Of a stretch of 64,000 nucleotides of DNA, positions 1 to 64,000 are shown one piece after another. The position numbers were made by a program, and so were the translations under genes. Source of the stretch: Nitrosomonas sp. (lineage in GTDB: Bacteria; Pseudomonadota; Gammaproteobacteria; Burkholderiales; Nitrosomonadaceae); the NCBI RefSeq assembly GCF_024282095.1, contig NZ_JAMWZS010000003.1, positions 56,085 through 120,084 on the forward strand, given 5' to 3'. The notes beneath the pieces were generated by a model. The model searched no databases, was not told the origin of the DNA, and worked only from the letters and a program-made list of their open reading frames with translations. Within the stretch, counting starts at the first letter, position 1. Each line of letters starts with the position of its first letter.

Positions 1-294
1 CAGTGTCATGCCTGCATATCGGTGATTATGGGTTTGCTTGAGTTATATCAACAAACTGATAGTCGTTAGTCGTTAGAATGGTTAGCGGTCCGAGAAAAAC
101 TCAGTATAAACGTCAAACTGGTGAATATTACGAATTAGAATGATGGGTAATGTCATGCTGAATTTTTATCATCAAGTGTGTCCTCGTTTATTGCCATCAA
201 TGCATTGGTGAAATAGTTTCATCGACACGTACAACTGGCAGTGAATGACGAGAATCCTGTATGAAATCCTCATTTATGTGGAGTAATCAATCGC
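1..294. other. Intergenic, left edge of window
   Basis: I see no convincing gene here. The stretch is AT-rich and precedes the large RTX gene, so it probably contains that gene's promoter, but I cannot place a promoter with confidence. The neighbouring gene on the left lies outside the window. Confidence 0.5.
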
Positions 295-2259
295 ATGTCA
301 AATCCTGAATTTACCTTAACCGCTACCAATCCGTTTGGTTTGAGTGATGTGGGCATTCTAGCTACACCTACTTTTGTGGATATCGATGACGATGGCGATT
401 TAGACGCTTTCGTGGGTGAAGTATATGGCAATACGTTGTTTTATAGAAATACGGGAACAGCCAATAATCCGGTGTTTGTAGCTGCCATCACCAATCCGAT
501 GGGTTTGAGTAATGCCGGTTTCTATACTGATCCCGAATTTGTGGATATTGATGGCGATGGAGATTTGGACGCTTTTATCGGTAATTCTGATGGTAATACT
601 CTGTTTTATAGGAATACGGGAACAGTCGCCAATCCGGCGTTTGCCGTCGCCGTCACTAATCCGTTTGGTTTGAGCGATGTGGGTTCCCAAGCCAGCTCCG
701 CTTTTGCCGATGGTGATGGTGATGGTGATTTAGACGCTTTCGTGGGTAATTTGAATGGCAACATCTTGTTTTTTAGGAACACGGGGACAGTCAACAATCC
801 GGTATTTGCTGCTGCCGTCACCAATCCGTTTGGTCTGAGTGATGTAGGTTTTCAGGCGAGTCCCAGCTTCATTGATGGTGATGGTGATGGTGATGGTGAT
901 GCTTTTGTGGGTAATTTGGACGGCAATATCTTGTTTTTTAGGAACACGGGAACCATCAACAATCCGGTGTTCGCTGCAGCCAGCATCAATCCGTTAGGTT
1001 TAACGGATGTGGGTGCCAATGCGAATCCGACTTTCGCTGACCTGGATGGTGATGGCGATCTGGATGTTTTTGTCGGCGAGAAGCTGGGTAATGCCGTATT
1101 CTTTTTGAACGACCCCTCGGCTGTGTTCCTGTTGAGTACAGCAGGAAACGATGCTTTGACCGGCACAGTCTCTCTCCATGATACTACCAGCTATATTTCT
1201 GCCGCAGCTTCGGTCAATGTTTCTCTCGCAATCACTACGCAACAAAATACCGGTGGCGCTGGATTGGATACCTTGATCAACATCGAAAATTTAAGTGGTA
1301 GCAATTTCAACGATAGTTTCATCGGTAATTTTAAGAGTAATGTCCTGAACGGTAGAAGCGGTAACGATGCGCTCGATGGCAAAGATGCCGCGGATACGAT
1401 GATTGGTGGATTGGGTAATGATACGTTTGTAGTTAACAATGCGGGCGATGTCGTTATCGAATACAGCAATGAGGGTATCGACAAGATCAGCAGCAGCATG
1501 ACTTATACGCTTCCATTGAATGTGGAAGATCTGACACTAACAGGCGCAGCGGCTATTAACGGCATAGGTAATGATCTGAGCAATAGGTTGATCGGTAATA
1601 CGGCTGCCAATCAATTGAACGGTGGTGATGGTGACGACACACTCAATGGTATAACGGGTGCGGATACTATGATCGGCGGACTGGGATTCGATAGCTATGT
1701 GGTTGACAATGTGGGTGACACTATTATCGAGAATCCGGGCGCAGGTACCGATAAGGTCAGCAGCAGTGTCACTTACACGTTATCCGCCAATGTAGAGAAT
1801 CTCACATTGACAGGTACAATAGCGATTAATGGCACGGGTAATGCGCAAGCGAATAGCATTACGGGAAATGGCGTCAACAATCAGTTAAATGGCGGAGCGG
1901 GTAACGATATTCTGAATGGCGGCACGGGTACCAATACACTAACAGGTGGAGCCAATGCGGATATTTTTCGTTTTACTACGATCAATCACACTGACACGAT
2001 CACCGATTACAGCGTGGCTGAAGATACTATTCAGTTTGAAAATTCTGTATTTACCGCGTTAACGACGTCTGGCACATTGGCTGCTGATCAATTCAGAATC
2101 GGCACAAAAGCATTGGATACGAATGATTTCATCATATATAACGATGCGACGGGTATATTGTTATACGATGCGGATGGAAGTAATGCCGGGGTTGCGAAGC
2201 AAGTGGCTATCGTTGGTGTTGGATTGAACATGACGAATGCGGATATTGTAGTGATCTAG
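295..2259 (+). CDS. Secreted FG-GAP/VCBS-repeat and RTX calcium-binding protein
   Basis: This 654-residue protein has two halves. Residues 1 to about 270 are five repeats of roughly 52 residues, each with an acidic D-x-D-x-D-G-D-x-D loop followed by an FVG...NTGT...NPVF block. That is the FG-GAP/VCBS beta-propeller pattern, whose loops bind calcium. From about residue 350 there are RTX nonapeptide-like blocks (GGLGNDTF and relatives) in three clusters, ending in a domain typical of serralysin/RTX proteins (DTIQFENSVF ... YDADGSNAGVA). There is no N-terminal signal peptide, which together with the RTX C-terminus points to type I secretion. The C-terminal domain resembles that of the second RTX gene at 26971-27918. 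No catalytic domain is visible, so an adhesive or surface-layer role is more likely than an enzymatic one. A GGAG precedes the ATG by about 11 bases. Confidence 0.85.
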   Translation: MSNPEFTLTATNPFGLSDVGILATPTFVDIDDDGDLDAFVGEVYGNTLFYRNTGTANNPVFVAAITNPMGLSNAGFYTDPEFVDIDGDGDLDAFIGNSDGNTLFYRNTGTVANPAFAVAVTNPFGLSDVGSQASSAFADGDGDGDLDAFVGNLNGNILFFRNTGTVNNPVFAAAVTNPFGLSDVGFQASPSFIDGDGDGDGDAFVGNLDGNILFFRNTGTINNPVFAAASINPLGLTDVGANANPTFADLDGDGDLDVFVGEKLGNAVFFLNDPSAVFLLSTAGNDALTGTVSLHDTTSYISAAASVNVSLAITTQQNTGGAGLDTLINIENLSGSNFNDSFIGNFKSNVLNGRSGNDALDGKDAADTMIGGLGNDTFVVNNAGDVVIEYSNEGIDKISSSMTYTLPLNVEDLTLTGAAAINGIGNDLSNRLIGNTAANQLNGGDGDDTLNGITGADTMIGGLGFDSYVVDNVGDTIIENPGAGTDKVSSSVTYTLSANVENLTLTGTIAINGTGNAQANSITGNGVNNQLNGGAGNDILNGGTGTNTLTGGANADIFRFTTINHTDTITDYSVAEDTIQFENSVFTALTTSGTLAADQFRIGTKALDTNDFIIYNDATGILLYDADGSNAGVAKQVAIVGVGLNMTNADIVVI

Positions 2260-2264
2260 CGGGT

Positions 2265-2343
2265 CGTTGAAAAATGCATTGCCTGCGGTGCTAAAAAACA
2301 GGCTCAAATGTTTATTTATCAAGCATAAACTATGCTTTTCAAC
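2265..2343. repeat. Short inverted-repeat sequence, possible MITE remnant
   Basis: A GTTGAAAA core followed by GCAT lies at 2266-2278, and its near reverse complement (ATGCTTTTCAAC) at 2332-2343. The arms are about 12 bases with a small internal offset and enclose some 55 bases. It sits just after the stop of the RTX gene and before the convergent FimV-like gene. It could act as a bidirectional terminator or be a remnant of a small transposable repeat. Confidence 0.35.
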
Positions 2344-2370
2344 AGCCTGTTAGTCAGGGAAGTTAGTTGT

Positions 2371-3624
2371 TTAAAGCGTGTGAGCAGGCAAATTAGAATC
2401 CGATGAATCAGGAAAAAATTTTTCTTTACGCCTCTGTTCATTAAAGTAGAGCGATTCGTTGGGTTCAAGCCGATACCCCAGATCTTGAATTTGCACCCAG
2501 ATATCAGGAAATTTTCCCAGCCGTTTAAAGCGGCGAGCATTTTTCTTGAAACCCGATTTGTTATTCAATGCGTATAGCAGTTCAAATAATAACAACCATC
2601 CTGAGATATCAAACTTATTGGTTGCTAATTGTTTCTGCAGGAATTGAATAGCAGCTTCAGAATTGTCCTGCTTGATCAGCAAACGGGCTTCGGATGCCAT
2701 GTCACTGGATGATGTCTCAGGTGAGTTTTGCATGGGATCGGCGCTATGGCGGTTTTGATCCAGAAATAACACCTGGTATTGATGCGGATTGGAAATTCCA
2801 GGTGGTAATGATGCTTCGCGAGGCTGTGTCAGTCTTTCCTGAATCCTGCGGTAGTTGCGCAATATTAGGATGACGATCAGTACCATCAATAAAATTCCCA
2901 AAACAAATACACTATCGAATCTGAATGGGTTTTCCCACGAAGTATCACTGGATTCTGCTGGCGATATCGGATCTTCAAAGCGTTCAGTAGGTTGTAGGCT
3001 GATTTCTTGGAATCCGCCTGAATTGGCGATCTGTGACTCGCTTGATTGCTGAGTTTTCATTGCATATAGAGATTGAATTTCAGCGATTCGTGATGCAAGA
3101 GATGCGGTGTGTTGAGTCAATGCAGTAAGATCGTGCGTTTCTTTCTGCGCAATTTGTTCGAGTTGTGAGATCAATTGCAAGAATAAGTGATTGCTATTTA
3201 AGTTGGAGATCACTGCAGTGGGCGTTATTGGGGATTTGCTTTGTGCCTCGTTGTTGGCGGTAATTGCGCGCCGTTTTTTGACGGTCGGTGCAGAATATGC
3301 ATGAATCGTTCTTAAATCAGGAATATGAATGACGGTGCCGGCAGGTAGTGGCTGATAAGTGCCGGCAGGAAAGTGCTCAGGATTTATACGAATGACTGCC
3401 CGAATGAATGTGTCGCGAGTGGTGGAATCCTTAGGAAACATCAGGCGCGCGATCTGTAAGATATTTTCGCCGGGCAGAAGCTCCCATTGCATTGTCCGGT
3501 TTGTTGCTTTTTTATGGACAGCGTTATCCTGTCCCGAATATGCAGCAGCTGTTTCAGCGACAACCGAAGCGCTTGCCAGGGAAAATATGGCAACCAGTAT
3601 TAATTTGCTGATCAATGCAACCAT
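2371..3624 (-). CDS. FimV/HubP-like inner-membrane protein
   Basis: The 417-residue protein starts with a signal-like hydrophobic segment (residues 5-23). A FimV N-terminal/LysM-like peptidoglycan-associated region follows at about 46-105, with the features PGENILQIARLMFP and PAGTVIHIPDL. A variable linker with coiled-coil character (about 145-195) leads to one transmembrane helix at about 239-256. The cytoplasmic part ends in a helical TPR-like region (about 310-385) rich in acidic and aromatic residues. This is the domain order of FimV/HubP/TspA proteins, which organise cell poles and type IV pili, although at 417 residues it is shorter than most members. It could instead be a FimV-derived protein of another role. 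The start ATG has only a weak ribosome binding site. Confidence 0.7.
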   Translation of the reverse strand: MVALISKLILVAIFSLASASVVAETAAAYSGQDNAVHKKATNRTMQWELLPGENILQIARLMFPKDSTTRDTFIRAVIRINPEHFPAGTYQPLPAGTVIHIPDLRTIHAYSAPTVKKRRAITANNEAQSKSPITPTAVISNLNSNHLFLQLISQLEQIAQKETHDLTALTQHTASLASRIAEIQSLYAMKTQQSSESQIANSGGFQEISLQPTERFEDPISPAESSDTSWENPFRFDSVFVLGILLMVLIVILILRNYRRIQERLTQPREASLPPGISNPHQYQVLFLDQNRHSADPMQNSPETSSSDMASEARLLIKQDNSEAAIQFLQKQLATNKFDISGWLLLFELLYALNNKSGFKKNARRFKRLGKFPDIWVQIQDLGYRLEPNESLYFNEQRRKEKFFPDSSDSNLPAHTL

Positions 3625-3644
3625 CTAGTCTTTAAGTAATTAAT

Positions 3645-4094
3645 TTATTTGCAGAATGCCGCAACTGCCTTGTTGGCTTCAGCAATTTTCTTCTGACGAA
3701 CATCATCATCCACATAAGCGATGCCGCCACTGCCGTCAGGCACGGTCAAACGGGGTGAATCAGTATATAATCTAACCTGCCCTTGGGCGTCAATACATTT
3801 CTTTTTATTCTCTTCTGCTTTCGCTAGTTGTTTGGTTTCTTCCTCTTTTCTCTGTTCTTGGCGTTTGTTGAATTCAAGCCGCTCATCAGCCGGGTTTTGG
3901 GATTTGCTGGTCTCATTATTTGCAGGTGCGAGCACCGGTTTGATATTCAACCGTTGCCCTTCCTTGGCAGCACCCGGCGGAGGAGGCAGGTCGGTGTATT
4001 GTGTTTTGCCATTTTCATCAACCCATTTATAAATCTGGGCGCTGGCTGTTACACTGAATAGCAATATGAGTCCTGTAAATACAAAATTTTTCAT
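3645..4094 (-). CDS. DUF4124-domain exported protein
   Basis: The start is taken at 4094 because an AGGAG lies seven bases upstream and a clean signal peptide follows (about 18 residues, ending ASAQ). The next 40 residues contain the DUF4124 hallmark IYKWVDENGKTQYTDLPPP. This domain of unknown function is common in proteobacterial periplasmic proteins. The middle is a lysine/glutamate-rich, probably coiled segment, and the C-terminus has paired cysteines that could form a disulfide. A longer reading upstream to 4166 exists but lacks a signal sequence. The gene lies 20 bases after the FimV-like gene's start on the same strand. Specific function unknown. Confidence 0.75.
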   Translation of the reverse strand: MKNFVFTGLILLFSVTASAQIYKWVDENGKTQYTDLPPPPGAAKEGQRLNIKPVLAPANNETSKSQNPADERLEFNKRQEQRKEEETKQLAKAEENKKKCIDAQGQVRLYTDSPRLTVPDGSGGIAYVDDDVRQKKIAEANKAVAAFCK

Positions 4095-4202
4095 CGCATA
4101 CTCCTGAGAATGAATGATTTGAACTACATCGGACATGTATTTATGTAACTTGAAGATTTGCCACATTACATCACAATTACCGGAGATATGTTGTATTCTT
4201 AG

Positions 4203-5729
<1,527 letters not shown>

Positions 5730-5735
5730 ACAGTA

Positions 5736-7304
5736 ATGCCAATGCATCAAAAAATTCTTATTCTGGATTTTGGTTCCCAGTACACGCAACTGATTGCCCG
5801 GCGTGTTCGTGAAACGAATGTTTACTGCGAATTACATCCGTATGATGTCACCCCGGAATTTATCAAAGCATTTGCCCCCAAAGGCATCATACTTTCCGGC
5901 GGTCCCGCATCGGTCACCGAAGATGAGACGCCACGTGCGCCGCAGATCGTTTTTGAACTCAATGTGCCGGTGCTTGGCATTTGCTATGGTATGCAAACCA
6001 TGGCGGCACAATTGGGCGGTACGGTTGAAAATGCGCTGGTGCGCGAATTCGGCTATGCAGAAATCCAAACGACGCAAGATGGTGCATTATTTCAGCAAGT
6101 TAAGGACCGCACCAATGCAGCCGGAAACAACATTCTGGATGTGTGGATGAGTCATGGCGATGCAGTAGTGGCGCTGCCTGCCGGATTTCAGGTGATGGCA
6201 CAGAATGCCGCGACACCGATTGCCGCCATGGCGGACGATACACGGCGGTTTTATGGCATTCAGTTTCACCCCGAAGTTACCCACACGCTGCAAGGCAAAG
6301 CGATTATCGACCGGTTTGTGCATGACATTTGCGACATTGGACATGACTGGAATATGCCGAATTATGTCGATGAAGCCATCGGCAAGATTCGTGCAGCCGT
6401 CGGCAACGATCAGGTGATCCTGGGTTTATCGGGCGGCGTGGATTCCTCGGTAGCAGCTGCATTGATTCACCGCGCTATTGGTGACCAACTCACGTGTGTA
6501 TTTGTGGACAATGGTCTGCTGCGCGCCAACGAGGCTAAGCAGGTGATGGAAACTTTTGCCAGCAATCTGGCGGTTAAAGTGATTCATATTGATGCCAGCC
6601 GCGATTTTTACCGCAACCTCAAAGGCATTGTCGATCCTGAAACCAAACGACGGGTGATCGGACGTGAATTCGTGGAGGTATTTCAGCGCGAATCGGTAAA
6701 AATCAAAGATGCCAGATGGCTTGCGCAAGGTACTATTTACCCCGATGTGATTGAATCTGCCGGTGGTAAAACCAAAAAAGCCCATACCATCAAATCCCAT
6801 CATAATGTCGGCGGATTGCCGGAAACACTACACCTCAAATTACTCGAGCCGCTACGTGAGCTATTTAAGGATGAAGTGCGCGAATTGGGATTGGCGCTCG
6901 GCTTGCCGCGCGAAATGATATTCCGTCACCCATTCCCCGGACCGGGGCTGGGCGTGCGCATTCTGGGCGAAGTCAAATATGAATATGCCGAATTACTCAG
7001 GCAGGCAGACCAAATCTTTATCGAAGAATTACAACATTCCGGTTGGTACGACAAAACCTCGCAGGCATTTGCGGTTTTTTTGCCGGTCAAATCCGTAGGC
7101 GTGATGGGGGACGGACGCACCTATGAATACGTCATCGCCCTTAGAGCCGTGCAAACTCAGGATTTCATGACCGCCAACTGGGCGGAATTGCCGTACTCAC
7201 TATTAAGTAAGGTTTCCAATCGCATCATCAACGAAATTCGCGGTATCAACCGCGTGGTCTACGATATCTCCGGGAAGCCACCGGCAACGATTGAGTGGGA
7301 GTGA
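5736..7304 (+). CDS. guaA: GMP synthase (glutamine-hydrolysing)
   Basis: GuaA converts XMP to GMP using ATP and glutamine. In this 522-residue protein an N-terminal class I glutamine amidotransferase domain has the nucleophile Cys83 (GICYGMQ) and the partners His178 and Glu180 (FHPE). The ATP-pyrophosphatase P-loop SGGVDSS lies at 232-238, and the C-terminal dimerisation domain ends with the conserved KPPATIEWE. The start could be the ATG at 5736 or the one at 5742, and the difference is two residues. It lies directly behind guaB and is presumably co-transcribed with it. Confidence 0.98.
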
Positions 7305-7375
7305 TTTATAAGTGGGAACAGGGCATCAACCCGGAGCCAATGAAATAACCGTTGTTTTTACCTTTGGTGCATCCA

Positions 7376-7867
7376 ATGGAAGAATTACAACAAGAAATGA
7401 TTTTGTTGTTTTGGTTGATGGGAGTAAATGGCGCGCCCATTTTGCTGGCGAAGTTTGCTGGCAAGCGGTTCGATTATCCGATTGACTGCAATCAATTATT
7501 TTTCGATGGGCGACCCATCCTGGGCGCATCGAAAACCTTCCGTGGTTTCATAGCTGCGCTTGCAATATCGGTTCTGATCGGCAATATCCTGGCGCTGCCA
7601 TTGCTGACAAGCTTGCTGTTCGGCGCGCTATCGATGGCAGGCGATATGATTTCAAGTTTTATCAAGCGACGCTTGGGGTTACGGTCCAGCGCTATGGCAC
7701 TGGGTCTGGATCAAATCCCGGAATCTCTGTTTCCGCTGGTGGGATGCCAAGTGTTGCTGGGAATCAATGCCGAGCAGATTTTTTCGATTGTGCTGGCATT
7801 CTTTTTTATAGAATTGATTCTTTCACGGATTTTGTTCTGGCTGAAAATCCGCAAAACCCCGTACTAA
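7376..7867 (+). CDS. CarS-like (CDP-archaeol synthase family) membrane protein
   Basis: This is a small integral membrane protein of about 163 residues with four or five hydrophobic segments. The motifs NGAPIL, FFDGRPILGASKTFRGF and GDMISSFIKRR match the CarS family (formerly DUF46), a branch of the CDP-alcohol cytidylyltransferases. In archaea CarS makes CDP-archaeol. The substrate of bacterial relatives is not established, so only a CTP-dependent lipid or prenyl-lipid activation is suggested. The start is uncertain: ATG 7376 is used here, with an upstream in-frame TTG at 7352. The end overlaps the convergent metallophosphoesterase gene by four bases. Confidence 0.65.
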   Translation: MEELQQEMILLFWLMGVNGAPILLAKFAGKRFDYPIDCNQLFFDGRPILGASKTFRGFIAALAISVLIGNILALPLLTSLLFGALSMAGDMISSFIKRRLGLRSSAMALGLDQIPESLFPLVGCQVLLGINAEQIFSIVLAFFFIELILSRILFWLKIRKTPY

Positions 7868-8799
7868 ACTTGCAGCAAATGATGGATAGTGACTTCGGGC
7901 GGACAATTGAATCGCACGTTGACAATGGACGTGCCGGCGCCTACCGAGGTATAGCCCTGCATGTGCTGATAGCGCCACTTTCCGGCTCCCATATAACGCG
8001 GACATTTGGAGTCCAACGTCAACGGAATGCCGCCGGGCAGGCAAATCTGGCCGCCGTGCGTGTGACCGCACAGCATCACATCAAAATCAGCGTGTGCCGC
8101 CAGACGATAAATTTCCGGTGTATGCGAAAGCAATAGCGAGACAGCATCCGGCGGGATATGTTGAGCTGCTTTCTCAAGATTATCCACGCGAAAATAGTGA
8201 GGATCGTCAACGCCTGCCAGGAAAATCCGCGCACCCTCTCTTTCCAACGCAGTGGCCTCATTCATCAGCATGATGACACCCATGGATTCCAACGCCGGCA
8301 GCATGCGCACCGAGTCATGATTTCCCAGAATCCCGTAGACAGGCTGTTTCAACATCAGTACAAGCCGCTGCATACCAGCTACCGCACCTTCAATCTCGCC
8401 AAAGGTGCGGGCACGATAATCTCCCGTCAGCACACAGATATCATAGTGCAGATCAGCAACCGTTTGAATCAGAGCATTTAAATTGCGCTCATCCATATCG
8501 ACGTGCAGATCGGTGAGATGCAAGATCTTGAAATCATGAAATGCCTTCGGCAGATGCGGCAAATGAATCGGATTTTTCTTCACTTGCAAGTTACGCGCAT
8601 TGCGCTGTCCGCGCTCATACATGCCGACTAATTGGATGGCATACCGAACCAGCGCATGCGCCGAGTACCAGTTCTCCGGATGAAAAAAATTCAACCCCCG
8701 GCCAAATACATGGTGCCCTCGTTCAGCTTCAATACCAAGCCGTTGCCGGGCATGCACCCGGCCCAAGCGTGTTGCTAGTTGTTGTTCGATGTTATCCAT
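7864..8799 (-). CDS. Metallophosphoesterase (YaeI/calcineurin-like)
   Basis: The sequence carries the full set of two-metal phosphoesterase motifs in order: DLHVD, GDYRA, GNHD, a later SHTPE and GHTHGGQ. The arrangement resembles the YaeI/LpxH-related group that cleaves phosphodiester or lipid-phosphate bonds. The start at 8799 (MDNIEQQLATRLG) is preferred over one at 8943, whose extra 48 residues look unlike the family, but neither has a strong ribosome binding site. An N-terminal helical region of about 90 residues precedes the catalytic domain. There is no clear signal peptide. The substrate is unknown. Confidence 0.8.
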   Translation of the reverse strand: MDNIEQQLATRLGRVHARQRLGIEAERGHHVFGRGLNFFHPENWYSAHALVRYAIQLVGMYERGQRNARNLQVKKNPIHLPHLPKAFHDFKILHLTDLHVDMDERNLNALIQTVADLHYDICVLTGDYRARTFGEIEGAVAGMQRLVLMLKQPVYGILGNHDSVRMLPALESMGVIMLMNEATALEREGARIFLAGVDDPHYFRVDNLEKAAQHIPPDAVSLLLSHTPEIYRLAAHADFDVMLCGHTHGGQICLPGGIPLTLDSKCPRYMGAGKWRYQHMQGYTSVGAGTSIVNVRFNCPPEVTIHHLLQV

Positions 8800-9015
8800 A
8801 TTGGCCCGGTTATTTTGTGGTTGAAATTCATAACATTCGCTGAAAAACTTCCCTGCGCAATTGGTTGAGGCATGTCTATGATATTTTGATGGCGTTCGCG
8901 TAGCAAAACATTCTACCAATACCACATCAGCATACCTTGCCATATTAAGTTCTTAAAAGAAAGCCGGTTCAGGTATAATTCCCGATTTCTCAATATTGGA
9001 TTGTTGGAGGTCTCT

Positions 9016-9339
9016 ATGCCAATTTATGAATATCTTTGCAATTCATGCGGTGCCGAGAAAGAACACTTGCAAAAGATTAGCGATGCACCCATTACTGTTT
9101 GTCCTGTTTGCGGCAGCAGTAACTATACCAAGTTGATATCCGCTGCAGGATTTCAACTGAAAGGCAGCGGGTGGTATGTTACCGACTTCAAGAATAACAA
9201 AGCAAAACAGACGGATACCAAGCCAGCTGCCAAAGCAAGTACAGAAAGCGCAGAGAGTGCGCAGTCGGCAGCACCTGTTGCTGCGGATACAACTGCAAGT
9301 AAAGAAAGCAAACCGACTTCTACTGCAGCGGCTGATTAA
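9016..9339 (+). CDS. FmdB-family zinc ribbon protein
   Basis: The start is fixed by GGAGG five bases upstream. The 107-residue protein opens MPIYEYLCNSCG and has a second pair CPVCG, giving a four-cysteine zinc ribbon typical of the FmdB/CxxC regulatory family. The C-terminal half is a low-complexity tail rich in alanine, serine and lysine. It precedes aspS by about 110 bases, a neighbourhood seen in several betaproteobacteria. Its role is not known; a nucleic-acid or regulatory function is only presumed from the fold. Confidence 0.85.
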   Translation: MPIYEYLCNSCGAEKEHLQKISDAPITVCPVCGSSNYTKLISAAGFQLKGSGWYVTDFKNNKAKQTDTKPAAKASTESAESAQSAAPVAADTTASKESKPTSTAAAD

Positions 9340-9447
9340 TTGCTAGCCCGCGATGTGATCGACTCAACAAATTTTTATCGCAACAACATTGCGGTATAAC
9401 AAAGAAAAAATCATCAATCCCACCACTTCAGACTATTGAACAGAACT

Positions 9448-11229
9448 ATGCGTACAAATTACTGTGGCGCCATTAATGCCGGATATCTTGATCAAACCGT
9501 TACACTTTTTGGCTGGGTGCACCGGCGCAGGGATCACGGTGGCGTGATATTCATTGATTTGCGTGACCGTGAAGGCTTGGTACAGATCGTTTGCGATCCT
9601 GACAATGTGGAAACATTTCAAACGGCAGAAAAAATACGCAATGAATTTGTACTGAAAATTAGCGGCAAAGTAAGGAGACGTCCTGAAGGAACCATTAATG
9701 CGTCTTTATTCAGCGGTGAGATTGAGATTCTGGTGGCAGACATTGACGTGTTAAATGCCTCATTAACGCCACCTTTCCTGATGGATGATGACAATATCAG
9801 CGAAGTGGTGCGATTGGAACATCGCTATCTCGATTTGCGGCGTCCGGCGATGCAATCCAATCTGCGCTTGCGCCATAAGGTTGCCATGGCGGTGCGCGTG
9901 TTTCTTGATCAACATGGATTCCTGGATATTGAAACACCGATGTTGACCAAATCCACGCCGGAAGGTGCACGGGATTATCTGGTGCCGTCACGGGTCAACG
10001 CCGGTCATTTTTTTGCGTTGCCGCAATCGCCGCAATTGTTCAAGCAGCTTTTGATGGTGTCCGGGTTTGATCGTTATTATCAGATCACCCGCTGTTTCCG
10101 CGATGAAGATCTGCGTGCGGACCGGCAACCGGAATTTACCCAAATCGATATTGAGACCTCTTTTCTGTCGGCGAACGAAATTATGTCACTGATGGAAGAA
10201 ATGATTCGCGGCCTGTTTAAAACCGTGAGTAATGTGGATTTGCCCAATCCATTCCCGCGTTTGACGTACGCTGAGGCGATGTTCAAATACGGTTCGGACA
10301 AGCCGGATTTGCGCGTTCCACTGGAATTTACAGAATTGACCGACATCATGAAAGATGTGACTTTCAAGGTATTCCGTGAAGCGGCGGAGAAGCCGGACGG
10401 CCGCGTGGCGGCGTTATGTGTGCCGAAAGGCGGGGAATTGTCGCGCAAGGAGATTGATGACTATACCAATTTTGTCGCGATTTACGGCGCCAAAGGCTTG
10501 GCGTATATCAAAGTCAATAATCTGGCCGATGGCGTGGAAGGATTGCAATCGCCGATTCTGAAATTCCTGCCGGAAGAAACGATTAAAACCATTCTTGCCC
10601 GTACCAACGCAAAGAATGGTGATTTGATATTCTTTGGTGCGGATAAAGCCAAAATCGTCAATGAATCTCTGGGTGCTTTGCGTATCAAAATCGGCCACCA
10701 GCACGGTCACGCCGAATCCGGCTGGAAACCGTTATGGGTGGTTGATTTCCCAATGTTTGAGCGCGATGAGGAAGAAAATCGCTGGCAGGCGCTGCATCAC
10801 CCCTTTACTTCACCCGCCGATGGGCATGAGGATAGGTTGGAAACAGATCCGGGTAATGCCATCTCCAAAGCCTATGATATGGTTCTGAATGGCTCAGAAA
10901 TTGGCGGAGGGTCGGTGCGGATTCATCGTCAGGATATTCAATCCAAAGTATTCCGTGCGTTAAATATTTCAGAGCAGGAAGCGCAAGAGAAGTTTGGTTT
11001 TCTGTTAGAAGCATTGCAATATGGTGCGCCGCCGCATGGTGGCATTGCGTTCGGCCTGGATCGTATTTTGACCATGATGACCGGTTCGGAATCAATTCGT
11101 GACGTGATCGCTTTCCCTAAAACACAACGTGCGCAATGCCTGTTGACCCATGCACCCAGCACGGTGGATGAAAAGCAATTAAGAGAATTGAATATTCGCC
11201 TGCGTCAAACTGAAACCAAACCGAGTTGA
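9448..11229 (+). CDS. aspS: Aspartyl-tRNA synthetase
   Basis: AspRS charges tRNA-Asp with aspartate. The protein (593 residues from ATG 9448, MRTNYCG) has an N-terminal OB-fold anticodon-binding domain ([11 protein letters not shown]). The class II catalytic core has motif 2 around [16 protein letters not shown] and motif 3 ending [10 protein letters not shown]. The bacterial GAD insertion lies at about 290-420. The upstream TTG at 9436 is rejected. The length fits the bacterial family. Whether it is discriminating or also charges tRNA-Asn cannot be decided here, because it depends on whether a separate AsnRS exists elsewhere in the genome. Confidence 0.98.
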
Positions 11230-11248
11230 TAGATAGCTGGTTGTTCTG

Positions 11249-11707
11249 ATGTACAAAATACCGGTTTCTGTTCTGGTTGTGATTCATACTACGGATTTGC
11301 AGGTATTATTATTGGAGCGAGCTGATCACCCGGGTTACTGGCAATCGGTGACGGGCAGCCAGAATCCAGGTGAAACGCTGTATCAGACCGCAGTACGCGA
11401 AGTTTCTGAAGAGACCGGCCTAAACGCTGCCGATTATGCACTGACCGATTGGCACATTGAGAACCAATACGAAATATATGAAGAATGGCGCTGGCGTTAT
11501 GCGCCTGATGTGAGATTCAATACCGAGCATGTCTTTGGATTATGTTTGCCGGGCGTAACGCCGGTAAGAGTCGCTGCAAGAGAACATCTCAATCACATTT
11601 GGCTGCCGTGGCAGCAAGCGGCTGAAAAGGTATTCTCAAGCAGTAATGCAGGAGCCATTCTTGATTTGCCTGCACGGCACAGCCTGACTCAATCTGACCA
11701 GCAATAA
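11249..11707 (+). CDS. nudB: Dihydroneopterin triphosphate diphosphatase (Nudix)
   Basis: This 152-residue Nudix hydrolase has an exact Nudix box: G36, E42, R50-E51, E54-E55, G57 (GSQNPGETLYQTAVREVSEE). It directly follows aspS, the position of nudB in many proteobacteria, and has the NudB-like ERADHPGYWQSVTG segment. NudB removes pyrophosphate from dihydroneopterin triphosphate in folate synthesis. It is separated from aspS by 19 bases and is probably co-transcribed with it. Its stop lies only three bases from the stop of the convergent SulP gene. Confidence 0.9.
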   Translation: MYKIPVSVLVVIHTTDLQVLLLERADHPGYWQSVTGSQNPGETLYQTAVREVSEETGLNAADYALTDWHIENQYEIYEEWRWRYAPDVRFNTEHVFGLCLPGVTPVRVAAREHLNHIWLPWQQAAEKVFSSSNAGAILDLPARHSLTQSDQQ

Positions 11708-11710
11708 TCC

Positions 11711-13060
11711 TTAATCCGCCCCACCTTCACCGGCAAATCGTTCAAGATATTTCTTGATAATCGCTCTACTTTTCATATTGTGTACATGATGCAGCACAAT
11801 GTAATTGACGATTCCATGCATTGCCAGCGCTAATAATAATCCTTCAAAAATACCAAGCCGATAAACAAGCAGGGCACAAAGCATGGCCAATATCATTGCA
11901 TATTGACCTTGATGAGCTACATGCAATAACCCCATCATCATTTTCCAACCGGTAAAGATCATGATGACCGCTAGGGAAAATTTAGGTAGGTACTCCAAAT
12001 ATTGTGTATTCACTACAAAGAAAAGAATCACAAAGCCGATGACCAGCACGGAAAATTTGGTGTAGGCACCCGCTAGTTTATTGGTGGTGCTTTTGGCGAC
12101 ACCATCCAGGTTGGTCATGCCGCCAAAGAAGCTTGATCCCATATTGGCAATCCAGATAGCCAATAAGCTGTTATTGGTATTGCATTTGCGCTGCAAAGGA
12201 TCTATTTTTTGGATAGCTGCATTACTCATAACCTGTTCAATGACATCAATAATGGCCAGCATGGCCGCAAAACCAATGACATATAGCCAGGTTAATGTGC
12301 TGTCAAAATGCGGCAGTGGTAATGACAGGTTAAGTGGCACATCTTCCACATGCAACATAGGCATGGTAATCAATTGGGCTAAAAGCGCTCCAGCGATAAT
12401 CAATACAAAGTAGGGGATAGCGGGTTGTGTCGTTTGGAATTTGGTAAAGAGATAGATGAAAACAGCAAATCCTGCGACGGATATCAAAACCATTTGGGTA
12501 CGTGCGCCATTCCAGAATACTTCGGATGCCAATCCTTCGGGTATTTCATAAGTCATGGCAAAAAAATTAATGGCAATCTTCAGCCCTACACCGGCTAACA
12601 GACCTTCAACCAGATATTCGGGTACCGCCAGGAGAATATATTTCTGTAAATCGAATTTCCAGATGATGGCTTGCATAAATGCAGTCAAAAAAATGACAAA
12701 GGCCATATTTTCTATCCCGAAGCTTGCGACACCCAATGCAAGAACGGGCGCTAAACCAGCCGCTACGCCAGGTGCTCCAATATAGTTTCCCGGCCTGATC
12801 CAGGCATTAATCCAACCGACAAAACATGCTAAAACAACAGTAGCGAGTGCAACTTTGATGGGATAATCTGACATCATCGCAATACCGGTTGTCAATGGAA
12901 TCGCCATTGCGCCGGTAATAATTCCTGCCTGCAAATCCCGGAAAAAGAAATTAACCTGAAATGCGGCTGAGTTTGATATTGGAATTTGTATCTTTTTTTT
13001 ACGGTCTGTTTGCTTGGATTGTGGTGTAGATTGATCAGGTGAATTGTTATCTTGCGCCAT
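11711..13060 (-). CDS. SulP/SLC26-family anion transporter without STAS domain, candidate bicarbonate transporter
   Basis: The 449-residue protein has a polar N-terminus (about 35 residues, rich in Gln, Asp and Lys) and then the SulP core. RDLQAGIITGAMAIPLTTGIAM is the first conserved block, followed by GAPGVAAGLAPVLALG, and about ten to twelve membrane segments follow. SulP proteins usually end in a cytoplasmic STAS domain of about 100 residues. Here the protein stops shortly after the last membrane helix with a short basic tail, so the STAS domain is absent. SulP members carry sulfate, bicarbonate or other anions. Lying beside a DAB-type carbon-uptake operon it is most simply a bicarbonate transporter, but this is inference from context. 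Its start has no obvious strong Shine-Dalgarno sequence apart from a GGAAAAATTA stretch. Confidence 0.8.
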   Translation of the reverse strand: MAQDNNSPDQSTPQSKQTDRKKKIQIPISNSAAFQVNFFFRDLQAGIITGAMAIPLTTGIAMMSDYPIKVALATVVLACFVGWINAWIRPGNYIGAPGVAAGLAPVLALGVASFGIENMAFVIFLTAFMQAIIWKFDLQKYILLAVPEYLVEGLLAGVGLKIAINFFAMTYEIPEGLASEVFWNGARTQMVLISVAGFAVFIYLFTKFQTTQPAIPYFVLIIAGALLAQLITMPMLHVEDVPLNLSLPLPHFDSTLTWLYVIGFAAMLAIIDVIEQVMSNAAIQKIDPLQRKCNTNNSLLAIWIANMGSSFFGGMTNLDGVAKSTTNKLAGAYTKFSVLVIGFVILFFVVNTQYLEYLPKFSLAVIMIFTGWKMMMGLLHVAHQGQYAMILAMLCALLVYRLGIFEGLLLALAMHGIVNYIVLHHVHNMKSRAIIKKYLERFAGEGGAD

Positions 13061-13541
13061 AAGTAATTTTTCCTGAGTTAATTTTCATGCTTCCGAAGCA
13101 AATTGTTGCCATCTAACTATGAATGCGGTTGTGCATATGCTGCTTTCGCCAGATTAGCAATTTGTTCATGATTAATACAAATGAAGAATTTGAATAACAG
13201 CCGTGGAAAATTGCATTGTTTGCGTACTTATCATAGGTCTTCGCTAATTGAATTGATTGCATACTTTTCTTGTGTACTGGAAACACTCCAAGTAGCCATT
13301 TAATTTAGCAAGTTACACCAATGGCTTCTTTGTTATTTGAAGAAAGAAGATCTGCTGATTTTTGACGGCCATTTAAGACTCGCAGAAAATACGAATATAA
13401 GACTCATCATAATTCAGTTTATTTTAGAAATATTGTGAACATTCTGTGAGAATGATGTAAACTTTGTGTGAAGTTATAAGTTTTCTACTGGAAACTTTAA
13501 AAAGCTTTAATTTACTTTTCATATAGGTATAGGAGATTAAT
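13061..13541. other. Divergent intergenic region between SulP gene and small membrane protein gene
   Basis: No gene is visible in these 481 bases. The region is AT-rich and must carry promoters for the minus-strand SulP gene and the plus-strand small gene at 13542. A helically phased array of four GTGAA-type sites lies within it (13435-13472). Confidence 0.6.
13435..13472 (+). promoter_or_regulatory. Four GTGAA-type half-sites on an 11-bp register
   Basis: GTGAA begins at 13435, GTGAG at 13446, GTAAA at 13457 and GTGAA at 13468, each exactly 11 bases after the last. Direct repeats with an 11-bp period are the pattern bound by OmpR/PhoB-family response regulators. The array ends about 70 bases before the start of the small gene at 13542, a normal place for an activator. 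The same half-site on the same register occurs upstream of the DAB operon (26598-26646). Confidence 0.6.
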
Positions 13542-13793
13542 ATGAAAACAAGTCATTTTTTTCTTAGCACGGCAGTCAAAGTGAGTTTTATTTTGTTTGG
13601 CATTATGCCAGTAATCGGCTTAATTTTATTTGGTGCTATGCCTATATCTTCAATAGTGCAATCGGTAATAAACTGGGCGGGAATGGATATTATTCTCGGA
13701 GTAACAGTTTTTCTGGGCTATCTTATAATTACTGCAATACGTGGTGTTTTAAAGAAGAGAACATATCATTCTTCAATGAGAATTTCTGCATAG
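13542..13793 (+). CDS. Small two-helix membrane protein of unknown function
   Basis: The 83-residue protein has two strongly hydrophobic segments (about residues 13-35 and 46-66) and a basic tail (KKRTYHSSMR). The ATG is preceded by AGGAG with about six bases of spacing, which supports real translation. I do not recognise a family. It lies between the SulP gene and the DAB/carbonic anhydrase operon but on the opposite strand, and an 11-bp-phased repeat array lies just upstream. By position it could be an accessory to inorganic-carbon uptake, but the sequence alone does not show this. Confidence 0.65.
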   Translation: MKTSHFFLSTAVKVSFILFGIMPVIGLILFGAMPISSIVQSVINWAGMDIILGVTVFLGYLIITAIRGVLKKRTYHSSMRISA

Positions 13794-13812
13794 ACTTTCC
13801 CTAAGCTCAAAT

Positions 13813-13847
13813 AGTGTCAATGTGGTCTAATGATAAGCATTGACACT
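13813..13847 (+). terminator. Hairpin after the small membrane protein gene
   Basis: AGTGTCAATG at 13813-13822 pairs perfectly with CATTGACACT at 13838-13847, with a 15-base loop. It begins 20 bases after the stop codon at 13793. The following bases are GCTTTC rather than a long T run, so it is a weak intrinsic terminator at best. Confidence 0.5.
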
Positions 13848-14255
13848 GCTTTCACTCCGATACTTTTTGCAACTTGTATTTTTCATTAGCTGATAATTGC
13901 TAGTGGAAGCGCAAAAGTACTGTTATCTGCATAGTATCGTATAAGTGCATGCTAATTGCTAATAATTTGATTCTATGTAAGATTACTGTTAAATGCTGTT
14001 TTTCTGAATTAGCATTGCTGATCTGTATGACTCACAGCTTTAGTGTGTATTCTGCTCCCATGCTTATTAGGTTGTAAATATTCCTATTTAGCGAGAGCGC
14101 TATGGTTATACATAGCCGTTAACTTCCTCATCTGTTTTATAGTTATCATCACAGATTTCGTAAGATTACTACTTTAAATGATAAACAGTTATCTCGTGCA
14201 CTCTTGCGATAAGGTATATAGATGAAATTAACCGCGCGAATCGCTACAAAACCTG
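13848..14255. other. Intergenic region without recognisable genes
   Basis: About 400 AT-rich bases separate the hairpin from the end of the small acidic protein gene on the other strand. I see no supported reading frame or structural RNA. It probably contains the end of the DAB operon transcript. Confidence 0.5.
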
Positions 14256-14507
14256 CTACGCGTCTTGCTGCGCAGCTGTTTCTGCAGTTTCTCGTTCTTC
14301 AATTTCTGGTACAGCTATTTCAGATTCGTTTTGTATTTGCTCGTTGCTGTAAACTGCATCATGTGTTTCATCCTTGGCATGAATATCAATATCATGCACG
14401 TTCTTCACATCGTCACTAATATCCCTTTCTATGCCATCTTCGCTACCTGTATTTTCTTCACTATTTTTAGAACCAAAAAGACTCGAAATCCAATCAGAAA
14501 AACCCAT
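14256..14507 (-). CDS. Small acidic protein sharing the N-terminal motif of the first carbonic anhydrase-like protein
   Basis: This 83-residue, strongly acidic, probably disordered protein begins MGFSDWISSLFGSKNSEEN. The neighbouring carbonic-anhydrase-like protein begins MGVFDWLSGPSNSKNNEES, so both share MG-x-x-DW-[IL]-S...SKN-x-EE. The DNA around the starts is also alike, including the ribosome binding site (AAGGAG before this gene). The rest is rich in Glu and Asp and matches nothing I know. It is the last gene of the carbon-uptake operon, 161 bases after the carbonic anhydrase gene. It may be a free-standing targeting or scaffold peptide, or the surviving 5' end of a third copy of the duplicated gene. 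The antisense reading frame here is less likely. Confidence 0.6.
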   Translation of the reverse strand: MGFSDWISSLFGSKNSEENTGSEDGIERDISDDVKNVHDIDIHAKDETHDAVYSNEQIQNESEIAVPEIEERETAETAAQQDA

Positions 14508-14668
14508 GGTACTTCTCCTTTCGTTCGAATAACGTAAATTGATAGATCTTACATAATATGTGCGATATCAGTTTTTAGTAGTTTTATATGTTTACTGTAT
14601 GATTATAAATAGAGTTATTACCTCCTTTCTGAAAATAACAAAGATAAAACTCAAATCAAACAAACGTC

Positions 14669-15829
14669 TTATCCAAGTCGCTCTGTCATTTTAAACTGTC
14701 TGGTATTTAAATCGGTACATCCAGTAAGTATTTGCAAATGAGGCGCTAAATCAGGAACCTTATCTTTGATGATATCGAGTGCAAATTTACTGAGAAACCG
14801 TGCTTTTTCTGTAGCTAGGCGATACTCAGGGCCGGTCTCATCTCTGTAAACACCTGAAGTCAGGAGTACCACACCATCTGGATCAATTCGGCCGTCGTCA
14901 ATATTGTTTTTCAGGAGCTTTGCAGCGGTTTCAATGGCAACCGAAAGGTTGGGGTCGAACGGTCCGACGATAAAAGCCGTATTGATAACATGCAACCAGT
15001 CAAAGCCACGCCCAACTCCCAGTACCCATTCTTTATGTTCGGCTTCTTCAATGGGTCTGTTGGAAGCCCGAATCTCCGCAATGTGTTTAATATTTCCCCG
15101 TACTAACGGTAAGAAGTCTCGAATAATTCGTTCGGGCATAGACGGATAGAGTGAGCGAAGCATTTCTTCCAATTCGAGCTGAGAAGACTCTTTGGTATTT
15201 GCCAAATCAATGAAACGATCGTTCTCACCATGCAGGATCAAGGCATCCAAGTCGGTTTCGATACCGCACACGATGGGTACTACAGCGCCACCTCGACCAT
15301 AAACAGAATCAAATTGATTTTTCAGCTTTATCGCTGCGGCTTTGGCAGCATCGGTGTCATAGCCAAATCCTCTACAACCCCGATGAGTATCGCCACGTGC
15401 AAAATGATAGGTTACAAACACTAAGCAATGTCTACCTCGACTGATGGAATATTCCACCCATTGATCAATCGCTTTCTGAAAAAATGGCCAGCCTAAGTCA
15501 AATATGCCGCCAAGATTACGAAATGGTTGAATGATCCCCAGTGTAGTTTGTGTCATAACGGGTAGATGCAATCGACCATCCATGCATTTAAGTGCTGCTA
15601 TTTCAGTTGGATGCTCATTTCTATACTTGCGTCTCTCAACAGCCAGATCCATAAAGGCTTGAGAGTGTTGTGTATTTAAATTAAGTAGATAATCAATCCC
15701 AGTATTTGTCACATCGCGCGTACTTGCAATATCTTTACTGACATGCTCTTCTGTGTTGATTTCATTATCCTTACTTTCTTCATTATTTTTAGAGTTAGAA
15801 GGACCCGACAGCCAGTCAAAAACCCCCAT
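14669..15829 (-). CDS. Beta-carbonic-anhydrase-like protein, copy 1 (N-terminally extended)
   Basis: The 386-residue protein carries the beta-carbonic-anhydrase pattern of one Cys-x-Asp-x-Arg (Cys82, Asp84, Arg86; KCMDGRL) and a later His-x2-Cys (His149, Cys152; THRGC), the expected zinc ligands and Asp/Arg dyad. His142 is an alternative ligand that would give the wider His-Cys spacing of the carboxysomal CsoSCA type. The length (about 345 residues without the extension) also fits a CsoSCA-like two-lobed protein better than a plain 200-residue beta enzyme. The enzyme would interconvert CO2 and bicarbonate. Compared with copy 2 it has about 40 extra, acidic residues starting MGVFDWLS, with GGGAG six bases before the ATG. 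Apart from that the two copies are more than 90% identical by eye. The CA function is inferred from motif and context. Confidence 0.7.
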   Translation of the reverse strand: MGVFDWLSGPSNSKNNEESKDNEINTEEHVSKDIASTRDVTNTGIDYLLNLNTQHSQAFMDLAVERRKYRNEHPTEIAALKCMDGRLHLPVMTQTTLGIIQPFRNLGGIFDLGWPFFQKAIDQWVEYSISRGRHCLVFVTYHFARGDTHRGCRGFGYDTDAAKAAAIKLKNQFDSVYGRGGAVVPIVCGIETDLDALILHGENDRFIDLANTKESSQLELEEMLRSLYPSMPERIIRDFLPLVRGNIKHIAEIRASNRPIEEAEHKEWVLGVGRGFDWLHVINTAFIVGPFDPNLSVAIETAAKLLKNNIDDGRIDPDGVVLLTSGVYRDETGPEYRLATEKARFLSKFALDIIKDKVPDLAPHLQILTGCTDLNTRQFKMTERLG

Positions 15830-15881
15830 AGTATTCTCCCTTTTAGATATGATCTAAGCAACTGAAAATGTTTAGAGAGTT

Positions 15882-16931
15882 TTATCCAAGCCGCTCTATC
15901 ATTTCAAATTTTCTGGTATTTAAATCGGTACATCCAGTAAGTATTTGCAAATGAGGCGCCAAATCAGGCACCTTATCCTTGATGATGTTGAGTGCAAATT
16001 TGCTGAGAAACTGTGCTTTTTCTTTAGCTAGATGGTACTCAGGGCCGGCCTCATCTCTGTAGACACCTGAAGTCAGTAGCACGACACCGTTTGGATCAAT
16101 TCGGCCGTCGTCAATGTTATTTTTCAGGAGTTTTGCAGCGGTCTCGATGGCAACCGAAAGATTGGGGTCAAACGGTCCGACGATAAAAGCGGTATTGATA
16201 ACATGTAGCCAGTCAAAACCGCGCCCAACTCCCAGTACCCATTCTTTGTGTTCGGCTTCTTCAATGGGCCTATTGGAAGCACGGATCTCCGCAATGTGTT
16301 TGATATTTCCCCGTACTAACGGTAAGAAATCTCGAGTAACTCGTTCAGGCATAGACGGATAGAGTGAGCGAAGCATTTCTTCCAATTCGAGTTGAGAAGA
16401 TTCTTTGGTATTTGCCAGATCAATAAAACGACCGTTCTCACCGTGCAGGATCAAGGCATCCAAGTCGGTCTCGATTCCGCACACGATGGGCACTACAGCG
16501 CCACCTTTACCATAAACAGAATCAAATTGATTTTTCAGCTTTATCGCTGCAACTCTGGCAGCATCGGTGTCATAACCAAATCCTCTACAACCCCGGTGAG
16601 TATCGCCACGCGCAAAATGATAAGTGACAAAGACTAAGCAATGTCGACCACGACTGATGGAATATTCCACCCATTGATCAATAGCCGCCTGGAAGAATGG
16701 CCAGCCCAAATTAAAGATACCGCCAAGATTACGAAATGGTTGAATGATCCCAAGTGCAGTTTGTGTCATAACCGGTAAGTGCAACCGACCATCCATACAT
16801 TTAAGTGCCGCTATTTCAGTAGGATGTTCTCCTCGATACCTGCGTCTCTCTGTAGCCAAATCCATGAAATCTTGCGAGTGCCGTGCGTTTAAATTAAGCA
16901 GGTAATCAATCCCGGTGCTCATGTTATCCAT
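15882..16931 (-). CDS. Beta-carbonic-anhydrase-like protein, copy 2
   Basis: The start is set at 16931 (MDNMSTGIDYLL), 29 bases after the stop of the NuoM-like gene and with AAGG about nine bases upstream. A longer reading to 17075 would run far into that gene. The 349-residue protein has Cys45, Asp47, Arg49 (CMDGR) and His112/Cys115 (HRGC), with His105 nearby, the same zinc-ligand set as copy 1. It lacks copy 1's acidic N-terminal extension and is otherwise nearly identical, so the pair arose by a tandem duplication within the operon. It probably supplies or consumes bicarbonate for the DAB complex or for RuBisCO. A close relative could be the shell enzyme CsoSCA, but no carboxysome genes lie in the window. 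Confidence 0.7.
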   Translation of the reverse strand: MDNMSTGIDYLLNLNARHSQDFMDLATERRRYRGEHPTEIAALKCMDGRLHLPVMTQTALGIIQPFRNLGGIFNLGWPFFQAAIDQWVEYSISRGRHCLVFVTYHFARGDTHRGCRGFGYDTDAARVAAIKLKNQFDSVYGKGGAVVPIVCGIETDLDALILHGENGRFIDLANTKESSQLELEEMLRSLYPSMPERVTRDFLPLVRGNIKHIAEIRASNRPIEEAEHKEWVLGVGRGFDWLHVINTAFIVGPFDPNLSVAIETAAKLLKNNIDDGRIDPNGVVLLTSGVYRDEAGPEYHLAKEKAQFLSKFALNIIKDKVPDLAPHLQILTGCTDLNTRKFEMIERLG

Positions 16932-16960
16932 TATTGTTTTCCTTATCTTATATGTAAAGT

Positions 16961-18466
16961 TTAGGGTGTTTGCATAGTTAGCCGAGATAACCATACCTCG
17001 GCGGCAACTTGATTCAATTTTAGTATACCATCTGGGAAAAAACCAAATATCAGAATCAATAGTGTCGGGATGCATACTAAAGCGAGTTCTCGTAACTGTA
17101 AATCATGCGTTTGTTTTGCATCAGCATGTGAAATTGGACCGAGGAAGGCGCGCCGCGAAAAAGATAGCATATAACCGGCACCCAGGACCGCACCGATTAA
17201 GGCGGCAATCCCTAATGCAGCATTGACAGTCAATGCACCAATAATTATTAAAAATTCTGCTGGAAATCCGCTGGTTCCGGGTACGCCGATACTTGCTAGC
17301 GCAAACAAAAAATAAACACAGGTTAGACGCGGCATCACTTTGGCAAGACCTCCCAAGTGAATAACATCCGTGCTACCCAGGCGATGATGGATAAATCCTG
17401 AAATCAGCATGAGCACACTGGCAATGAGTGTGAAGTTGAGTAATTGGAAAATTGCGCCCTGAACCCCTTGCATCGTTAGTGAGGCAATTCCGACAATGAC
17501 CAATCCAACGTGGCTTACACTGGCATAAGCCAGTAAACGCCGCAGATTGGTTTGCTGTAACGCAATCAGTGCAGCATAAATCAGTGTAATGGCACCAAAA
17601 AGGCTGATTACCCAACTGAATTCAACGGCTGCAACAGGCGCAAGCGGCATGGTAAAGCGCAGAATGCCGTAAACACCGAGCTTTAGACCCACTAATATCG
17701 CAACGATATGAGTCGGGCCCTCCATAGCAACGGTAGGCAGCCAAGTATGGAATGGAACGAGTGGTGCTTTGACAGCGAAACCGAATAGCAAAAGCAGAAA
17801 AACTAACTTTTGCTCATCATCCGGTAATACAGTTTGCAACAAAATTGGCAAGCTGAATGACAAGCCTTGAGGTATATCGCTACCTATTTGAAAGGCGTGG
17901 TTTGCAGCCAGGAGAGTGATAGCGAGTAATAACGCGACTCCGCCGGCTAACATGAATAATGTATATTTCATCGCCGCTTCACGTCGTTGCGAGCCGATAC
18001 CCCACAAGCCGATTAAAAAGAAGAAAGGGGGCAGCGTGAGTTCCCAAAATAAGAAAAACAATACCAAATCTAATGAACAAAATACCCCGACAGTAATCCC
18101 TTGCAATGCTAATAATAATGCAAAATGAAAGCGCGGATTGTGTTGAACCGAGTTCCATGAAGCAAGGATCACTATGAGTGTCAATAGCGCTGATAACGGC
18201 AGGAATAATAAAGAAATACCGTCTATACCAATCATGTATTCAATTTTAAGCTGTGGTATCCAGTTATATTTCTCGACCAGTTGAAAATCACCAATAGAAG
18301 CATCAAAAAAATATACCACGAAGAGTGCCAAGATCAATTCTAAGCCAGAAAACAGCAGTGCAATCAATTTGGCCAAGCCGGTGCTCTGCGTAGCGCCAAC
18401 GATAATTGCTCCCAATAAGGGAAAGAAAATAAGAAAACTAAGCAATGGAAAATCGACTTCACTCAT
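16961..18466 (-). CDS. NuoM/MrpD-like antiporter subunit 3 of the DAB operon
   Basis: The 501-residue membrane protein has about 14 helices of the proton-translocating antiporter family found in complex I (NuoM) and Mrp antiporters. The functional residues of a proton channel are all present: Glu in FWELTLPPFF (helix 5), Lys in GFAVKAPLVPFH (helix 7), Lys in GLKLGVYGILRF (helix 8) and Glu in GFPAEFLIII (helix 12). It starts one base after the stop of subunit 2 and is followed 29 bases later by a carbonic-anhydrase-like gene. No peripheral complex I genes are near. The likely role is to couple an ion gradient to CO2 hydration by DabA. Confidence 0.85.
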   Translation of the reverse strand: MSEVDFPLLSFLIFFPLLGAIIVGATQSTGLAKLIALLFSGLELILALFVVYFFDASIGDFQLVEKYNWIPQLKIEYMIGIDGISLLFLPLSALLTLIVILASWNSVQHNPRFHFALLLALQGITVGVFCSLDLVLFFLFWELTLPPFFFLIGLWGIGSQRREAAMKYTLFMLAGGVALLLAITLLAANHAFQIGSDIPQGLSFSLPILLQTVLPDDEQKLVFLLLLFGFAVKAPLVPFHTWLPTVAMEGPTHIVAILVGLKLGVYGILRFTMPLAPVAAVEFSWVISLFGAITLIYAALIALQQTNLRRLLAYASVSHVGLVIVGIASLTMQGVQGAIFQLLNFTLIASVLMLISGFIHHRLGSTDVIHLGGLAKVMPRLTCVYFLFALASIGVPGTSGFPAEFLIIIGALTVNAALGIAALIGAVLGAGYMLSFSRRAFLGPISHADAKQTHDLQLRELALVCIPTLLILIFGFFPDGILKLNQVAAEVWLSRLTMQTP

Positions 18467-18467
18467 T

Positions 18468-20054
18468 CTAATTATCCTTGGTAATAATCAACATCGTTTT
18501 ACTGTCGGAATACGATGTTTTTGCGGGAGTGGGATGCAACTCTTTGATGGAGCCTGCACCTTGGTCAATAATATGTAACCAAGGTGAAGTATGGAAACCA
18601 ATACCAATCAGCAAGGTGCAAATCACTGCAACAATGATTGTTTCATTGATAGGTGATGACAGCACAATTGGTTTGGGGGAATATAAAAAGGGTCCCTGAA
18701 AACGTTTAGGTGTGGCTATAAAAATCTGCTGGAAAGCACGCAACAATAGCGCTGCTGCCAAAACGTTACCGATCAGCACTACGATGGAAACAAACCAGCC
18801 ATGCTCCTTGATGGAACCTTCGATTAATAAATGAATGCCATCGAATCCCGGGGTACCGGGCATGACCATGGTACTTAATGCACTGATAACGAATAAGATA
18901 GCTATCCCCGCGTTAGCATCGAACATACCACCCAGACGCGGAATCATTGAGGTATTGGTACGCTTATAGATCATACCGATACTAAATAGCATACCTGCTG
19001 CTGCTAATCCAAAAGCAATTGAAAGTAGCATGCTGCCTTCCAGTCCATAACGATTAAAGGCAAAGATTCCAATGACCAGTATTCCTGTTTGACTGATGAC
19101 AGCAAAAGCCAACAGGCGACGGATGTTGATCTGCATGAGCGCAAGCAGGGCACCATATAAGATTCCAATCAATCCAAATATCAATACCAGCCAGGACCAT
19201 TGTTCTGAAGTCTCAGGGAGAATGGGTATTAGGAATCGAATGGCCGCATAAACACCCAATTTCAAACTGACTAATAAGATCCCTACACTAGCGACAGTGC
19301 CTTGTTCTGCCAGTACCGGCAACCATCCATGAAACGGGAATAATGGCATCCGAATAGCAAATCCAAAAAATAATAGGAAAAAAGTCAGTGTGGCATATTC
19401 CACTGAAGAATCACTTTGCTGCAGAGCCAGCCAGTCAAATGTTAATGTATCTCCTGAACCCATAATGCTAAATCCAAGCATCAAGAACCCGGCAAGAACC
19501 ATTAGTAATCCACTACCCCAGTGCTGTAGTAAAAGGGCGACAACCCAGCGCCGATTCTGCCCGGTACCGGAGCGTATAGTGAGTATCGCAACCGGGATTA
19601 ATTCCAGTAGACACCAAAACCAGAATTGCAAAGCATTCATTGCAACAAACGCGCCGATTAAAATCGCTTCATATCCCAGTAGTGCAGCAATATAAATTCT
19701 GTCTGAAGCGGAACGGCGTGTTGTCAATGTATAAATCAGAGCCAAGGATGTTAAGATGGTTGTCAATGGGATGAACAGAACACTGATGCCATCTACACCA
19801 ACCGTATAAGTAAAAATAATATTTTGTACCTGTTCATACAGCTGAATGCCTGATTTAGTAGTGTCAAAAACTAGCAGTAGATAAATACTCAGTAAAAAAG
19901 TAAGTATCGTTCCTGCGAAACCGATGCGTAGCGCAATAGCTCGTGTTGGCGACAATAAAACTGCAATCATTGCTACCAATGGGATCAGCGTCATCGATGT
20001 TAGCAGTGGGAACATCGCTGTTTCCCACCAAAGCGTAATATTTACAGTATCCAT
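18468..20054 (-). CDS. NuoM/MrpD-like antiporter subunit 2 of the DAB operon, with altered channel residues
   Basis: This 528-residue protein belongs to the same antiporter family (PROTON_ANTIPO_M type) with about 14 membrane helices. The helix-5 Glu is kept (CLLELIPVAIL), as is the helix-8 Lys (SLKLGVYAAIRF). The helix-7 Lys is replaced by Arg (GFAIRMPLFPFHGW), and the helix-12 Glu is missing where its partners read FPAE and this one reads FDGI. It may therefore be a structural or non-pumping paralog. It starts seven bases after DabB's stop and abuts subunit 3. Confidence 0.85.
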   Translation of the reverse strand: MDTVNITLWWETAMFPLLTSMTLIPLVAMIAVLLSPTRAIALRIGFAGTILTFLLSIYLLLVFDTTKSGIQLYEQVQNIIFTYTVGVDGISVLFIPLTTILTSLALIYTLTTRRSASDRIYIAALLGYEAILIGAFVAMNALQFWFWCLLELIPVAILTIRSGTGQNRRWVVALLLQHWGSGLLMVLAGFLMLGFSIMGSGDTLTFDWLALQQSDSSVEYATLTFFLLFFGFAIRMPLFPFHGWLPVLAEQGTVASVGILLVSLKLGVYAAIRFLIPILPETSEQWSWLVLIFGLIGILYGALLALMQINIRRLLAFAVISQTGILVIGIFAFNRYGLEGSMLLSIAFGLAAAGMLFSIGMIYKRTNTSMIPRLGGMFDANAGIAILFVISALSTMVMPGTPGFDGIHLLIEGSIKEHGWFVSIVVLIGNVLAAALLLRAFQQIFIATPKRFQGPFLYSPKPIVLSSPINETIIVAVICTLLIGIGFHTSPWLHIIDQGAGSIKELHPTPAKTSYSDSKTMLIITKDN

Positions 20055-20061
20055 TTAATCC

Positions 20062-21630
20062 TCATATCGAAGATGCACTCAATAACACCACAAGAACAAA
20101 CACAACAAGATAGCGTGGTTTAAGTATTAATTTTTCAAATGAATTCGCCAGATGTCCTAGTTGCTTACCGATATCGACCATTTCTATACCAACCCCACGT
20201 AGCACCAATCGTTCCTCAAACCAACTCATTGCACTGGCTACCCACTCAAAAATTTTTCCGGCGATACCTTTGCCGCGACCAAATTCAGTCGCATCATAGC
20301 CTGAACGCGCAATTTTGATTTTTTGTTCCAGTTGAGCCAGGGTTGATATTGCGTCGCGCGAAGTAGGTGATCCTACTGCACGGTCGATAAAGTAGTTGTC
20401 AAAATAATCCAGATCCCGGCCTAATCCATAAGTCGGCCTTACTAATGCGCGATCTATGATAGGGTCAAGCCAGAAGCGTTGCAGCGATGAGTTGTACAAC
20501 CAGCGCAAATGAGCCAAATCTCGTGAAACCGGCCGCATGGGGTTGCCATTGGCGTGAAGTACCAGGGATGGCGAAGTCAAAACCTGATACCCACGCATAA
20601 TGACATGAGCACACATATGCCAGCTCGCAAGCTCCCAAAAACCTAAGCCACATTCAATAAACATCAATCCTATCTGGCCTGTAATTGCGAAACAGATGGA
20701 GCTTTTTACATCAGTTTGGGTTAATCCGACAATGAAGCTATAGATGGCAGTCAGCAAACCGACTATAACGCACAATATCATTGCAAAAGGTGCTCGTTCA
20801 AAGAGGGGTTGCAACAGTATGATCAGGAATACTCCGGAATGTATCATTACCGAACCATAAAACACGGCGCTTGAAGGTGTGGGGCCTTCCATTGCTCTGG
20901 CTAACCATGGAGAAAAGGGCAGTTGTGCGGATTTGGTGAAGGCTGCAATGGCGAAGCACAATGCAATGACCGTCGCATGCGATGTGGGCATGACGAGCTC
21001 TGCCTTCGAATTCAGATCTGCCCAATTGGTGGTTCCTGCATAGTGAAAGGCTAAAGCGATTCCAAAAATGAAACAGGCATCGCCAACACGGTTGGTAACA
21101 AAAACACGCGTGGCATTAATTGTTGCGATTGGGCGATCATATGCATAGGAAATTAAGAGATAAGAACATAAACCGGCAATTTCCCAGCCAATAAAAGTGA
21201 TCACTGCGTTACCCGACAGCGATATCAGCATCATGCCGGTAGAAAACAAGCTGAAAATAAAAAGATAACGAATGAATCCCTTTTCTCGATGCAGATAGTA
21301 GGTCGAAAATTGGATAATGATAACCAGAATTACTGAAAACAGTGCGGCGACGATGACGCTATATCCGCTGGTAACAAAGCGCATTTCGATATTGAGCAAT
21401 TCGCTACCTAGCCATTGTCCAACGTTAAATGAACCACTGTTGTTACCCAGAAAATCTGAGACCATTAAAGCAATGGCAAGCAAGCAGGCTGATATGATGG
21501 CAATTCTTACCATGACAGACATGATATTTTCATATCGCCTATCGATATTTTGAGAAATCAAAAAATTTACACCAATCAGCAGTGCAACCAATAGCGGTAC
21601 CAGGGGAATTAATGCAGCTAAGTAATCCAT
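20062..21630 (-). CDS. dabB: DabB, MrpD/NuoL-like membrane subunit of the DAB inorganic-carbon complex
   Basis: DabB is the membrane partner of DabA; together they form a vectorial carbonic anhydrase that hydrates CO2 to bicarbonate and is driven by an ion gradient. This 522-residue protein is of the NuoL type: Glu in FIGWEIAGLCSYLLI, Lys in FTKSAQLPFSPWLARAMEGPTP, and a His-containing helix 8 (SVMIHSGVFLI). As in known DabB it is shorter than NuoL and ends with a soluble stretch and a final helix. It starts one base after the DabA stop, the tight pairing expected for the two subunits. Confidence 0.9.
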   Translation of the reverse strand: MDYLAALIPLVPLLVALLIGVNFLISQNIDRRYENIMSVMVRIAIISACLLAIALMVSDFLGNNSGSFNVGQWLGSELLNIEMRFVTSGYSVIVAALFSVILVIIIQFSTYYLHREKGFIRYLFIFSLFSTGMMLISLSGNAVITFIGWEIAGLCSYLLISYAYDRPIATINATRVFVTNRVGDACFIFGIALAFHYAGTTNWADLNSKAELVMPTSHATVIALCFAIAAFTKSAQLPFSPWLARAMEGPTPSSAVFYGSVMIHSGVFLIILLQPLFERAPFAMILCVIVGLLTAIYSFIVGLTQTDVKSSICFAITGQIGLMFIECGLGFWELASWHMCAHVIMRGYQVLTSPSLVLHANGNPMRPVSRDLAHLRWLYNSSLQRFWLDPIIDRALVRPTYGLGRDLDYFDNYFIDRAVGSPTSRDAISTLAQLEQKIKIARSGYDATEFGRGKGIAGKIFEWVASAMSWFEERLVLRGVGIEMVDIGKQLGHLANSFEKLILKPRYLVVFVLVVLLSASSI

Positions 21631-21631
21631 G

Positions 21632-24600
21632 TTATGCCTCCATCCGCTCGGGTTGTTTAATCAGAACAGGTGGCAACGGCTCATTCTCGTTCTGATAATA
21701 GGATACTGATGATTCAAGAATTGGTACCTGTCTTTTCTCAGCTTGCCATGGCACAAAACCAACCCCCCGTTCGAATATCGATATTTCACCGCTATCGGGA
21801 TCCATGGCACCTAACAATATCCAACCGCCTCCGACCAGCTCACGAATAACCGCCTGGCGCTCATATATTTGCCCGAGAATTTCAGTTTTGGCTTCAATAA
21901 GAACTTGTAGGCGCAATGGTTCATGAATCTCGACCATTTGCTTGGATAAGCCCGTACGCAGATCACTTGTGGTGCCTTCCATCACGCCAAACATACCGGT
22001 AATGTTATGTGTAACCTTTGTGCCGCAGCCAAAATAATCGTTGTTGACTGTGGAAAAATAATATTCAAGATTGATACCGGCACCAACTGGACCAACAGCC
22101 AATAATAGATTTTCAAGCAGCTTGCCGTCGGCATCCTGCGTTGGGTCATATGAAATCAGAAAAACCCGGCGGTCCAGAAATGTACCCTGAGAGACTGAAC
22201 GCCGGCCTATGATAGCCCCCGCGATGGTGGCATGATTATATTCGGGGAAAGCCTGAGAAAAATCATTGGCGCGTAAGTAAACGTGCTGCTTTCCTTCCTC
22301 AGGCGTTTTGGGATTATTGGCTGAGGCAAAACGGCGGCAGCGCTCATGAGCAGAAGCTTTACCTGCATTGATTAAATCCCTCTTGACCGCTTCAAAATTT
22401 GATAATGCATGCTGGGGAATATCGATCACGTCATACCAGGTATATTCATCGCTACAGGTATCATGTTCGGCACCGACAAACCAGGTATCCTCTGGAATAT
22501 TGATACCGCGTTGCGCTAGCAATGCCCTGATTTCTGGACGATTTGCCATAGCAGCAAACAACCGTGCATTGGGGCCGCCACGTTTGCCACTGCAAGCGCC
22601 ACAGTTATAAGCGAATCCATGCGGGTTATTTTGATTGGTAGAACCATGCCCAAACAGCACAACAATGGGCGCAAAACCATAGGACAAGCCTGTTGTACGC
22701 ATAAATACAGTGAGTTTGTCAGCTTGTTCTTGATCAGTAAAACCCACACGAGGATTATCCGGTGTTGCGGCAGTATCTGACGCTGGTGCCGTGAACATTA
22801 ACCGCGTAGGGACTTGTTTTTCGATACTTCGGCGCAGCGTGTTATTAATTGCCAGCGTATATTTAGGTAGAAATACTTTGCCCAATAAGCCAAAGAAAAC
22901 AATGGGTGCCAGTGCGTCAATCACCGCATGTGAGAAAATCAGGCTGCGTCGCAGTGACTGATTCATTAAATAGGCTAGCTTCTTATAAAGGCGATAACCG
23001 ATGGTATGTTCTTGCAGCACACGATCGGTGCCTTCTCTCGGTATCTCATTCACTTCATTGACGGGAGTTACGGGCAGAGGACATTGTTTTTTTATTTTTA
23101 TGTCGTCGATTCCCTTGTAATTCATTGGAATACCGAAAAACCCTGCAGCACCAAGTGTTTCGATAGTTGGATTAATTTCTTCCAATTGACGACGCAAGCT
23201 TTCTTCACGATCATCCATGCACGTGACAACTTGTGCTTGTGGTCTCTGCTCGCGCTTAGCCCAGCGTCCACGTTTTAGGTTTGCATGTAAGACTTGATAG
23301 AAATTTTCTCTGTAATGATATTCGTAAGCATACAGCCACAATTTGCCACGTTGATCAGCAGTAAATTCATCAAGAACCGCCAGCATGCTATGCAAGTCTT
23401 TTTGCTGAGCATGCTGGAGGTGCATTGCATTTACCCCCAGATGCTGGCATAAGCGGAGTAATCGCCAACCGCCGTTGAACGCATTATGGCTAATATTATC
23501 TTCTACCATCGGACTGTGTTGCCACGTCCAGATTAAATCAGCGAGATCCTGCCACTCTGATTGCTTATACCGCTCTGAACTGGTACGCAACAGCAGATTT
23601 CTAACCGAATTAGTCAGGTATTCCGGTAAATCCCCATGATAGAATAACTTCCGTACCATGAATTCCGAGAGATTTTTCTGAAAATAAAATCGTAATGCGC
23701 CCACTCGTGCATCAATATTCCAGATATCTTCACAGGCTTGATAAAGCCATAGTCGATCTAACGTCAATCGGATAGCGAGATAATCGGCCAAGTGTACTTT
23801 TGAGGGACCGTTGTCAGGAAGATAATGCGGACGATGTTGTCGCCAGTTAATCATGCCTGCCCAACCCGGCAAATCAAATGCAAGCAAACGTAAATATCCT
23901 TCCCACTTTTCTTCGGGAATTTCTAAATGGGTCAGCTGCATAATGATGCAATCAACAGGATCTGTCGGAGTTTCTGAGATAACTCTCTGCCAATCAGGCA
24001 AGTCATGTAAAAATGGATTGGCATCATAGTGCATAACTGATCGCCAAGCAGCATACAGTCCAACCTCTCCGCAACCGGGTAATTTCCATGCGGATACGCC
24101 TTCATCCAAAGCAGATGCGCAGATGCGTATTAATTTAGTGCGGACTGAATACAGAATGTCTATTCCAGTGAGCGCCTTTATAAAATCGCGCATGGTTATA
24201 CTGTCACCCAATTGTGCCAGCATCTCATTGAGCTTGACTTCAGCTTCCTCACGCATTTTCAGGTGAATCAACAAATTATCGCTAACCGCTTGGGCGGAGT
24301 GGATTCTTTCCAACCATGTTTTTGCTTGTTCTTCCGATAAATCAAGCATGTTTTCGGGGTGTAATGAGGATTGCTCTAAATTCAGCTTACTTAAAATGAG
24401 GTCCCAAATCTGTTTAATGGCAACGGCTTCATCGGCATCACCTGCAAGCAGTTTTTTGCGTACAGCGTCAGGCACATCGGGTTGAATTTTTTGCAATGCA
24501 TTCAGTTCCTCGATTTGCCAATTTAATTGGCTGGCAGAGATGCCCTGCAAATCACATAGTAGTGCCACGCGATAAATATCGTTGCGTGTGATGGTCATCT

Positions 24601-24919
24601 GCGCCAATTTGCAAACCACTTGATCAGCACGTAATTCCGGATCATGCGCGATAGCAGCGGTCAGATCCTCATCGGTAATGGACCCTTTCTGGTATAGCGC
24701 ACGGTTGCGTTCGTCTGAGAGATAGCCGTGAATGCCCGTTAATGTTTCAACTTCTTTGACGGCCTCTTCAAATGGTAAGTGCTGAAAACCATGGATAGTG
24801 TTGTGGTGGACAAATTCACGTATAGTCGCTTGTCCAGGCAAGAGATGATCTAAGTGATCCAAATAAGCTAATATTTGCTCTTTCTTATCAGAAAATTCAG
24901 AGTGTCCTTTTATTGTCAT
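21632..24919 (-). CDS. dabA: DabA, beta-carbonic-anhydrase-like catalytic subunit (UPF0753/DUF2309)
   Basis: The 1095-residue cytoplasmic protein belongs to the UPF0753/DUF2309 family. Its zinc site is visible: Cys567, Asp569, Arg571 (VTCMDDREESL) and, far downstream, His758 and Cys773 (FGHGSTNQNNPHGFAYNC). The 15-residue His-to-Cys spacing matches characterised DabA, so the protein should be active. It lacks membrane helices and must dock on DabB and perhaps on the NuoM-like partners. It is co-transcribed: eight bases after NuoM-like 1 and one before dabB, with AGGA eight bases upstream of the ATG. DAB complexes are known from autotrophs such as Halothiobacillus and Hydrogenovibrio as two-gene systems; the larger setting here is unusual. 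Confidence 0.93.
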   Translation of the reverse strand: MTIKGHSEFSDKKEQILAYLDHLDHLLPGQATIREFVHHNTIHGFQHLPFEEAVKEVETLTGIHGYLSDERNRALYQKGSITDEDLTAAIAHDPELRADQVVCKLAQMTITRNDIYRVALLCDLQGISASQLNWQIEELNALQKIQPDVPDAVRKKLLAGDADEAVAIKQIWDLILSKLNLEQSSLHPENMLDLSEEQAKTWLERIHSAQAVSDNLLIHLKMREEAEVKLNEMLAQLGDSITMRDFIKALTGIDILYSVRTKLIRICASALDEGVSAWKLPGCGEVGLYAAWRSVMHYDANPFLHDLPDWQRVISETPTDPVDCIIMQLTHLEIPEEKWEGYLRLLAFDLPGWAGMINWRQHRPHYLPDNGPSKVHLADYLAIRLTLDRLWLYQACEDIWNIDARVGALRFYFQKNLSEFMVRKLFYHGDLPEYLTNSVRNLLLRTSSERYKQSEWQDLADLIWTWQHSPMVEDNISHNAFNGGWRLLRLCQHLGVNAMHLQHAQQKDLHSMLAVLDEFTADQRGKLWLYAYEYHYRENFYQVLHANLKRGRWAKREQRPQAQVVTCMDDREESLRRQLEEINPTIETLGAAGFFGIPMNYKGIDDIKIKKQCPLPVTPVNEVNEIPREGTDRVLQEHTIGYRLYKKLAYLMNQSLRRSLIFSHAVIDALAPIVFFGLLGKVFLPKYTLAINNTLRRSIEKQVPTRLMFTAPASDTAATPDNPRVGFTDQEQADKLTVFMRTTGLSYGFAPIVVLFGHGSTNQNNPHGFAYNCGACSGKRGGPNARLFAAMANRPEIRALLAQRGINIPEDTWFVGAEHDTCSDEYTWYDVIDIPQHALSNFEAVKRDLINAGKASAHERCRRFASANNPKTPEEGKQHVYLRANDFSQAFPEYNHATIAGAIIGRRSVSQGTFLDRRVFLISYDPTQDADGKLLENLLLAVGPVGAGINLEYYFSTVNNDYFGCGTKVTHNITGMFGVMEGTTSDLRTGLSKQMVEIHEPLRLQVLIEAKTEILGQIYERQAVIRELVGGGWILLGAMDPDSGEISIFERGVGFVPWQAEKRQVPILESSVSYYQNENEPLPPVLIKQPERMEA

Positions 24920-24927
24920 TGTTAATC

Positions 24928-26400
24928 CTATTGAATACGTTGACTGATAATATCGCTCATCTGAGTAATGGTTGCCGTTGATAAATCAATTAAAAGCGAC
25001 GGCCATAGACCAAAAAATACAATGCTGGCAACCAGTATGCCCGCTGCCAATAGCTCGGGTGTTCGCAAATCCTCAATTTCACGCATTTGCGGTTTTACAG
25101 GGCCTGTAAATAGCATGCCAATGGTGCGCATTGCATATGCTGAACTAATGACGATGCTTAAGCCCAGAAAGATCATCAGGAAACCCCATTGCTGAAAACC
25201 ACCAAGGAATGCATGAAGTTCGGCAAAAAATCCGACTGTACCCGGCAAGCCCATGGCAGCGAATAAGGTGATGGTCATGAATAGAGCAAAGCGTGGCATG
25301 ACTTCAACCAAAGAGCTGTAGTCCAGGATGTTGCGGGTATGAGTTCGTTCATAGAGCAGCCCCACCAGTAAAAACATGGCGCCCGCTATTAAGCCATGAG
25401 CCGTCATTTGTAAGACAGCACCGATGAATCCGGTTAAGTTCAACGTGGCTATATCCAGAAGTACTACGCCCATGTGACTTACAGAGGAATAGGCTACCAT
25501 GGCTTTAAGATCAATCTGTCGCCAGGCTAATAATCCGCCATAAACCATACCAAATAATGCCAGGAAAACAAGAACGGGCTGCAGTACCTGCGCTGCTTCG
25601 GGTAGCATCACGACTGCCCTGATTAATCCATAAGCACCCATTTTTAATAAAATGCCGGATAACAGGATACTGACTGGACTGGGTGCTTCTACGTGTGCTA
25701 AAGGGAGCCAACCATGAATTGGGAAAATAGGCATCTTGACACCAAAGCCGATCAAGAATCCTATTAATACCCATACTTGCTCATTCTTAGGCATGCTTTG
25801 CGCTGCTACGCTCATGGACGACATCAGTGTGCCGCCGTGCGGTGGCATATACTGACTGATCGCAAGCAAGCTGATTAACATAAAAATCGAGCCACCCATT
25901 GTATAGAGTACAAAATTAAGGCTCGCCACATGACGTCGTACACCGCCCCAACGACCAATCAGTAAGAATAGCGGCGCTAAGGTCACTTCCCAGAAAATAT
26001 AAAATAAGGTCCAGTCTTGCGAAAGAAACACACCCAGCATCCCAAATTCGAGTAGCAGGATACAGATGTGATAACCCTTGGTACCGTTAGAAATATTGAA
26101 AGAGGCCAGTAGCGCAATGGAAGTAAGCAAACATGCCAAAGCGACCATGGGTAATGACAGACCATCAACGCCTAATGCAAAGTGGCTACCCAGCTTTGGG
26201 TTGAGTACGAATTGCTGTTCAAACTGCAAGCCGCTATCGTGTATGTTATAGATAACAACTAGCCAGCAGCTGATCAAAAAAGCAATTGTTGCAAACAGGT
26301 TTGCGATGAATCGAATCTGATTGATGTTCTGTTTTGGTGTTAACGCCAGAAATAAAATGCCTATCGCAGGCATCCAAAGTAATATACTGAGTATCCCCAT
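24928..26400 (-). CDS. NuoM/MrpD-like antiporter subunit 1, first gene of the DAB operon
   Basis: This 490-residue membrane protein is most like NuoM. It keeps Glu in YIFWEVTLAPLFLLIG, Lys in GFGVKMPIFPIHGWLP, Lys in GILLKMGAYGLIRA and Glu in GFFAELHAFLGGF, so the whole proton path is intact. It leads the operon NuoM-like 1, dabA, dabB, NuoM-like 2, NuoM-like 3, two carbonic-anhydrase-like genes and a small acidic protein, all minus strand and mostly with gaps under 60 bases. None of the other complex I membrane or peripheral subunits is present, so it does not belong to a respiratory NADH dehydrogenase. Confidence 0.87.
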   Translation of the reverse strand: MGILSILLWMPAIGILFLALTPKQNINQIRFIANLFATIAFLISCWLVVIYNIHDSGLQFEQQFVLNPKLGSHFALGVDGLSLPMVALACLLTSIALLASFNISNGTKGYHICILLLEFGMLGVFLSQDWTLFYIFWEVTLAPLFLLIGRWGGVRRHVASLNFVLYTMGGSIFMLISLLAISQYMPPHGGTLMSSMSVAAQSMPKNEQVWVLIGFLIGFGVKMPIFPIHGWLPLAHVEAPSPVSILLSGILLKMGAYGLIRAVVMLPEAAQVLQPVLVFLALFGMVYGGLLAWRQIDLKAMVAYSSVSHMGVVLLDIATLNLTGFIGAVLQMTAHGLIAGAMFLLVGLLYERTHTRNILDYSSLVEVMPRFALFMTITLFAAMGLPGTVGFFAELHAFLGGFQQWGFLMIFLGLSIVISSAYAMRTIGMLFTGPVKPQMREIEDLRTPELLAAGILVASIVFFGLWPSLLIDLSTATITQMSDIISQRIQ

Positions 26401-26560
26401 GGAATCTTTACCTTTATTACTGGAAGTGTTTGTGTTTAGTTTTTAAAACTAGGAGTTTGGGCTTTTATTAAGCATTTTTAATTCTAGTTTTTTCTTAATA
26501 TAATTATCAGTATTTGAAGGATTATTTCTATACCGTACAGCGCAGATTTAAATATCCCTT

Positions 26561-26584
26561 ACACCAACAAGTACACCGACAAGT
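26561..26584. repeat. Two tandem copies of a 12-base sequence
   Basis: ACACCAACAAGT at 26561-26572 is followed directly by ACACCGACAAGT at 26573-26584, differing at one base. It lies 14 bases before the phased GTGAA array. It may be an additional operator element or chance duplication. Confidence 0.5.
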
Positions 26585-26597
26585 TAACATAAGAAAT

Positions 26598-26646
26598 GTG
26601 AATAAATAGTGAAAAATTAATATAAAAGATGTGAATAAGTAGTGAA
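26598..26646. promoter_or_regulatory. Phased GTGAA direct-repeat array upstream of the DAB operon
   Basis: GTGAA begins at 26598, 26609, 26631 and 26642. All four lie on one 11-bp register, with the position at 26620 degenerate. The two pairs are part of larger 23-base near-copies (26591-26613 and 26624-26646; 20 of 23 bases equal) spaced 33 bases, or three helical turns, apart. The pattern fits an OmpR/PhoB-type tandem-binding regulator. On the operon's coding strand the site reads TTCAC. Confidence 0.6.
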
Positions 26647-26915
26647 GGTGACGAGGTATTAGTTTGATGTTAAGAAAAATTAATTTGAGAAGCTGCAATC
26701 TTCTTGAGAATGCTCTTTATTTCAGCAAATTAACTCTAATAGTTTTAGGTAAAAACAAGAACTGACAATGGCTGCGGAAGAGGGTAGGAACAGAACAATA
26801 AGTCGACTTATTGCCGCAACATAGATGCTATTTTATCAGATTATTTCAATAAATCCACTCCATCTATCTCGTTTCTCTTTTGTGAAACGCTATTGCTGTT
26901 TAAATTAGCACATGC

Positions 26916-26946
26916 AAACTCCGCCGCCGACAGCGACGGAGTGTTT
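26916..26946 (-). terminator. GC-rich hairpin after the second RTX gene
   Basis: AAACTCCGCCGC at 26916-26927 pairs with GCGACGGAGTGTTT at 26933-26946 (one bulge and one G-T pair). It lies 24 bases downstream of the RTX stop codon on the minus strand and ahead of the DAB operon. The T tract is weak. Confidence 0.55.
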
Positions 26947-26970
26947 GGGTTAGCTTAGATGATCAAGAAA

Positions 26971-27918
26971 TCAGTTCACTATCAAGAAATCAGCCGCTGA
27001 TAAGGGTGGAACTCCGCTTAAGCTGGCAAATTGAATTGCTGCACCGGCACCATTACCATTGGCATCATACGATAAGGCGCCTGTCGTGGTATTGTAAAGT
27101 AGGAAGTCGTTAGCATCGGCAGCAACAACACCGGGACCTGCACGGAAATTACCTGCCGCAATTGCTCCCGGTAATCCAAAACTGGTAAAAATATCATTGT
27201 CCAATCGAATCGTATCGACGGGTGCGAAAAAGCCACTGATAGTATCTACATTAGTGGCGCTATTCAGCGTGGTGTCGAATAGGTAATGATCAGTGGCACC
27301 GAGACCAGCAAAGAGAGTATCGTTACCTAGGCCGCCAGCCAAGATGTCGTCGCCATTGCCACCTCGCAGGATATCGTTGCCCGCTTCACCTCGGAGAATA
27401 TCGTTACCATCATCACCGATCAAAGTATCGTTTCCGGAGCCACCAAACAGCTGATCATTGCCACCCAAACCGGCAAGAGTATCATTACCGCCTAAGCCTC
27501 TTACCGTATTGGCGGCTGAGTTGCCGGTGATATTATTGCTGTTGCCATTGCCTGTACCATTAATAACTGCAGCGCCTGTCAGATTAAGGTGCTCAATACC
27601 AAAGCCCAGAGTATGAGTGACGGAAGAATTAACCGTATCAACACCGCCCAAGGCATCATTGAAGGATTCTGCAGCAATATCTCCTAAATCATCTACAAAG
27701 TAGGTGTCATTCTGATCACCGCCATTCATGTTGTCAGCGCCGGCACCGCCGTCTAATGTATCGTTTCCATTGAAGCCAAGTAGAATATCTGTTCCAAGAA
27801 AGCCAGAGATAATATCGTTGCCATTGGTTCCGTCTAATTGAGGAAAGAATTGAAGGATAACGCCATTGAATTGCAGTGTGTTGTTGTCATTAAAGTTTGT
27901 ACCGTTAACAATTGCCAT
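26971..27918 (-). CDS. RTX-type secreted calcium-binding protein
   Basis: The 315-residue protein has dense RTX nonapeptides (GGxGxDxLx: GGNDTLAGLGGNDQLFGGSGND and similar) at about residues 40-70 and 135-205. A C-terminal serralysin-like module follows (DTIRLDNDIF ... FLLYNTTTGALSYDANG). It has no signal peptide, as expected for type I secretion through the C-terminus. A GAGGT lies about seven bases before the ATG. Its C-terminal module resembles that of the larger RTX protein at 295-2259. No enzymatic domain is seen. It is separated from the DAB operon downstream by a hairpin. Confidence 0.85.
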   Translation of the reverse strand: MAIVNGTNFNDNNTLQFNGVILQFFPQLDGTNGNDIISGFLGTDILLGFNGNDTLDGGAGADNMNGGDQNDTYFVDDLGDIAAESFNDALGGVDTVNSSVTHTLGFGIEHLNLTGAAVINGTGNGNSNNITGNSAANTVRGLGGNDTLAGLGGNDQLFGGSGNDTLIGDDGNDILRGEAGNDILRGGNGDDILAGGLGNDTLFAGLGATDHYLFDTTLNSATNVDTISGFFAPVDTIRLDNDIFTSFGLPGAIAAGNFRAGPGVVAADANDFLLYNTTTGALSYDANGNGAGAAIQFASLSGVPPLSAADFLIVN

Positions 27919-28174
27919 TTTATTTACCTCACATAAAATAGAAAAACTTCGACGAGTTGTTGTACTTCTGAGTGCACTACACGCTATTGATATAATGCAA
28001 TAGCAGCTGGTTTCAGTTGCACGCTATCCTGCGAATGTAATCTAAATTGATTGCAATTTTATTACGCAAGCTCAGAATTTAATGATACAGCATATCCAAC
28101 GAGCTGCCACAAGTGGTGCTGAATAATGGAAAGCGTCGCCATTGGAACTCCTACCTGCGTGCGCAATCGACCAT

Positions 28175-29326
28175 TTAAGCTTTGGTAAATACTGCCAGCG
28201 CTTCGACATGCGGTGTATGTGGGAACAGGTCGACAAGCTGAATATCGCTGATGGTCCAGCCGTTTTGGCTGAAAAACCAGGCGTCACGGGCGAAGGTTTC
28301 CGGGTTGCAGGAGATATAGTAAATATTTTTTAAAGCGATGAAGCTGGTAAAAAATCCCTGATGTTTTTTTAATCCGGCGCGAGGTGGGTCAAGTACTAAA
28401 GTTTCTGCATCGCTGACATTTTTTTTCAATTTTTTCCAGACAACAGGATCAAAAAGATCAACAGTCTGAGGCATCACTTTGGCGAGATTTCTGGCTTTGA
28501 GTGCCTGGATTGCGCCGGCTTCTGATTCGTAAGCGATAATGGCTGTGCAATCGGATTCGGCGATGATTTGTGTGAAATTGCCGGAGCCGCAGAATAATTC
28601 CACTACTTTGCCCGGTTGCGGATTATTTGCGAGTTTTTCTCTGAGCCAAGCCTGCATCCATTCGTTTTGTGCTGTATTGCCTTGCTTGAAAGGACGCTTT
28701 TGGTTACTGCGAATCTCATCGGCTTGCATGTCGTCATCCAGTTCAATCAGTTGCCAATTGTGTCCGGAATCCGCGTGCCATGCGCTGTTGGGTAGAGACT
28801 GGCGGGTGATTTTCAGCAGATTCCGGCATTTCTCATTGAGTACCATGCAATCATTGATGGGAACGATCTGATATGAGTTTTCGGACACAAACCCCAGTTT
28901 CACACCGTCTGTTTTGACCTGGCATCGATTGCGATAACCGTATAACTGCGGAGCAGGATGAATGGAACCAATGGCTAATGAGGCCGTATCAAATCCGACT
29001 CTTTTCATGGCGTAAACAAAGCGACTCCTCTTTTGTTCGAGCTGGCTTGTATAATCGGCAATCATCCAGGGGCAACCGGTGCAGGCATTTTCTTCCAGAC
29101 TGGCGTATGGACACGCGGGAATCTGTCTGTACGCAGAGGGTTGGGTGAGATGAAGTAATTTTGCGTAGGCGAATTTTTTATTGTTGAGTGGCTTGTCGAT
29201 CACTTCAAATTCGCCGCTATCGCCTGGCCACGTGCCATAAACGAAATAGGAAATATTATTCTGGATATTTTTGACAACGCCCAGGCCTTTTTGTGATAAA
29301 TGTGTAATCGTGCCTTTAAATTTCAT
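28175..29326 (-). CDS. RNA 5-methyluridine methyltransferase family protein (TrmA/RlmCD group)
   Basis: The 383-residue protein has an N-terminal TRAM-like segment (about 1-60). A cysteine cluster follows, CPYASLEENACTGCPW, which can bind a 4Fe-4S centre, and then the SAM-binding core (VELFCGSGNF). The catalytic LDPPRAGLKKH and SCNPETFARD motifs mark the RlmC/RlmD/TrmA class that methylates uridine-C5 in rRNA or tRNA. Its length is at the short end. The exact target nucleotide cannot be assigned from sequence alone. It is divergent from msrB. Confidence 0.85.
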   Translation of the reverse strand: MKFKGTITHLSQKGLGVVKNIQNNISYFVYGTWPGDSGEFEVIDKPLNNKKFAYAKLLHLTQPSAYRQIPACPYASLEENACTGCPWMIADYTSQLEQKRSRFVYAMKRVGFDTASLAIGSIHPAPQLYGYRNRCQVKTDGVKLGFVSENSYQIVPINDCMVLNEKCRNLLKITRQSLPNSAWHADSGHNWQLIELDDDMQADEIRSNQKRPFKQGNTAQNEWMQAWLREKLANNPQPGKVVELFCGSGNFTQIIAESDCTAIIAYESEAGAIQALKARNLAKVMPQTVDLFDPVVWKKLKKNVSDAETLVLDPPRAGLKKHQGFFTSFIALKNIYYISCNPETFARDAWFFSQNGWTISDIQLVDLFPHTPHVEALAVFTKA

Positions 29327-29362
29327 ATTGATGGTTATTTTTGATAATAAGGAAAATCCGCT

Positions 29363-29830
29363 ATGGCGAATACCTACAAGAGTTTTAAAAAAAACCCTGC
29401 GTCACTAAAAACAGATCTGACTCCATTACAGTATCAGGTGACGCAAAAAGCGGGTACCGAACCGCCTTTTCAGAATGAATACTGGAATCATAAAGCAGAA
29501 GGGATTTATGTGGATATTGTATCCGGTGAACCTTTGTTTGCGTCGATTCATAAATTTGATTCGGGTACCGGCTGGCCCAGTTTTTATCAGCCGATTGACG
29601 AGCAATATATCCAGTTCAAAAAAGACAATGAATTATGGGTCTCTCGTACCGAAGTCTGCAGTCGCTATGCGGATAGTCATTTAGGTCATGTTTTCAATGA
29701 CGGTCCATCACCTACCGGCATGCGTTATTGCATCAATTCTGCTGCATTGAAGTTTATTAAAAAAGAGGATTTGCATGCGATGGGCTATGGCGATTTGGTC
29801 GCATTGTTTGAGAACAAGCCGGAGAAGTAG
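29363..29830 (+). CDS. msrB: Peptide-methionine (R)-S-oxide reductase
   Basis: MsrB repairs methionine-R-sulfoxide in proteins. The 155-residue sequence has [10 protein letters not shown], the [17 protein letters not shown] block and the catalytic cysteine in [11 protein letters not shown]. The usual zinc CxxC pairs are missing: the place of the first is SGEPLF. It is therefore of the zinc-less form. AAGGA lies upstream of the ATG. It is followed after nine bases by the NhaC-type gene. Confidence 0.95.
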
Positions 29831-29838
29831 GGGCGTTA

Positions 29839-31275
29839 ATGGCTGAAAACGATTCACCATTGGAAGAATTATTGACCACGCAGCGACCGCCATCCTTATT
29901 ACAAGCGATTATCTGCTTTGCCGGTGTGTTTTTGCTGATCTCGTTGGGCATGTTTGTGTATGCGGTCAGTATTCACGCGCTTATCTTTTTGGCGTTGATC
30001 TGGGCGAGTTTGCAAGCGCGCTGGCTGGGTTATTCGTTTGCCGAAGTTCGCGGCATGATGGACGACGGCATCACCAAGGCGCTGCCGGCGATTTATATTT
30101 TTCTGTTGGTCGGCATGGTGATCGCCAGTTTCATGCAAAGCGGCACTATCGCGAGTTTGCTGTATTACGGGCTGGATCTGCTGAGTCCGAGCATATTTCT
30201 GGCGGCGGGATTGATATTGTGCAGCTTTATGTCGGTTGCTACCGGTACTTCCTGGGGTACCGTCGGAACGATCGGCGTGGTGTTGATCGGTATCGGGGAT
30301 GCAATGGGTATCCCGCTGCCGCTGGTGGCAGGCATGATCGTCTCAGGTGCTACGTTTGGCGATAAGTTGTCGCCCATTTCAGATACCACCAATCTCGCCG
30401 CCATGAGCGCCGGAACCAATCTTTACCGGCATATCGGTTCCATGTTGTATACCACTTTGCCTACATTACTCATCGTTCTGGTTATCTTTATTGTTTGGGG
30501 ACTGCAGTATGGCGACAACGTATTGCCGAGCAGTCAACTTGATGAGATTCGTGCTGCATTGGCAGGTGCTTACCAATTGAATCTATGGGTGACATTATTA
30601 CCTTTGCTGCTGATGTTCGGTTTGAGTATCAAACGCTATGCCGCAGAAGTGAGCATGGCGTGCAGTATTGCACTGGCGATGCTGATTGCTGTTGTGTATC
30701 AGGGCAAGGAAAGCACTGATGTGATCAATGCGTTGTGGTTGAATTCCGCAGGTACCACCGGCGTAGAAAATATCGACACGCTGCTTGGGCGTGGCGGTAT
30801 TTACAGCATGGCTTGGACATTGCTGCTATCGATCATGGCATTGGCACTCGGCGGGATTTTGCATCACACTGGATTATTGCGTGTACTGCTGATGCATATC
30901 ATCGTACGCATTCGACGCATCAGCACATTAATAGCGACTACTATCGCATCCGGACTGATTGGCAATATGGCGATGGGGGAAGCCTATATTTCGATCATTC
31001 TCAATTGTCAGCTTTTTAAAGGGGCTTATCAGGAGAAAGGTGTGGACAGGGCGGTGTTATCGCGCTCGGTAGAGGAAGGTTCCACGCTGACCACGGCACT
31101 CATTCCCTGGACGACTGCTGGCACCTTCTATGTGGCGACGCTTGGGGTCCCTACGCTGGAGTATGCGCCATATGCCTTGTTGAATGTATTGAATCCTTTG
31201 GTTTCTATTGGTATGGCGATACTTGGGATCGGGTTGTTGCAAGACAACCATAAGTCTGAAAAAGTGAGGAATTAA
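29839..31275 (+). CDS. NhaC-family Na+/H+ antiporter
   Basis: The 478-residue protein has about 11 to 12 membrane helices and NhaC hallmarks: SFMSVATGTSWGTVGTIGVVL, GATFGDKLSPISDTTNLAA and GLIGNMAMGEAYISI. It exchanges sodium for protons across the inner membrane and helps with pH and salt tolerance. It begins nine bases after msrB and ends two bases before the next small gene, suggesting a single transcription unit. The substrate could also include other organic ions carried by NhaC relatives. Confidence 0.88.
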   Translation: MAENDSPLEELLTTQRPPSLLQAIICFAGVFLLISLGMFVYAVSIHALIFLALIWASLQARWLGYSFAEVRGMMDDGITKALPAIYIFLLVGMVIASFMQSGTIASLLYYGLDLLSPSIFLAAGLILCSFMSVATGTSWGTVGTIGVVLIGIGDAMGIPLPLVAGMIVSGATFGDKLSPISDTTNLAAMSAGTNLYRHIGSMLYTTLPTLLIVLVIFIVWGLQYGDNVLPSSQLDEIRAALAGAYQLNLWVTLLPLLLMFGLSIKRYAAEVSMACSIALAMLIAVVYQGKESTDVINALWLNSAGTTGVENIDTLLGRGGIYSMAWTLLLSIMALALGGILHHTGLLRVLLMHIIVRIRRISTLIATTIASGLIGNMAMGEAYISIILNCQLFKGAYQEKGVDRAVLSRSVEEGSTLTTALIPWTTAGTFYVATLGVPTLEYAPYALLNVLNPLVSIGMAILGIGLLQDNHKSEKVRN

Positions 31276-31276
31276 A

Positions 31277-31672
31277 ATGAAACAAGCATCAAATCATCAA
31301 GTTAATTGGAAAAAAGTACTGGTTAGCGTGTCGGCCCTGATCGGTGGTTTTCTATTGTCGTTCATTGGCTTCGGGGTACTTTGGAGTGGTATATCCTGGC
31401 ATTATCAACTCATTATGTTTTTGCCGTTTCTGCTATTGTCATTTGCGTTAACCCGTTGGGGTAAGGGGGCGCTGGATAGCTGCTTCTTCATACTGTGCGG
31501 CGCTGCGCCGCTCGGAATTTTAATAACTCAGTTTCGCGACAATAACGATTCACATCTCCTGCCGATTCTCATGGTGTCCAGCTGGCTGATCGGCATAATC
31601 TCCGGTTATTTTTTGGCGAAAATAGCGCCGGATTCCGGATTGGGATCGCTTGAAGATAATTCTTCATCCTAA
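31277..31672 (+). CDS. Small integral membrane protein, unknown
   Basis: The 131-residue protein has four hydrophobic segments (about residues 14-35, 42-60, 66-84 and 92-113) and a short polar tail. I do not recognise its family. It starts two bases after the NhaC stop and is probably made from the same transcript, so a membrane role linked to ion homeostasis is possible but not shown. Confidence 0.65.
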   Translation: MKQASNHQVNWKKVLVSVSALIGGFLLSFIGFGVLWSGISWHYQLIMFLPFLLLSFALTRWGKGALDSCFFILCGAAPLGILITQFRDNNDSHLLPILMVSSWLIGIISGYFLAKIAPDSGLGSLEDNSSS

Positions 31673-31690
31673 AGACAAAGGTACTTTTCT

Positions 31691-32152
31691 ATGCATTATC
31701 TTGAACTTAAGATTCCACCGGCAGGGTTGGTACTATTATTTGCCGCGGCAATGTGGCTCACTGCGCAAACAAATTCATGGGCGATGGTGCAAATTCCAGG
31801 TGAGGAATGGGTGGCGATCGCGTTGTCGATGCTGGGCTGCACGCTGATTATCGTCGCTGCCATCCAGTTTATTTCAGCAAGAACAACGGTGAATCCATTA
31901 ACTCCGGAATCAGCTACTGAGATTGTCACCCAAGGTATTTACAAACTAAGCCGGAATCCCATGTATGTTGGCTTTCTTGTGATGCTGGTAGCGTGGGGAG
32001 TATTTCTGGAAAACATCCTGTCTTTATTGTTGTTGCCACTGTTTGTTTTATATTTGAACCGATTTCAGATCATGCCAGAGGAGAAGGCTCTATTAACCAA
32101 ATTTGGTGATGGTTATGGCCAGTATTTAAAATCGGTGCGCCGGTGGGTGTGA
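31691..32152 (+). CDS. Isoprenylcysteine/phospholipid methyltransferase-family membrane protein
   Basis: The 153-residue protein has three or four membrane helices. Its C-terminal signature YKLSRNPMYVGFLVML, followed by PEEKALLTKFGDGYGQYLKSVRRW, marks the ICMT/PEMT superfamily of small SAM-dependent membrane methyltransferases. In bacteria the substrate of such proteins is usually unknown. It follows the unknown small membrane gene by 18 bases. Confidence 0.8.
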   Translation: MHYLELKIPPAGLVLLFAAAMWLTAQTNSWAMVQIPGEEWVAIALSMLGCTLIIVAAIQFISARTTVNPLTPESATEIVTQGIYKLSRNPMYVGFLVMLVAWGVFLENILSLLLLPLFVLYLNRFQIMPEEKALLTKFGDGYGQYLKSVRRWV

Positions 32153-32483
32153 CATCATATTTTTATCGGTTGTAGCATGAATTGAAGTAATTTTGCTATT
32201 GCATTGGCTTCAATATCACTCCGGAACTGTTGCAGTTTTTGTCAGATGTTGAGGTTATTGAATAGAAAATGGGTGTAGCCGGTGCGCTCAGACATGACAA
32301 GCGTACTAATCCGTCAGGAACACTACCAAGAGTTGGTCACGGGTTCCATATTTCTTGTAGGTGCTTGAAATTCATTGATTATTATTCTATCCGAACGCGT
32401 TTATACAGCAAAATATAACCAAAGCCGGTAGAAAATTTCCCGCAATGACGCCCTGATTATCAAGTTTTCGTTAGGAAATTCCC
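32153..32483. other. Intergenic region before the IS5-family element
   Basis: About 330 bases without a supported gene. The sequence is AT-rich near the insertion, and no conserved element is recognised. Confidence 0.5.
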
Positions 32484-32485
32484 TA

Positions 32486-33341
32486 GGGTCTGTTGACATT
32501 TTACATAGGTAACCATAGATACCCACATGCCATAGCGACCATGCTTTCGTAATTTCTCTTCAGCTTATCGTATCTTGTTGCCACCGCGCGATACTGTTTT
32601 AGTCTTGCAAAGGCATTTTCCACCAAATGCCGATATCTATACAAACCCCAATCCATATCCGCATTACCCTTCACCGAGTTGCGCTTTCTTGGTATTACAG
32701 CCCTGGCTCCCTGCTTCGTTATTTGCTCTCGTATGCACTCGCTATCATAGCCCTTGTCTGCAACAATCACCTCCGCATCAGGTAACTTGGCAATCAAACC
32801 GGGTGCTGCAGAGCAGTCATTGACTCCTCCACCGGTAATCTCAAACTCAATCGGTAAGCCATAACTATCAACCACCAAGTGAATCTTCGTGGTATTCCCG
32901 GCACGGCTTTTACCAATGGCTTGAGGTTTCTTATTAGCTGCTCCCGCACTATGCTGATGCGCTTTCACGTAGCTACCATCAATAAATTCCCACTCACAAT
33001 CCGCGTCAATGATCAGTGCCTTGAAAATCCTACCCCACTTGCTACTCGATGACCACGCATTGAATCTTTTGTAAATCGAATTCCAACTTCCAAATGCCTT
33101 CGGCAAATCTCGCCACGGACAACCTACTCGCATTCGATACAGCATTCCTTCTACCGTCATACGCAAATTGCGCTTGTTATAAATGGCTTCTTGAAGCAGA
33201 ATCTTCTCCAGCTTCGACCAAAACTCATCACTGAGCATCAAGCGGGGCATCGCAAACTCGTTTTATTGGTGGTATAGGAACCTCAATATTACGAGTTTGC
33301 CTCTTTCTATTAAATACTTATCTTCAATTGTCAACAGACCC
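32486..33341. mobile_element. Complete IS5-family insertion sequence, 856 bp
   Basis: The ends are perfect 13-base inverted repeats: GGGTCTGTTGACA at 32486-32498 and TGTCAACAGACCC at 33329-33341. A two-base target duplication TA flanks both sides (32484-32485 and 33342-33343). The size, ends and TA duplication fit the IS5 family, IS427-like group. It encodes one intact transposase on the minus strand, so the element may still be active. Confidence 0.9.
32501..33250 (-). CDS. IS5-family transposase
   Basis: The 249-residue DDE transposase shows Asp in FIDGSYVKAHQ, Asp in VVADKGYDSE and Glu in HLVENAFARLKQYR, with the N-terminal DUF4096-type DNA-binding segment (GCPWRDLPKAFG). It fills most of the element between the inverted repeats and looks intact, with no frameshift. 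Family membership is clear. Confidence 0.93.
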   Translation of the reverse strand: MPRLMLSDEFWSKLEKILLQEAIYNKRNLRMTVEGMLYRMRVGCPWRDLPKAFGSWNSIYKRFNAWSSSSKWGRIFKALIIDADCEWEFIDGSYVKAHQHSAGAANKKPQAIGKSRAGNTTKIHLVVDSYGLPIEFEITGGGVNDCSAAPGLIAKLPDAEVIVADKGYDSECIREQITKQGARAVIPRKRNSVKGNADMDWGLYRYRHLVENAFARLKQYRAVATRYDKLKRNYESMVAMACGYLWLPM

Positions 33342-33504
33342 TAGTATAGAGAGACTACAAAAAAAGGATTAATGGCACTTACGCAGCAAGTGCTTTATCG
33401 ATATATTTTGCTCCACAGTAAGTGCGGAAATTTGACAGATGATTGCTTACTTACCTGAGGTTCAAGTTTCTTAACCTACACTTTTAATAAAAAGGGAGTT
33501 TAGA

Positions 33505-34203
33505 ATGAAGATTAAAAAATTAGCAGTTCTGATTGCTGCTGTCATGGGTGTTAGTGCAGCGCCGGCATTTGCAAACGTTGGAGATACTGCAACGTATAAA
33601 TTTGATTTGCCTTCTACGGCATCATTTACGCCACCTTATCCCGTTGTTGCTGAACTGACATTGACAGAAATAGTGGGCGGTGTTCAGTTTACGCTGACAC
33701 CAAACTGGTCATCACCAGGGTTTGCTGATCCTGCAGATTCGACAGTCAACCGTCTCGATTTTGTTTATCAAGGGCCGGCTAGTGTTACTTTTGCACAACC
33801 CACAATTCATGGCGCTGATATTAAAACCTTTGCATACGAAAGTGGCCAGAATATGGATAGTGGTTACAAATCGGACAGTCAGCACATCACGATTGACTGG
33901 TTTCCTCAAAACAAGGCTGAGCGGTTCGATGGCGATTTTGCAAACAGCATCTGGACGATATCCGGTACGGGTGTGGATTTGACAGATTTTACCGGAACGC
34001 TAGCTCATCCTACTTCCGGCAAGCCAGATCCAATTTTTGGAATCATATCAGTGGATCCTTATTCATTGACAAACATTCACCCAACACCATCGAACTGGGT
34101 CAGCGGAATCACTTCACCTGTTCCGGAACCAGAAACCTATGCAATGTTATTGGTCGGATTGGGTTTAGTAGGTTTCTCATTACGTAGACAAAAACAAAAC
34201 TAA
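33505..34203 (+). CDS. PEP-CTERM sorting-signal protein
   Basis: The 232-residue exported protein starts with a signal peptide ending PAFA. The C-terminus is a textbook PEP-CTERM tag: VPEPETYAMLLVGLGLVGF, then a basic LRRQKQN tail. Such proteins are processed by an exosortase and end up in the envelope or exopolysaccharide layer. The mature part is a beta-rich domain with no known catalytic residues. The ATG is preceded by AAGGGAG. A strong terminator follows it. Confidence 0.9.
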   Translation: MKIKKLAVLIAAVMGVSAAPAFANVGDTATYKFDLPSTASFTPPYPVVAELTLTEIVGGVQFTLTPNWSSPGFADPADSTVNRLDFVYQGPASVTFAQPTIHGADIKTFAYESGQNMDSGYKSDSQHITIDWFPQNKAERFDGDFANSIWTISGTGVDLTDFTGTLAHPTSGKPDPIFGIISVDPYSLTNIHPTPSNWVSGITSPVPEPETYAMLLVGLGLVGFSLRRQKQN

Positions 34204-34223
34204 AATATTAGCTTCAATTTTTC

Positions 34224-34265
34224 AGAGAGCCCCTGAAATATGATTTCAGGGGCTCTCTCTTTTTA
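34224..34265 (+). terminator. Strong rho-independent terminator after the PEP-CTERM gene
   Basis: A perfect 16-base stem (34224-34239 with 34243-34258) has a three-base loop and is followed by a T-rich tail ending at 34265. It begins 20 bases after the stop codon. Confidence 0.9.
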
Positions 34266-34374
34266 AAACTTGTTAAAGTATTTTCAGTAAGGATTCATTG
34301 CTGGTGGTTTTTTTGATTCTTTTGAAAATTGAACGAACAAGTAATTTTTTGTTAAAGTCACTTTGACTTACCTC

Positions 34375-34403
34375 TTGACGAAGATGATATGTCTGACTAC
34401 CAT
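34375..34403 (+). promoter_or_regulatory. Possible sigma-70 promoter of the cytochrome P460 gene
   Basis: TTGACG at 34375-34380 is followed after 17 bases by TACCAT at 34398-34403, about 65 bases upstream of the start codon. The spacing is ideal and the -35 is good, but the -10 is only a partial match. Confidence 0.35.
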
Positions 34404-34469
34404 AAAAAGGAAGGCAGTATATGCTATTGCTTTTTCTTTACGTTTCTTTAATCATTTTAAGGGTTTATT

Positions 34470-35060
34470 ATGTTACAGTTTAAAAAGACGTTATTAGGTG
34501 GTATCGCCCCGGTATTGTTATCTCTTGCACTGGCAAGTCCAGTAAGTGCTTCTGATGCGCATGGACACCATAAAGACCAGAATTTTGGTAATTTTACTAA
34601 AGAAAATGTATTGCTTACGCCAAGAGACTACCGCGAATGGATTTTTGTAGGCGCGCCGGTTACCCCCAAAGATATGAATGATGGAAAACCTGCATTTCCT
34701 GAATTTCATAATGTATACATCGACCCAACCAGTTGGAATCATTGGAAAAAGACAGGTGAGTTCCGTGATGGCACAATCATCGTTAAAGAACTCGTGAGTG
34801 TAGGTGCAAAAGAATCGGCGAGCGGAAATGGTTATTTCCAAGGGGAATTCAATGGAATCGCTGCCACGGTAAAAGATTCCAAACGCTACCCGGACAGACC
34901 TGGTAACTGGGCATACTTTACTTTTGAATCCTATGAAGCCAAGCAAGGCGTAATACAGGCAGATGATGCCTGTGCAGCTTGCCATAAAGCCAATGCTGCA
35001 CAGGATATGGTTTTCACACAGCATTACCCGGTATTACGTGCAGCTAAACCCAAGAAATAG
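34470..35060 (+). CDS. cytL: Cytochrome P460
   Basis: The 196-residue protein has a signal peptide ending VSASD, so it is periplasmic. A C-terminal haem c motif CAACH uses Cys168, Cys171 and His172. The conserved block FRDGTIIVKEL contains a lysine (Lys106) that is a candidate for the haem-lysine cross-link typical of P460 cytochromes. P460 oxidises hydroxylamine, producing NO or N2O in ammonia-oxidising bacteria, and is a strong taxonomic pointer to Nitrosomonas-like organisms. It stands alone between two terminators. A cytochrome c'-beta could look similar, so the lysine cross-link assignment is inference. Confidence 0.88.
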   Translation: MLQFKKTLLGGIAPVLLSLALASPVSASDAHGHHKDQNFGNFTKENVLLTPRDYREWIFVGAPVTPKDMNDGKPAFPEFHNVYIDPTSWNHWKKTGEFRDGTIIVKELVSVGAKESASGNGYFQGEFNGIAATVKDSKRYPDRPGNWAYFTFESYEAKQGVIQADDACAACHKANAAQDMVFTQHYPVLRAAKPKK

Positions 35061-35099
35061 CGGATAGCTGATCTAGCTGCCGATAAGTTTTTTGTAATC

Positions 35100-35142
35100 A
35101 GGCAATTTGACAAATGCTTTGTTGCAGTCAAATTGCCTTTTT
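35100..35142 (+). terminator. Rho-independent terminator after cytochrome P460
   Basis: AGGCAATTTGAC at 35100-35111 pairs perfectly with GTCAAATTGCCT at 35127-35138 and is followed by TTTT. It lies 40 bases after the stop codon. Confidence 0.85.
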
Positions 35143-35217
35143 AGTTTAATAAGATCAAATTGTTATTCTTGTCATCCATGAGAATATTTAGTAACTGTAA
35201 AAATATTCTGAATTTCT

Positions 35218-35991
35218 TCAAAAATTGTTTTTCCATTCACGTAACACGGTGAAAACGCTTAAAGGATCTGCAAGGGATGTAGCAGCGTAGTTCTGCGCGC
35301 TATTCACAATGTCTTGTTGATTGCAGCGTAAAAAAGGATTGACTGCCTTTTCCAGCGCAAGCGTGGTAGGAATTGTTGGGATATTTTGATTACGTAATGC
35401 TTGTGCGCTGCGTTCCAATTCGATCAGTTGCAGATTTTTCGGATCGACAGTTCTGGCAAAGCGAATGTTACTTAGCGTGTATTCGTGCGTACAATAAGCA
35501 AGAGTATCATCAGGCAATCGACAAATTTTTTGCAGCGATTCATACAGTTGTTGTGGGGTTCCTTCAAAAATCCGGCCGCATCCGCAAGAAAAAAGTGTGT
35601 CTCCGCAGAATACCAAATTGATTGGATCTGACCCATAATAAGCAATATGCCCTTGCGTATGTCCGGGGGTATCCAATACGGTGAGATGAAGCGATATTTC
35701 TGACAAACTGAGCCGATCCCCTTCTTTTACCGAATGAGTAACTGTTGAGATAAATTCATGTTGCGGGCCATAGACTGGAATATCGAACAATTGAAGTAAT
35801 TCGGCATTGCCGCCTGTATGATCATGATGGTGATGCGTAATGAGGATTGCACTTAATTGCAATTTTTTTAACGCAAGATACTCAATAACGGGAGAGGCTA
35901 TGCCCGGATCTACAACAACAGCATAATCCTGATTATGGATAACCCATATATAATTGTCTTTAAAAGCATGGACAGGATAAATGTTCAGCAT
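35218..35991 (-). CDS. gloB: Hydroxyacylglutathione hydrolase (glyoxalase II)
   Basis: GloB hydrolyses S-lactoylglutathione to lactate and glutathione in methylglyoxal detoxification. The 257-residue protein has the metallo-beta-lactamase zinc motif THHHHDHTGG (His53-His58), the DTPGHTQGHIAYY block and CTHEYTLSNIRFA typical of glyoxalase II. It is divergent from the methyltransferase gene, the standard order in beta- and gammaproteobacteria. Confidence 0.97.
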   Translation of the reverse strand: MLNIYPVHAFKDNYIWVIHNQDYAVVVDPGIASPVIEYLALKKLQLSAILITHHHHDHTGGNAELLQLFDIPVYGPQHEFISTVTHSVKEGDRLSLSEISLHLTVLDTPGHTQGHIAYYGSDPINLVFCGDTLFSCGCGRIFEGTPQQLYESLQKICRLPDDTLAYCTHEYTLSNIRFARTVDPKNLQLIELERSAQALRNQNIPTIPTTLALEKAVNPFLRCNQQDIVNSAQNYAATSLADPLSVFTVLREWKNNF

Positions 35992-36085
35992 GAAATTCCC
36001 ATGTAAAAATTCTTCAATATAGCGTTGATATGCTTAACAGGCCATTGAAAAACGATAACAATTTAAGTAGATAAGCTGATTAATA

Positions 36086-36862
36086 ATGGTTATAAATAAT
36101 CATCAGCAGTGGTTTGAATCTTCGCTTGGCCGATATTTGATCGACCAAGAGTATCGCTATTTTGATCAGGCTGTAACAAATATCTTTGGTTATAATGCAG
36201 TTCAGATCGGCTTGTCCCAGTTTAATTTTCTTCGTTTGAACAGAATGCCTTTGCATTTCTCGCTGGGACTTGAGAATCGCGTATCCGTGCGCGCTGCGGC
36301 TGACTTCCTTCCTATTCAAAGTAATAGCATGGATCTCGTAATTCTGCCACATGTACTTGAGTTTAATCATAATCCGCATCAAATTTTACGGGAAGTGCAC
36401 CGAATTTTGATTCCTGAGGGGCATATCGTCATATCAGGGTTTAATCCATTGAGCTTATGGGGCGCTTGTCGCTGTTTAAAATCTACGCCGAAAGAGTATC
36501 CGTGGAATGGAAATTTCATCGCACTATCAAGGCTTAAAGATTGGTTGAAATTACTGGATTTTGAGATGGCCGGCGGTCGATTAAGCTGCTATGCGCCGCC
36601 ATTTAAACAGGAGAAATGGATTCAGCGGTTTAGTTTTATGGAAGCCGCAGGGGATCGTTGGTGGCCGATTTCAGGCGGGGTTTATTTCTTGCATGCGATT
36701 AAACACATGCATGGTATGCGAATTATTAAGCCTGGTTGGAAAAATTGTTTTAACCCGAAAGCGCGCGTAGCGCCGGTTGCCCAGAAACTGAATAATAAAA
36801 TTTCCGCAGAGGAGCAATCATCGGATCGCCCAAACCTGACGGATGAGTTGAATAAGCCATGA
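36086..36862 (+). CDS. SAM-dependent methyltransferase-like protein next to gloB/rnhA
   Basis: The 258-residue protein has a type 11 methyltransferase core: [19 protein letters not shown] and [26 protein letters not shown]. The usual glycine-rich SAM loop (motif I) is hard to recognise, as is common in this gloB-neighbour family, so activity is uncertain. The target is unknown. Its end overlaps the rnhA start by four bases (ATGA), indicating translational coupling. The conserved position between gloB and rnhA supports a real gene. Confidence 0.82.
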
Positions 36863-37329
36863 ATACCGGAGATTCTAAAGTCGTGGAGATATATACGGAT
36901 GGCGCGTGTAAAGGAAATCCAGGGATCGGCGGGTGGGGGGCTTTGTTACGCTATGCGGGCCATGAACGTGAGATTTTTGGTGGTGAGAAATTAACAACGA
37001 ATAACCGCATGGAGCTACTGGCGGCAATACGTGCTTTGGAGTCGTTAAAACGTCCATGCAAAGTACACTTGCATACCGATTCGCAATATGTACAGAAAGG
37101 CATCAGCCAATGGATCGATGCATGGAAAGCCCATAACTGGCGCACATCCGCAAAAAAGCCGGTTAAAAATGAAGATTTGTGGAAATTGCTTGATCAACTG
37201 ACGCAGCAACATGACATTGAATGGTGTTGGGTGCGTGGTCACTCGGGTAATAATGACAACGAGCGGGCCGATGAACTGGCGAATCGTGGTGTTGAAATGA
37301 TTTCCACCGACGACATGCAAAATACTTAG
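36859..37329 (+). CDS. rnhA: Ribonuclease HI
   Basis: RNase HI cuts the RNA strand of RNA-DNA hybrids. The 156-residue protein has the acidic active-site residues in context: [30 protein letters not shown] and DNERADELA. The basic handle region with [16 protein letters not shown] is kept. It overlaps the preceding methyltransferase and precedes dnaQ by ten bases. Confidence 0.98.
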
Positions 37330-37339
37330 AAATTTTAAT

Positions 37340-38059
37340 ATGCGCCAAATAATACTGGACACTGAAACAACCGGCCTGGATCATAAACAGGGACACCGCA
37401 TTGTAGAGATCGCGGCGGTGGAGTTAAGTAACAGGCAGTTTACCGGCAATCACTTCCACTATTACCTCAATCCTGAACGCAACAGCGATGAAGGTGCTTT
37501 GCAAGTGCATGGCTTAACCACCGAATTTCTGCAAGACAAGCCGAAATTCCATGAAATATCGAAGGAATTCCTGAACTTTATCAGTGATGCCGAGCTTATT
37601 ATCCATAATGCGCCATTCGATGTCGGGTTTCTCAACCATGAATTGAATTTAATCAATTTGCCGGCATTGAGTGGCTATTGCTTATCCATAACGGACACAT
37701 TAAAACTGGCCAAGGAGCTGCATCCCGGTAAACGCAATAATCTTGACGCCTTATGCGAACGTTACGCGATCGATAATTCCAAACGAACGCTGCATGGCGC
37801 GTTGCTGGATGCGGAGCTGTTGGCCGAAGTTTATTTGGCCATGACACGCGGACAAGAAAGCCTGCATATTGAGCTGGGGCACAGTGAGCTTACACAATAC
37901 GCAGTGGATCATCTGGACGGTTGCAATTTGAAGATCGTTAAGGCGACAGCGGAAGAACACGCCCAGCATCTGGCGATATTGGAAAGCATTGCGCGCGAGA
38001 GTAACGGTAAGTGCGTGTGGAAGAAACTTGAAGCGGATCATGGTATGGAGTCGAGCTGA
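37340..38059 (+). CDS. dnaQ: DNA polymerase III epsilon subunit
   Basis: DnaQ is the 3'-5' proofreading exonuclease of the replicative polymerase. The 239-residue protein carries Exo I (ILDTETTGLD), Exo II (HNAPFDVGFLNHE) and the ExoIIIepsilon His/Asp pair (HGALLDAELLAEVY). The C-terminal part needed to bind the alpha subunit is present. It directly follows rnhA, as in many proteobacteria. Confidence 0.97.
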   Translation: MRQIILDTETTGLDHKQGHRIVEIAAVELSNRQFTGNHFHYYLNPERNSDEGALQVHGLTTEFLQDKPKFHEISKEFLNFISDAELIIHNAPFDVGFLNHELNLINLPALSGYCLSITDTLKLAKELHPGKRNNLDALCERYAIDNSKRTLHGALLDAELLAEVYLAMTRGQESLHIELGHSELTQYAVDHLDGCNLKIVKATAEEHAQHLAILESIARESNGKCVWKKLEADHGMESS

Positions 38060-38113
38060 GGAATTTTTACGAAAACCGGTAAAGCTGCTAGTTGTTACAA
38101 GGACTTAGTGCGG

Positions 38114-39103
38114 TTACTTGCAGTAACCATGCTCCTTGAACCACCGGACAGCGTCTTTGAGCGCTTCAATGGCAGGGCGGTATTGATAGCCTAATTCGCG
38201 CTGGGCCTTGGTACTGGAGAAAAACATCAATTTCTTGGCCATATGCACGCTGTCCAATGTTGCGCGTGGTTCGGAATGTGTGAAAGTTGCAATCTTTTCC
38301 ATACACCATGCCATGGGCAGCATTAAATTCACGGGCATCTTGATGCGATTTACTTGTACCTCATTGATTGCGTCAATCGTTTGCAGGATTTGCAATAGCA
38401 TCATGTTATCGCCGCCCAGTATGTACCGCTCACCCGGTTTTCCATGTTGATAAGCTAATAAATGTCCATGCGCAATATCGTCCACGTGCGCAATGTTTAA
38501 TCCGGTATTCACATAGGCGGGCATTCGACCCATTAATGTATCCACTACGATGCGACCTGTTGGTGTCGGGCGTATGTCGCCGGGACCGATGGGCGTGGAT
38601 GGATTGACGATGGTCAAAGGCAAACGGTGTTCATCGGTCAATTTTTTTACGATTTGTTCGGCCTGATATTTGGATCGCTTGTAATAGCCGTTGATCGTTG
38701 CGGGATTGGATGGTGTTTCCTCATTCGCCGGCAATCCACCCGGGTTCAGACCTAAGGTTGCCACACTGCTGGTATAAACAATACGTTTCAGACCGGCCTC
38801 CGCGGCAGCCATCATGAGCGCTTGTGTACCGTTGACGTTGATTTCATGCATTGTCTGCGGATCAGGCACCCACAGACGATAATCCGCAGCCACATGAAAT
38901 AGATTATCGCAACCGTTAACCGCTCGTTTGAGTGATTCGTGATCAAGCAAGTCACCCTCAGTAATTTCAACCGGGAAATTTTCAAGGTTTTTCCGGTTAC
39001 TACCGGGTCTCACCAGCACACGAACTTCATGACCTGCAGTCAGTAAACATCGCATGACAGCTGAGCCGAGAAACCCTGTTGCACCGGTAACCAATGATTT
39101 CAT
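38114..39103 (-). CDS. hpnA: Hopanoid-associated sugar epimerase
   Basis: The 329-residue NAD-dependent epimerase/dehydratase has the Rossmann motif TGATGFLGSAVM and the active-site pair around SSVATLG with YKRSKYQAEQ. Its sequence follows the HpnA group (VTGATGFLG ... VRPGSNRKNLE), which decorates bacteriohopanepolyols. The squalene-synthase-like gene lies just upstream on the same strand about 100 bases away, giving a hopanoid-related cluster. Other hpn genes are not in the window. Confidence 0.9.
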   Translation of the reverse strand: MKSLVTGATGFLGSAVMRCLLTAGHEVRVLVRPGSNRKNLENFPVEITEGDLLDHESLKRAVNGCDNLFHVAADYRLWVPDPQTMHEINVNGTQALMMAAAEAGLKRIVYTSSVATLGLNPGGLPANEETPSNPATINGYYKRSKYQAEQIVKKLTDEHRLPLTIVNPSTPIGPGDIRPTPTGRIVVDTLMGRMPAYVNTGLNIAHVDDIAHGHLLAYQHGKPGERYILGGDNMMLLQILQTIDAINEVQVNRIKMPVNLMLPMAWCMEKIATFTHSEPRATLDSVHMAKKLMFFSSTKAQRELGYQYRPAIEALKDAVRWFKEHGYCK

Positions 39104-39203
39104 AATTAAATACGATCTTGTAGCACGTTATTGACAAGTTAGCTTAAAAATAAGAAGCACAATTCGGGGTACGGCAAATCAATCAGCGACCTTTTATTTG
39201 ATT

Positions 39204-40253
39204 TCAGAGCAAGACTTCTTGATGTACTTCAGCATCGGGAAGATTCCTGGATGTCAGTTTAAACAATAAATTGAGCGCCCGGTTGTGACTCGCAAATAAA
39301 TTGGTTGTGACGATGGTTGCTTTCACATCACGACGACTGATTTTAACCTGTGTTCCTTCAGAAAAATTCCGATGCTGATTGATTTTATTGAGCGTCAAGA
39401 TGGCCATGCCGATTGCCCATAAACAGAAACGACGAATTCCTTTTTCTTGTGGAGGAATCAAACTGGTGTATACGAGTGCATTCTGTAAGTGGCCTTTAGC
39501 GATACCCAGCAACTCTGCTAATCCTGCCTGAAATTCCGGATCGGACATGCCCGGCTGTAAGTTATTGAGATTGAATCCATGTTTAAGGAAAATATCCTGC
39601 GGGAGCCAACACGCGCCGCGTTTACGGTCATCCCAAATATCCTTGAGGATATTCGTCATTTGTAATCCCTGGCCAAATGATACGGAAAGTTTCATCAGCG
39701 TGGGTTTATGGATATTGATTTCCTGAGAGTAATCGCAAAACAATTCAGTGAGCATTTCACCGACTACACCGGCAACGTAATAACAATACTGGTTCATTGC
39801 AGGCAAGTCTTTCAGTCCTTCCAGAGATTCCGTTTCCTGATAGTCGGACATGCCCTGCGCCATGATGCGAACGCAGCGCTCCAACGCATTACGTTGCGCG
39901 GGATTGAAGCTATGCGTGACGCGAATAACCGCAGGTGTATTTTTGATTAAATCATGCTCTGCCGGGATAGTATGATCGGAAAGGAGCGGATAGAGTTTTT
40001 GTGCAAATTCTTCGGCGGATGCGTTGCCACAGACTACTTCAGAAAATAAGTGCGATAGTTGCCTGGTTTGCTCTGATGTGAGCGCATTATCATCTTCAAT
40101 CGTATCGGTGATGCGGCATAGCAGATATGCATTACCGATAACACGGCGCAAAGCTTCGGGTAGTTGTGGAATGGTTAATGCGAACGTGCGCGATACGCCT
40201 TGCAGGATATAATCCTGATATTGCTCGTCGTTGATACTGGGAAGGCTTGTCAT
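39204..40253 (-). CDS. Squalene/phytoene synthase family protein (long form)
   Basis: The 349-residue protein has the two aspartate-rich motifs of head-to-head prenyl synthases: DTIEDD (first) and DIWDDRKRG (second). LTIPQLP and a C-terminal extension also resemble the long, eukaryote-like squalene synthase. Hopanoid clusters often use the shorter HpnC/HpnD pair (about 280 residues), so this single long protein may condense two farnesyl diphosphates to squalene by itself. It lies upstream of hpnA on the same strand, which supports a hopanoid role. Confidence 0.85.
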   Translation of the reverse strand: MTSLPSINDEQYQDYILQGVSRTFALTIPQLPEALRRVIGNAYLLCRITDTIEDDNALTSEQTRQLSHLFSEVVCGNASAEEFAQKLYPLLSDHTIPAEHDLIKNTPAVIRVTHSFNPAQRNALERCVRIMAQGMSDYQETESLEGLKDLPAMNQYCYYVAGVVGEMLTELFCDYSQEINIHKPTLMKLSVSFGQGLQMTNILKDIWDDRKRGACWLPQDIFLKHGFNLNNLQPGMSDPEFQAGLAELLGIAKGHLQNALVYTSLIPPQEKGIRRFCLWAIGMAILTLNKINQHRNFSEGTQVKISRRDVKATIVTTNLFASHNRALNLLFKLTSRNLPDAEVHQEVLL

Positions 40254-40324
40254 TACAGATTTGTCATAAAGCGATAAGGCATGTTACTACAATTGGGCGC
40301 ATCGCCATATCCTATGCCGTTAAA

Positions 40325-41578
40325 TTAAGACAAAATTTGTTCGCCAGCGATGAGTTGATCGATGGTTTCGCGTTGCCGAATGACATGCACGGTGTCCCGA
40401 TCCACCATCACTTCAATTGCGCGCGGCCGGGTATTGTAATTCGAACTCATGCTCATGCCATAGGCACCGGTTGACATGACCGCCAATAAATCCCCATCGG
40501 CCAGACCAAGCATGCGGTCATGGCCCAGAAAGTCACCGGTTTCGCACACAGGGCCGACAACCTGATAATTTTTGACATCTGCATTATTCTTGCTGACCGG
40601 AACAATGTCATGATAGGCATCGTAGAGTGCCGGGCGCATCAGATCATTCATTGCCGCGTCGACAATGGCAAAGTTGCGTGCGGATGTGTGTTTGAGATAC
40701 TCAACGCGCGTGAGCAGAATGCCTGAATTACCCACCAGAGAACGGCCCGGTTCAATGAGCAGACGTTGTTTGACTTGACCGGTACTGGCACATAGCGCAG
40801 CAACATAATCCTTGATGGACGGCGGGGTTTCATTGGTATAGCGAATGCCTAATCCGCCGCCCAAATCCAGGTGCTCAATTTCCAGTCCTTGTGATTGCAA
40901 CTTATCCAGCAAATTGAGCATTTTGTTGCTCGCTTGCATGAATGGCTCAAGTTCTGTCAGCTGGGAACCAATATGGCAATCCAATCCGGTAAACCGAATG
41001 GAAGGATACAGGTGCGCGGATTGATAAATTCTTTCAGCTTCACCGGCCGGGACACCAAATTTATTTTCTTTCAGGCCGGTTGAAATATAAGGGTGGGTTT
41101 TTGCATCCACATCCGGGTTGACGCGCAAGCTGACCGATGCAATCTTGCCCAACTCTTTTGCGATCTGATTCAGAGTGGCCAATTCTGCCTCGGATTCCAC
41201 ATTAAAACACAGAATATCGGCATCCAGTGCCATGCGTATTTCATGAGTGTTTTTGCCAACACCGGAAAAAACCGTTTTCCTCGGATCTCCGCCGGCCTTG
41301 ATAACGCGTTGCAGCTCGCCGCCCGATACGATATCAAAACCACTGCCAAGTTGCGCGAATAGATTGAGTATGGCGATGTTGGAGTTGGCTTTTACTGCGT
41401 AACAAATTAAATGATTCCGGTTGGCAAAAGCGGCGTCGAATTCCTGATAAGCCTTGGTTAAGGCAGCTCGTGAATAGACATAGCACGGTGTGCCGAATTC
41501 ATCGGCAATCTGTTGTAAAGGTACTGATTCTACAAAGAGTTGATTGTCGCGGTAGCTGAATTCCGGGAAGCCGCTCAT
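40325..41578 (-). CDS. lysA: Diaminopimelate decarboxylase
   Basis: LysA makes lysine from meso-diaminopimelate. The 417-residue PLP enzyme has the cofactor lysine Lys63 (ICYAVKANSN), the GGGLGIRY phosphate loop and CETGDFLG with the active-site cysteine. It begins with an ATGA overlap with the tiny lptM gene, so the two are translationally coupled. Confidence 0.97.
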   Translation of the reverse strand: MSGFPEFSYRDNQLFVESVPLQQIADEFGTPCYVYSRAALTKAYQEFDAAFANRNHLICYAVKANSNIAILNLFAQLGSGFDIVSGGELQRVIKAGGDPRKTVFSGVGKNTHEIRMALDADILCFNVESEAELATLNQIAKELGKIASVSLRVNPDVDAKTHPYISTGLKENKFGVPAGEAERIYQSAHLYPSIRFTGLDCHIGSQLTELEPFMQASNKMLNLLDKLQSQGLEIEHLDLGGGLGIRYTNETPPSIKDYVAALCASTGQVKQRLLIEPGRSLVGNSGILLTRVEYLKHTSARNFAIVDAAMNDLMRPALYDAYHDIVPVSKNNADVKNYQVVGPVCETGDFLGHDRMLGLADGDLLAVMSTGAYGMSMSSNYNTRPRAIEVMVDRDTVHVIRQRETIDQLIAGEQILS

Positions 41579-41709
41579 TTCTTCTCTGCTTCATTGGGTG
41601 ATGTGCGATTTACCTCATCAGTTTTTGGAAGAGGAAGATAAAGTGGTCCCTTAAGACCACAAGCGCTGAGTAGATAGGTTAAGAGAAGTGTAGTAAAAAA
41701 CAAACGCAC
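41575..41709 (-). CDS. lptM: LptM (YifL)-type LPS-assembly lipoprotein
   Basis: This 44-residue gene starts with GTG and has AGGAG seven bases upstream. It encodes a lipoprotein signal peptide ending LLSACGLKGPLYLP: LSAC is the lipobox and GLKGPLYLP is the diagnostic LptM sequence. In E. coli LptM (YifL) is an outer-membrane lipoprotein that helps LptD fold. Its stop overlaps the lysA start (ATGA), and the lptM-lysA order is conserved in many proteobacteria. The tail is short and polar. Confidence 0.9.
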   Translation of the reverse strand: MRLFFTTLLLTYLLSACGLKGPLYLPLPKTDEVNRTSPNEAEKK

Positions 41710-41872
41710 AAGAAATCTCCTGAACAATAATTTGCGGGATACTAACATAAGCGAATGATAAGGGCACCTCTAAAAATCCAGATTTGCGAGTATCCGCTTT
41801 TGTGGGTTTTCTGCTTACTTCGTCTCGCCACAATGTTGCGTTACTTGAAAAAATATTTCCCTACTACTAGAG

Positions 41873-42493
41873 TTAATAAGGCGGCAATTCAGTAGTGAGC
41901 CATCCAACGAGTTCATTAATTAATTGATGACTGGCAGAGCCCAGTGCGAATACAGCACCTGCTGCATCAGCCGTCGGTGTTTTCTCTTTAATACTGAAAT
42001 CTTTTTGGGCGAATAGATTGCGCGAGTTACGTTCAATCAAACTGGCACGCAAACCAACCACAACATGGCTGTCTTTCTCGGTATCAAATGCCTGAATAAA
42101 TTCTTCTAATTCAATATGTAAAATGTAGTCTGTTTTTGCGGTGCTACTATTTTTGATGACTTGCTCGTTCGTATGGGTAACGATGCGGTCGCGTATTTGC
42201 TGGGTAAGGATGGCAGCAGGTGGTGCTATCCAACGACTATTGGCGTAACGATATGATTGAGATGGATTGTGATACAGAAGCCGATAATGGATTGCGGTGT
42301 TATCCAGCCATGATGGTACGATTGCATCGGCGATGAGTATACTTTTTCTTGGCTGATGCGATTGCTGCGATCTATTGTGAGCAAGTTGCTGTAACCCAAA
42401 ATCATAAACAGAAACTGCAGAGGGTGACTTATGAAATACGGCGCAACCTGAGAGCAGGTAAGGAACTAGAATCAATAATAGAATTTTTATCAT
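41873..42493 (-). CDS. ABC-type transport auxiliary lipoprotein (MCE-system associated)
   Basis: The 206-residue lipoprotein has a signal peptide with lipobox LSGCAVFH. The body resembles the ABC_trans_aux/PqiC family of outer-membrane lipoproteins that accompany MCE lipid transporters. It overlaps the MCE-domain gene by four bases. It may carry lipids or hold the MCE tunnel at the outer membrane. Confidence 0.78.
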   Translation of the reverse strand: MIKILLLILVPYLLSGCAVFHKSPSAVSVYDFGLQQLAHNRSQQSHQPRKSILIADAIVPSWLDNTAIHYRLLYHNPSQSYRYANSRWIAPPAAILTQQIRDRIVTHTNEQVIKNSSTAKTDYILHIELEEFIQAFDTEKDSHVVVGLRASLIERNSRNLFAQKDFSIKEKTPTADAAGAVFALGSASHQLINELVGWLTTELPPY

Positions 42494-43389
42494 TTAATAT
42501 TCTCTGCAGGTGGTATAAAGCCCGCTTCTCCAGGACCGGGTGATGATGGTGAGCGACCGAATATCAGGCTTTGCGGATTCTCTTCCAATTGATGCAGCAC
42601 CCGGTCTAAATTATTTGAATTACGTGTGATGCTGTCACTCACTCTATGTAGTTCAGGGATTGTGGTTGCTAATTCCTGTGCGCTTTGAGACAAGCTGTCA
42701 AAGATACCTTCTTTCTGATTGGCTTTTGCCACTGCAAGATTGATTTCACTTAAAAGTTGATCGAGGCGTTTAACCAGGGTCGCAGATTCAATGGTCAGTT
42801 CAGTGAAAGACTTTAATACGGGTTGTAAATGCCCGGCAATCCCATCAAAATTTCTGGTGGCTTTTTCAATATTCTGCAAAATTTTTGCAACTTGTGTTTG
42901 ATTCTGATCGTCCAGCAATTGATGCATTTTTAATACCAATTGATTGACATTGCTCAGTAAATCCTGACCGGATCCAGTCACTTCATCGAGCAATGAGCGG
43001 CGCATTGGAATACGCGCATCAGACGGTAATTGCTCATTGTCAATACCATCATCATTTAACTGTATATAAGCAAGTCCGGTAACACCTTGGTATCCTAACT
43101 GTGCGTAAATCGATTTGCTGAGTACCACATTCTCGTCAATCAGGATATGAATGAGAATCTGGCGTAGATTATCGGGGTCAAACTCGATATTTTCAACTTT
43201 GCCAATATTAACGCCGCGATAGTGTACGGCAGATTGCGGGCTCAGTCCGCTCACCGATTCTTTGGTTACCACGAGATAAGCGTTATGCTGGATATTGCTG
43301 CCACTGAACCGCATCGCAACTAAAGCGATCGCGATACTGAGGAAAATAACGAAGAGGCCGGCTACGAGAGCGTGGGCGCGGTTTTCCAT
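42490..43389 (-). CDS. MCE-domain (MlaD-like) periplasmic protein
   Basis: The 299-residue protein has an N-terminal membrane anchor (about residues 9-29) and an MCE domain from about 38 to 120 (SVSGLSPQSAVHYRGVNIGKV). A long alpha-helical coiled-coil tail follows, and the protein ends with a proline-rich stretch. MCE proteins form hexameric tubes for lipid transfer across the periplasm. It overlaps the ATPase gene by about 28 bases and the lipoprotein gene by four. Confidence 0.9.
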   Translation of the reverse strand: MENRAHALVAGLFVIFLSIAIALVAMRFSGSNIQHNAYLVVTKESVSGLSPQSAVHYRGVNIGKVENIEFDPDNLRQILIHILIDENVVLSKSIYAQLGYQGVTGLAYIQLNDDGIDNEQLPSDARIPMRRSLLDEVTGSGQDLLSNVNQLVLKMHQLLDDQNQTQVAKILQNIEKATRNFDGIAGHLQPVLKSFTELTIESATLVKRLDQLLSEINLAVAKANQKEGIFDSLSQSAQELATTIPELHRVSDSITRNSNNLDRVLHQLEENPQSLIFGRSPSSPGPGEAGFIPPAENIK

Positions 43390-44165
43390 GTTTGCTCCGA
43401 ATAATCTTTTTGATTAAATTTATGTCGTATGCTCTTAAAGAAGCTGGTGATAAACGGATGCTGAAAGCGACATATTTCAGCGACAGTACCGGTTGTCACC
43501 ACTTGTTGGTCAGCCAGCACAGCGATGCGGTCTGATAACGCAACCAAGGTATCGAGATCATGGGTTACCATGACAATCGTTAGATCCATTTCGCTGCGCA
43601 ATGTAAGCACCAGTTCTACAAAACTTTCGCTTAATTCAGGATCCAGTCCGGCGGTGGGCTCATCCAGGAATAATAATTCCGGATCTAATGCCAGCGCACG
43701 TGCTAGAGCGACACGTTTGATCATTCCACCCGATAAGGCCGAGGGCATTTTGCCGGCATGTTCCGGTTCGATTGCCACCATATTCAGCTTGATCATGACC
43801 AAATCACGAATCATGCTTTCACTTAGTGTGTGTAACTCCCGTAGCGGCAAAGCAACATTATCAAATACAGTCAATGCGCTGAATAATGCACCTTGTTGGA
43901 ACAGCACGCCGGAACGATTGCGGATGCTTTTTCTTTGAAGATTAAAATCGGTAGGCGCACTTCCAAAAATTTTTACGCTACCTTGGGCGGGTTTTTCCAG
44001 ACCCAGCATCTGGCGCAGTAACGTTGTTTTTCCGCTACCGGAACCACCGATCAGTGTCAGTATTTCGCCACGATGAATGGATAAATTGACATCTTCATGG
44101 ACGACATGGTCGCCAAAGCGCGTATGTAGCCCTTCAATTTCGATAATGCATTCCGGCTTCATCAT
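43362..44165 (-). CDS. MlaF-like ABC transporter ATPase
   Basis: The 267-residue ATPase has Walker A GGSGSGKTT, the signature LSGGMIKRVALARA, Walker B LLFLDEPTAGLDP and the switch His in VMVTHD. It is of the MlaF type that powers MCE lipid transport. The gene starts three bases after the permease gene and overlaps the MCE gene. Confidence 0.93.
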   Translation of the reverse strand: MMKPECIIEIEGLHTRFGDHVVHEDVNLSIHRGEILTLIGGSGSGKTTLLRQMLGLEKPAQGSVKIFGSAPTDFNLQRKSIRNRSGVLFQQGALFSALTVFDNVALPLRELHTLSESMIRDLVMIKLNMVAIEPEHAGKMPSALSGGMIKRVALARALALDPELLFLDEPTAGLDPELSESFVELVLTLRSEMDLTIVMVTHDLDTLVALSDRIAVLADQQVVTTGTVAEICRFQHPFITSFFKSIRHKFNQKDYSEQTWKTAPTLS

Positions 44166-44168
44166 GAT

Positions 44169-45299
44169 TTAGGTGAGCCCTACATCGGAAAATATTACTG
44201 CAAAAATCGCATCGACAATAATCACCATCGTGATTGCGGTAACCACGGAAGTCGTCGTGCCTTCTCCCAGGCTCTCGGTATTGGGTTTGATTCTTAAACC
44301 GAAATGGCACGCGATCAGCGCAATCACCATGCCACATACTACCCCTTTTCCGAGTCCCAGCCATAAATTGCCGATCGGCACAGAATCCGGTAATGCAGTG
44401 ATAAAGTATTGATAGCTCAAGCCTAACTGTAATTCTGCCGCGACCATTCCGCCCAACAGTGCCATGGTGCTGGTCCACATGACCAACAATGGCATGGCAA
44501 TCCCAAGACCTACTATTTTAGGTAGAATCAAACGTTGACTATGCGAGATGCCCATAACCGTCAAGGCATCCAACTCTTGCGTGACGCGCATGACACCCAA
44601 TTGCGCTGTCATCGATGATCCGGAGCGGCCGGCTACCAGGATCGCGGCCAGCATGGGGCCCAGTTCACGAATAATGCTGATGCCTAATATATTGATGATG
44701 AAGATATCCGCGCCGAACAATTGCAATTGTTTGGAAGATAGATAGCTCAATACGATACCGATCAGAAATCCGACCAGCGCTGTGATTCCCAGCGCTTGTG
44801 CACCGGTGCGAAATAAATTGGCAGAGATTTCGCGCCAGGGAATGTAAACAGGGTGCCGGATTAAATAAACAACATCAATCAGTAATTGACCGATCAGCGT
44901 GATCAGGCCTACGGTATGTTGCCATAACAGCAATACTAATTGCCCCAGCCATGTAATGGGCCAGAGGATATCGCGATATTGGGTTACGGGTTGTGGCGTA
45001 GGGAAATGTTCCAACCGCTGAAACATTTTTTCATGTTCCGAGCGCAATTGCAGCTGTTTGGGGCGCTGTGCATTCCAGGCGTGCCATAACATCATCATGC
45101 CGGCTGTATCCATTTGTTGAATGCCGGTTAAGTCCCAGTGTAAGTCAGGATTTATCGCCTGTTGAGTCAGTTCGCCTGCCAGTGTTTCCAATACATGCTC
45201 AAGTGCTGTCAGCGTATAGTTACCCACCAGCGCTATGCGTTGCGTGCCTTGTTCATTACTTAGCTGATACCACTGCGTTAGGGTTTGATCGGTGCGCAT
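44169..45299 (-). CDS. MlaE-like permease with N-terminal STAS domain
   Basis: Residues 1 to about 110 form a STAS-like domain (WDLTGIQQMDTAGMMML). The rest is an MlaE permease with about five helices, including the conserved GxRSGSSMTAQLGVMRVTQELDAL stretch and the FGLRIKPNTESLGEGTT loop. The fusion combines the roles of the separate MlaB and MlaE. It is the first gene of a four-gene operon with the ATPase, the MCE protein and the lipoprotein; no MlaC is seen. Confidence 0.9.
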   Translation of the reverse strand: MRTDQTLTQWYQLSNEQGTQRIALVGNYTLTALEHVLETLAGELTQQAINPDLHWDLTGIQQMDTAGMMMLWHAWNAQRPKQLQLRSEHEKMFQRLEHFPTPQPVTQYRDILWPITWLGQLVLLLWQHTVGLITLIGQLLIDVVYLIRHPVYIPWREISANLFRTGAQALGITALVGFLIGIVLSYLSSKQLQLFGADIFIINILGISIIRELGPMLAAILVAGRSGSSMTAQLGVMRVTQELDALTVMGISHSQRLILPKIVGLGIAMPLLVMWTSTMALLGGMVAAELQLGLSYQYFITALPDSVPIGNLWLGLGKGVVCGMVIALIACHFGLRIKPNTESLGEGTTTSVVTAITMVIIVDAIFAVIFSDVGLT

Positions 45300-45424
45300 T
45301 CACTCATGCTTGCTTGGTAATCGTAAATTAGGACAATTGTGAATTTTTGTTGGACAGCGGTTATTGTATACCGTTTGCCGTGACAGTTTAATGCGTTTAC
45401 ATTGCTTCACGAAAGATGGCTGGT

Positions 45425-46873
45425 TTATTTGACTTGCGCTATTTCGGCGCGAGTGAGCGCCGGGTTGCTTGCAAAGTAGTTTTTAATTCCCACAAAAACC
45501 GCATCGGCCATTTTGTTTTGATAAGTATTGTTGCGTAACTTTTCTTCTTCTTTGGGGTTGCTGAGAAAAGCTGTCTCGACCAGGATGGAAGGAATGTCCG
45601 GCGATTTGAGCACTGCAAAACCGGCCTGCTCGACACCTTTTTTATGCAGGTGATTGATGTCGCCAAGTTGTCTCAGAACATGTTCGGCCAGTTTTACACT
45701 GTCGTTAATGGTTGCGTTTAATGACAGATCCAACAACAATTCTTTGATATCTTTTGATTTTGATGTGATATCAATTCCTCCCATCAGATCGTTGTCCACG
45801 CTGTTTTCCTTGTCGGCAAGCCAACTGGCCGTAGTTGAGGTTGCGCCATGTTCGGATAGTGTAAATACTGAAGAGCCGTGCGCATGAGATTTCGGATTGG
45901 CGTCCGCATGTATTGACACGAATAGGTCGGCATTGGCGCGTCGCGCATTGATACGCCGTTGCGGGAGTGAGATGTAGTAATCGCCGGTGCGGGTCAATAC
46001 CGCGCGCATATTCGGTTCTTTATCGATTCTTTCTTTGAGTTTCCTGGCAATTGCTAATGTCACATCTTTTTCGTGCGTGCCTTGATAACCGACTGCGCCA
46101 GGGTCTTTACCGCCATGACCGGGATCAATAGCAACAATGATCATTCGTGGAACCATCACAGGTTTACGGCTTTTGGCAGCCTGGGAACCAGCGGCGGGTT
46201 GTTTCGATTGACTTATCTGGGGTTTGGGAAGTGGGCGGCTGTGTTGCGCGTGATTTGCCTTGGGTTGCTTGCCGCTCTGTATCAGTGTGGCAACCAATTC
46301 GTCCAGAATATCCGCTGTGGAATCAGCATCCATACCGGCGTCAAAATTGGCATTCAAGTCAGTTTTCGCTGCTTTATCAGGATGGTAAATATCCAGTATC
46401 AATCGATGTGCATAATTTTCTTTCGGCGCAACTACAAAGGTACGCGGCACTACATTCGCTTTCAAATCGAATACCAGTCGGATGACATCGGGTTTGAACT
46501 GTCCAATGCGCACTTTCTCCACCAGAGGATCAATGGCATTCACTTTCTGCGGTAATGTTGCAAGTGCCGGAGAAGGCTTGATATTGCTTAAATCGACGAT
46601 AACCCGATGCGGGTTTTCGAGCATGCTGAGCTCATACTGCAGCGGTTGATTGGATTCCAATGTGATGCGGGTATAGTCCGGTGTTAGTCCGACACGCACC
46701 GATTTAACGGTAACATCTGCAGCAAGTGCAGATTGGCTTGATAATAGCAGCAGGCAGGTTAGGACAAGGAGCGCCAGGAAAATACCTTGTGCAGCAGCAA
46801 TATGACGATTACTAGGGAAACTCTGAATAACTGTCATTTCGAGCGCAGCGAGAAATCTATGACATTGATTCAC
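45425..46873 (-). CDS. amiC: N-acetylmuramoyl-L-alanine amidase, AmiC type
   Basis: AmiC cleaves the amide bond between muramic acid and the peptide stem during cell separation. The protein has an AMIN domain (about residues 55-160), a linker and an Amidase_3 zinc domain with IIVAIDPGHGGKDPGAVG, HEKDV, SIHADAN and the late ILVETAFLSNP block. The first 25 or so residues and the start codon fall inside an inverted-repeat element (46812-46929). The GTG at 46873 has GAGGA seven bases upstream, and an ATG at 46837 without Shine-Dalgarno is the alternative. The exported part has a hydrophobic signal segment near residues 28-50. It follows tsaE on the same strand. Confidence 0.93.
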   Translation of the reverse strand: MNQCHRFLAALEMTVIQSFPSNRHIAAAQGIFLALLVLTCLLLLSSQSALAADVTVKSVRVGLTPDYTRITLESNQPLQYELSMLENPHRVIVDLSNIKPSPALATLPQKVNAIDPLVEKVRIGQFKPDVIRLVFDLKANVVPRTFVVAPKENYAHRLILDIYHPDKAAKTDLNANFDAGMDADSTADILDELVATLIQSGKQPKANHAQHSRPLPKPQISQSKQPAAGSQAAKSRKPVMVPRMIIVAIDPGHGGKDPGAVGYQGTHEKDVTLAIARKLKERIDKEPNMRAVLTRTGDYYISLPQRRINARRANADLFVSIHADANPKSHAHGSSVFTLSEHGATSTTASWLADKENSVDNDLMGGIDITSKSKDIKELLLDLSLNATINDSVKLAEHVLRQLGDINHLHKKGVEQAGFAVLKSPDIPSILVETAFLSNPKEEEKLRNNTYQNKMADAVFVGIKNYFASNPALTRAEIAQVK

Positions 46874-46929
46874 AAAGATTCCTCACTTTGTTCGGAATGA
46901 CAAACATGAATTATTCAGAGTTTCCCTAG
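46812..46929. repeat. 118-bp inverted-repeat element (MITE-like) at the amiC start
   Basis: CTAGGGAAACTCTGAATAA at 46812-46830 is repeated as its exact reverse complement at 46911-46929. Inside, the two halves are further imperfect reverse copies built on TGTCATTTCGAGCGCAGCGA-like sequence. The element lies between tsaE's stop (nine bases away) and amiC's body and encodes no gene of its own. Confidence 0.8.
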
Positions 46930-46938
46930 AATAGGTGA

Positions 46939-47445
46939 TCACACGTTGTTCTGATTTTTCCAATGTTTTAAGCATTGTTTTCCTGTCTCTGTACCCACTC
47001 GAATTTCAACACTTCGACCCGTTTCAAGCATGTTAAAAAACAGCTGCAGATCAGCCACGGGCAACAAATCTCCCGCTTTTTCAGGCCATTCCACTAAGCA
47101 GATTGAGTCCGAATTAAAGTACTCGCGGAAACCTGCTTCTTCCCATTCAAAATAATCATTGAAACGATAAAAATCAAAGTGATACAAGTATAACCTAGAA
47201 ATTTTATAGATTTCAACTAAATTATACGTGGGGCTTTTAACAATATGCTGGTAGCCAAGGCCGTGTAAAATACCGCGCGCGAATGTTGTTTTACCGGCAC
47301 CCAGATTGCCAATCAGATAAATAATCAATCCGGCATGCAGGGTAGCAGCCATTGTTTTACCAAAATCCAACATCGCTGTTTCATCAGCCAGATAATACGT
47401 AAGGTTCTGTGTTGGCTCGGAATCTGTAGAATGAATGTTATGCAA
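46939..47445 (-). CDS. tsaE: tRNA threonylcarbamoyladenosine biosynthesis ATPase
   Basis: TsaE is required for the t6A modification of tRNAs that read ANN codons. The 168-residue protein has the P-loop GNLGAGKTT (46-54) and ATPase motifs around FYRF and VEWPEKAGDLLP. The start is TTG at 47445, since homologous sequence begins near residue 15 and no ATG is available. The 5' end overlaps the start of the divergent queG gene. Confidence 0.9.
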   Translation of the reverse strand: MHNIHSTDSEPTQNLTYYLADETAMLDFGKTMAATLHAGLIIYLIGNLGAGKTTFARGILHGLGYQHIVKSPTYNLVEIYKISRLYLYHFDFYRFNDYFEWEEAGFREYFNSDSICLVEWPEKAGDLLPVADLQLFFNMLETGRSVEIRVGTETGKQCLKHWKNQNNV

Positions 47446-48552
47446 GAAAATACCTCAACAAATAAATTGCCTGATTACATCGCTTTGGCAACTGCTATCA
47501 AAGCGTGGAGTAAGGAACTCGGTTTTCAAGATACCTGTATCGCGGATGCCGGTGCTGATATGTCCGCAGTGGAATCCGGTTTGTTCCAGTGGCTGGATAA
47601 AGGATATCACGGTGACATGGATTATATGGCGAAACATGGCACCAAGCGTACCCGGCCCGCTGAGCTTGAACCCGGAACACAACGGATTATTTCGGTGTGC
47701 ATGAACTATTCCCCGCCTTCTGCCAAAAATAGCTGGGATGTGATCAACACCGGCGATCAAGCCTTTATTTCGCGTTATGCATTGGGGCGGGATTACCATA
47801 AGGTCATGCGCGCACGTTTACAGCGATTGGCTGATAAAATCACCGCAGCAGTAGGGCAATTCAATTACCGGGTTTTTTCGGACAGTGCGCCGGTGATGGA
47901 AGTGGCGTGGGCGCAGAAAGCCGGTCTGGGCTGGCGTGGCAAACATACCTTATTGCTGTCGCGTCAAGCGGGTTCGATGTTTTTTCTCGGTGAAATGTAT
48001 ACGGATTTACCGCTACCCGTTGATGAGGTGACCGGAAATTATTGTGGCAGTTGTTCCAAATGTATCGACATTTGCCCGACGCAGGCTATCGTTGCGCCGT
48101 ATCAGCTGGATGCCCGACGCTGTATTTCCTATCTGACCATCGAATTGAAAGGCAGCATCCCCGAATCGTTACGATCCCTGATTGGCAATCGTATCTATGG
48201 ATGCGATGATTGCCAGTTGGTATGTCCGTGGAATAAATTTGCCAGAATCACCAATGAGGACGACTTTCATGTGCGTAATGGCCTGGATGCTGTGTCATTG
48301 GTTGCGCTATTCAGTTGGGATCAGGAAACATTTGAAACCAAATTGGCCGGCACGCCGATCCGCCGCATCGGTTATCCGCAATGGCTGCGCAATATCGCCG
48401 TCGGTTTGGGCAACGCGCCGTATTCCGGTGAGATTGTCACGGCATTGCAAGCCCGCCTGGATGATGCATCGGCTTTGGTACGCGAACACGTGCAATGGGC
48501 ATTACAACAGCAGAACAAAAAAAGAACAACAACTGAGGAAAACACACCATGA
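47440..48552 (+). CDS. queG: Epoxyqueuosine reductase
   Basis: QueG reduces epoxyqueuosine to queuosine in tRNA using cobalamin and two 4Fe-4S clusters. In this protein of about 370 residues the cluster motifs are [13 protein letters not shown] and [11 protein letters not shown], and the substrate-binding [12 protein letters not shown] is present. The start is ATG 47440, although ATG 47431 is possible. A much longer reading upstream to 47335 would run deep into tsaE and is rejected. It overlaps purT by four bases. Confidence 0.93.
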
Positions 48553-49760
48553 ATAAACGATCAGTGATTGGTACACCGCTGAGTCCGTCAGCGATCAAAG
48601 TCATGCTGCTGGGCAGTGGTGAGCTTGGCAAGGAAGTCATTATCGCGCTGCAGCGTCTGGGCGTGGAAACCATTGCGGTGGATCGCTATGTCAATGCACC
48701 GGGACATCAGGTAGCGCATCGCGCACATGTGATCAATATGGCCGATGGGCAGGCGCTGCGCGCACTGATAGAGCAAGAGCGGCCGGATATCATCGTGCCC
48801 GAAATTGAAGCCATTGCCACCGACATGTTGGTTGAAATTGAGCAAATGGGACTGGCGACAGTGATTCCGACTGCGCGTGCCGCCAAGCTGACGATGAATC
48901 GCGAAGGCATTCGCTGCCTGGCGGCGGAAACGCTGGGCTTGCCGACGTCGCCTTACGCCTTTGCCAACAGTTTGAATGAGTTATGCTCCGCGATTGACGA
49001 CAAAATCGGCTACCCCTGCATCGTGAAACCAGTCATGTCGTCATCCGGCAAAGGGCAATCACGCATCGATCATGCCGGAGAAGTGGAAGCGGCCTGGAAT
49101 TACGCCGCGAGCGGCAGCCGCGTGAATCAAGGGCGGGTGATCGTCGAAGGGGTGATTCATTTTGATTATGAAATCACGCAACTGACCGTGCGTGCGTTGA
49201 ATGTAAACGGCGATGTGCAAACACATTTCTGCGAACCGATCGGGCATGTGCAAGTGCATGGCGATTATGTCGAAAGCTGGCAACCGCAAGCGATGACGCC
49301 GCTGGCATTGCAACGTGCACGTGAAATTGCCAAGAAAATAACCGATGATCTGGGCGGTTTGGGTATTTTTGGCGTGGAATTATTCATCAAGGGCGACGAA
49401 GTCTGGTTCAGCGAAGTCAGTCCACGGCCGCACGACACCGGTATGGTGACAATGTGCAGCCAACGGCAGAGCGAATTTGATTTACATGCGCGCGCCATAT
49501 TGGGATTGCCAGTGGATGCCTCCCTGCAGGCTCCGGGCGCCAGTGCAGTGATTTACGGCCAACTGGAAGCCCAAGGCATTGCGTTTTCCGGCGTGGTTGA
49601 AGCGCTCAGCGTGCCGCAAAGTGACTTGCGTTTATTCGGCAAGCCGGAATCTTTTGTGCGACGACGCATGGGCGTCGCTTTGGCGAACGGCACCAATACA
49701 GACGAAGCGCGGAGCCGTGCTAAACTTGCAGCCAGCCGAGTCAAACCCATACAAGAATAG
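48549..49760 (+). CDS. purT: Formate-dependent phosphoribosylglycinamide formyltransferase
   Basis: PurT is an ATP-grasp enzyme that formylates GAR with formate, replacing the folate-dependent PurN. The 403-residue sequence has [20 protein letters not shown] near the start and the ATP-binding blocks [13 protein letters not shown] and [28 protein letters not shown]. It begins inside the last codons of queG (ATGA). Confidence 0.97.
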
Positions 49761-49792
49761 AAAATCAAACAACAACTTAATAAAGGAAAATC

Positions 49793-50695
49793 ATGACAAT
49801 CGAACAACTCAACGCGCAATTCGGTATTGCAGGTCAACTGGAATTTATCGCAGGCAACGGCGGGCTGCCGATGATTCAGGTGAAAACCGCTAAAGCCAAA
49901 GCACTGATATCAATCCATGCCGGTCAGGTGTTGTCGTATCAACCGGCCGGTGAACCGGAAGATGTGATGTTTTTGAGCGCGAAAGCGTATTACCAGGACG
50001 GCAAAGCGATCAAGGGCGGCGCACCGATCTGCTGGCCGTGGTTTGGCGCCGATCCGGAAGGCAAGGGAAGACCAGGGCATGGTTTTGTGCGCAATCGTCC
50101 GTGGAATGTGGTAGCTACCGAGAAGATGGGGAATGGCGACATCAAGGTTACCTTGGGATTGGTGAATACACCGGAAACACAGGCTATCTGGCCGCATTCC
50201 TTTGTGTTGAACCAGGAAATTATCATCAGCGATTCTTTGAATCTGTCCTTGATTACCCGCAACACCGGGAAAGAAAAATTTTCCATCACGCAAGCGTTTC
50301 ATACTTATTTCAAGGTAGGTAATATTACGCAAGCCAAAGTGCTTGGCTTGGAAGGTTGCGATTATATCGACAAAGCGGGCGGCGGCAATGCGCAAAAGCA
50401 GCAATCGGGTGCTGTGACCATCGGATCCGAGGTCGATCGCATTTATCTGGATGCTGGCAATACCTTAACGATCGACGATAGCGCACTGAATCGCCGTATC
50501 CAGATCACTTCACAAGGCAGCAAAACCGCAGTGGTATGGAATCCCTGGGAGAAAATTGCTAAGGAAATGGCCGATCTTGAAGATGCGGATTATCAGCGCT
50601 TGCTGTGCGTTGAAACGACTAATGCGGCGAATGATGTTGTTGAAGTTGCGCCGGGTAGTGAATGTCGGTTGGTTGCTAATTATCGGGTGGTATAA
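49793..50695 (+). CDS. D-hexose-6-phosphate mutarotase (YeaD-like)
   Basis: The 300-residue aldose-1-epimerase-fold protein has GGAPICWPWFGADPEGKGRP, a His in FHTYFKVGNI and a final CVETTNAANDVVEVAPG, all typical of the YeaD group that interconverts anomers of glucose-6-phosphate. It follows purT after 32 bases with a AAGGAAA Shine-Dalgarno. Confidence 0.93.
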   Translation: MTIEQLNAQFGIAGQLEFIAGNGGLPMIQVKTAKAKALISIHAGQVLSYQPAGEPEDVMFLSAKAYYQDGKAIKGGAPICWPWFGADPEGKGRPGHGFVRNRPWNVVATEKMGNGDIKVTLGLVNTPETQAIWPHSFVLNQEIIISDSLNLSLITRNTGKEKFSITQAFHTYFKVGNITQAKVLGLEGCDYIDKAGGGNAQKQQSGAVTIGSEVDRIYLDAGNTLTIDDSALNRRIQITSQGSKTAVVWNPWEKIAKEMADLEDADYQRLLCVETTNAANDVVEVAPGSECRLVANYRVV

Positions 50696-50803
50696 TTTTA
50701 GATTGTAAGATAGTTCTGATAAACTAATGCCTTAAATTGAAGTATGGCATGGCAAGTTATCAGAATTAATTTTAACATCTCTAAAATTTGGGAATAGGCG
50801 TTC

Positions 50804-51763
50804 ATGGAAAATCTTCTTCAGTTTCTTATCTTTGCTGCTTATCTTGGTGGGTTTTTAATTTGTTTACTCACTTTTGTTGTTTTTCTTATAGGTAAGTATG
50901 AGGATGGCAAGGTAGAAACGATTAGAATTGGGAAATTTAGCTTAGCCGCTGGAAAACTAACACATTATTTTTGGGGAGGAATATTATTTGCGATCGTATC
51001 GATGATAATTTTCGATAGATATGAAGATAGAAATTCAAATTTGGCGTGTGATAATGCTAAATGTGCTCAATTGACCGGTGAAAATAGAAATTTAGAAACA
51101 CAAGTTAATGATCTAAAGAATAAATTATCAAAATTCGAGCAGACTGGAAAAGAAAAATGTGACTTGCTTGCAAAAACAGGGCATTTTATTTTTCACCAAA
51201 ACACAAAATATCTCTTTACATCAACAGAATTTACGAAAAATCATGGTATTCGAGCAACAGCAATTAGCGGAAGCTGGGACAATGTACGCTGTATATCAGA
51301 TGGTAATTCAGGATATCTTTTGGAAGGTATAGATACTTCTGTGCATGAAATTGAAGTTAGTGTACCTGGTGATGGGTTTAAATATATTGGAACTGCTGAA
51401 TCAAAATACAAAACGCAGCTTCCGATCAATAACGATGGAACGTTTGGTATGCGAAGAATTCTTCATGAGATCGAAATGATTCCGAAGTATTCTTGTAAAG
51501 AATATGAAGAACAGTTCAAGGATAAGATAGCTGTATATGACGAATACAGAAGAGAGCTACATGGACGCAAAACGAATAAATTTAAAGAACAGCCGACTCA
51601 ACCTTGTATAACTGCAATGGGGCAAGATAACTCGGCAATCGTTCTAATGTTTGCCTGTAGAAACTATACTAGGACGATGGTACAAGTAAAAAGTGACCAT
51701 TTGTCAGTGAAAGAAAGTTCAAATATGAATTTAGCTGAACCTAAATCAAAGCAATGTAACTAG
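50804..51763 (+). CDS. Orphan membrane-anchored protein, unknown
   Basis: The 319-residue protein has two transmembrane helices near its N-terminus (about residues 5-28 and 51-69). A coiled-coil stretch lies at about 85-110 (ENRNLETQVNDLKNKLSKFE), and a soluble cysteine-containing domain follows. I do not recognise a family. The gene is clearly AT-richer than its neighbours and has lysine-, asparagine- and isoleucine-rich codon use, which suggests recent acquisition. Its function is unknown. Confidence 0.7.
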   Translation: MENLLQFLIFAAYLGGFLICLLTFVVFLIGKYEDGKVETIRIGKFSLAAGKLTHYFWGGILFAIVSMIIFDRYEDRNSNLACDNAKCAQLTGENRNLETQVNDLKNKLSKFEQTGKEKCDLLAKTGHFIFHQNTKYLFTSTEFTKNHGIRATAISGSWDNVRCISDGNSGYLLEGIDTSVHEIEVSVPGDGFKYIGTAESKYKTQLPINNDGTFGMRRILHEIEMIPKYSCKEYEEQFKDKIAVYDEYRRELHGRKTNKFKEQPTQPCITAMGQDNSAIVLMFACRNYTRTMVQVKSDHLSVKESSNMNLAEPKSKQCN

Positions 51764-51843
51764 CTGATACAAAAAATCTCCATAAAAATTTAGCATGGTG
51801 AAATTACGAGCTAAAATTTTCTCTTTCTTTAATAATTTCTTGT

Positions 51844-53232
51844 ATGTGGTTAAAAGAATCTATGTTACGCCACTGGACTTTAATTCTTGGTCCACTCCTT
51901 GCCGCACTCCTCGCCGCCAGCATGAACGCATCCGGTTGGGATGCCAAAGCCTGTTGGACAGGTGCCGTTGTGATGTTGTGTGTCGTGTGGTGGCTTTTTG
52001 AGTCGATTCCGATACCGGCCACTTCCATGATTCCGCTTGCAGTCTTTCCATTGGTTGATGTTCTGTCAAAGGAAGATGTGGCCAAAGCCTATGGAAACGA
52101 TATGATATTGCTGATGTTAGGCGGATTTATGATTTCTGCTGCTTTAGCAAGTTCTGGCGCACATCATCGCCTTGCCTTGGGGTTGATTAGAATAATAGGC
52201 GGAAATAGCAGTCGGCGCATTGTTTTGGGTTTCATGTTTGCCTGCGCACTGCTTAGCATGTGGATTTCTAATACGGCAACGACGCTCATGATGATACCGC
52301 TGGCACTTGCTGTTATCGCTCAAAGTAATGATAAAAAACTGGCGCTTCCTCTGCTATTGTCAGTTGCTTATGGTAGCAGTATCGGTGGCTTGGGATCGCC
52401 CATCGGCACACCTCCCAATCTGGTTTTCATGAAGGAGTATGAAGGTTTTACAGGAAACACGGTGAGTTTCCTGGAGTGGATGAGTTGGGGGGTGCCTGTC
52501 GTTCTATTAATGGCACCGCTGGCTGGTTTGTGGCTGACACGTCATTTGAATTATGTCGGTAAGTTGACTATGCCGGAATCGGGTCGTTGGCGCCCGGAAG
52601 AGCAGCGTGTTCTGACTATTTTTGGCATAACCGTTCTCGCTTGGATAACGCGCACAGAGCCTTTTGGTGGTTGGAGTGGCTGGCTTGATCTTAAGGGAGC
52701 AAGTGATGCAACGGTTGCATTGATTGCTGTGCTTGCTATGTTTTTGATCCCCAATGGTCGTGATGGGAAACTTCTTGATTGGGAAACCGCAGTCAAAGTG
52801 CCTTGGGGTATTCTTATTCTTTTCGCCGGCGGTATCGCCATTGCTCAGGCCTTTGTTGAAACTGGCATATCCAAATCAATTGGTGAGCAATTGGCAGTGC
52901 TGTCTGGCCTACATCCACTGATCATTATTGTATTCGTTACGCTGGCAGTTATCTTTCTCACAGAAATAACGAGTAATACGGCAATCACCGTTTTGTTGAT
53001 GCCGATTCTTGGACCTGCCGGCGTAGCAGCGGGTATTGATCCCGCTTTGCTAATGGTACCTGCTGCGATGGCTGCTAGTTATGGTTTTATGATGCCCGTG
53101 GGGACACCGCCCAATGCAATTGTGTTTGGAACCGGCATGGTTCCAATGACCAGTATGGCGCGTGAAGGGCTGGTGCTTAATTTTATTGGTGCTGTGGTTA
53201 TCACGCTGGTGTGTTATTTGTTTATCGCTTAA
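51844..53232 (+). CDS. SLC13/DASS-family anion or dicarboxylate transporter
   Basis: The 462-residue protein has about 11-12 membrane helices and both SNT motifs of the divalent-anion:sodium symporter family: ISNTATTLMMIP with GSPIGTPPNLVF, and TSNTAITVLLMP with MPVGTPPNAIVFG. It imports dicarboxylates, sulfate or similar anions. The start could be ATG 51844 or 51862. Its 3' end overlaps the convergent ampD gene by 11 bases. Confidence 0.9.
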   Translation: MWLKESMLRHWTLILGPLLAALLAASMNASGWDAKACWTGAVVMLCVVWWLFESIPIPATSMIPLAVFPLVDVLSKEDVAKAYGNDMILLMLGGFMISAALASSGAHHRLALGLIRIIGGNSSRRIVLGFMFACALLSMWISNTATTLMMIPLALAVIAQSNDKKLALPLLLSVAYGSSIGGLGSPIGTPPNLVFMKEYEGFTGNTVSFLEWMSWGVPVVLLMAPLAGLWLTRHLNYVGKLTMPESGRWRPEEQRVLTIFGITVLAWITRTEPFGGWSGWLDLKGASDATVALIAVLAMFLIPNGRDGKLLDWETAVKVPWGILILFAGGIAIAQAFVETGISKSIGEQLAVLSGLHPLIIIVFVTLAVIFLTEITSNTAITVLLMPILGPAGVAAGIDPALLMVPAAMAASYGFMMPVGTPPNAIVFGTGMVPMTSMAREGLVLNFIGAVVITLVCYLFIA

Positions 53233-53776
53233 TGATGTTGCTACCCAGGCAATTCGTATATCTTTTCCAATCAAAATACGGCCCCGGATCAGTTTTGCGT
53301 CCGGGCGCGATATCGGAATGTCCGGTGATATCCTTGATCGGGTAGTGGACGCACAAGCACTCTGTCAATGCAATCAATGTTGTATATTGTGCATCGGCAA
53401 AAGGTATGATATCGCTGCCTTCCAGTTCAATGCCAATCGAAAAATCGTTGCACCGTTCCTTACCTTGCCAGCTGGATACTCCTGCGTGCCAGGCGCGCAT
53501 ATTACAAGGTACAAACTGTATGATTGAGCCATCACGGCGGATGAAAAAATGCGTGGATACCTTCATTCCCTGCAACGATTGGTAATAAGGATGCGCGTGC
53601 GGGTCGATTTGGTTTGTGAACAGTTCAATCACGCCATTGCCGCCAAATTCATTCGGCGGCAGGCTGATGTTATGGATCACCAGTAAGCTGATGTGAGTAC
53701 CAACTGGCCGCTCATCAAAATTCGGGGAGGCGATAAACTGGGCAGTCTCCAGTAGACCTGCGGCATCTATTTGCAT
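53222..53776 (-). CDS. ampD: 1,6-anhydro-N-acetylmuramyl-L-alanine amidase
   Basis: AmpD is a cytoplasmic zinc amidase of peptidoglycan recycling. The 184-residue protein has VIHN (zinc His) near residue 34 and the second zinc region in GHSDIAPGRKTDPGPYFDW, plus the NMRAWHAGVSSW block. There is no signal peptide, as expected for AmpD rather than AmiD. It is convergent with the SLC13 gene and divergent from tmk. Confidence 0.95.
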   Translation of the reverse strand: MQIDAAGLLETAQFIASPNFDERPVGTHISLLVIHNISLPPNEFGGNGVIELFTNQIDPHAHPYYQSLQGMKVSTHFFIRRDGSIIQFVPCNMRAWHAGVSSWQGKERCNDFSIGIELEGSDIIPFADAQYTTLIALTECLCVHYPIKDITGHSDIAPGRKTDPGPYFDWKRYTNCLGSNIIKR

Positions 53777-53850
53777 GCGTTAAAATGGACTGATGATTAA
53801 CTGATCGTGCATGGTAGCTTACCTTCATAACACTTGAAAACAGAAAAGGC

Positions 53851-54477
53851 ATGACACAAGGCAAATTCATTACACTGGAAGGCATTGACGGTGCAGGTAA
53901 ATCGACTCAGTTGGCCTGGATCATCGAATTATTGCAACGTGCGGGGTTAACGGCTGTGGTTACGCGGGAGCCGGGCGGAACACCTTTGGGTGAGCAATTA
54001 CGTACATTGCTGCTGGATAAGTCCATTGCCATGCATGCTGAAACGGAAGCATTATTGATGTTCGCCGCGCGCCGTGAGCACCTCGATAAAGTGATTCTGC
54101 CGAGCCTGGTACAAGGTCAATGGGTCATATCCGATCGCTTTACCGATGCCAGTTTTGCCTATCAGGGAGGCGGCAGAGGATTGGATGGCGAGAAACTGGC
54201 TATCCTGGAGCACTGGACGCAAGGTACGCTGCAGCCCGACTTAACGCTGTACTTCGATGTGCCTGTCGACGTGGGACAGCAGCGCGTGAGTCAAATCAAG
54301 GTTTCCGATCGATTTGAGCAAGAGCAGGCCGACTTTTTCCAAAGAGTGCGTGCGGCCTATTTGACCCGAGCCAAGCAGTTTCCTGATCGCATCAAGCTGA
54401 TTGATAGCAGTCAATCTTTATCCGAAGTCAAAGCTGCGGTTGAACAGGTTCTACAGCATTTATTGAATCATGAGTGA
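53851..54477 (+). CDS. tmk: Thymidylate kinase
   Basis: Tmk phosphorylates dTMP to dTDP. The 208-residue kinase has the P-loop LEGIDGAGKSTQ, the REPGGTPLGEQLR block and the DRFTDASFAYQGGGRG region. The end overlaps holB by eight bases, the usual tmk-holB pairing. Confidence 0.98.
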   Translation: MTQGKFITLEGIDGAGKSTQLAWIIELLQRAGLTAVVTREPGGTPLGEQLRTLLLDKSIAMHAETEALLMFAARREHLDKVILPSLVQGQWVISDRFTDASFAYQGGGRGLDGEKLAILEHWTQGTLQPDLTLYFDVPVDVGQQRVSQIKVSDRFEQEQADFFQRVRAAYLTRAKQFPDRIKLIDSSQSLSEVKAAVEQVLQHLLNHE

Positions 54478-55510
54478 TATTTATAGCTGGCAACAGGGAA
54501 TCTGGCAGAAGTTGGCGCAGAATCGCCAATTCCTGGGTCACGCATTGCTGTTAAAAGGGAAAAAAGGCATCGGCAAGTACGATTTTGCGCGTCATCTGGC
54601 GCAATCATTGCTATGCACAGCGCCCATAGCAGAACAAAAGGCTTGCGGGGAATGTTCAAGCTGCGGATGGTTTGAACAGAACGGACATCCCAACTTTTAT
54701 CAGGTTATGCCGGAAGCATTAGCGGTTCACGCTGGTGAGTTGAATGAGAAAGAAGACAGTGACGAAAAGTCCGGCAGCGCCGCGACCAAGAAAAGTGCCA
54801 GCCAGCAGATCAGTATCGAGCAAATTCGCAAACTGACAGATTTTGTTTACATGACCGGGCATCAGGATGGCTACAAGATTATCCTGATTTATCCCGCCGA
54901 AACCATGAATAGATCGGCAGCCAATGCGCTGCTCAAGAAACTGGAGGAACCGCCGGCCAATGTGCTGTTTATTCTGGTCACGCATCAGGCACAGCATGTG
55001 TTGCCGACCATACGTAGCCGCTGCCGGCAAATCGCAATGCCGATACCGGATGTTGAAACTTCGATTGCGTGGTTAAAACAGCATGCGATCAATGACCCGC
55101 ACGCTTGCCTGGCAGCCGTCGGTTTTTCCCCTTTGTCAGCCCGGCTGTTTGGTCAAGGAGAAAATGCGATGCAATACCAACAATTCATACAACACATCGC
55201 TGATTCCAAGCGACTGGATGCACTTTCTCTGGCCGAGGCCTTGCAGCCGGCAAATCTGTCTGTTGTTGTCAGTTGGTTGCAAAAATGGTGTTATGACTTG
55301 ATCAGCTATCGCACCACTGGAAAAATCCGCTACTATTTGAATCAACTGGCTACCATCCAAGCGTTGAGCGGGCAGTTTGATTTGTTGGAGTGCATTACTT
55401 TTGCGCGTACTTTAAATGCAAAGCAACGATTGTCTCAGCATCCGCTGAATCCTCGCTTGTTCCTGGAAGAACTGTTTATCGACTACGCCGCGGTGGTGCG
55501 CAGCCGATAA
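54470..55510 (+). CDS. holB: DNA polymerase III delta' subunit
   Basis: Delta' is part of the clamp loader. The 346-residue AAA+ protein has a modified P-loop GKKGIGKYDFA, the zinc-binding cysteines in CGECSSCGWFEQ, and a sensor region LLKKLEEPPANVLFILVTH. TIRSRCRQIAMP is typical of clamp loader subunits. It starts within the tmk end. Confidence 0.93.
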   Translation: MSDIYSWQQGIWQKLAQNRQFLGHALLLKGKKGIGKYDFARHLAQSLLCTAPIAEQKACGECSSCGWFEQNGHPNFYQVMPEALAVHAGELNEKEDSDEKSGSAATKKSASQQISIEQIRKLTDFVYMTGHQDGYKIILIYPAETMNRSAANALLKKLEEPPANVLFILVTHQAQHVLPTIRSRCRQIAMPIPDVETSIAWLKQHAINDPHACLAAVGFSPLSARLFGQGENAMQYQQFIQHIADSKRLDALSLAEALQPANLSVVVSWLQKWCYDLISYRTTGKIRYYLNQLATIQALSGQFDLLECITFARTLNAKQRLSQHPLNPRLFLEELFIDYAAVVRSR

Positions 55511-56032
55511 TCACTTGCTTTCGAACGTATCATCCGCTTTTAAGACTTTAAGTGCGGCACTGGCACACACTTCATCAAACTGAATCCCGGGAGCGCCGCC
55601 CACACCGATACCGCCGACCACTTCACCGCCGATCTTGATCGGGAAACCGCCGCCCAGCAACAGGATGTTTTCGTTCAATCGTGTCAGACTCTGCAATTCA
55701 GGTTTTTGTGTGACCAATACGGCATATTTATGTGTCGAGTCGCGCAAGCTATTCGCTGTGTAAGCTTTGCGGCGGCTGCTATCCAGCGTATGAGGTCCGG
55801 CGCCATCGGCTTTTAACTGCACTTTGAGTAATCCGGATTGGTCGACAATGGCAACGCTGACCTTGAATCCATCGTCATGGCATTTTTTTACGGCTGCCAT
55901 TGCTGCCTGGGTTGATAATTCCAGCGGCAGAACCTTCTGCGTCAGTAAATCTTGCGCCCAGGCCGGATTGGATAATGTAAAGATTGATAACGCTGAAATA
56001 CTGAGTATAACTTGGTGGAGTTTGTTGGTCAT
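55511..56032 (-). CDS. GlcG/HbpS-family (DUF336) exported protein
   Basis: From the start at 56032 (MTNKLHQVILS; AAGGA eight bases upstream) the protein has about 173 residues with a signal peptide ending PAWAQ. The HbpS/GlcG (DUF336) domain shows VSVAIVDQSGLLKVQLKADGA, GGGFPIKIGGEVVGGIGVGGAPG and CASAAL. Related proteins bind haem or small ligands, but the function is mostly unknown. The stop lies next to holB's. Confidence 0.85.
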   Translation of the reverse strand: MTNKLHQVILSISALSIFTLSNPAWAQDLLTQKVLPLELSTQAAMAAVKKCHDDGFKVSVAIVDQSGLLKVQLKADGAGPHTLDSSRRKAYTANSLRDSTHKYAVLVTQKPELQSLTRLNENILLLGGGFPIKIGGEVVGGIGVGGAPGIQFDEVCASAALKVLKADDTFESK

Positions 56033-56108
56033 GATCAGGTTCCTTTTTAGGTCAATTAATGATATGGCCTGCTGGATTGCGTGGTACAGCGAGGCTAACA
56101 TTCTTTTG

Positions 56109-56156
56109 AATCTATTTTCAGATTAATAGCCTGTTAAATATCTCTGAAAATAGATT
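56109..56156. terminator. 14-bp inverted repeat, possible terminator
   Basis: A perfect stem of 12 bases (TCTATTTTCAGA with TCTGAAAATAGA), extendable to about 14, lies at 56109-56122 and 56143-56156 with a T run on the plus side. It is upstream of the GlcG-like gene on the minus strand and may mark the end of a transcript from either direction. Confidence 0.5.
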
Positions 56157-56176
56157 TTACCTGATGTCACTTTGGA

Positions 56177-56217
56177 ACAGGGCAGCAGTGATTATTTTCC
56201 TATCGTTGCTGCCCTGT
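56177..56217. terminator. 11-bp inverted repeat downstream of the acidic-tail protein gene
   Basis: ACAGGGCAGCA at 56177-56187 pairs with TGCTGCCCTGT at 56207-56217. It lies 42 bases after the minus-strand gene at 56259-56843. There is no T run on that side, so a role as intrinsic terminator is unsure. Confidence 0.45.
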
Positions 56218-56258
56218 GAGATGCAATCAGCAGTAAATCTGATCAATCATGATCATTT

Positions 56259-56843
56259 TTAACGACCTTTCTGCTTATTTTTGCTGTCGTCGTCGTCATC
56301 TTCCTCATCATCATTGCTAGCATCACTGTAATTTGCCATGTTGGCATTATCTTGAAGGAATGTAACTTCCCAGTTAGACGAATTACCGCGGCGATCCATA
56401 TTCACGGTGACAATGGAATCATTAATCTTAACGCATGGGATCGTCAAGACACCTCTGTCCAGATCCACTGTGGAGATACATTCTTTGACCGGGATAGTTT
56501 TCTGTTCCAGGCACTTGGATACGTCGACAGTCACGGTGTCGGTCAGCGCGTTGCCTTGACTATCGAGCGGATGTACCGTCACGATTGCATAATTGCGCTT
56601 GATGACAACATCGGTCGCAGTTGCCAGCGAGCTGGTGACATCATTGCCTGCTGGATCGAGCAAAGGTGGTGCGGTGCATTGATTCAGCTGCCCGGTGAGC
56701 AAATCCTTAACAACCAAGCTCTTGTCAGCGATGAATATTTGATCATATTTGATGGCGACGCTTTCGGCAAATACTGTGCTGGTTGCACATAGTAATGAGG
56801 CTGCTACGCACGTGGAAAAAATTTTATTTCTTAGAAGTACCAT
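56259..56843 (-). CDS. Exported protein with acidic C-terminal tail, unknown
   Basis: The 194-residue protein has a signal peptide ending VFAES. A beta-rich middle with three or four cysteines follows, and the tail is NDDEEDDDDDSKNKQKGR, an aspartate/glutamate run ending in basic residues. I do not recognise its domain. The acidic run could bind calcium or other cations. The gene is single and sits between two inverted repeats. Confidence 0.75.
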   Translation of the reverse strand: MVLLRNKIFSTCVAASLLCATSTVFAESVAIKYDQIFIADKSLVVKDLLTGQLNQCTAPPLLDPAGNDVTSSLATATDVVIKRNYAIVTVHPLDSQGNALTDTVTVDVSKCLEQKTIPVKECISTVDLDRGVLTIPCVKINDSIVTVNMDRRGNSSNWEVTFLQDNANMANYSDASNDDEEDDDDDSKNKQKGR

Positions 56844-57183
56844 TTTGCAAATTCCTCATAAAGGTTTTGTACATGAGATTTTCTCGGGTTCTTTAATTGT
56901 TGAGAAATATCAGAACAATCAAAGTGTTCTTGTTGCCGCAGCATAAGTATTCAGTTACATATATGAGATATGTGCGATAGCAAGATGTCGTTGTTATCGA
57001 ATCAGATTTTTATTTATTGAATTTTTAGCACCGGTTAAGCGACTAAAGCGCTTATCAATGCGATATAAGAAGTTTATGTCGCATCTTTGCTGCACAAATG
57101 TAATAGTAACTGGACAAGCTGATATGCTGTTCAGGAAGAGAGTAATAATATATCGCTGGTGATTGTTTAATGAAGGAAGAAAT
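56844..57183. other. Intergenic region before the dienelactone hydrolase gene
   Basis: About 340 bases separate the acidic-tail gene from the hydrolase gene. The stretch is AT-rich and contains no supported gene. It probably carries divergent promoters for both neighbours. Confidence 0.5.
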
Positions 57184-57894
57184 ATGATTACAAAAAACAT
57201 TGATTATGAGGACGGCGGCCGGCTGCTCGAGGGTTATCTGGCGTATCACGATACCGGCAAGTCTAAGCCCGCTGTGTTGGTGGCACACGATTGGAGCGGG
57301 CGGCGTGAATTTGCCTGCAAAGCTGCCGAGAGAATCGCCGACATGGGGTATGTGGGTTTTGCGCTGGATATGTATGGTAAAGGGATTATCGGCGCTGATG
57401 GTGATGCGGAGAAGAACGGCGCATTAATGAGTCCGTTTGCGAAAGACCGGGCATTACTCCGGCGCAGAATCAATACCGCCCTGAACACGGTTCGGCAGCT
57501 GCCACAGGTCGACGCAACCAAAGTCGCTGCCATGGGTTATTGCTTTGGCGGCATGTGCGTGCTGGAATTGGCCCGCTCCGGAGCGGATGTGCGCGGGGTG
57601 ATCAGTGTTCATGGCATTTTTATGCCGGGTAATGTCGCGAATGAGAAAATAACTGCTAAAGTGCTTTGCCTGCATGGCCACGATGATCCAATGGTGCCGC
57701 CGGAGCAAGTGCTGGCATTTGAAACTGAGATGACGCGAGCAGGCGTGGATTGGCAGATTCATGTCTATGGCGGCACGATGCACGCTTTCACGAATCCGAA
57801 AGCCAATAATCCCGATTTCGGAACGGTATACAAGGAAGCGGCAGCAAATCGCGCGTACCGGTCGATTGCTGATTTTTTGAGTGAAATTTTTTAA
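57184..57894 (+). CDS. Dienelactone hydrolase-family protein
   Basis: The start is ATG 57184 (MITKNIDYEDGG), preceded by GAAGGAAG; an upstream TTG is rejected. This alpha/beta hydrolase of about 236 residues has the nucleophile motif GYCFGGMC (catalytic Cys as in dienelactone hydrolase), the acid in HGHDDPMVPPEQ and the His in GGTMHAFTNP. It may hydrolyse lactones or esters; the substrate is unknown. No signal peptide is seen. Confidence 0.9.
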   Translation: MITKNIDYEDGGRLLEGYLAYHDTGKSKPAVLVAHDWSGRREFACKAAERIADMGYVGFALDMYGKGIIGADGDAEKNGALMSPFAKDRALLRRRINTALNTVRQLPQVDATKVAAMGYCFGGMCVLELARSGADVRGVISVHGIFMPGNVANEKITAKVLCLHGHDDPMVPPEQVLAFETEMTRAGVDWQIHVYGGTMHAFTNPKANNPDFGTVYKEAAANRAYRSIADFLSEIF

Positions 57895-57949
57895 CTGAAT
57901 TGAATATGACTCAACGCTCAGATCTTTTGACAATGCTTCAATGGTCGGT

Positions 57950-60493
57950 ATGAAAAGTACTATTTTAAAAGGCTTTGTCTTTTTACTGACCATGCTAATC
58001 GCACAACCGGGTTTTGCCCAAAAACGGATTTATCTGGCGCCTGATGATCACACCGATTACATGTGGACGGCAGGCGAAGCCGAGTATCAAAGTGTTTTTC
58101 TGGCTACCATCGACTATTACCTGGATCAGATGGATGCGACTGCGGCAAGCCCTCCGCCGTATCAGGCGCGCTGGAATGCCGACGGTAGTTTTTGGTTGTG
58201 GATTTATCAAAAGAACCGCTCAGCGACGCAATTCCAACGATTGATCAGTCGCATCCAGGACGGGCATTTCAGTGTGCCGCTCAACGCACTGGTGCTGTCA
58301 AATGGTGGCACGCCGGCGGAAGCGATTTTGCGCGGCATGTATTATCCGGGATTAATCCAACGTGCGTACGGCATTGATTTTCCGCTGGCGATTGCGATGG
58401 AAAATCAAACTTTGCCGTACGGCTTGTCATCATTATGGGCAGGTTCTGGGGCCCAATATTCATGGAAGGGCGTGTGCGGATGCGCCACGCATGTGCCGCA
58501 TCTGAGCAACCGCGAACGCGAGATTTATTATCTCGGCGGTCGCGACGACAGCCGCATTTTGATGAAATGGAATTCGCTGTTGCTCAATATTACGGATGAT
58601 AATACCTCCATTGGTGGTTATGCCGAAGGGCGTGATCCTTATACAACGATTCCTTTTATCGATACGGATGCGTCATTTGCAGCACGTTATCCTTTTCCGG
58701 TCATTGGTATTTTTGGCAAGGGAGAAGATGATCTCATCACCATCGACGACGAATTCGTCACCGCCGCGAAGCAATTAACCACGGCAAAACGCCAGGTCAT
58801 TGTGTCGAATCAATTGGATTTTTTTAGGGATTTTGAAGCGCATCACGGTACAGAACTGGAAACCTTTGCGGCCAGCTATGGTAATGAATGGGAGCTGTAT
58901 TCGGCTTCAATGGCGGAAGTTTCAGCGCGGGTTAAACGCGCCGTGGAGAAGCTGCGTAGCGCTGATGCGTTGGCTACGCTGGTTTCTTTGAAAAATTCCA
59001 CCTTTATGAATAGCCGGATTGCGGCACGTGATAAAGCAATGCTCAATTTCGGTTTGTACTATGAACATAACTGGACCGCGGACGGCCCTGTTTCGCGCGC
59101 CGACAGAGCTGACTGGCAGCGCAGAATCGAAGGTGAGATTACATCGTACGTCGACACGCTGCACGAGGATGCAAAAAATCAGCTGGGCACGATGATTGCC
59201 CGAAGCGGCACCAATCCGAGGTTTTATGTGCTCAACAGTCTGAGTTGGAACAGAACCGATTATGCGGATTTCCCTGTCGACAATAAAAACCTGATTCATG
59301 TCGTTGATGTGGCGACCGGACAACAAGTGCCTTGGCAGTATGTGACGATTGACGGGCAAACCCGATTGAGAATTCTGGCCAGCGATGTGCCTTCAGTCGG
59401 TTACAAAGTGTTTGAAATCAAAAATGGTGCGGGAATTTCATTTTCAAATGCGGCAAGCGTGATCGGCAATGTCATTGAAAACGATTTTTACCGCATCACC
59501 GTTTCAAACACCGGCGCGATCACGAGCCTGATCGACAAAGCGCAGGGAAATCGTGAATTTGTGCGCAAAATGAATGACCGATGGGTTAACGATCTGGGGG
59601 GGAGGGGCGGCAGCTTTGCAAGCAAGAACCTCGGTGCGGTGAGCGTAACGCTGCGGGTGATTTCCATGAGTCCGCGTTTGCATACGACGCGCATTACATT
59701 GATTCGCGGTAGCAATCGCATCGAGATTCAGAATGAAATTCTGCAAAATTTCGGCGAAACGCTGACATGGGGTTATTCATTCAACATCGATTCGCCCGAT
59801 GTCTGGCATGAAGAAGTTGGTGCGGTCATTCGCGCCAAATTGTTGCCCGATGGCGGACATTATTCGCCGAAAAATGCGCGGTACGATTGGCTGACGATCA
59901 ATCATTTCGCCGATGTATCCGGTGACAATGCTGGCGTAACGCTTTCAAACGCTGATGCGTATTATATGAAACTGGGCAATAGCACACGGTCTGAATTTGA
60001 TACCGGCACGCCGCAACTGAGCATTTTGGCGGGTGGTCAAGTCGATGGCGAGCATTTTGGAATTCCCTATCAGGGCGGCGATGCGCGATTCTTGCAACGG
60101 TTTGCCTTGCAAACACACGGTGCATTTAATCAAACAGCGGCGATGAAATTTTCGCTCGAACACCAGAATCCATTCGTAACGAGTGTTGTGACCGGAACAA
60201 ATCCGGTTTACAGCGAAAACAGTCATACATTCCTAACCATTTCCGATCCGGATGTGCTGCTGTGGGCTTTGAAGCCGGCTGAGGACGGAATAACTCAGGG
60301 TGTGATAACACGAGTCTGGAACCAAGCCAATGCGGCGCGCAATTACACGTTATCGCTCGCTTCCGATATTTTATCGGGGAAAAGAACTACACATATTGAA
60401 ACGGACATCGACGACGCCATGATTGTCAGCGGAAATTTATCGGCATCGCTCACCGCACATCAAATGCAAACACATCGGTTGCAGCTTCGATAA
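57950..60493 (+). CDS. Secreted glycoside hydrolase family 38-like protein
   Basis: The protein of about 847 residues begins with a signal peptide (MKSTILKGFVFLLTM ... GFAQ). The first domain has APDDHTDYMW, like the metal-binding start of GH38 alpha-mannosidases, and a later MNSRIAARDKAMLNFGLYYEHNWTADG. A C-terminal half with repeated beta strands also fits the GH38 C-terminal domain. The mature protein would act in the periplasm or outside the cell on mannose-type sugars. The start might also be ATG 57941. Functional assignment is moderate. Confidence 0.7.
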   Translation: MKSTILKGFVFLLTMLIAQPGFAQKRIYLAPDDHTDYMWTAGEAEYQSVFLATIDYYLDQMDATAASPPPYQARWNADGSFWLWIYQKNRSATQFQRLISRIQDGHFSVPLNALVLSNGGTPAEAILRGMYYPGLIQRAYGIDFPLAIAMENQTLPYGLSSLWAGSGAQYSWKGVCGCATHVPHLSNREREIYYLGGRDDSRILMKWNSLLLNITDDNTSIGGYAEGRDPYTTIPFIDTDASFAARYPFPVIGIFGKGEDDLITIDDEFVTAAKQLTTAKRQVIVSNQLDFFRDFEAHHGTELETFAASYGNEWELYSASMAEVSARVKRAVEKLRSADALATLVSLKNSTFMNSRIAARDKAMLNFGLYYEHNWTADGPVSRADRADWQRRIEGEITSYVDTLHEDAKNQLGTMIARSGTNPRFYVLNSLSWNRTDYADFPVDNKNLIHVVDVATGQQVPWQYVTIDGQTRLRILASDVPSVGYKVFEIKNGAGISFSNAASVIGNVIENDFYRITVSNTGAITSLIDKAQGNREFVRKMNDRWVNDLGGRGGSFASKNLGAVSVTLRVISMSPRLHTTRITLIRGSNRIEIQNEILQNFGETLTWGYSFNIDSPDVWHEEVGAVIRAKLLPDGGHYSPKNARYDWLTINHFADVSGDNAGVTLSNADAYYMKLGNSTRSEFDTGTPQLSILAGGQVDGEHFGIPYQGGDARFLQRFALQTHGAFNQTAAMKFSLEHQNPFVTSVVTGTNPVYSENSHTFLTISDPDVLLWALKPAEDGITQGVITRVWNQANAARNYTLSLASDILSGKRTTHIETDIDDAMIVSGNLSASLTAHQMQTHRLQLR

Positions 60494-60634
60494 CCGTGCA
60501 TCGCGTTCAATTCGGCGCCTGCCATCATGCGTACATTTGAACAAACATAGTCTGATGGTAGTTCTCAACGATATCAGTTACTCTTTACTGATGTGTGCGT
60601 CAAATGGTTTTGTATCAAAATGGGAAAATTAGTG

Positions 60635-62134
60635 ATGATGAATCATATTGAGTTTGTGCGGATGACGAAATGGCTGAAGAACGAATACTGTCTTGAGAAA
60701 GGCGCCAGGGCTGCAGCCGTTGCGGTTATTTTTTCCATCATTACATGTAATTCTCATGCGGCCGCAATGGATGAAAAAGTTTCTACGGCCCAAGATCAGG
60801 AAAGTATCGCGATTACGATTTACAATGAAAATCTGGCGCTGATAAGAGATTCGCGCAAAGTGATATTGGATCAGGATATCAATCGCTTAGCGTGGCGCGA
60901 TGTGTCAGCCCAGATCCGTCCTGAGACAGCATTGCTGCGTAATCTCACCGCGCCTTCTAAATTTCGCTTACTCGAGCAGAATTTTGATTTTGACCTGCTC
61001 ACTCCGGCGAAGCTGCTGGAAAAATATTCCGGCAAGGAAATCACCGTTATCCGTACCAATCCGATGACAGGTTCCGAGACGAGTGAAGCGGCGACTATCC
61101 TTTCAACCAATGACGGCGTGGTGCTGAAATTTAATGACCGTATCGAAACGGGGGTGTCGGGGCGGATGATATTTCCGGGTGTGCCGAAAAATCTGCGTGA
61201 TAAACCCACATTACTTGTTTCACTGCTAAGTCCATCCCAAGGCAAACACGATCTGGAGCTTTCCTATTTGACGCAAGGATTATCCTGGCACGCTGATTAT
61301 GTGGTTGCATTAAGTGAAACTGACGATTCGCTGGATCTGAATGGCCTTGTCACGCTGACCAACCAAAGTGGCATCGCCTACTACAATGCCAATCTGCAAT
61401 TAGTCGCGGGTGATATCAATCGCGTGCAACCTGAGCAGCGCATTGCCCGAAAAATGATGGCGCTGGCAGCAGAAGCGGTTGATGCGGTACAGATGAAGGA
61501 AGAGTCATTCTTTGAGTATCATCTGTATACCTTGCAGCATCCCACGACGCTTTCTGAGAATCAGACCAAACAGGTTGTGCTGATGTCCGCACTGAATATT
61601 CCTTTCAACAAAGAATATTTGTTGCAGGGGGCGGATTATTATTATTCAGGAAAGCACGATACGATCAGTCAAAAGCACAAGATCCATGTATTCATCAATT
61701 TTCGTAATAAAGGGGAGGGCTTAGGTATTCCATTGCCCAGAGGTGTTATTCGCGTTTACAAAAAGGATTTGCAGGGCAATAGTCAATTCGTCGGGGAAGA
61801 CCGCATTGATCACACGCCCAGCAATGAACGCATACGCCTTAAACTAGGCAGCGCATTCGATATCACTGCTGACAAAATACAGACCGATTTCCAGCAAATT
61901 GCCGGCACAGTGCGCCATACCAGCGTATTTGAAACTGCGTATCAAATTACCTTAAAGAATGCCAAGAAAGAAGCTGTCACTGTGCAAGTCCAAGAACCCA
62001 TACCCGGTGATTGGGAAGTGATAGCCGAATCTTTGCCGCATGTGAAACTCAGCGCCGGTTTGGTGGAGTGGAAGGTACCTGTTGCAGCGGATAGTGAAGC
62101 TAAGCTGACTTATCGCGTACGTGTCAAATATTGA
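60635..62134 (+). CDS. DUF4139-domain exported protein
   Basis: The protein has a signal-like hydrophobic segment ending about SHAAA, then a DUF4139 domain over most of its length (IYNENLALIRDSRKVIL, then LSYLTQGLSWHADYVVAL). DUF4139 is seen in the MuiA-related family linked to exopolysaccharide regulation, with unknown chemistry. The exact start is uncertain among several in-frame ATG/GTG codons from 60593 to 60662. It follows the GH38-like gene on the same strand but about 140 bases away. Confidence 0.75.
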   Translation: MMNHIEFVRMTKWLKNEYCLEKGARAAAVAVIFSIITCNSHAAAMDEKVSTAQDQESIAITIYNENLALIRDSRKVILDQDINRLAWRDVSAQIRPETALLRNLTAPSKFRLLEQNFDFDLLTPAKLLEKYSGKEITVIRTNPMTGSETSEAATILSTNDGVVLKFNDRIETGVSGRMIFPGVPKNLRDKPTLLVSLLSPSQGKHDLELSYLTQGLSWHADYVVALSETDDSLDLNGLVTLTNQSGIAYYNANLQLVAGDINRVQPEQRIARKMMALAAEAVDAVQMKEESFFEYHLYTLQHPTTLSENQTKQVVLMSALNIPFNKEYLLQGADYYYSGKHDTISQKHKIHVFINFRNKGEGLGIPLPRGVIRVYKKDLQGNSQFVGEDRIDHTPSNERIRLKLGSAFDITADKIQTDFQQIAGTVRHTSVFETAYQITLKNAKKEAVTVQVQEPIPGDWEVIAESLPHVKLSAGLVEWKVPVAADSEAKLTYRVRVKY

Positions 62135-62544
62135 AAGGCTTCTGAACGATATCTATTACGTTTTTATACATGACGTGATGGTATTTTCAGGGCGTCAGCC
62201 GATTCCGCTTCGATGTGTGCGCCATTGTGACTGCTTCGAAAGTTGGTCGGCAGGGCGAAACGCTTTAAGTGCCAATTCAGGTAGCTTCCTTGATCGAATG
62301 CATTAAGCAGAAAACCAGTTCATGTGCATGAATCCTGAGTAGTTATTTATCAATAACCTAGCTACCCCCTAGATTTCTTTATTGCCGAATGTTTCTTGCA
62401 GTGCACCGATGCACAATCAGAGTAGAATAATTAATGGCATATGTATGCAACCGAACAGATAAGCCTGAGAAGAATGGCTATTATTAGCTTCGTACTCTTA
62501 TAAATGATAAATAAACGATTTTAAATTACGGAGCTAAATTCAAA
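62135..62544. other. Intergenic region without recognisable genes
   Basis: About 410 bases that hold no supported gene. A short reading frame at 62121-62306 overlaps the DUF4139 end and has no ribosome binding site. The stretch probably holds the promoter of the small gene at 62545. Confidence 0.5.
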
Positions 62545-62808
62545 ATGAAAATATCTAATTTACTACTGGCACTGGTTATCGGTTTGTTTTTCTCAACTGC
62601 ACATGCTACTGAAACATTGCCTGAAAAAGGCGAAGCAGTTAAAAATGAAATCAAACGCGATGCGAACAAAGCAGTGGATCGTGTAGACGAAGCAATTTGT
62701 ACTGATACTGATGTTGAATGTGCGAAGAAAAAGATTGATAATCGTGCTGCAGAAGGAAAGGATTTAATTAACGATAAGTCTTCAGAAATAAAAAATAAAA
62801 TAGATTAG
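62545..62808 (+). CDS. Small exported helical protein
   Basis: The 87-residue protein has a signal peptide ending HATE, then a charged helical body rich in Lys, Asp and Glu (NKAVDRVDEA, KKKIDNRAAEGKDLINDKSSE). The pattern resembles small periplasmic LEA/CsbD-like stress proteins, but I make no firm family claim. It has two cysteines that could pair. It is followed after 50 bases by another small exported gene. Confidence 0.65.
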   Translation: MKISNLLLALVIGLFFSTAHATETLPEKGEAVKNEIKRDANKAVDRVDEAICTDTDVECAKKKIDNRAAEGKDLINDKSSEIKNKID

Positions 62809-62858
62809 TTTAAATTTCATTATTATTCGAAATCGACACAACTAAATGGAGAATCATC

Positions 62859-63149
62859 ATGAATCAAGGAAAAATCTTAACGATAGCGATTATTATGTAT
62901 ATGGCTTTTTTTACAGGTAGCGCATTTGCTTTTGATAAGTCTTTTCATCCAAACCATCAATTTGTTGAGAGAGAAAGTATTGGGCCAAATCTTAAGCCTG
63001 GTCTTGTTATCGATAAAGAAAAAGCAGCAAAAGTAAAAACTGCAGAAGAAGAAATGCAGCTTCCTTCTGGAGTAGTTCCAAGTGATCCTTCGCCAAAGAA
63101 TTCAAATATCCCTACTGGAGCGGCTCGTAGGTTAATGCCGTCCTTGTAG
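62859..63149 (+). CDS. Small exported protein, unknown
   Basis: The 96-residue protein has a signal peptide (hydrophobic core at about residues 7-24, ending SAFAF) and a polar mature part that ends in a proline- and arginine-containing tail. Its ATG has GGAG eight bases upstream. No family is recognised. It is followed by a strong hairpin terminator, so it ends a two-gene small-protein unit. Confidence 0.65.
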   Translation: MNQGKILTIAIIMYMAFFTGSAFAFDKSFHPNHQFVERESIGPNLKPGLVIDKEKAAKVKTAEEEMQLPSGVVPSDPSPKNSNIPTGAARRLMPSL

Positions 63150-63219
63150 TGTATTTTATTGTCTATTTTTTTACACTGGCACCCAGTGTCGTTGATAAAG
63201 CCCAGTGACATGATTGCAG

Positions 63220-63269
63220 AAAACAAAAGAGCACTTAGATCAATATTTGACTATGTGCTCTTTTGTTTT
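63220..63269 (+). terminator. Hairpin terminator after the small exported protein gene
   Basis: AAAACAAAAGAGCAC at 63220-63234 pairs perfectly with GTGCTCTTTTGTTTT at 63255-63269 (15 bases), with a 20-base loop. The 3' arm itself is T-rich, as in an intrinsic terminator, and lies 71 bases after the stop codon. Confidence 0.7.
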
Positions 63270-63311
63270 GGTGAAAAAGGGCGGATCGAATCACCTGTAG
63301 TAGTCTCGACC

Positions 63312-63354
63312 TGATCTGACAGTCACCCGATTTGACGATGTGTCTGTTAGATCA
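63312..63354. repeat. Inverted repeat at the end of the transposase remnant
   Basis: TGATCTGACAGTCAC at 63312-63326 is a near reverse complement of GTGTCTGTTAGATCA at 63340-63354 (13 of 15). It lies just outside the transposase remnant and probably marks the right end of that older insertion sequence. Confidence 0.5.
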
Positions 63355-63357
63355 AAT

Positions 63358-63591
63358 TCAGTTATTCAATGCGGTAATTTTATCGTCCCATACCTCCTTT
63401 GCGTCAATTAAAGTTTGGATAGGCGTACGCCCACAACACATCTTTCCTTGGTGGGTACGCTCACTATTGTAATTTGCCATCCAGTCATCCAGATCGTGCT
63501 GTAGCTCTTCGATGGATTGGTAAATCTTTCGCCTGAATGCTACCTGGTAGAATTCCTGCAAGATGGTTTTGTGGAAACGCTCGCAGATACC
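63358..63591 (-). pseudogene. C-terminal remnant of an IS3/IS481-type transposase, truncated by a newer IS3
   Basis: The frame reads ...GICERFHKTILQEFYQVAF... then IEELQHDLDDWMANYNSERTHQGKMC, the C-terminal end of an rve-type integrase/transposase. The reading frame continues across 63591 into unrelated sequence, while transposase homology stops there, exactly where the TGAATCGCCCCGG left end of the newer element begins. It lacks the N-terminal half and start, so it is a broken gene. Confidence 0.8.
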
Positions 63592-63641
63592 TGAATCGCC
63601 CCGGTATTTCCAGAGATAAAATGATTTGAGAGGAGGAGAAG

Positions 63642-63962
63642 ATGAAGAATCAAATCAGTTATTCACCGGAAGTACGAGAACGAGCGGTAAGATTGGTATT
63701 CGAGCAGCAAAAGGAGCATGAATCGCAATGGTCGGCGATTAAATCGATCGCATCAAAGATTGGCTGCACAGCGGAGACGTTGCGCACCTGGGTAAGACGA
63801 GCAGAGACTGATCAGGGAATTCGAGGTGGTATGTCGACTGCGGATCGTGAGAGACTCAAGGAATTGGAACAGGAGAATCGGGAATTAAAGCGAGCCAACG
63901 AGATATTACGTAAGGCATCGGCCTATTTTGCGCAGGCGGAGCTCGACCGCCGACCGAAATAA
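63642..63962 (+). CDS. IS3-family OrfA (helix-turn-helix) protein
   Basis: The 106-residue protein has the usual OrfA helix-turn-helix region ([16 protein letters not shown] ... [16 protein letters not shown]) and a C-terminal leucine zipper ([22 protein letters not shown]). It has GAGGAGG upstream. Its stop overlaps the OrfB start as TAATG, allowing OrfB by reinitiation or a -1 frameshift fusion. Confidence 0.93.
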
Positions 63963-64000
63963 TGGTGACATTTGTCGATAGCAACAAAGCAGAATACGGG
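63962..64000 (+). CDS. IS3-family OrfB transposase, partial
   Basis: The first codons ([13 protein letters not shown]) begin at the ATG overlapping orfA's stop. Only 13 codons are in the window, and the rest is cut off. The identification rests on position and the typical OrfB start. Confidence 0.7.
   Translation, partial: MVTFVDSNKAEYG

Follow-up and report, generated by a model that had tools for sequence, protein, structure and literature searches.

A conserved gene array in a Nitrosomonas-type bacterium appears to encode an oversized form of a known voltage-driven CO2-to-bicarbonate pump

How is membrane energy coupled to the hydration of CO2, and how many protons are paid for each CO2? 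A gene array present in the 64,000-nucleotide stretch of Nitrosomonas sp. DNA analysed here (the window) bears on these questions. The only DAB complex with a solved structure contains one membrane subunit, whereas the widespread relative described below has four.

The array belongs to an operon of eight genes on the minus strand, namely those for NuoM1, DabA, DabB, NuoM2 and NuoM3, two CsoSCA-type carbonic anhydrases and a small acidic protein (Table 1). All open reading frames of the minus-strand order proposed in the initial annotation were recovered in place, and the Pfam and NCBIfam profile matches used to assign gene identities agree with it; that order had been counted as seven genes, although the list itself named eight. 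The gaps, described there as mostly tiny, are 1-8 nt from NuoM1 through NuoM3. In a promoter and terminator scan, the number of hairpin-like sites in the region was at chance level.

Table 1. Features of the array locus and its surroundings (positions within the window)
Feature	Position	Strand	Remarks
NuoM1	24928..26400	-	antiporter-like, complex I NuoM type; E138, K222, K253, E394 kept
DabA	21632..24919	-	1095 aa; beta-carbonic-anhydrase-like catalytic subunit
DabB	20062..21630	-	522 aa; NuoL-like
NuoM2	18468..20054	-	non-canonical NuoM-type subunit
NuoM3	16961..18466	-	NuoM-type; E142, K233, K262, E404 kept
CsoSCA2-type carbonic anhydrase, copy 1	15882..16931	-	349 aa; start corrected from 17075
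CsoSCA2-type carbonic anhydrase, copy 2	14669..15829	-	N-terminal extension resembles the start of the small acidic protein
Small acidic protein	14256..14507	-	83 aa; 23 D+E vs 5 K+R; amphipathic start MGFSDWISSLFG
Terminator-like hairpin	14255..14276	-	end of small acidic protein gene; weak
SulP-family transporter	11711..13060	-	449 aa; downstream of operon

The window DabA is a PF10070 protein (E 6e-237) adjoining a PF00361 NuoL-like DabB, which by sequence places the pair in the DAB/DAC family of vectorial carbonic anhydrases in its broad sense. It also matches structure 9rd0_A (E 1.4e-68) of DAB2, the DabA2-DabB2 complex of Halothiobacillus neapolitanus (PDB 9rd0, 9rd8, 9rd9; PMC13144422). 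The zinc and catalytic residues (DabA2 C351, D353, R355, H524, C539) are kept in the window as C567, D569, R571, H758 and C773, and in 110, 110, 109, 110 and 109, respectively, of 110 array DabAs (102 distinct sequences). The position of DabA2 Leu658 is occupied by His in 109 of these 110 proteins (His896 in the window) and by Tyr in one. At the position of the finger residue Glu444, required for DAB2 activity (PMC13144422), none of the 110 has Glu; 65 have Asp (Asp668 in the window) and 45 a non-acidic residue. Among 39 standalone DabA loci, hand-picked from lower-identity matches and not a random sample, Leu and Glu occupy these positions in 35 and 34, respectively. One antiporter-like open reading frame lies near DabA in all 39, compared with four in the array. 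Judged by these residues, the array DabA is outside the DAB2 type, and because 45 of the 110 proteins are non-acidic at the Glu444 position, the DAB2 proton path would not be simply transferable.

The NuoL match of the window DabB stops near residue 362, and the protein keeps TM5 Glu150, TM7 Lys233 and TM8 His264. Residue counts for antiporter-like subunits omit proteins with stops or with less than 75% or more than 1.35 times the reference length, a filter that removes fused DabB-NuoM2 proteins. On this basis the TM5 Glu, which in NuoL forms an ion pair near a subunit interface and is replaced by Ile151 in DabB2 (PMC13144422), occurs in 92/92 array DabBs but in only 5/42 scored standalone DabBs, a count for which four loci were added (L126, L128-L130). 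This residue loses weight as proof of a coupling with NuoM, since four standalone loci in which DabA precedes DabB and no NuoM is nearby (L272-L275) share it, together with the altered DabA residues. These changes therefore mark a wider clade and do not prove such coupling.

The three PF00361 proteins beyond DabB fit the NuoM model TIGR01972 best, with scores of 473.7 (NuoM1), 276.9 (NuoM2) and 462.1 bits (NuoM3). All four proton-channel residues are kept in NuoM1 and NuoM3, and E/K/K/E is retained in nearly all of the 101 NuoM1 and 83 NuoM3 sequences compared. Three of the four are replaced in NuoM2 (TM5 Glu, TM7 Lys, TM12 Glu): TM7 is Arg in 86/86 sequences, while Glu at TM5 or TM12 is found in 0/86. 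The replaced positions are accompanied by a conserved charged set of its own (E/R/D/H/E-or-D), including TM5+2 Glu (84/86), TM12-2 Asp/Glu (86/86) and TM12+1 His (86/86), so that mere decay of NuoM2 is ruled out. In a tree of antiporter-like subunits, which included no Mrp proteins, DabB is sister to NuoL, NuoM1 is sister to complex I NuoM (97/89), and NuoM2 and NuoM3 are sisters of one another. The antiporter-like subunits of the array are of complex I descent, from NuoL and NuoM. Since the host has separate NuoL, NuoM, NuoN and NuoF genes on another contig, NuoM1-3 are additional copies; the earlier statement that no other complex I subunits are present holds for the operon but not for the genome.

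A synteny comparison, suggested in the initial annotation, bore out the five-gene order. Among the best 80 of 557 confirmed loci (the named loci), 65 have sufficient flank, and 58 of these carry the core NuoM1-DabA-DabB-NuoM2-NuoM3 intact, with a largest gap of 893 nt; the array is cut by contig ends in the 15 further loci. The same order was found in 19 of 20 loci retrieved from the genus, which overlap partly in genomes with the named loci, and the remaining one is cut. The core is thus kept across beta- and gammaproteobacteria; its hosts are ammonia oxidisers, Nitrotoga, methanotrophs and other gammaproteobacteria. This arrangement is far beyond chance. With order and sequence classes kept across families, the NuoM genes are not stray complex I genes. 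A search of plasmids for DabA returned distant relatives only, all below 60% identity and with less than 80% of the query aligned.

Seven named loci depart from the intact order. NuoM3 is still present in the genome in all six of the split operons tested. In three loci (L169, L189, L191), NuoM3, NuoM1 or DabA is separate from the rest. An open frame joining NuoM1 and DabA is given little weight, as it occurs in a single genome (L192) and has an internal Met at the junction. DabB and NuoM2 are fused in one open frame in 19/39 Competibacteraceae genomes. The predicted model of this fusion (pTM 0.60, mean pLDDT 65.8) is good in the NuoM2 half only; its DabB half failed, with pLDDT mostly 30-60. 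The kept five-gene order, the 6/6 retention of NuoM3 and the DabB-NuoM2 fusion favour one physical complex and speak for the larger complex envisaged initially.

The two genes that follow the core, first described as beta-carbonic-anhydrase-like, do encode carbonic-anhydrase-like proteins, but of the CsoSCA type and not ordinary beta-carbonic anhydrases. They match PF20686 (E 3e-6 and 2e-5), and 5/5 Foldseek matches in the PDB at E <= 0.001 are CsoSCA structures. The reading frame of copy 1 was over-called at its 5' end; from the ATG at 16931, the product has the length of several Nitrosomonas orthologues (349 aa). Scores against the TIGR02701 equivalog (29.1 and 26.3 bits) are far below its cut-off of 241 and thus outside carboxysomal CsoSCA; CsoS2 is absent from the window genome, and no cso locus surrounds the two genes. 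A CsoSCA-type fold, a full set of active-site residues, a short N-terminus and a position outside a carboxysome locus characterise both as CsoSCA2. The predicted model has moderate confidence (pLDDT 70.9, pTM 0.68, active-site loops below 50). The copies differ by a dN of 0.036 and a dS of 0.44, which rules out a fresh idle duplicate.

If the whole operon is taken as a unit, as was proposed, the five-gene core is general but the CsoSCA2 pair is not. CsoSCA2 follows the array in 16/18 genus loci with room for it; among all loci examined, only L024 has it beside the array outside Nitrosomonadaceae, and this window alone carries two copies. Proteins similar to the small acidic protein follow CsoSCA2 in several Nitrosomonas loci. 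A SulP gene is a recurrent neighbour in Nitrosomonas, on either side of the array, and array neighbours also include SbtA with a PII protein and CsoSCA2 or an ordinary beta-carbonic anhydrase. These neighbours agree with a putative role in inorganic carbon acquisition. Since 35/39 array hosts possess an ordinary beta-carbonic anhydrase, CsoSCA2 is not their only carbonic anhydrase.

Description of the locus as an inorganic-carbon operon of autotrophs proved too narrow. A RuBisCO match was found in 31/39 array hosts and is missing in 8/39, seven of which are methanotrophs or Competibacteraceae; the array as proof of autotrophy is thereby ruled out. The alpha-carboxysome protein CsoS2 was detected in 3/39 hosts, as well as in three positive controls. 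Within the genus, CsoS2 occurs in 4/61 genomes and an array-type DabA (at least 58% identity) in 27/61. Mutual exclusion of carboxysome and array is unsupported in these 61 genomes, as one (G341) has both where about two are expected by chance.

The explanation we favour, and consider probable, is that the array encodes a CO2-hydrating complex driven by the proton motive force and equipped with extra channels derived from complex I. The products of the five core genes would assemble into one membrane complex, with the zinc-binding, beta-carbonic-anhydrase-like DabA held by the NuoL-like DabB at the end of a row of three NuoM subunits. Protons would be driven inward through DabB (with the membrane finger of DabA), NuoM1 and NuoM3. 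NuoM2, which would sit beside DabB, may use its own charged residues to relay the coupling, conformationally or electrostatically, as opposed to canonical conduction. The inward flow would open and drive DabA, making hydration of CO2 to bicarbonate one-way, and the extra channels might either raise the cost above one proton per CO2 or allow the same reaction when CO2 is scarce or the driving force small. Cytosolic or membrane-tethered CsoSCA2 in Nitrosomonadaceae could convert bicarbonate back to CO2 for RuBisCO without a carboxysome. Counting against this explanation, a free cytosolic carbonic anhydrase, if active, would be liable to squander the bicarbonate produced.

Alternatively, DabA and DabB alone would be the pump, and NuoM1-3 a separate cation/proton antiporter balancing pH and ions for the hydration proton. 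Two subunits suffice for DAB2 (PMC13144422), and the occasional separation of NuoM3, NuoM1 or DabA would suit such a division. We nevertheless regard it as unlikely: DabB is fused with NuoM2 in Competibacteraceae, and the pump and NuoM genes are interleaved in an order kept over beta- and gammaproteobacteria. The operon contains no Mrp small subunits B, C, E, F or G, and NuoM1-3 are of the NuoM type by the tree without Mrp proteins and by their best NCBIfam models (NuoM/NuoL).

Quite improbable, in our view, is a complex I isoform in which DabB and NuoM1-3 take the place of the distal arm of the cell's complex I and electron transfer drives DabA, as it drives CupA in NDH-1MS. The descent of the subunits from complex I would suit this reading, and the complex I encoded elsewhere in the genome could supply the missing arm in full; its NuoF was found in 39/39 array hosts. 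The latter count means that absence of other complex I genes from the operon does not imply independence from complex I; it is otherwise uninformative, since hosts without the array have complex I too. The operon is devoid of NuoN, NuoK, NuoJ, NuoH, NuoA and electron-input genes, but cyanobacterial cup operons are not known to carry the rest of complex I either, so that these missing genes are no argument against an isoform. However, four antiporter-like subunits plus NuoN exceed the usual arm length, and DAB2 runs electron-free (PMC13144422).

Symport of bicarbonate with sodium, the mechanism put forward for S. aureus MpsAB, is very unlikely. This homologue is argued to use sodium (PMC13144422), and the array DabA is missing Glu444, the proton-handling finger residue of DAB2; yet it keeps the catalytic zinc, Asp and Arg residues, and NuoM1 and NuoM3 retain those of proton-pumping NuoM. 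A machine working in reverse, with an exergonic reaction of the soluble subunit making the antiporter row pump ions outwards, was proposed for operons with multiple membrane subunits at a time when the link to CO2 had not been made (COGNAT, 2017; PMC5700660) but is hardly credible here, given a beta-carbonic-anhydrase-like DabA, the consumption of the proton gradient by DAB2 (PMC13144422), neighbouring bicarbonate transporters and carbonic anhydrases, and the little energy available from CO2 hydration.

Returning to the proton-driven complex, we tentatively suggest that it may represent a third mechanistic class of vectorial carbonic anhydrase. This would be complex-I-sized and electron-free, its beta-carbonic-anhydrase-like subunit having His at the canonical transition-state position, and its complex-I-derived proton channels (DabB, NuoM1 and NuoM3) being geared through a non-conducting, specially charged NuoM2 to spend more than one proton per CO2; ammonia oxidisers would run it alongside a carboxysome-free carbonic anhydrase, and methanotrophs without CO2-fixing RuBisCO. 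The array changes both residues singled out in the DAB2 structure, which makes a direct comparison possible, and if the row is real, stepwise removal of NuoM subunits should alter coupling. If true, this would be a complex I antiporter row working without electron transfer, and a means of carbon uptake for carboxysome-free organisms, including methanotrophs and ammonia oxidisers of soils and wastewater; the array could then reveal how proton energy is matched to carbon uptake in the cell.

Among known systems, cyanobacterial NDH-1MS and NDH-1MS' (Cup) also couple NuoL/NuoM antiporter-like subunits to a CO2-hydrating subunit, but sit on a complete complex I core and draw their energy from ferredoxin-linked electron flow. 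The parallel with NDH-1MS/Cup drawn initially would hold as an analogy only, as the array operon encodes no electron-input subunit. DAB2, which uses a proton gradient, operates without electron transfer and works as a two-subunit complex (PMC13144422), shares with the array a PF10070 subunit with the C/D/R/H/C residues and a NuoL-like membrane subunit matching NuoL only to about TM11. The array differs in adding three NuoM-type subunits, in placing DabA before DabB, and in having His for Leu658, no Glu at 444 and the TM5 Glu where DabB2 has Ile151.

In 'clade C' of COG3002/YbcC, as outlined in the COGNAT passage (PMC5700660), ybcC (dabA) precedes nuoL, often with NuoM (COG1008) and SulP (COG0659) nearby, and the authors suggested that additional membrane subunits might translocate more ions. 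The array shares this DabA-NuoL-NuoM-SulP neighbourhood; the proposal predates the known CO2 role and assumes the opposite direction of energy flow, and the passage mentions neither a set order of the five genes nor a fusion, a residue pattern or CsoSCA. Shortened, carboxysome-free CsoSCA homologues with complete active-site residues were described as CsoSCA2 in 2022, Nitrosomonas oligotropha being among the sources (PMC9164163). The window proteins fit this description; that account, in the part consulted, is silent on DAB genes, whereas here CsoSCA2 follows the array. In the open-licence literature, we found neither a description of the five-gene complex as a CO2 pump nor a link between CsoSCA2 and DAB genes. 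Finally, the '2M' type complex I of Nitrospira has a doubled NuoM (PMC7784846), so that extra NuoM copies lengthen the antiporter row in both cases; the 2M type is a complete complex I that includes the remaining nuo genes, while the array combines a carbonic-anhydrase-like subunit with nuo genes of the NuoL/NuoM type only.

The window operon has a five-gene core, NuoM1-DabA-DabB-NuoM2-NuoM3 (hereafter the array), with intergenic gaps of 1–8 nt throughout. An RTX-type repeat protein (PF00353) is encoded immediately upstream of the operon on the same strand (26971-27918, minus), and a small hydrophobic protein is encoded at 13542-13793 (plus). Small proteins resembling the latter occur upstream of the array, on the opposite strand, in loci L132, L133, L134, and L153. 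The host genome, that of a Nitrosomonas to judge by its closest named relatives, contains one DabA, two RuBisCO large-subunit genes, and one ordinary beta-CA; NuoL/M/N and NuoF are encoded separately from the array, and CsoS2 was not found in this genome.

Genes of the array operon and the following SulP gene (window positions)
Feature	Position	Strand
NuoM1	24928-26400	minus
dabA	21632-24919	minus
dabB	20062-21630	minus
NuoM2	18468-20054	minus
NuoM3	16961-18466	minus
CsoSCA-type gene, copy 1	15882-16931	minus
CsoSCA-type gene, copy 2	14669-15829	minus
Small acidic gene	14256-14507	minus
SulP gene, after operon	11711-13060	minus

Relatives of the window DabA were scanned in one genome per species, and the best 80 of 557 loci were compared, with an array scored as intact if gaps did not exceed 1 kb. 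Among these best 80 of 557, the five-gene order was intact in 58, cut by contig ends in 15, and broken in seven (L169, L189, L190, L191, L194, L199, and L200). L194 was counted as a departure notwithstanding its short upstream side, its DabB-NuoM2 gene being located ~7 kb downstream of DabA. Whole-genome search found NuoM3 in the genomes of all six departing loci checked (54–71% identity); in L199, the one remaining, NuoM2 and NuoM3 are 1.4 kb apart, in that order. Array hosts among the best 80 of 557 loci include Nitrosomonas, Nitrosospira, Nitrosovibrio, Candidatus Nitrotoga, Methylobacter, Methylomonas, Crenothrix, Competibacteraceae, and Acidiferrobacterales. Of 61 genomes from the genus of the window, 27 had an array-type DabA (at least 58% identity), and 19 of the 20 loci fetched were intact, the remaining one being cut by a contig end. 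The enlarged DAB operon with extra NuoM-like subunits proposed in the initial annotation is borne out, and the synteny search suggested there, in Nitrosomonas and others, found the order of the five core genes kept. The array is a genuine and conserved member of the DAB family, enlarged and set apart by its residue signature.

This signature was read against DAB2, the DabA2-DabB2 pair of Halothiobacillus neapolitanus. According to the accessible text of PMC13144422, DabA2 Leu658 is strictly conserved among 150 homologues, with Gln or His in ordinary beta-CAs, and mutation of the finger residue Glu444 abolished activity. Array DabAs (110 sequences, 102 distinct) carry His (109/110) or Tyr (1/110) at position 658, and Asp (65/110) or a non-acidic residue (45/110), never Glu (0/110), at position 444. 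Standalone DabAs, which lie outside arrays with one antiporter-like ORF nearby, have Leu (35/39) or His (4/39) at 658 and Glu (34/39), Gln (4/39), or Asp (1/39) at 444. Twelve of 13 further DabAs combine Glu with Leu; the exception, L051, combines Ala with His. All sets retain the zinc, Asp, and Arg residues. Judged by sequence, array DabA is of a different class from DAB2. His at 658 by itself need not alter function, since Leu658 replaced by Gln, Gly, Ala, or Asn left DAB2 working in vivo (PMC13144422, accessible text).

In a maximum-likelihood tree with few outside sequences and some long branches flagged, NuoM1, NuoM2, NuoM3, and DabB formed one group each. NuoM2 and NuoM3 were sisters (support 97/90), complex I NuoM was the sister of NuoM1 (97/89), and DabB clustered with the complex I NuoL of the host. 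Channel positions were defined as TM5 Glu, TM7 Lys, TM8 Lys, and TM12 Glu of complex I NuoM, by alignment to the host's own NuoM. These four positions form the complex I proton path; NuoL residues of this path are named in PMC13144422. They are conserved in NuoM1 (100/101, 100/101, 101/101, and 100/101, respectively) and NuoM3 (83/83 for each of the first three, 82/83 for TM12). NuoM2 has no Glu at TM5 (0/86) or TM12 (0/86), and carries Arg at TM7 (86/86) and Lys at TM8 (86/86). It has its own conserved Glu at TM5 position +2 (84/86), Asp/Glu at TM12 position -2 (86/86), and His at TM12 position +1 (86/86). The TM5 Glu of DabB is kept in 92/92 array DabBs versus 5/42 scored standalone DabBs.

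In the DabA tree, arrays form one clade (100/100 support), to which L051 and L272-L275 are sister. The latter are the four standalone loci with His at 658; they retain the DabB TM5 Glu, DabA precedes DabB, and no NuoM was found near DabA. The signature in these NuoM-less sister loci means that His658 and the DabB Glu characterise the whole DabA-first clade, not arrays alone, and that the NuoM subunits were a gain inside it. The L051 locus (L126; G101:C13, 110-5719) encodes DabA, DabB, and then a divergent PF00361 protein. Sister to arrays yet outside their clade, it is perhaps an intermediate with two membrane subunits.

Competibacteraceae encode DabB and NuoM2 in a single open frame of ~1030 aa. 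The fusion query was matched at E <= 1e-60 in 27 of 39 genomes of this family and over nearly its whole length in 19 of 39; the other matches were partial, fragmented, or to NuoM3 only, and in genome G357 the frame is interrupted. Its occurrence across the family provides good evidence for DabB and NuoM2 being adjacent to each other. An AlphaFold2 model of the fusion was of good quality in the NuoM2 half only. In Candidatus Competibacter phosphatis, NuoM1 and DabA share one 1605-aa open frame (L192, 8468-13285), a single case with a Met inside, at the junction.

Flanks of the best 80 of 557 loci contained CsoSCA2, the carboxysome-free CsoSCA-type carbonic anhydrase, in 18 cases, an ordinary beta-CA in 8, SbtA in 7, and SulP (at least 46% identity to either of two queries) in 22. 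The order in Methylomonas-type loci L178, L179, L182, and L188 is array, beta-CA, SulP; therefore, a different carbonic anhydrase replaces CsoSCA2 there. Of the 18 intact genus loci with enough flank, 16 have CsoSCA2 after NuoM3; the two that lack it there, L114 and L115, carry RuBisCO on the contig of the array, ~11 kb away. A RuBisCO match was obtained in 31 of 39 array hosts and not found in the other eight (G111, five methanotrophs, and two Competibacteraceae); CsoS2 was present in 3/39.

Several further neighbours were observed. In L141, L143, L144, L147, and L180, genes for the bicarbonate transporter SbtA and a PII-type protein immediately precede the array in the same orientation. A conserved ~159-aa protein with a start like TNTIEARPPVPPFTRD follows the array in methanotroph loci L160, L172, L173, L176, L184, and L210. 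In other families of the order, CsoSCA2 occurs near genes named, from sequence reading and weak similarity to NuoM, as hydrogenase-4-like NuoL/NuoN-type (L027, L032) or HyfE-like (L030); in L027 it is also close to a SulP-like gene and apparent RuBisCO genes.

Both CsoSCA copies of the window retain the C, D, R, H, and C positions common to five carboxysomal CsoSCA sequences. The model of copy 1 (pLDDT 70.9, pTM 0.68; active-site loops poorly modelled) matched only CsoSCA structures at E <= 0.001. The divergence of the copies (dN 0.036, dS 0.44) indicates that both are under selection. Copy 2 begins with MGVFDWLSG, resembling the start of the small acidic protein, MGFSDWISS; relatives of the latter, encoded after CsoSCA2 in other Nitrosomonas loci, start alike. 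In a parsimonious scenario, the CA-acidic pair would have been duplicated in tandem, after which a deletion would have linked the second CA to the beginning of the acidic protein. Such starts are amphipathic (hydrophobic moment 0.37–0.49), so that a tether to the membrane or a partner is possible.

The accessible text of the COGNAT study of 2017 (PMC5700660) reports SulP and NuoM genes as frequent near ybcC (dabA) preceding a nuoL homologue and proposes that more membrane subunits might transport more ions; a CO2 role is not considered in that text. CsoSCA2 was described in 2022, Nitrosomonas oligotropha included (PMC9164163, accessible text), and no link between it and a DabA-type neighbourhood was found in the accessible parts of PMC10880623 and PMC12646314. 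As far as our search of open-licence literature reaches, what is new is the fixed five-gene set with its DabB-NuoM2 fusion and residue signatures, together with the exchange between beta-CA and CsoSCA2 and the extension to RuBisCO-less hosts.

On balance, we lean towards regarding the array as a PMF-driven CO2-hydrating complex with additional complex-I-derived channels. It differs from DAB2 in that array DabB has the TM5 Glu where DabB2 has Ile151. The parallel drawn initially with NDH-1MS, the CO2-hydrating form of cyanobacterial complex I, is a fair one for the component parts but does not extend to the energy source.
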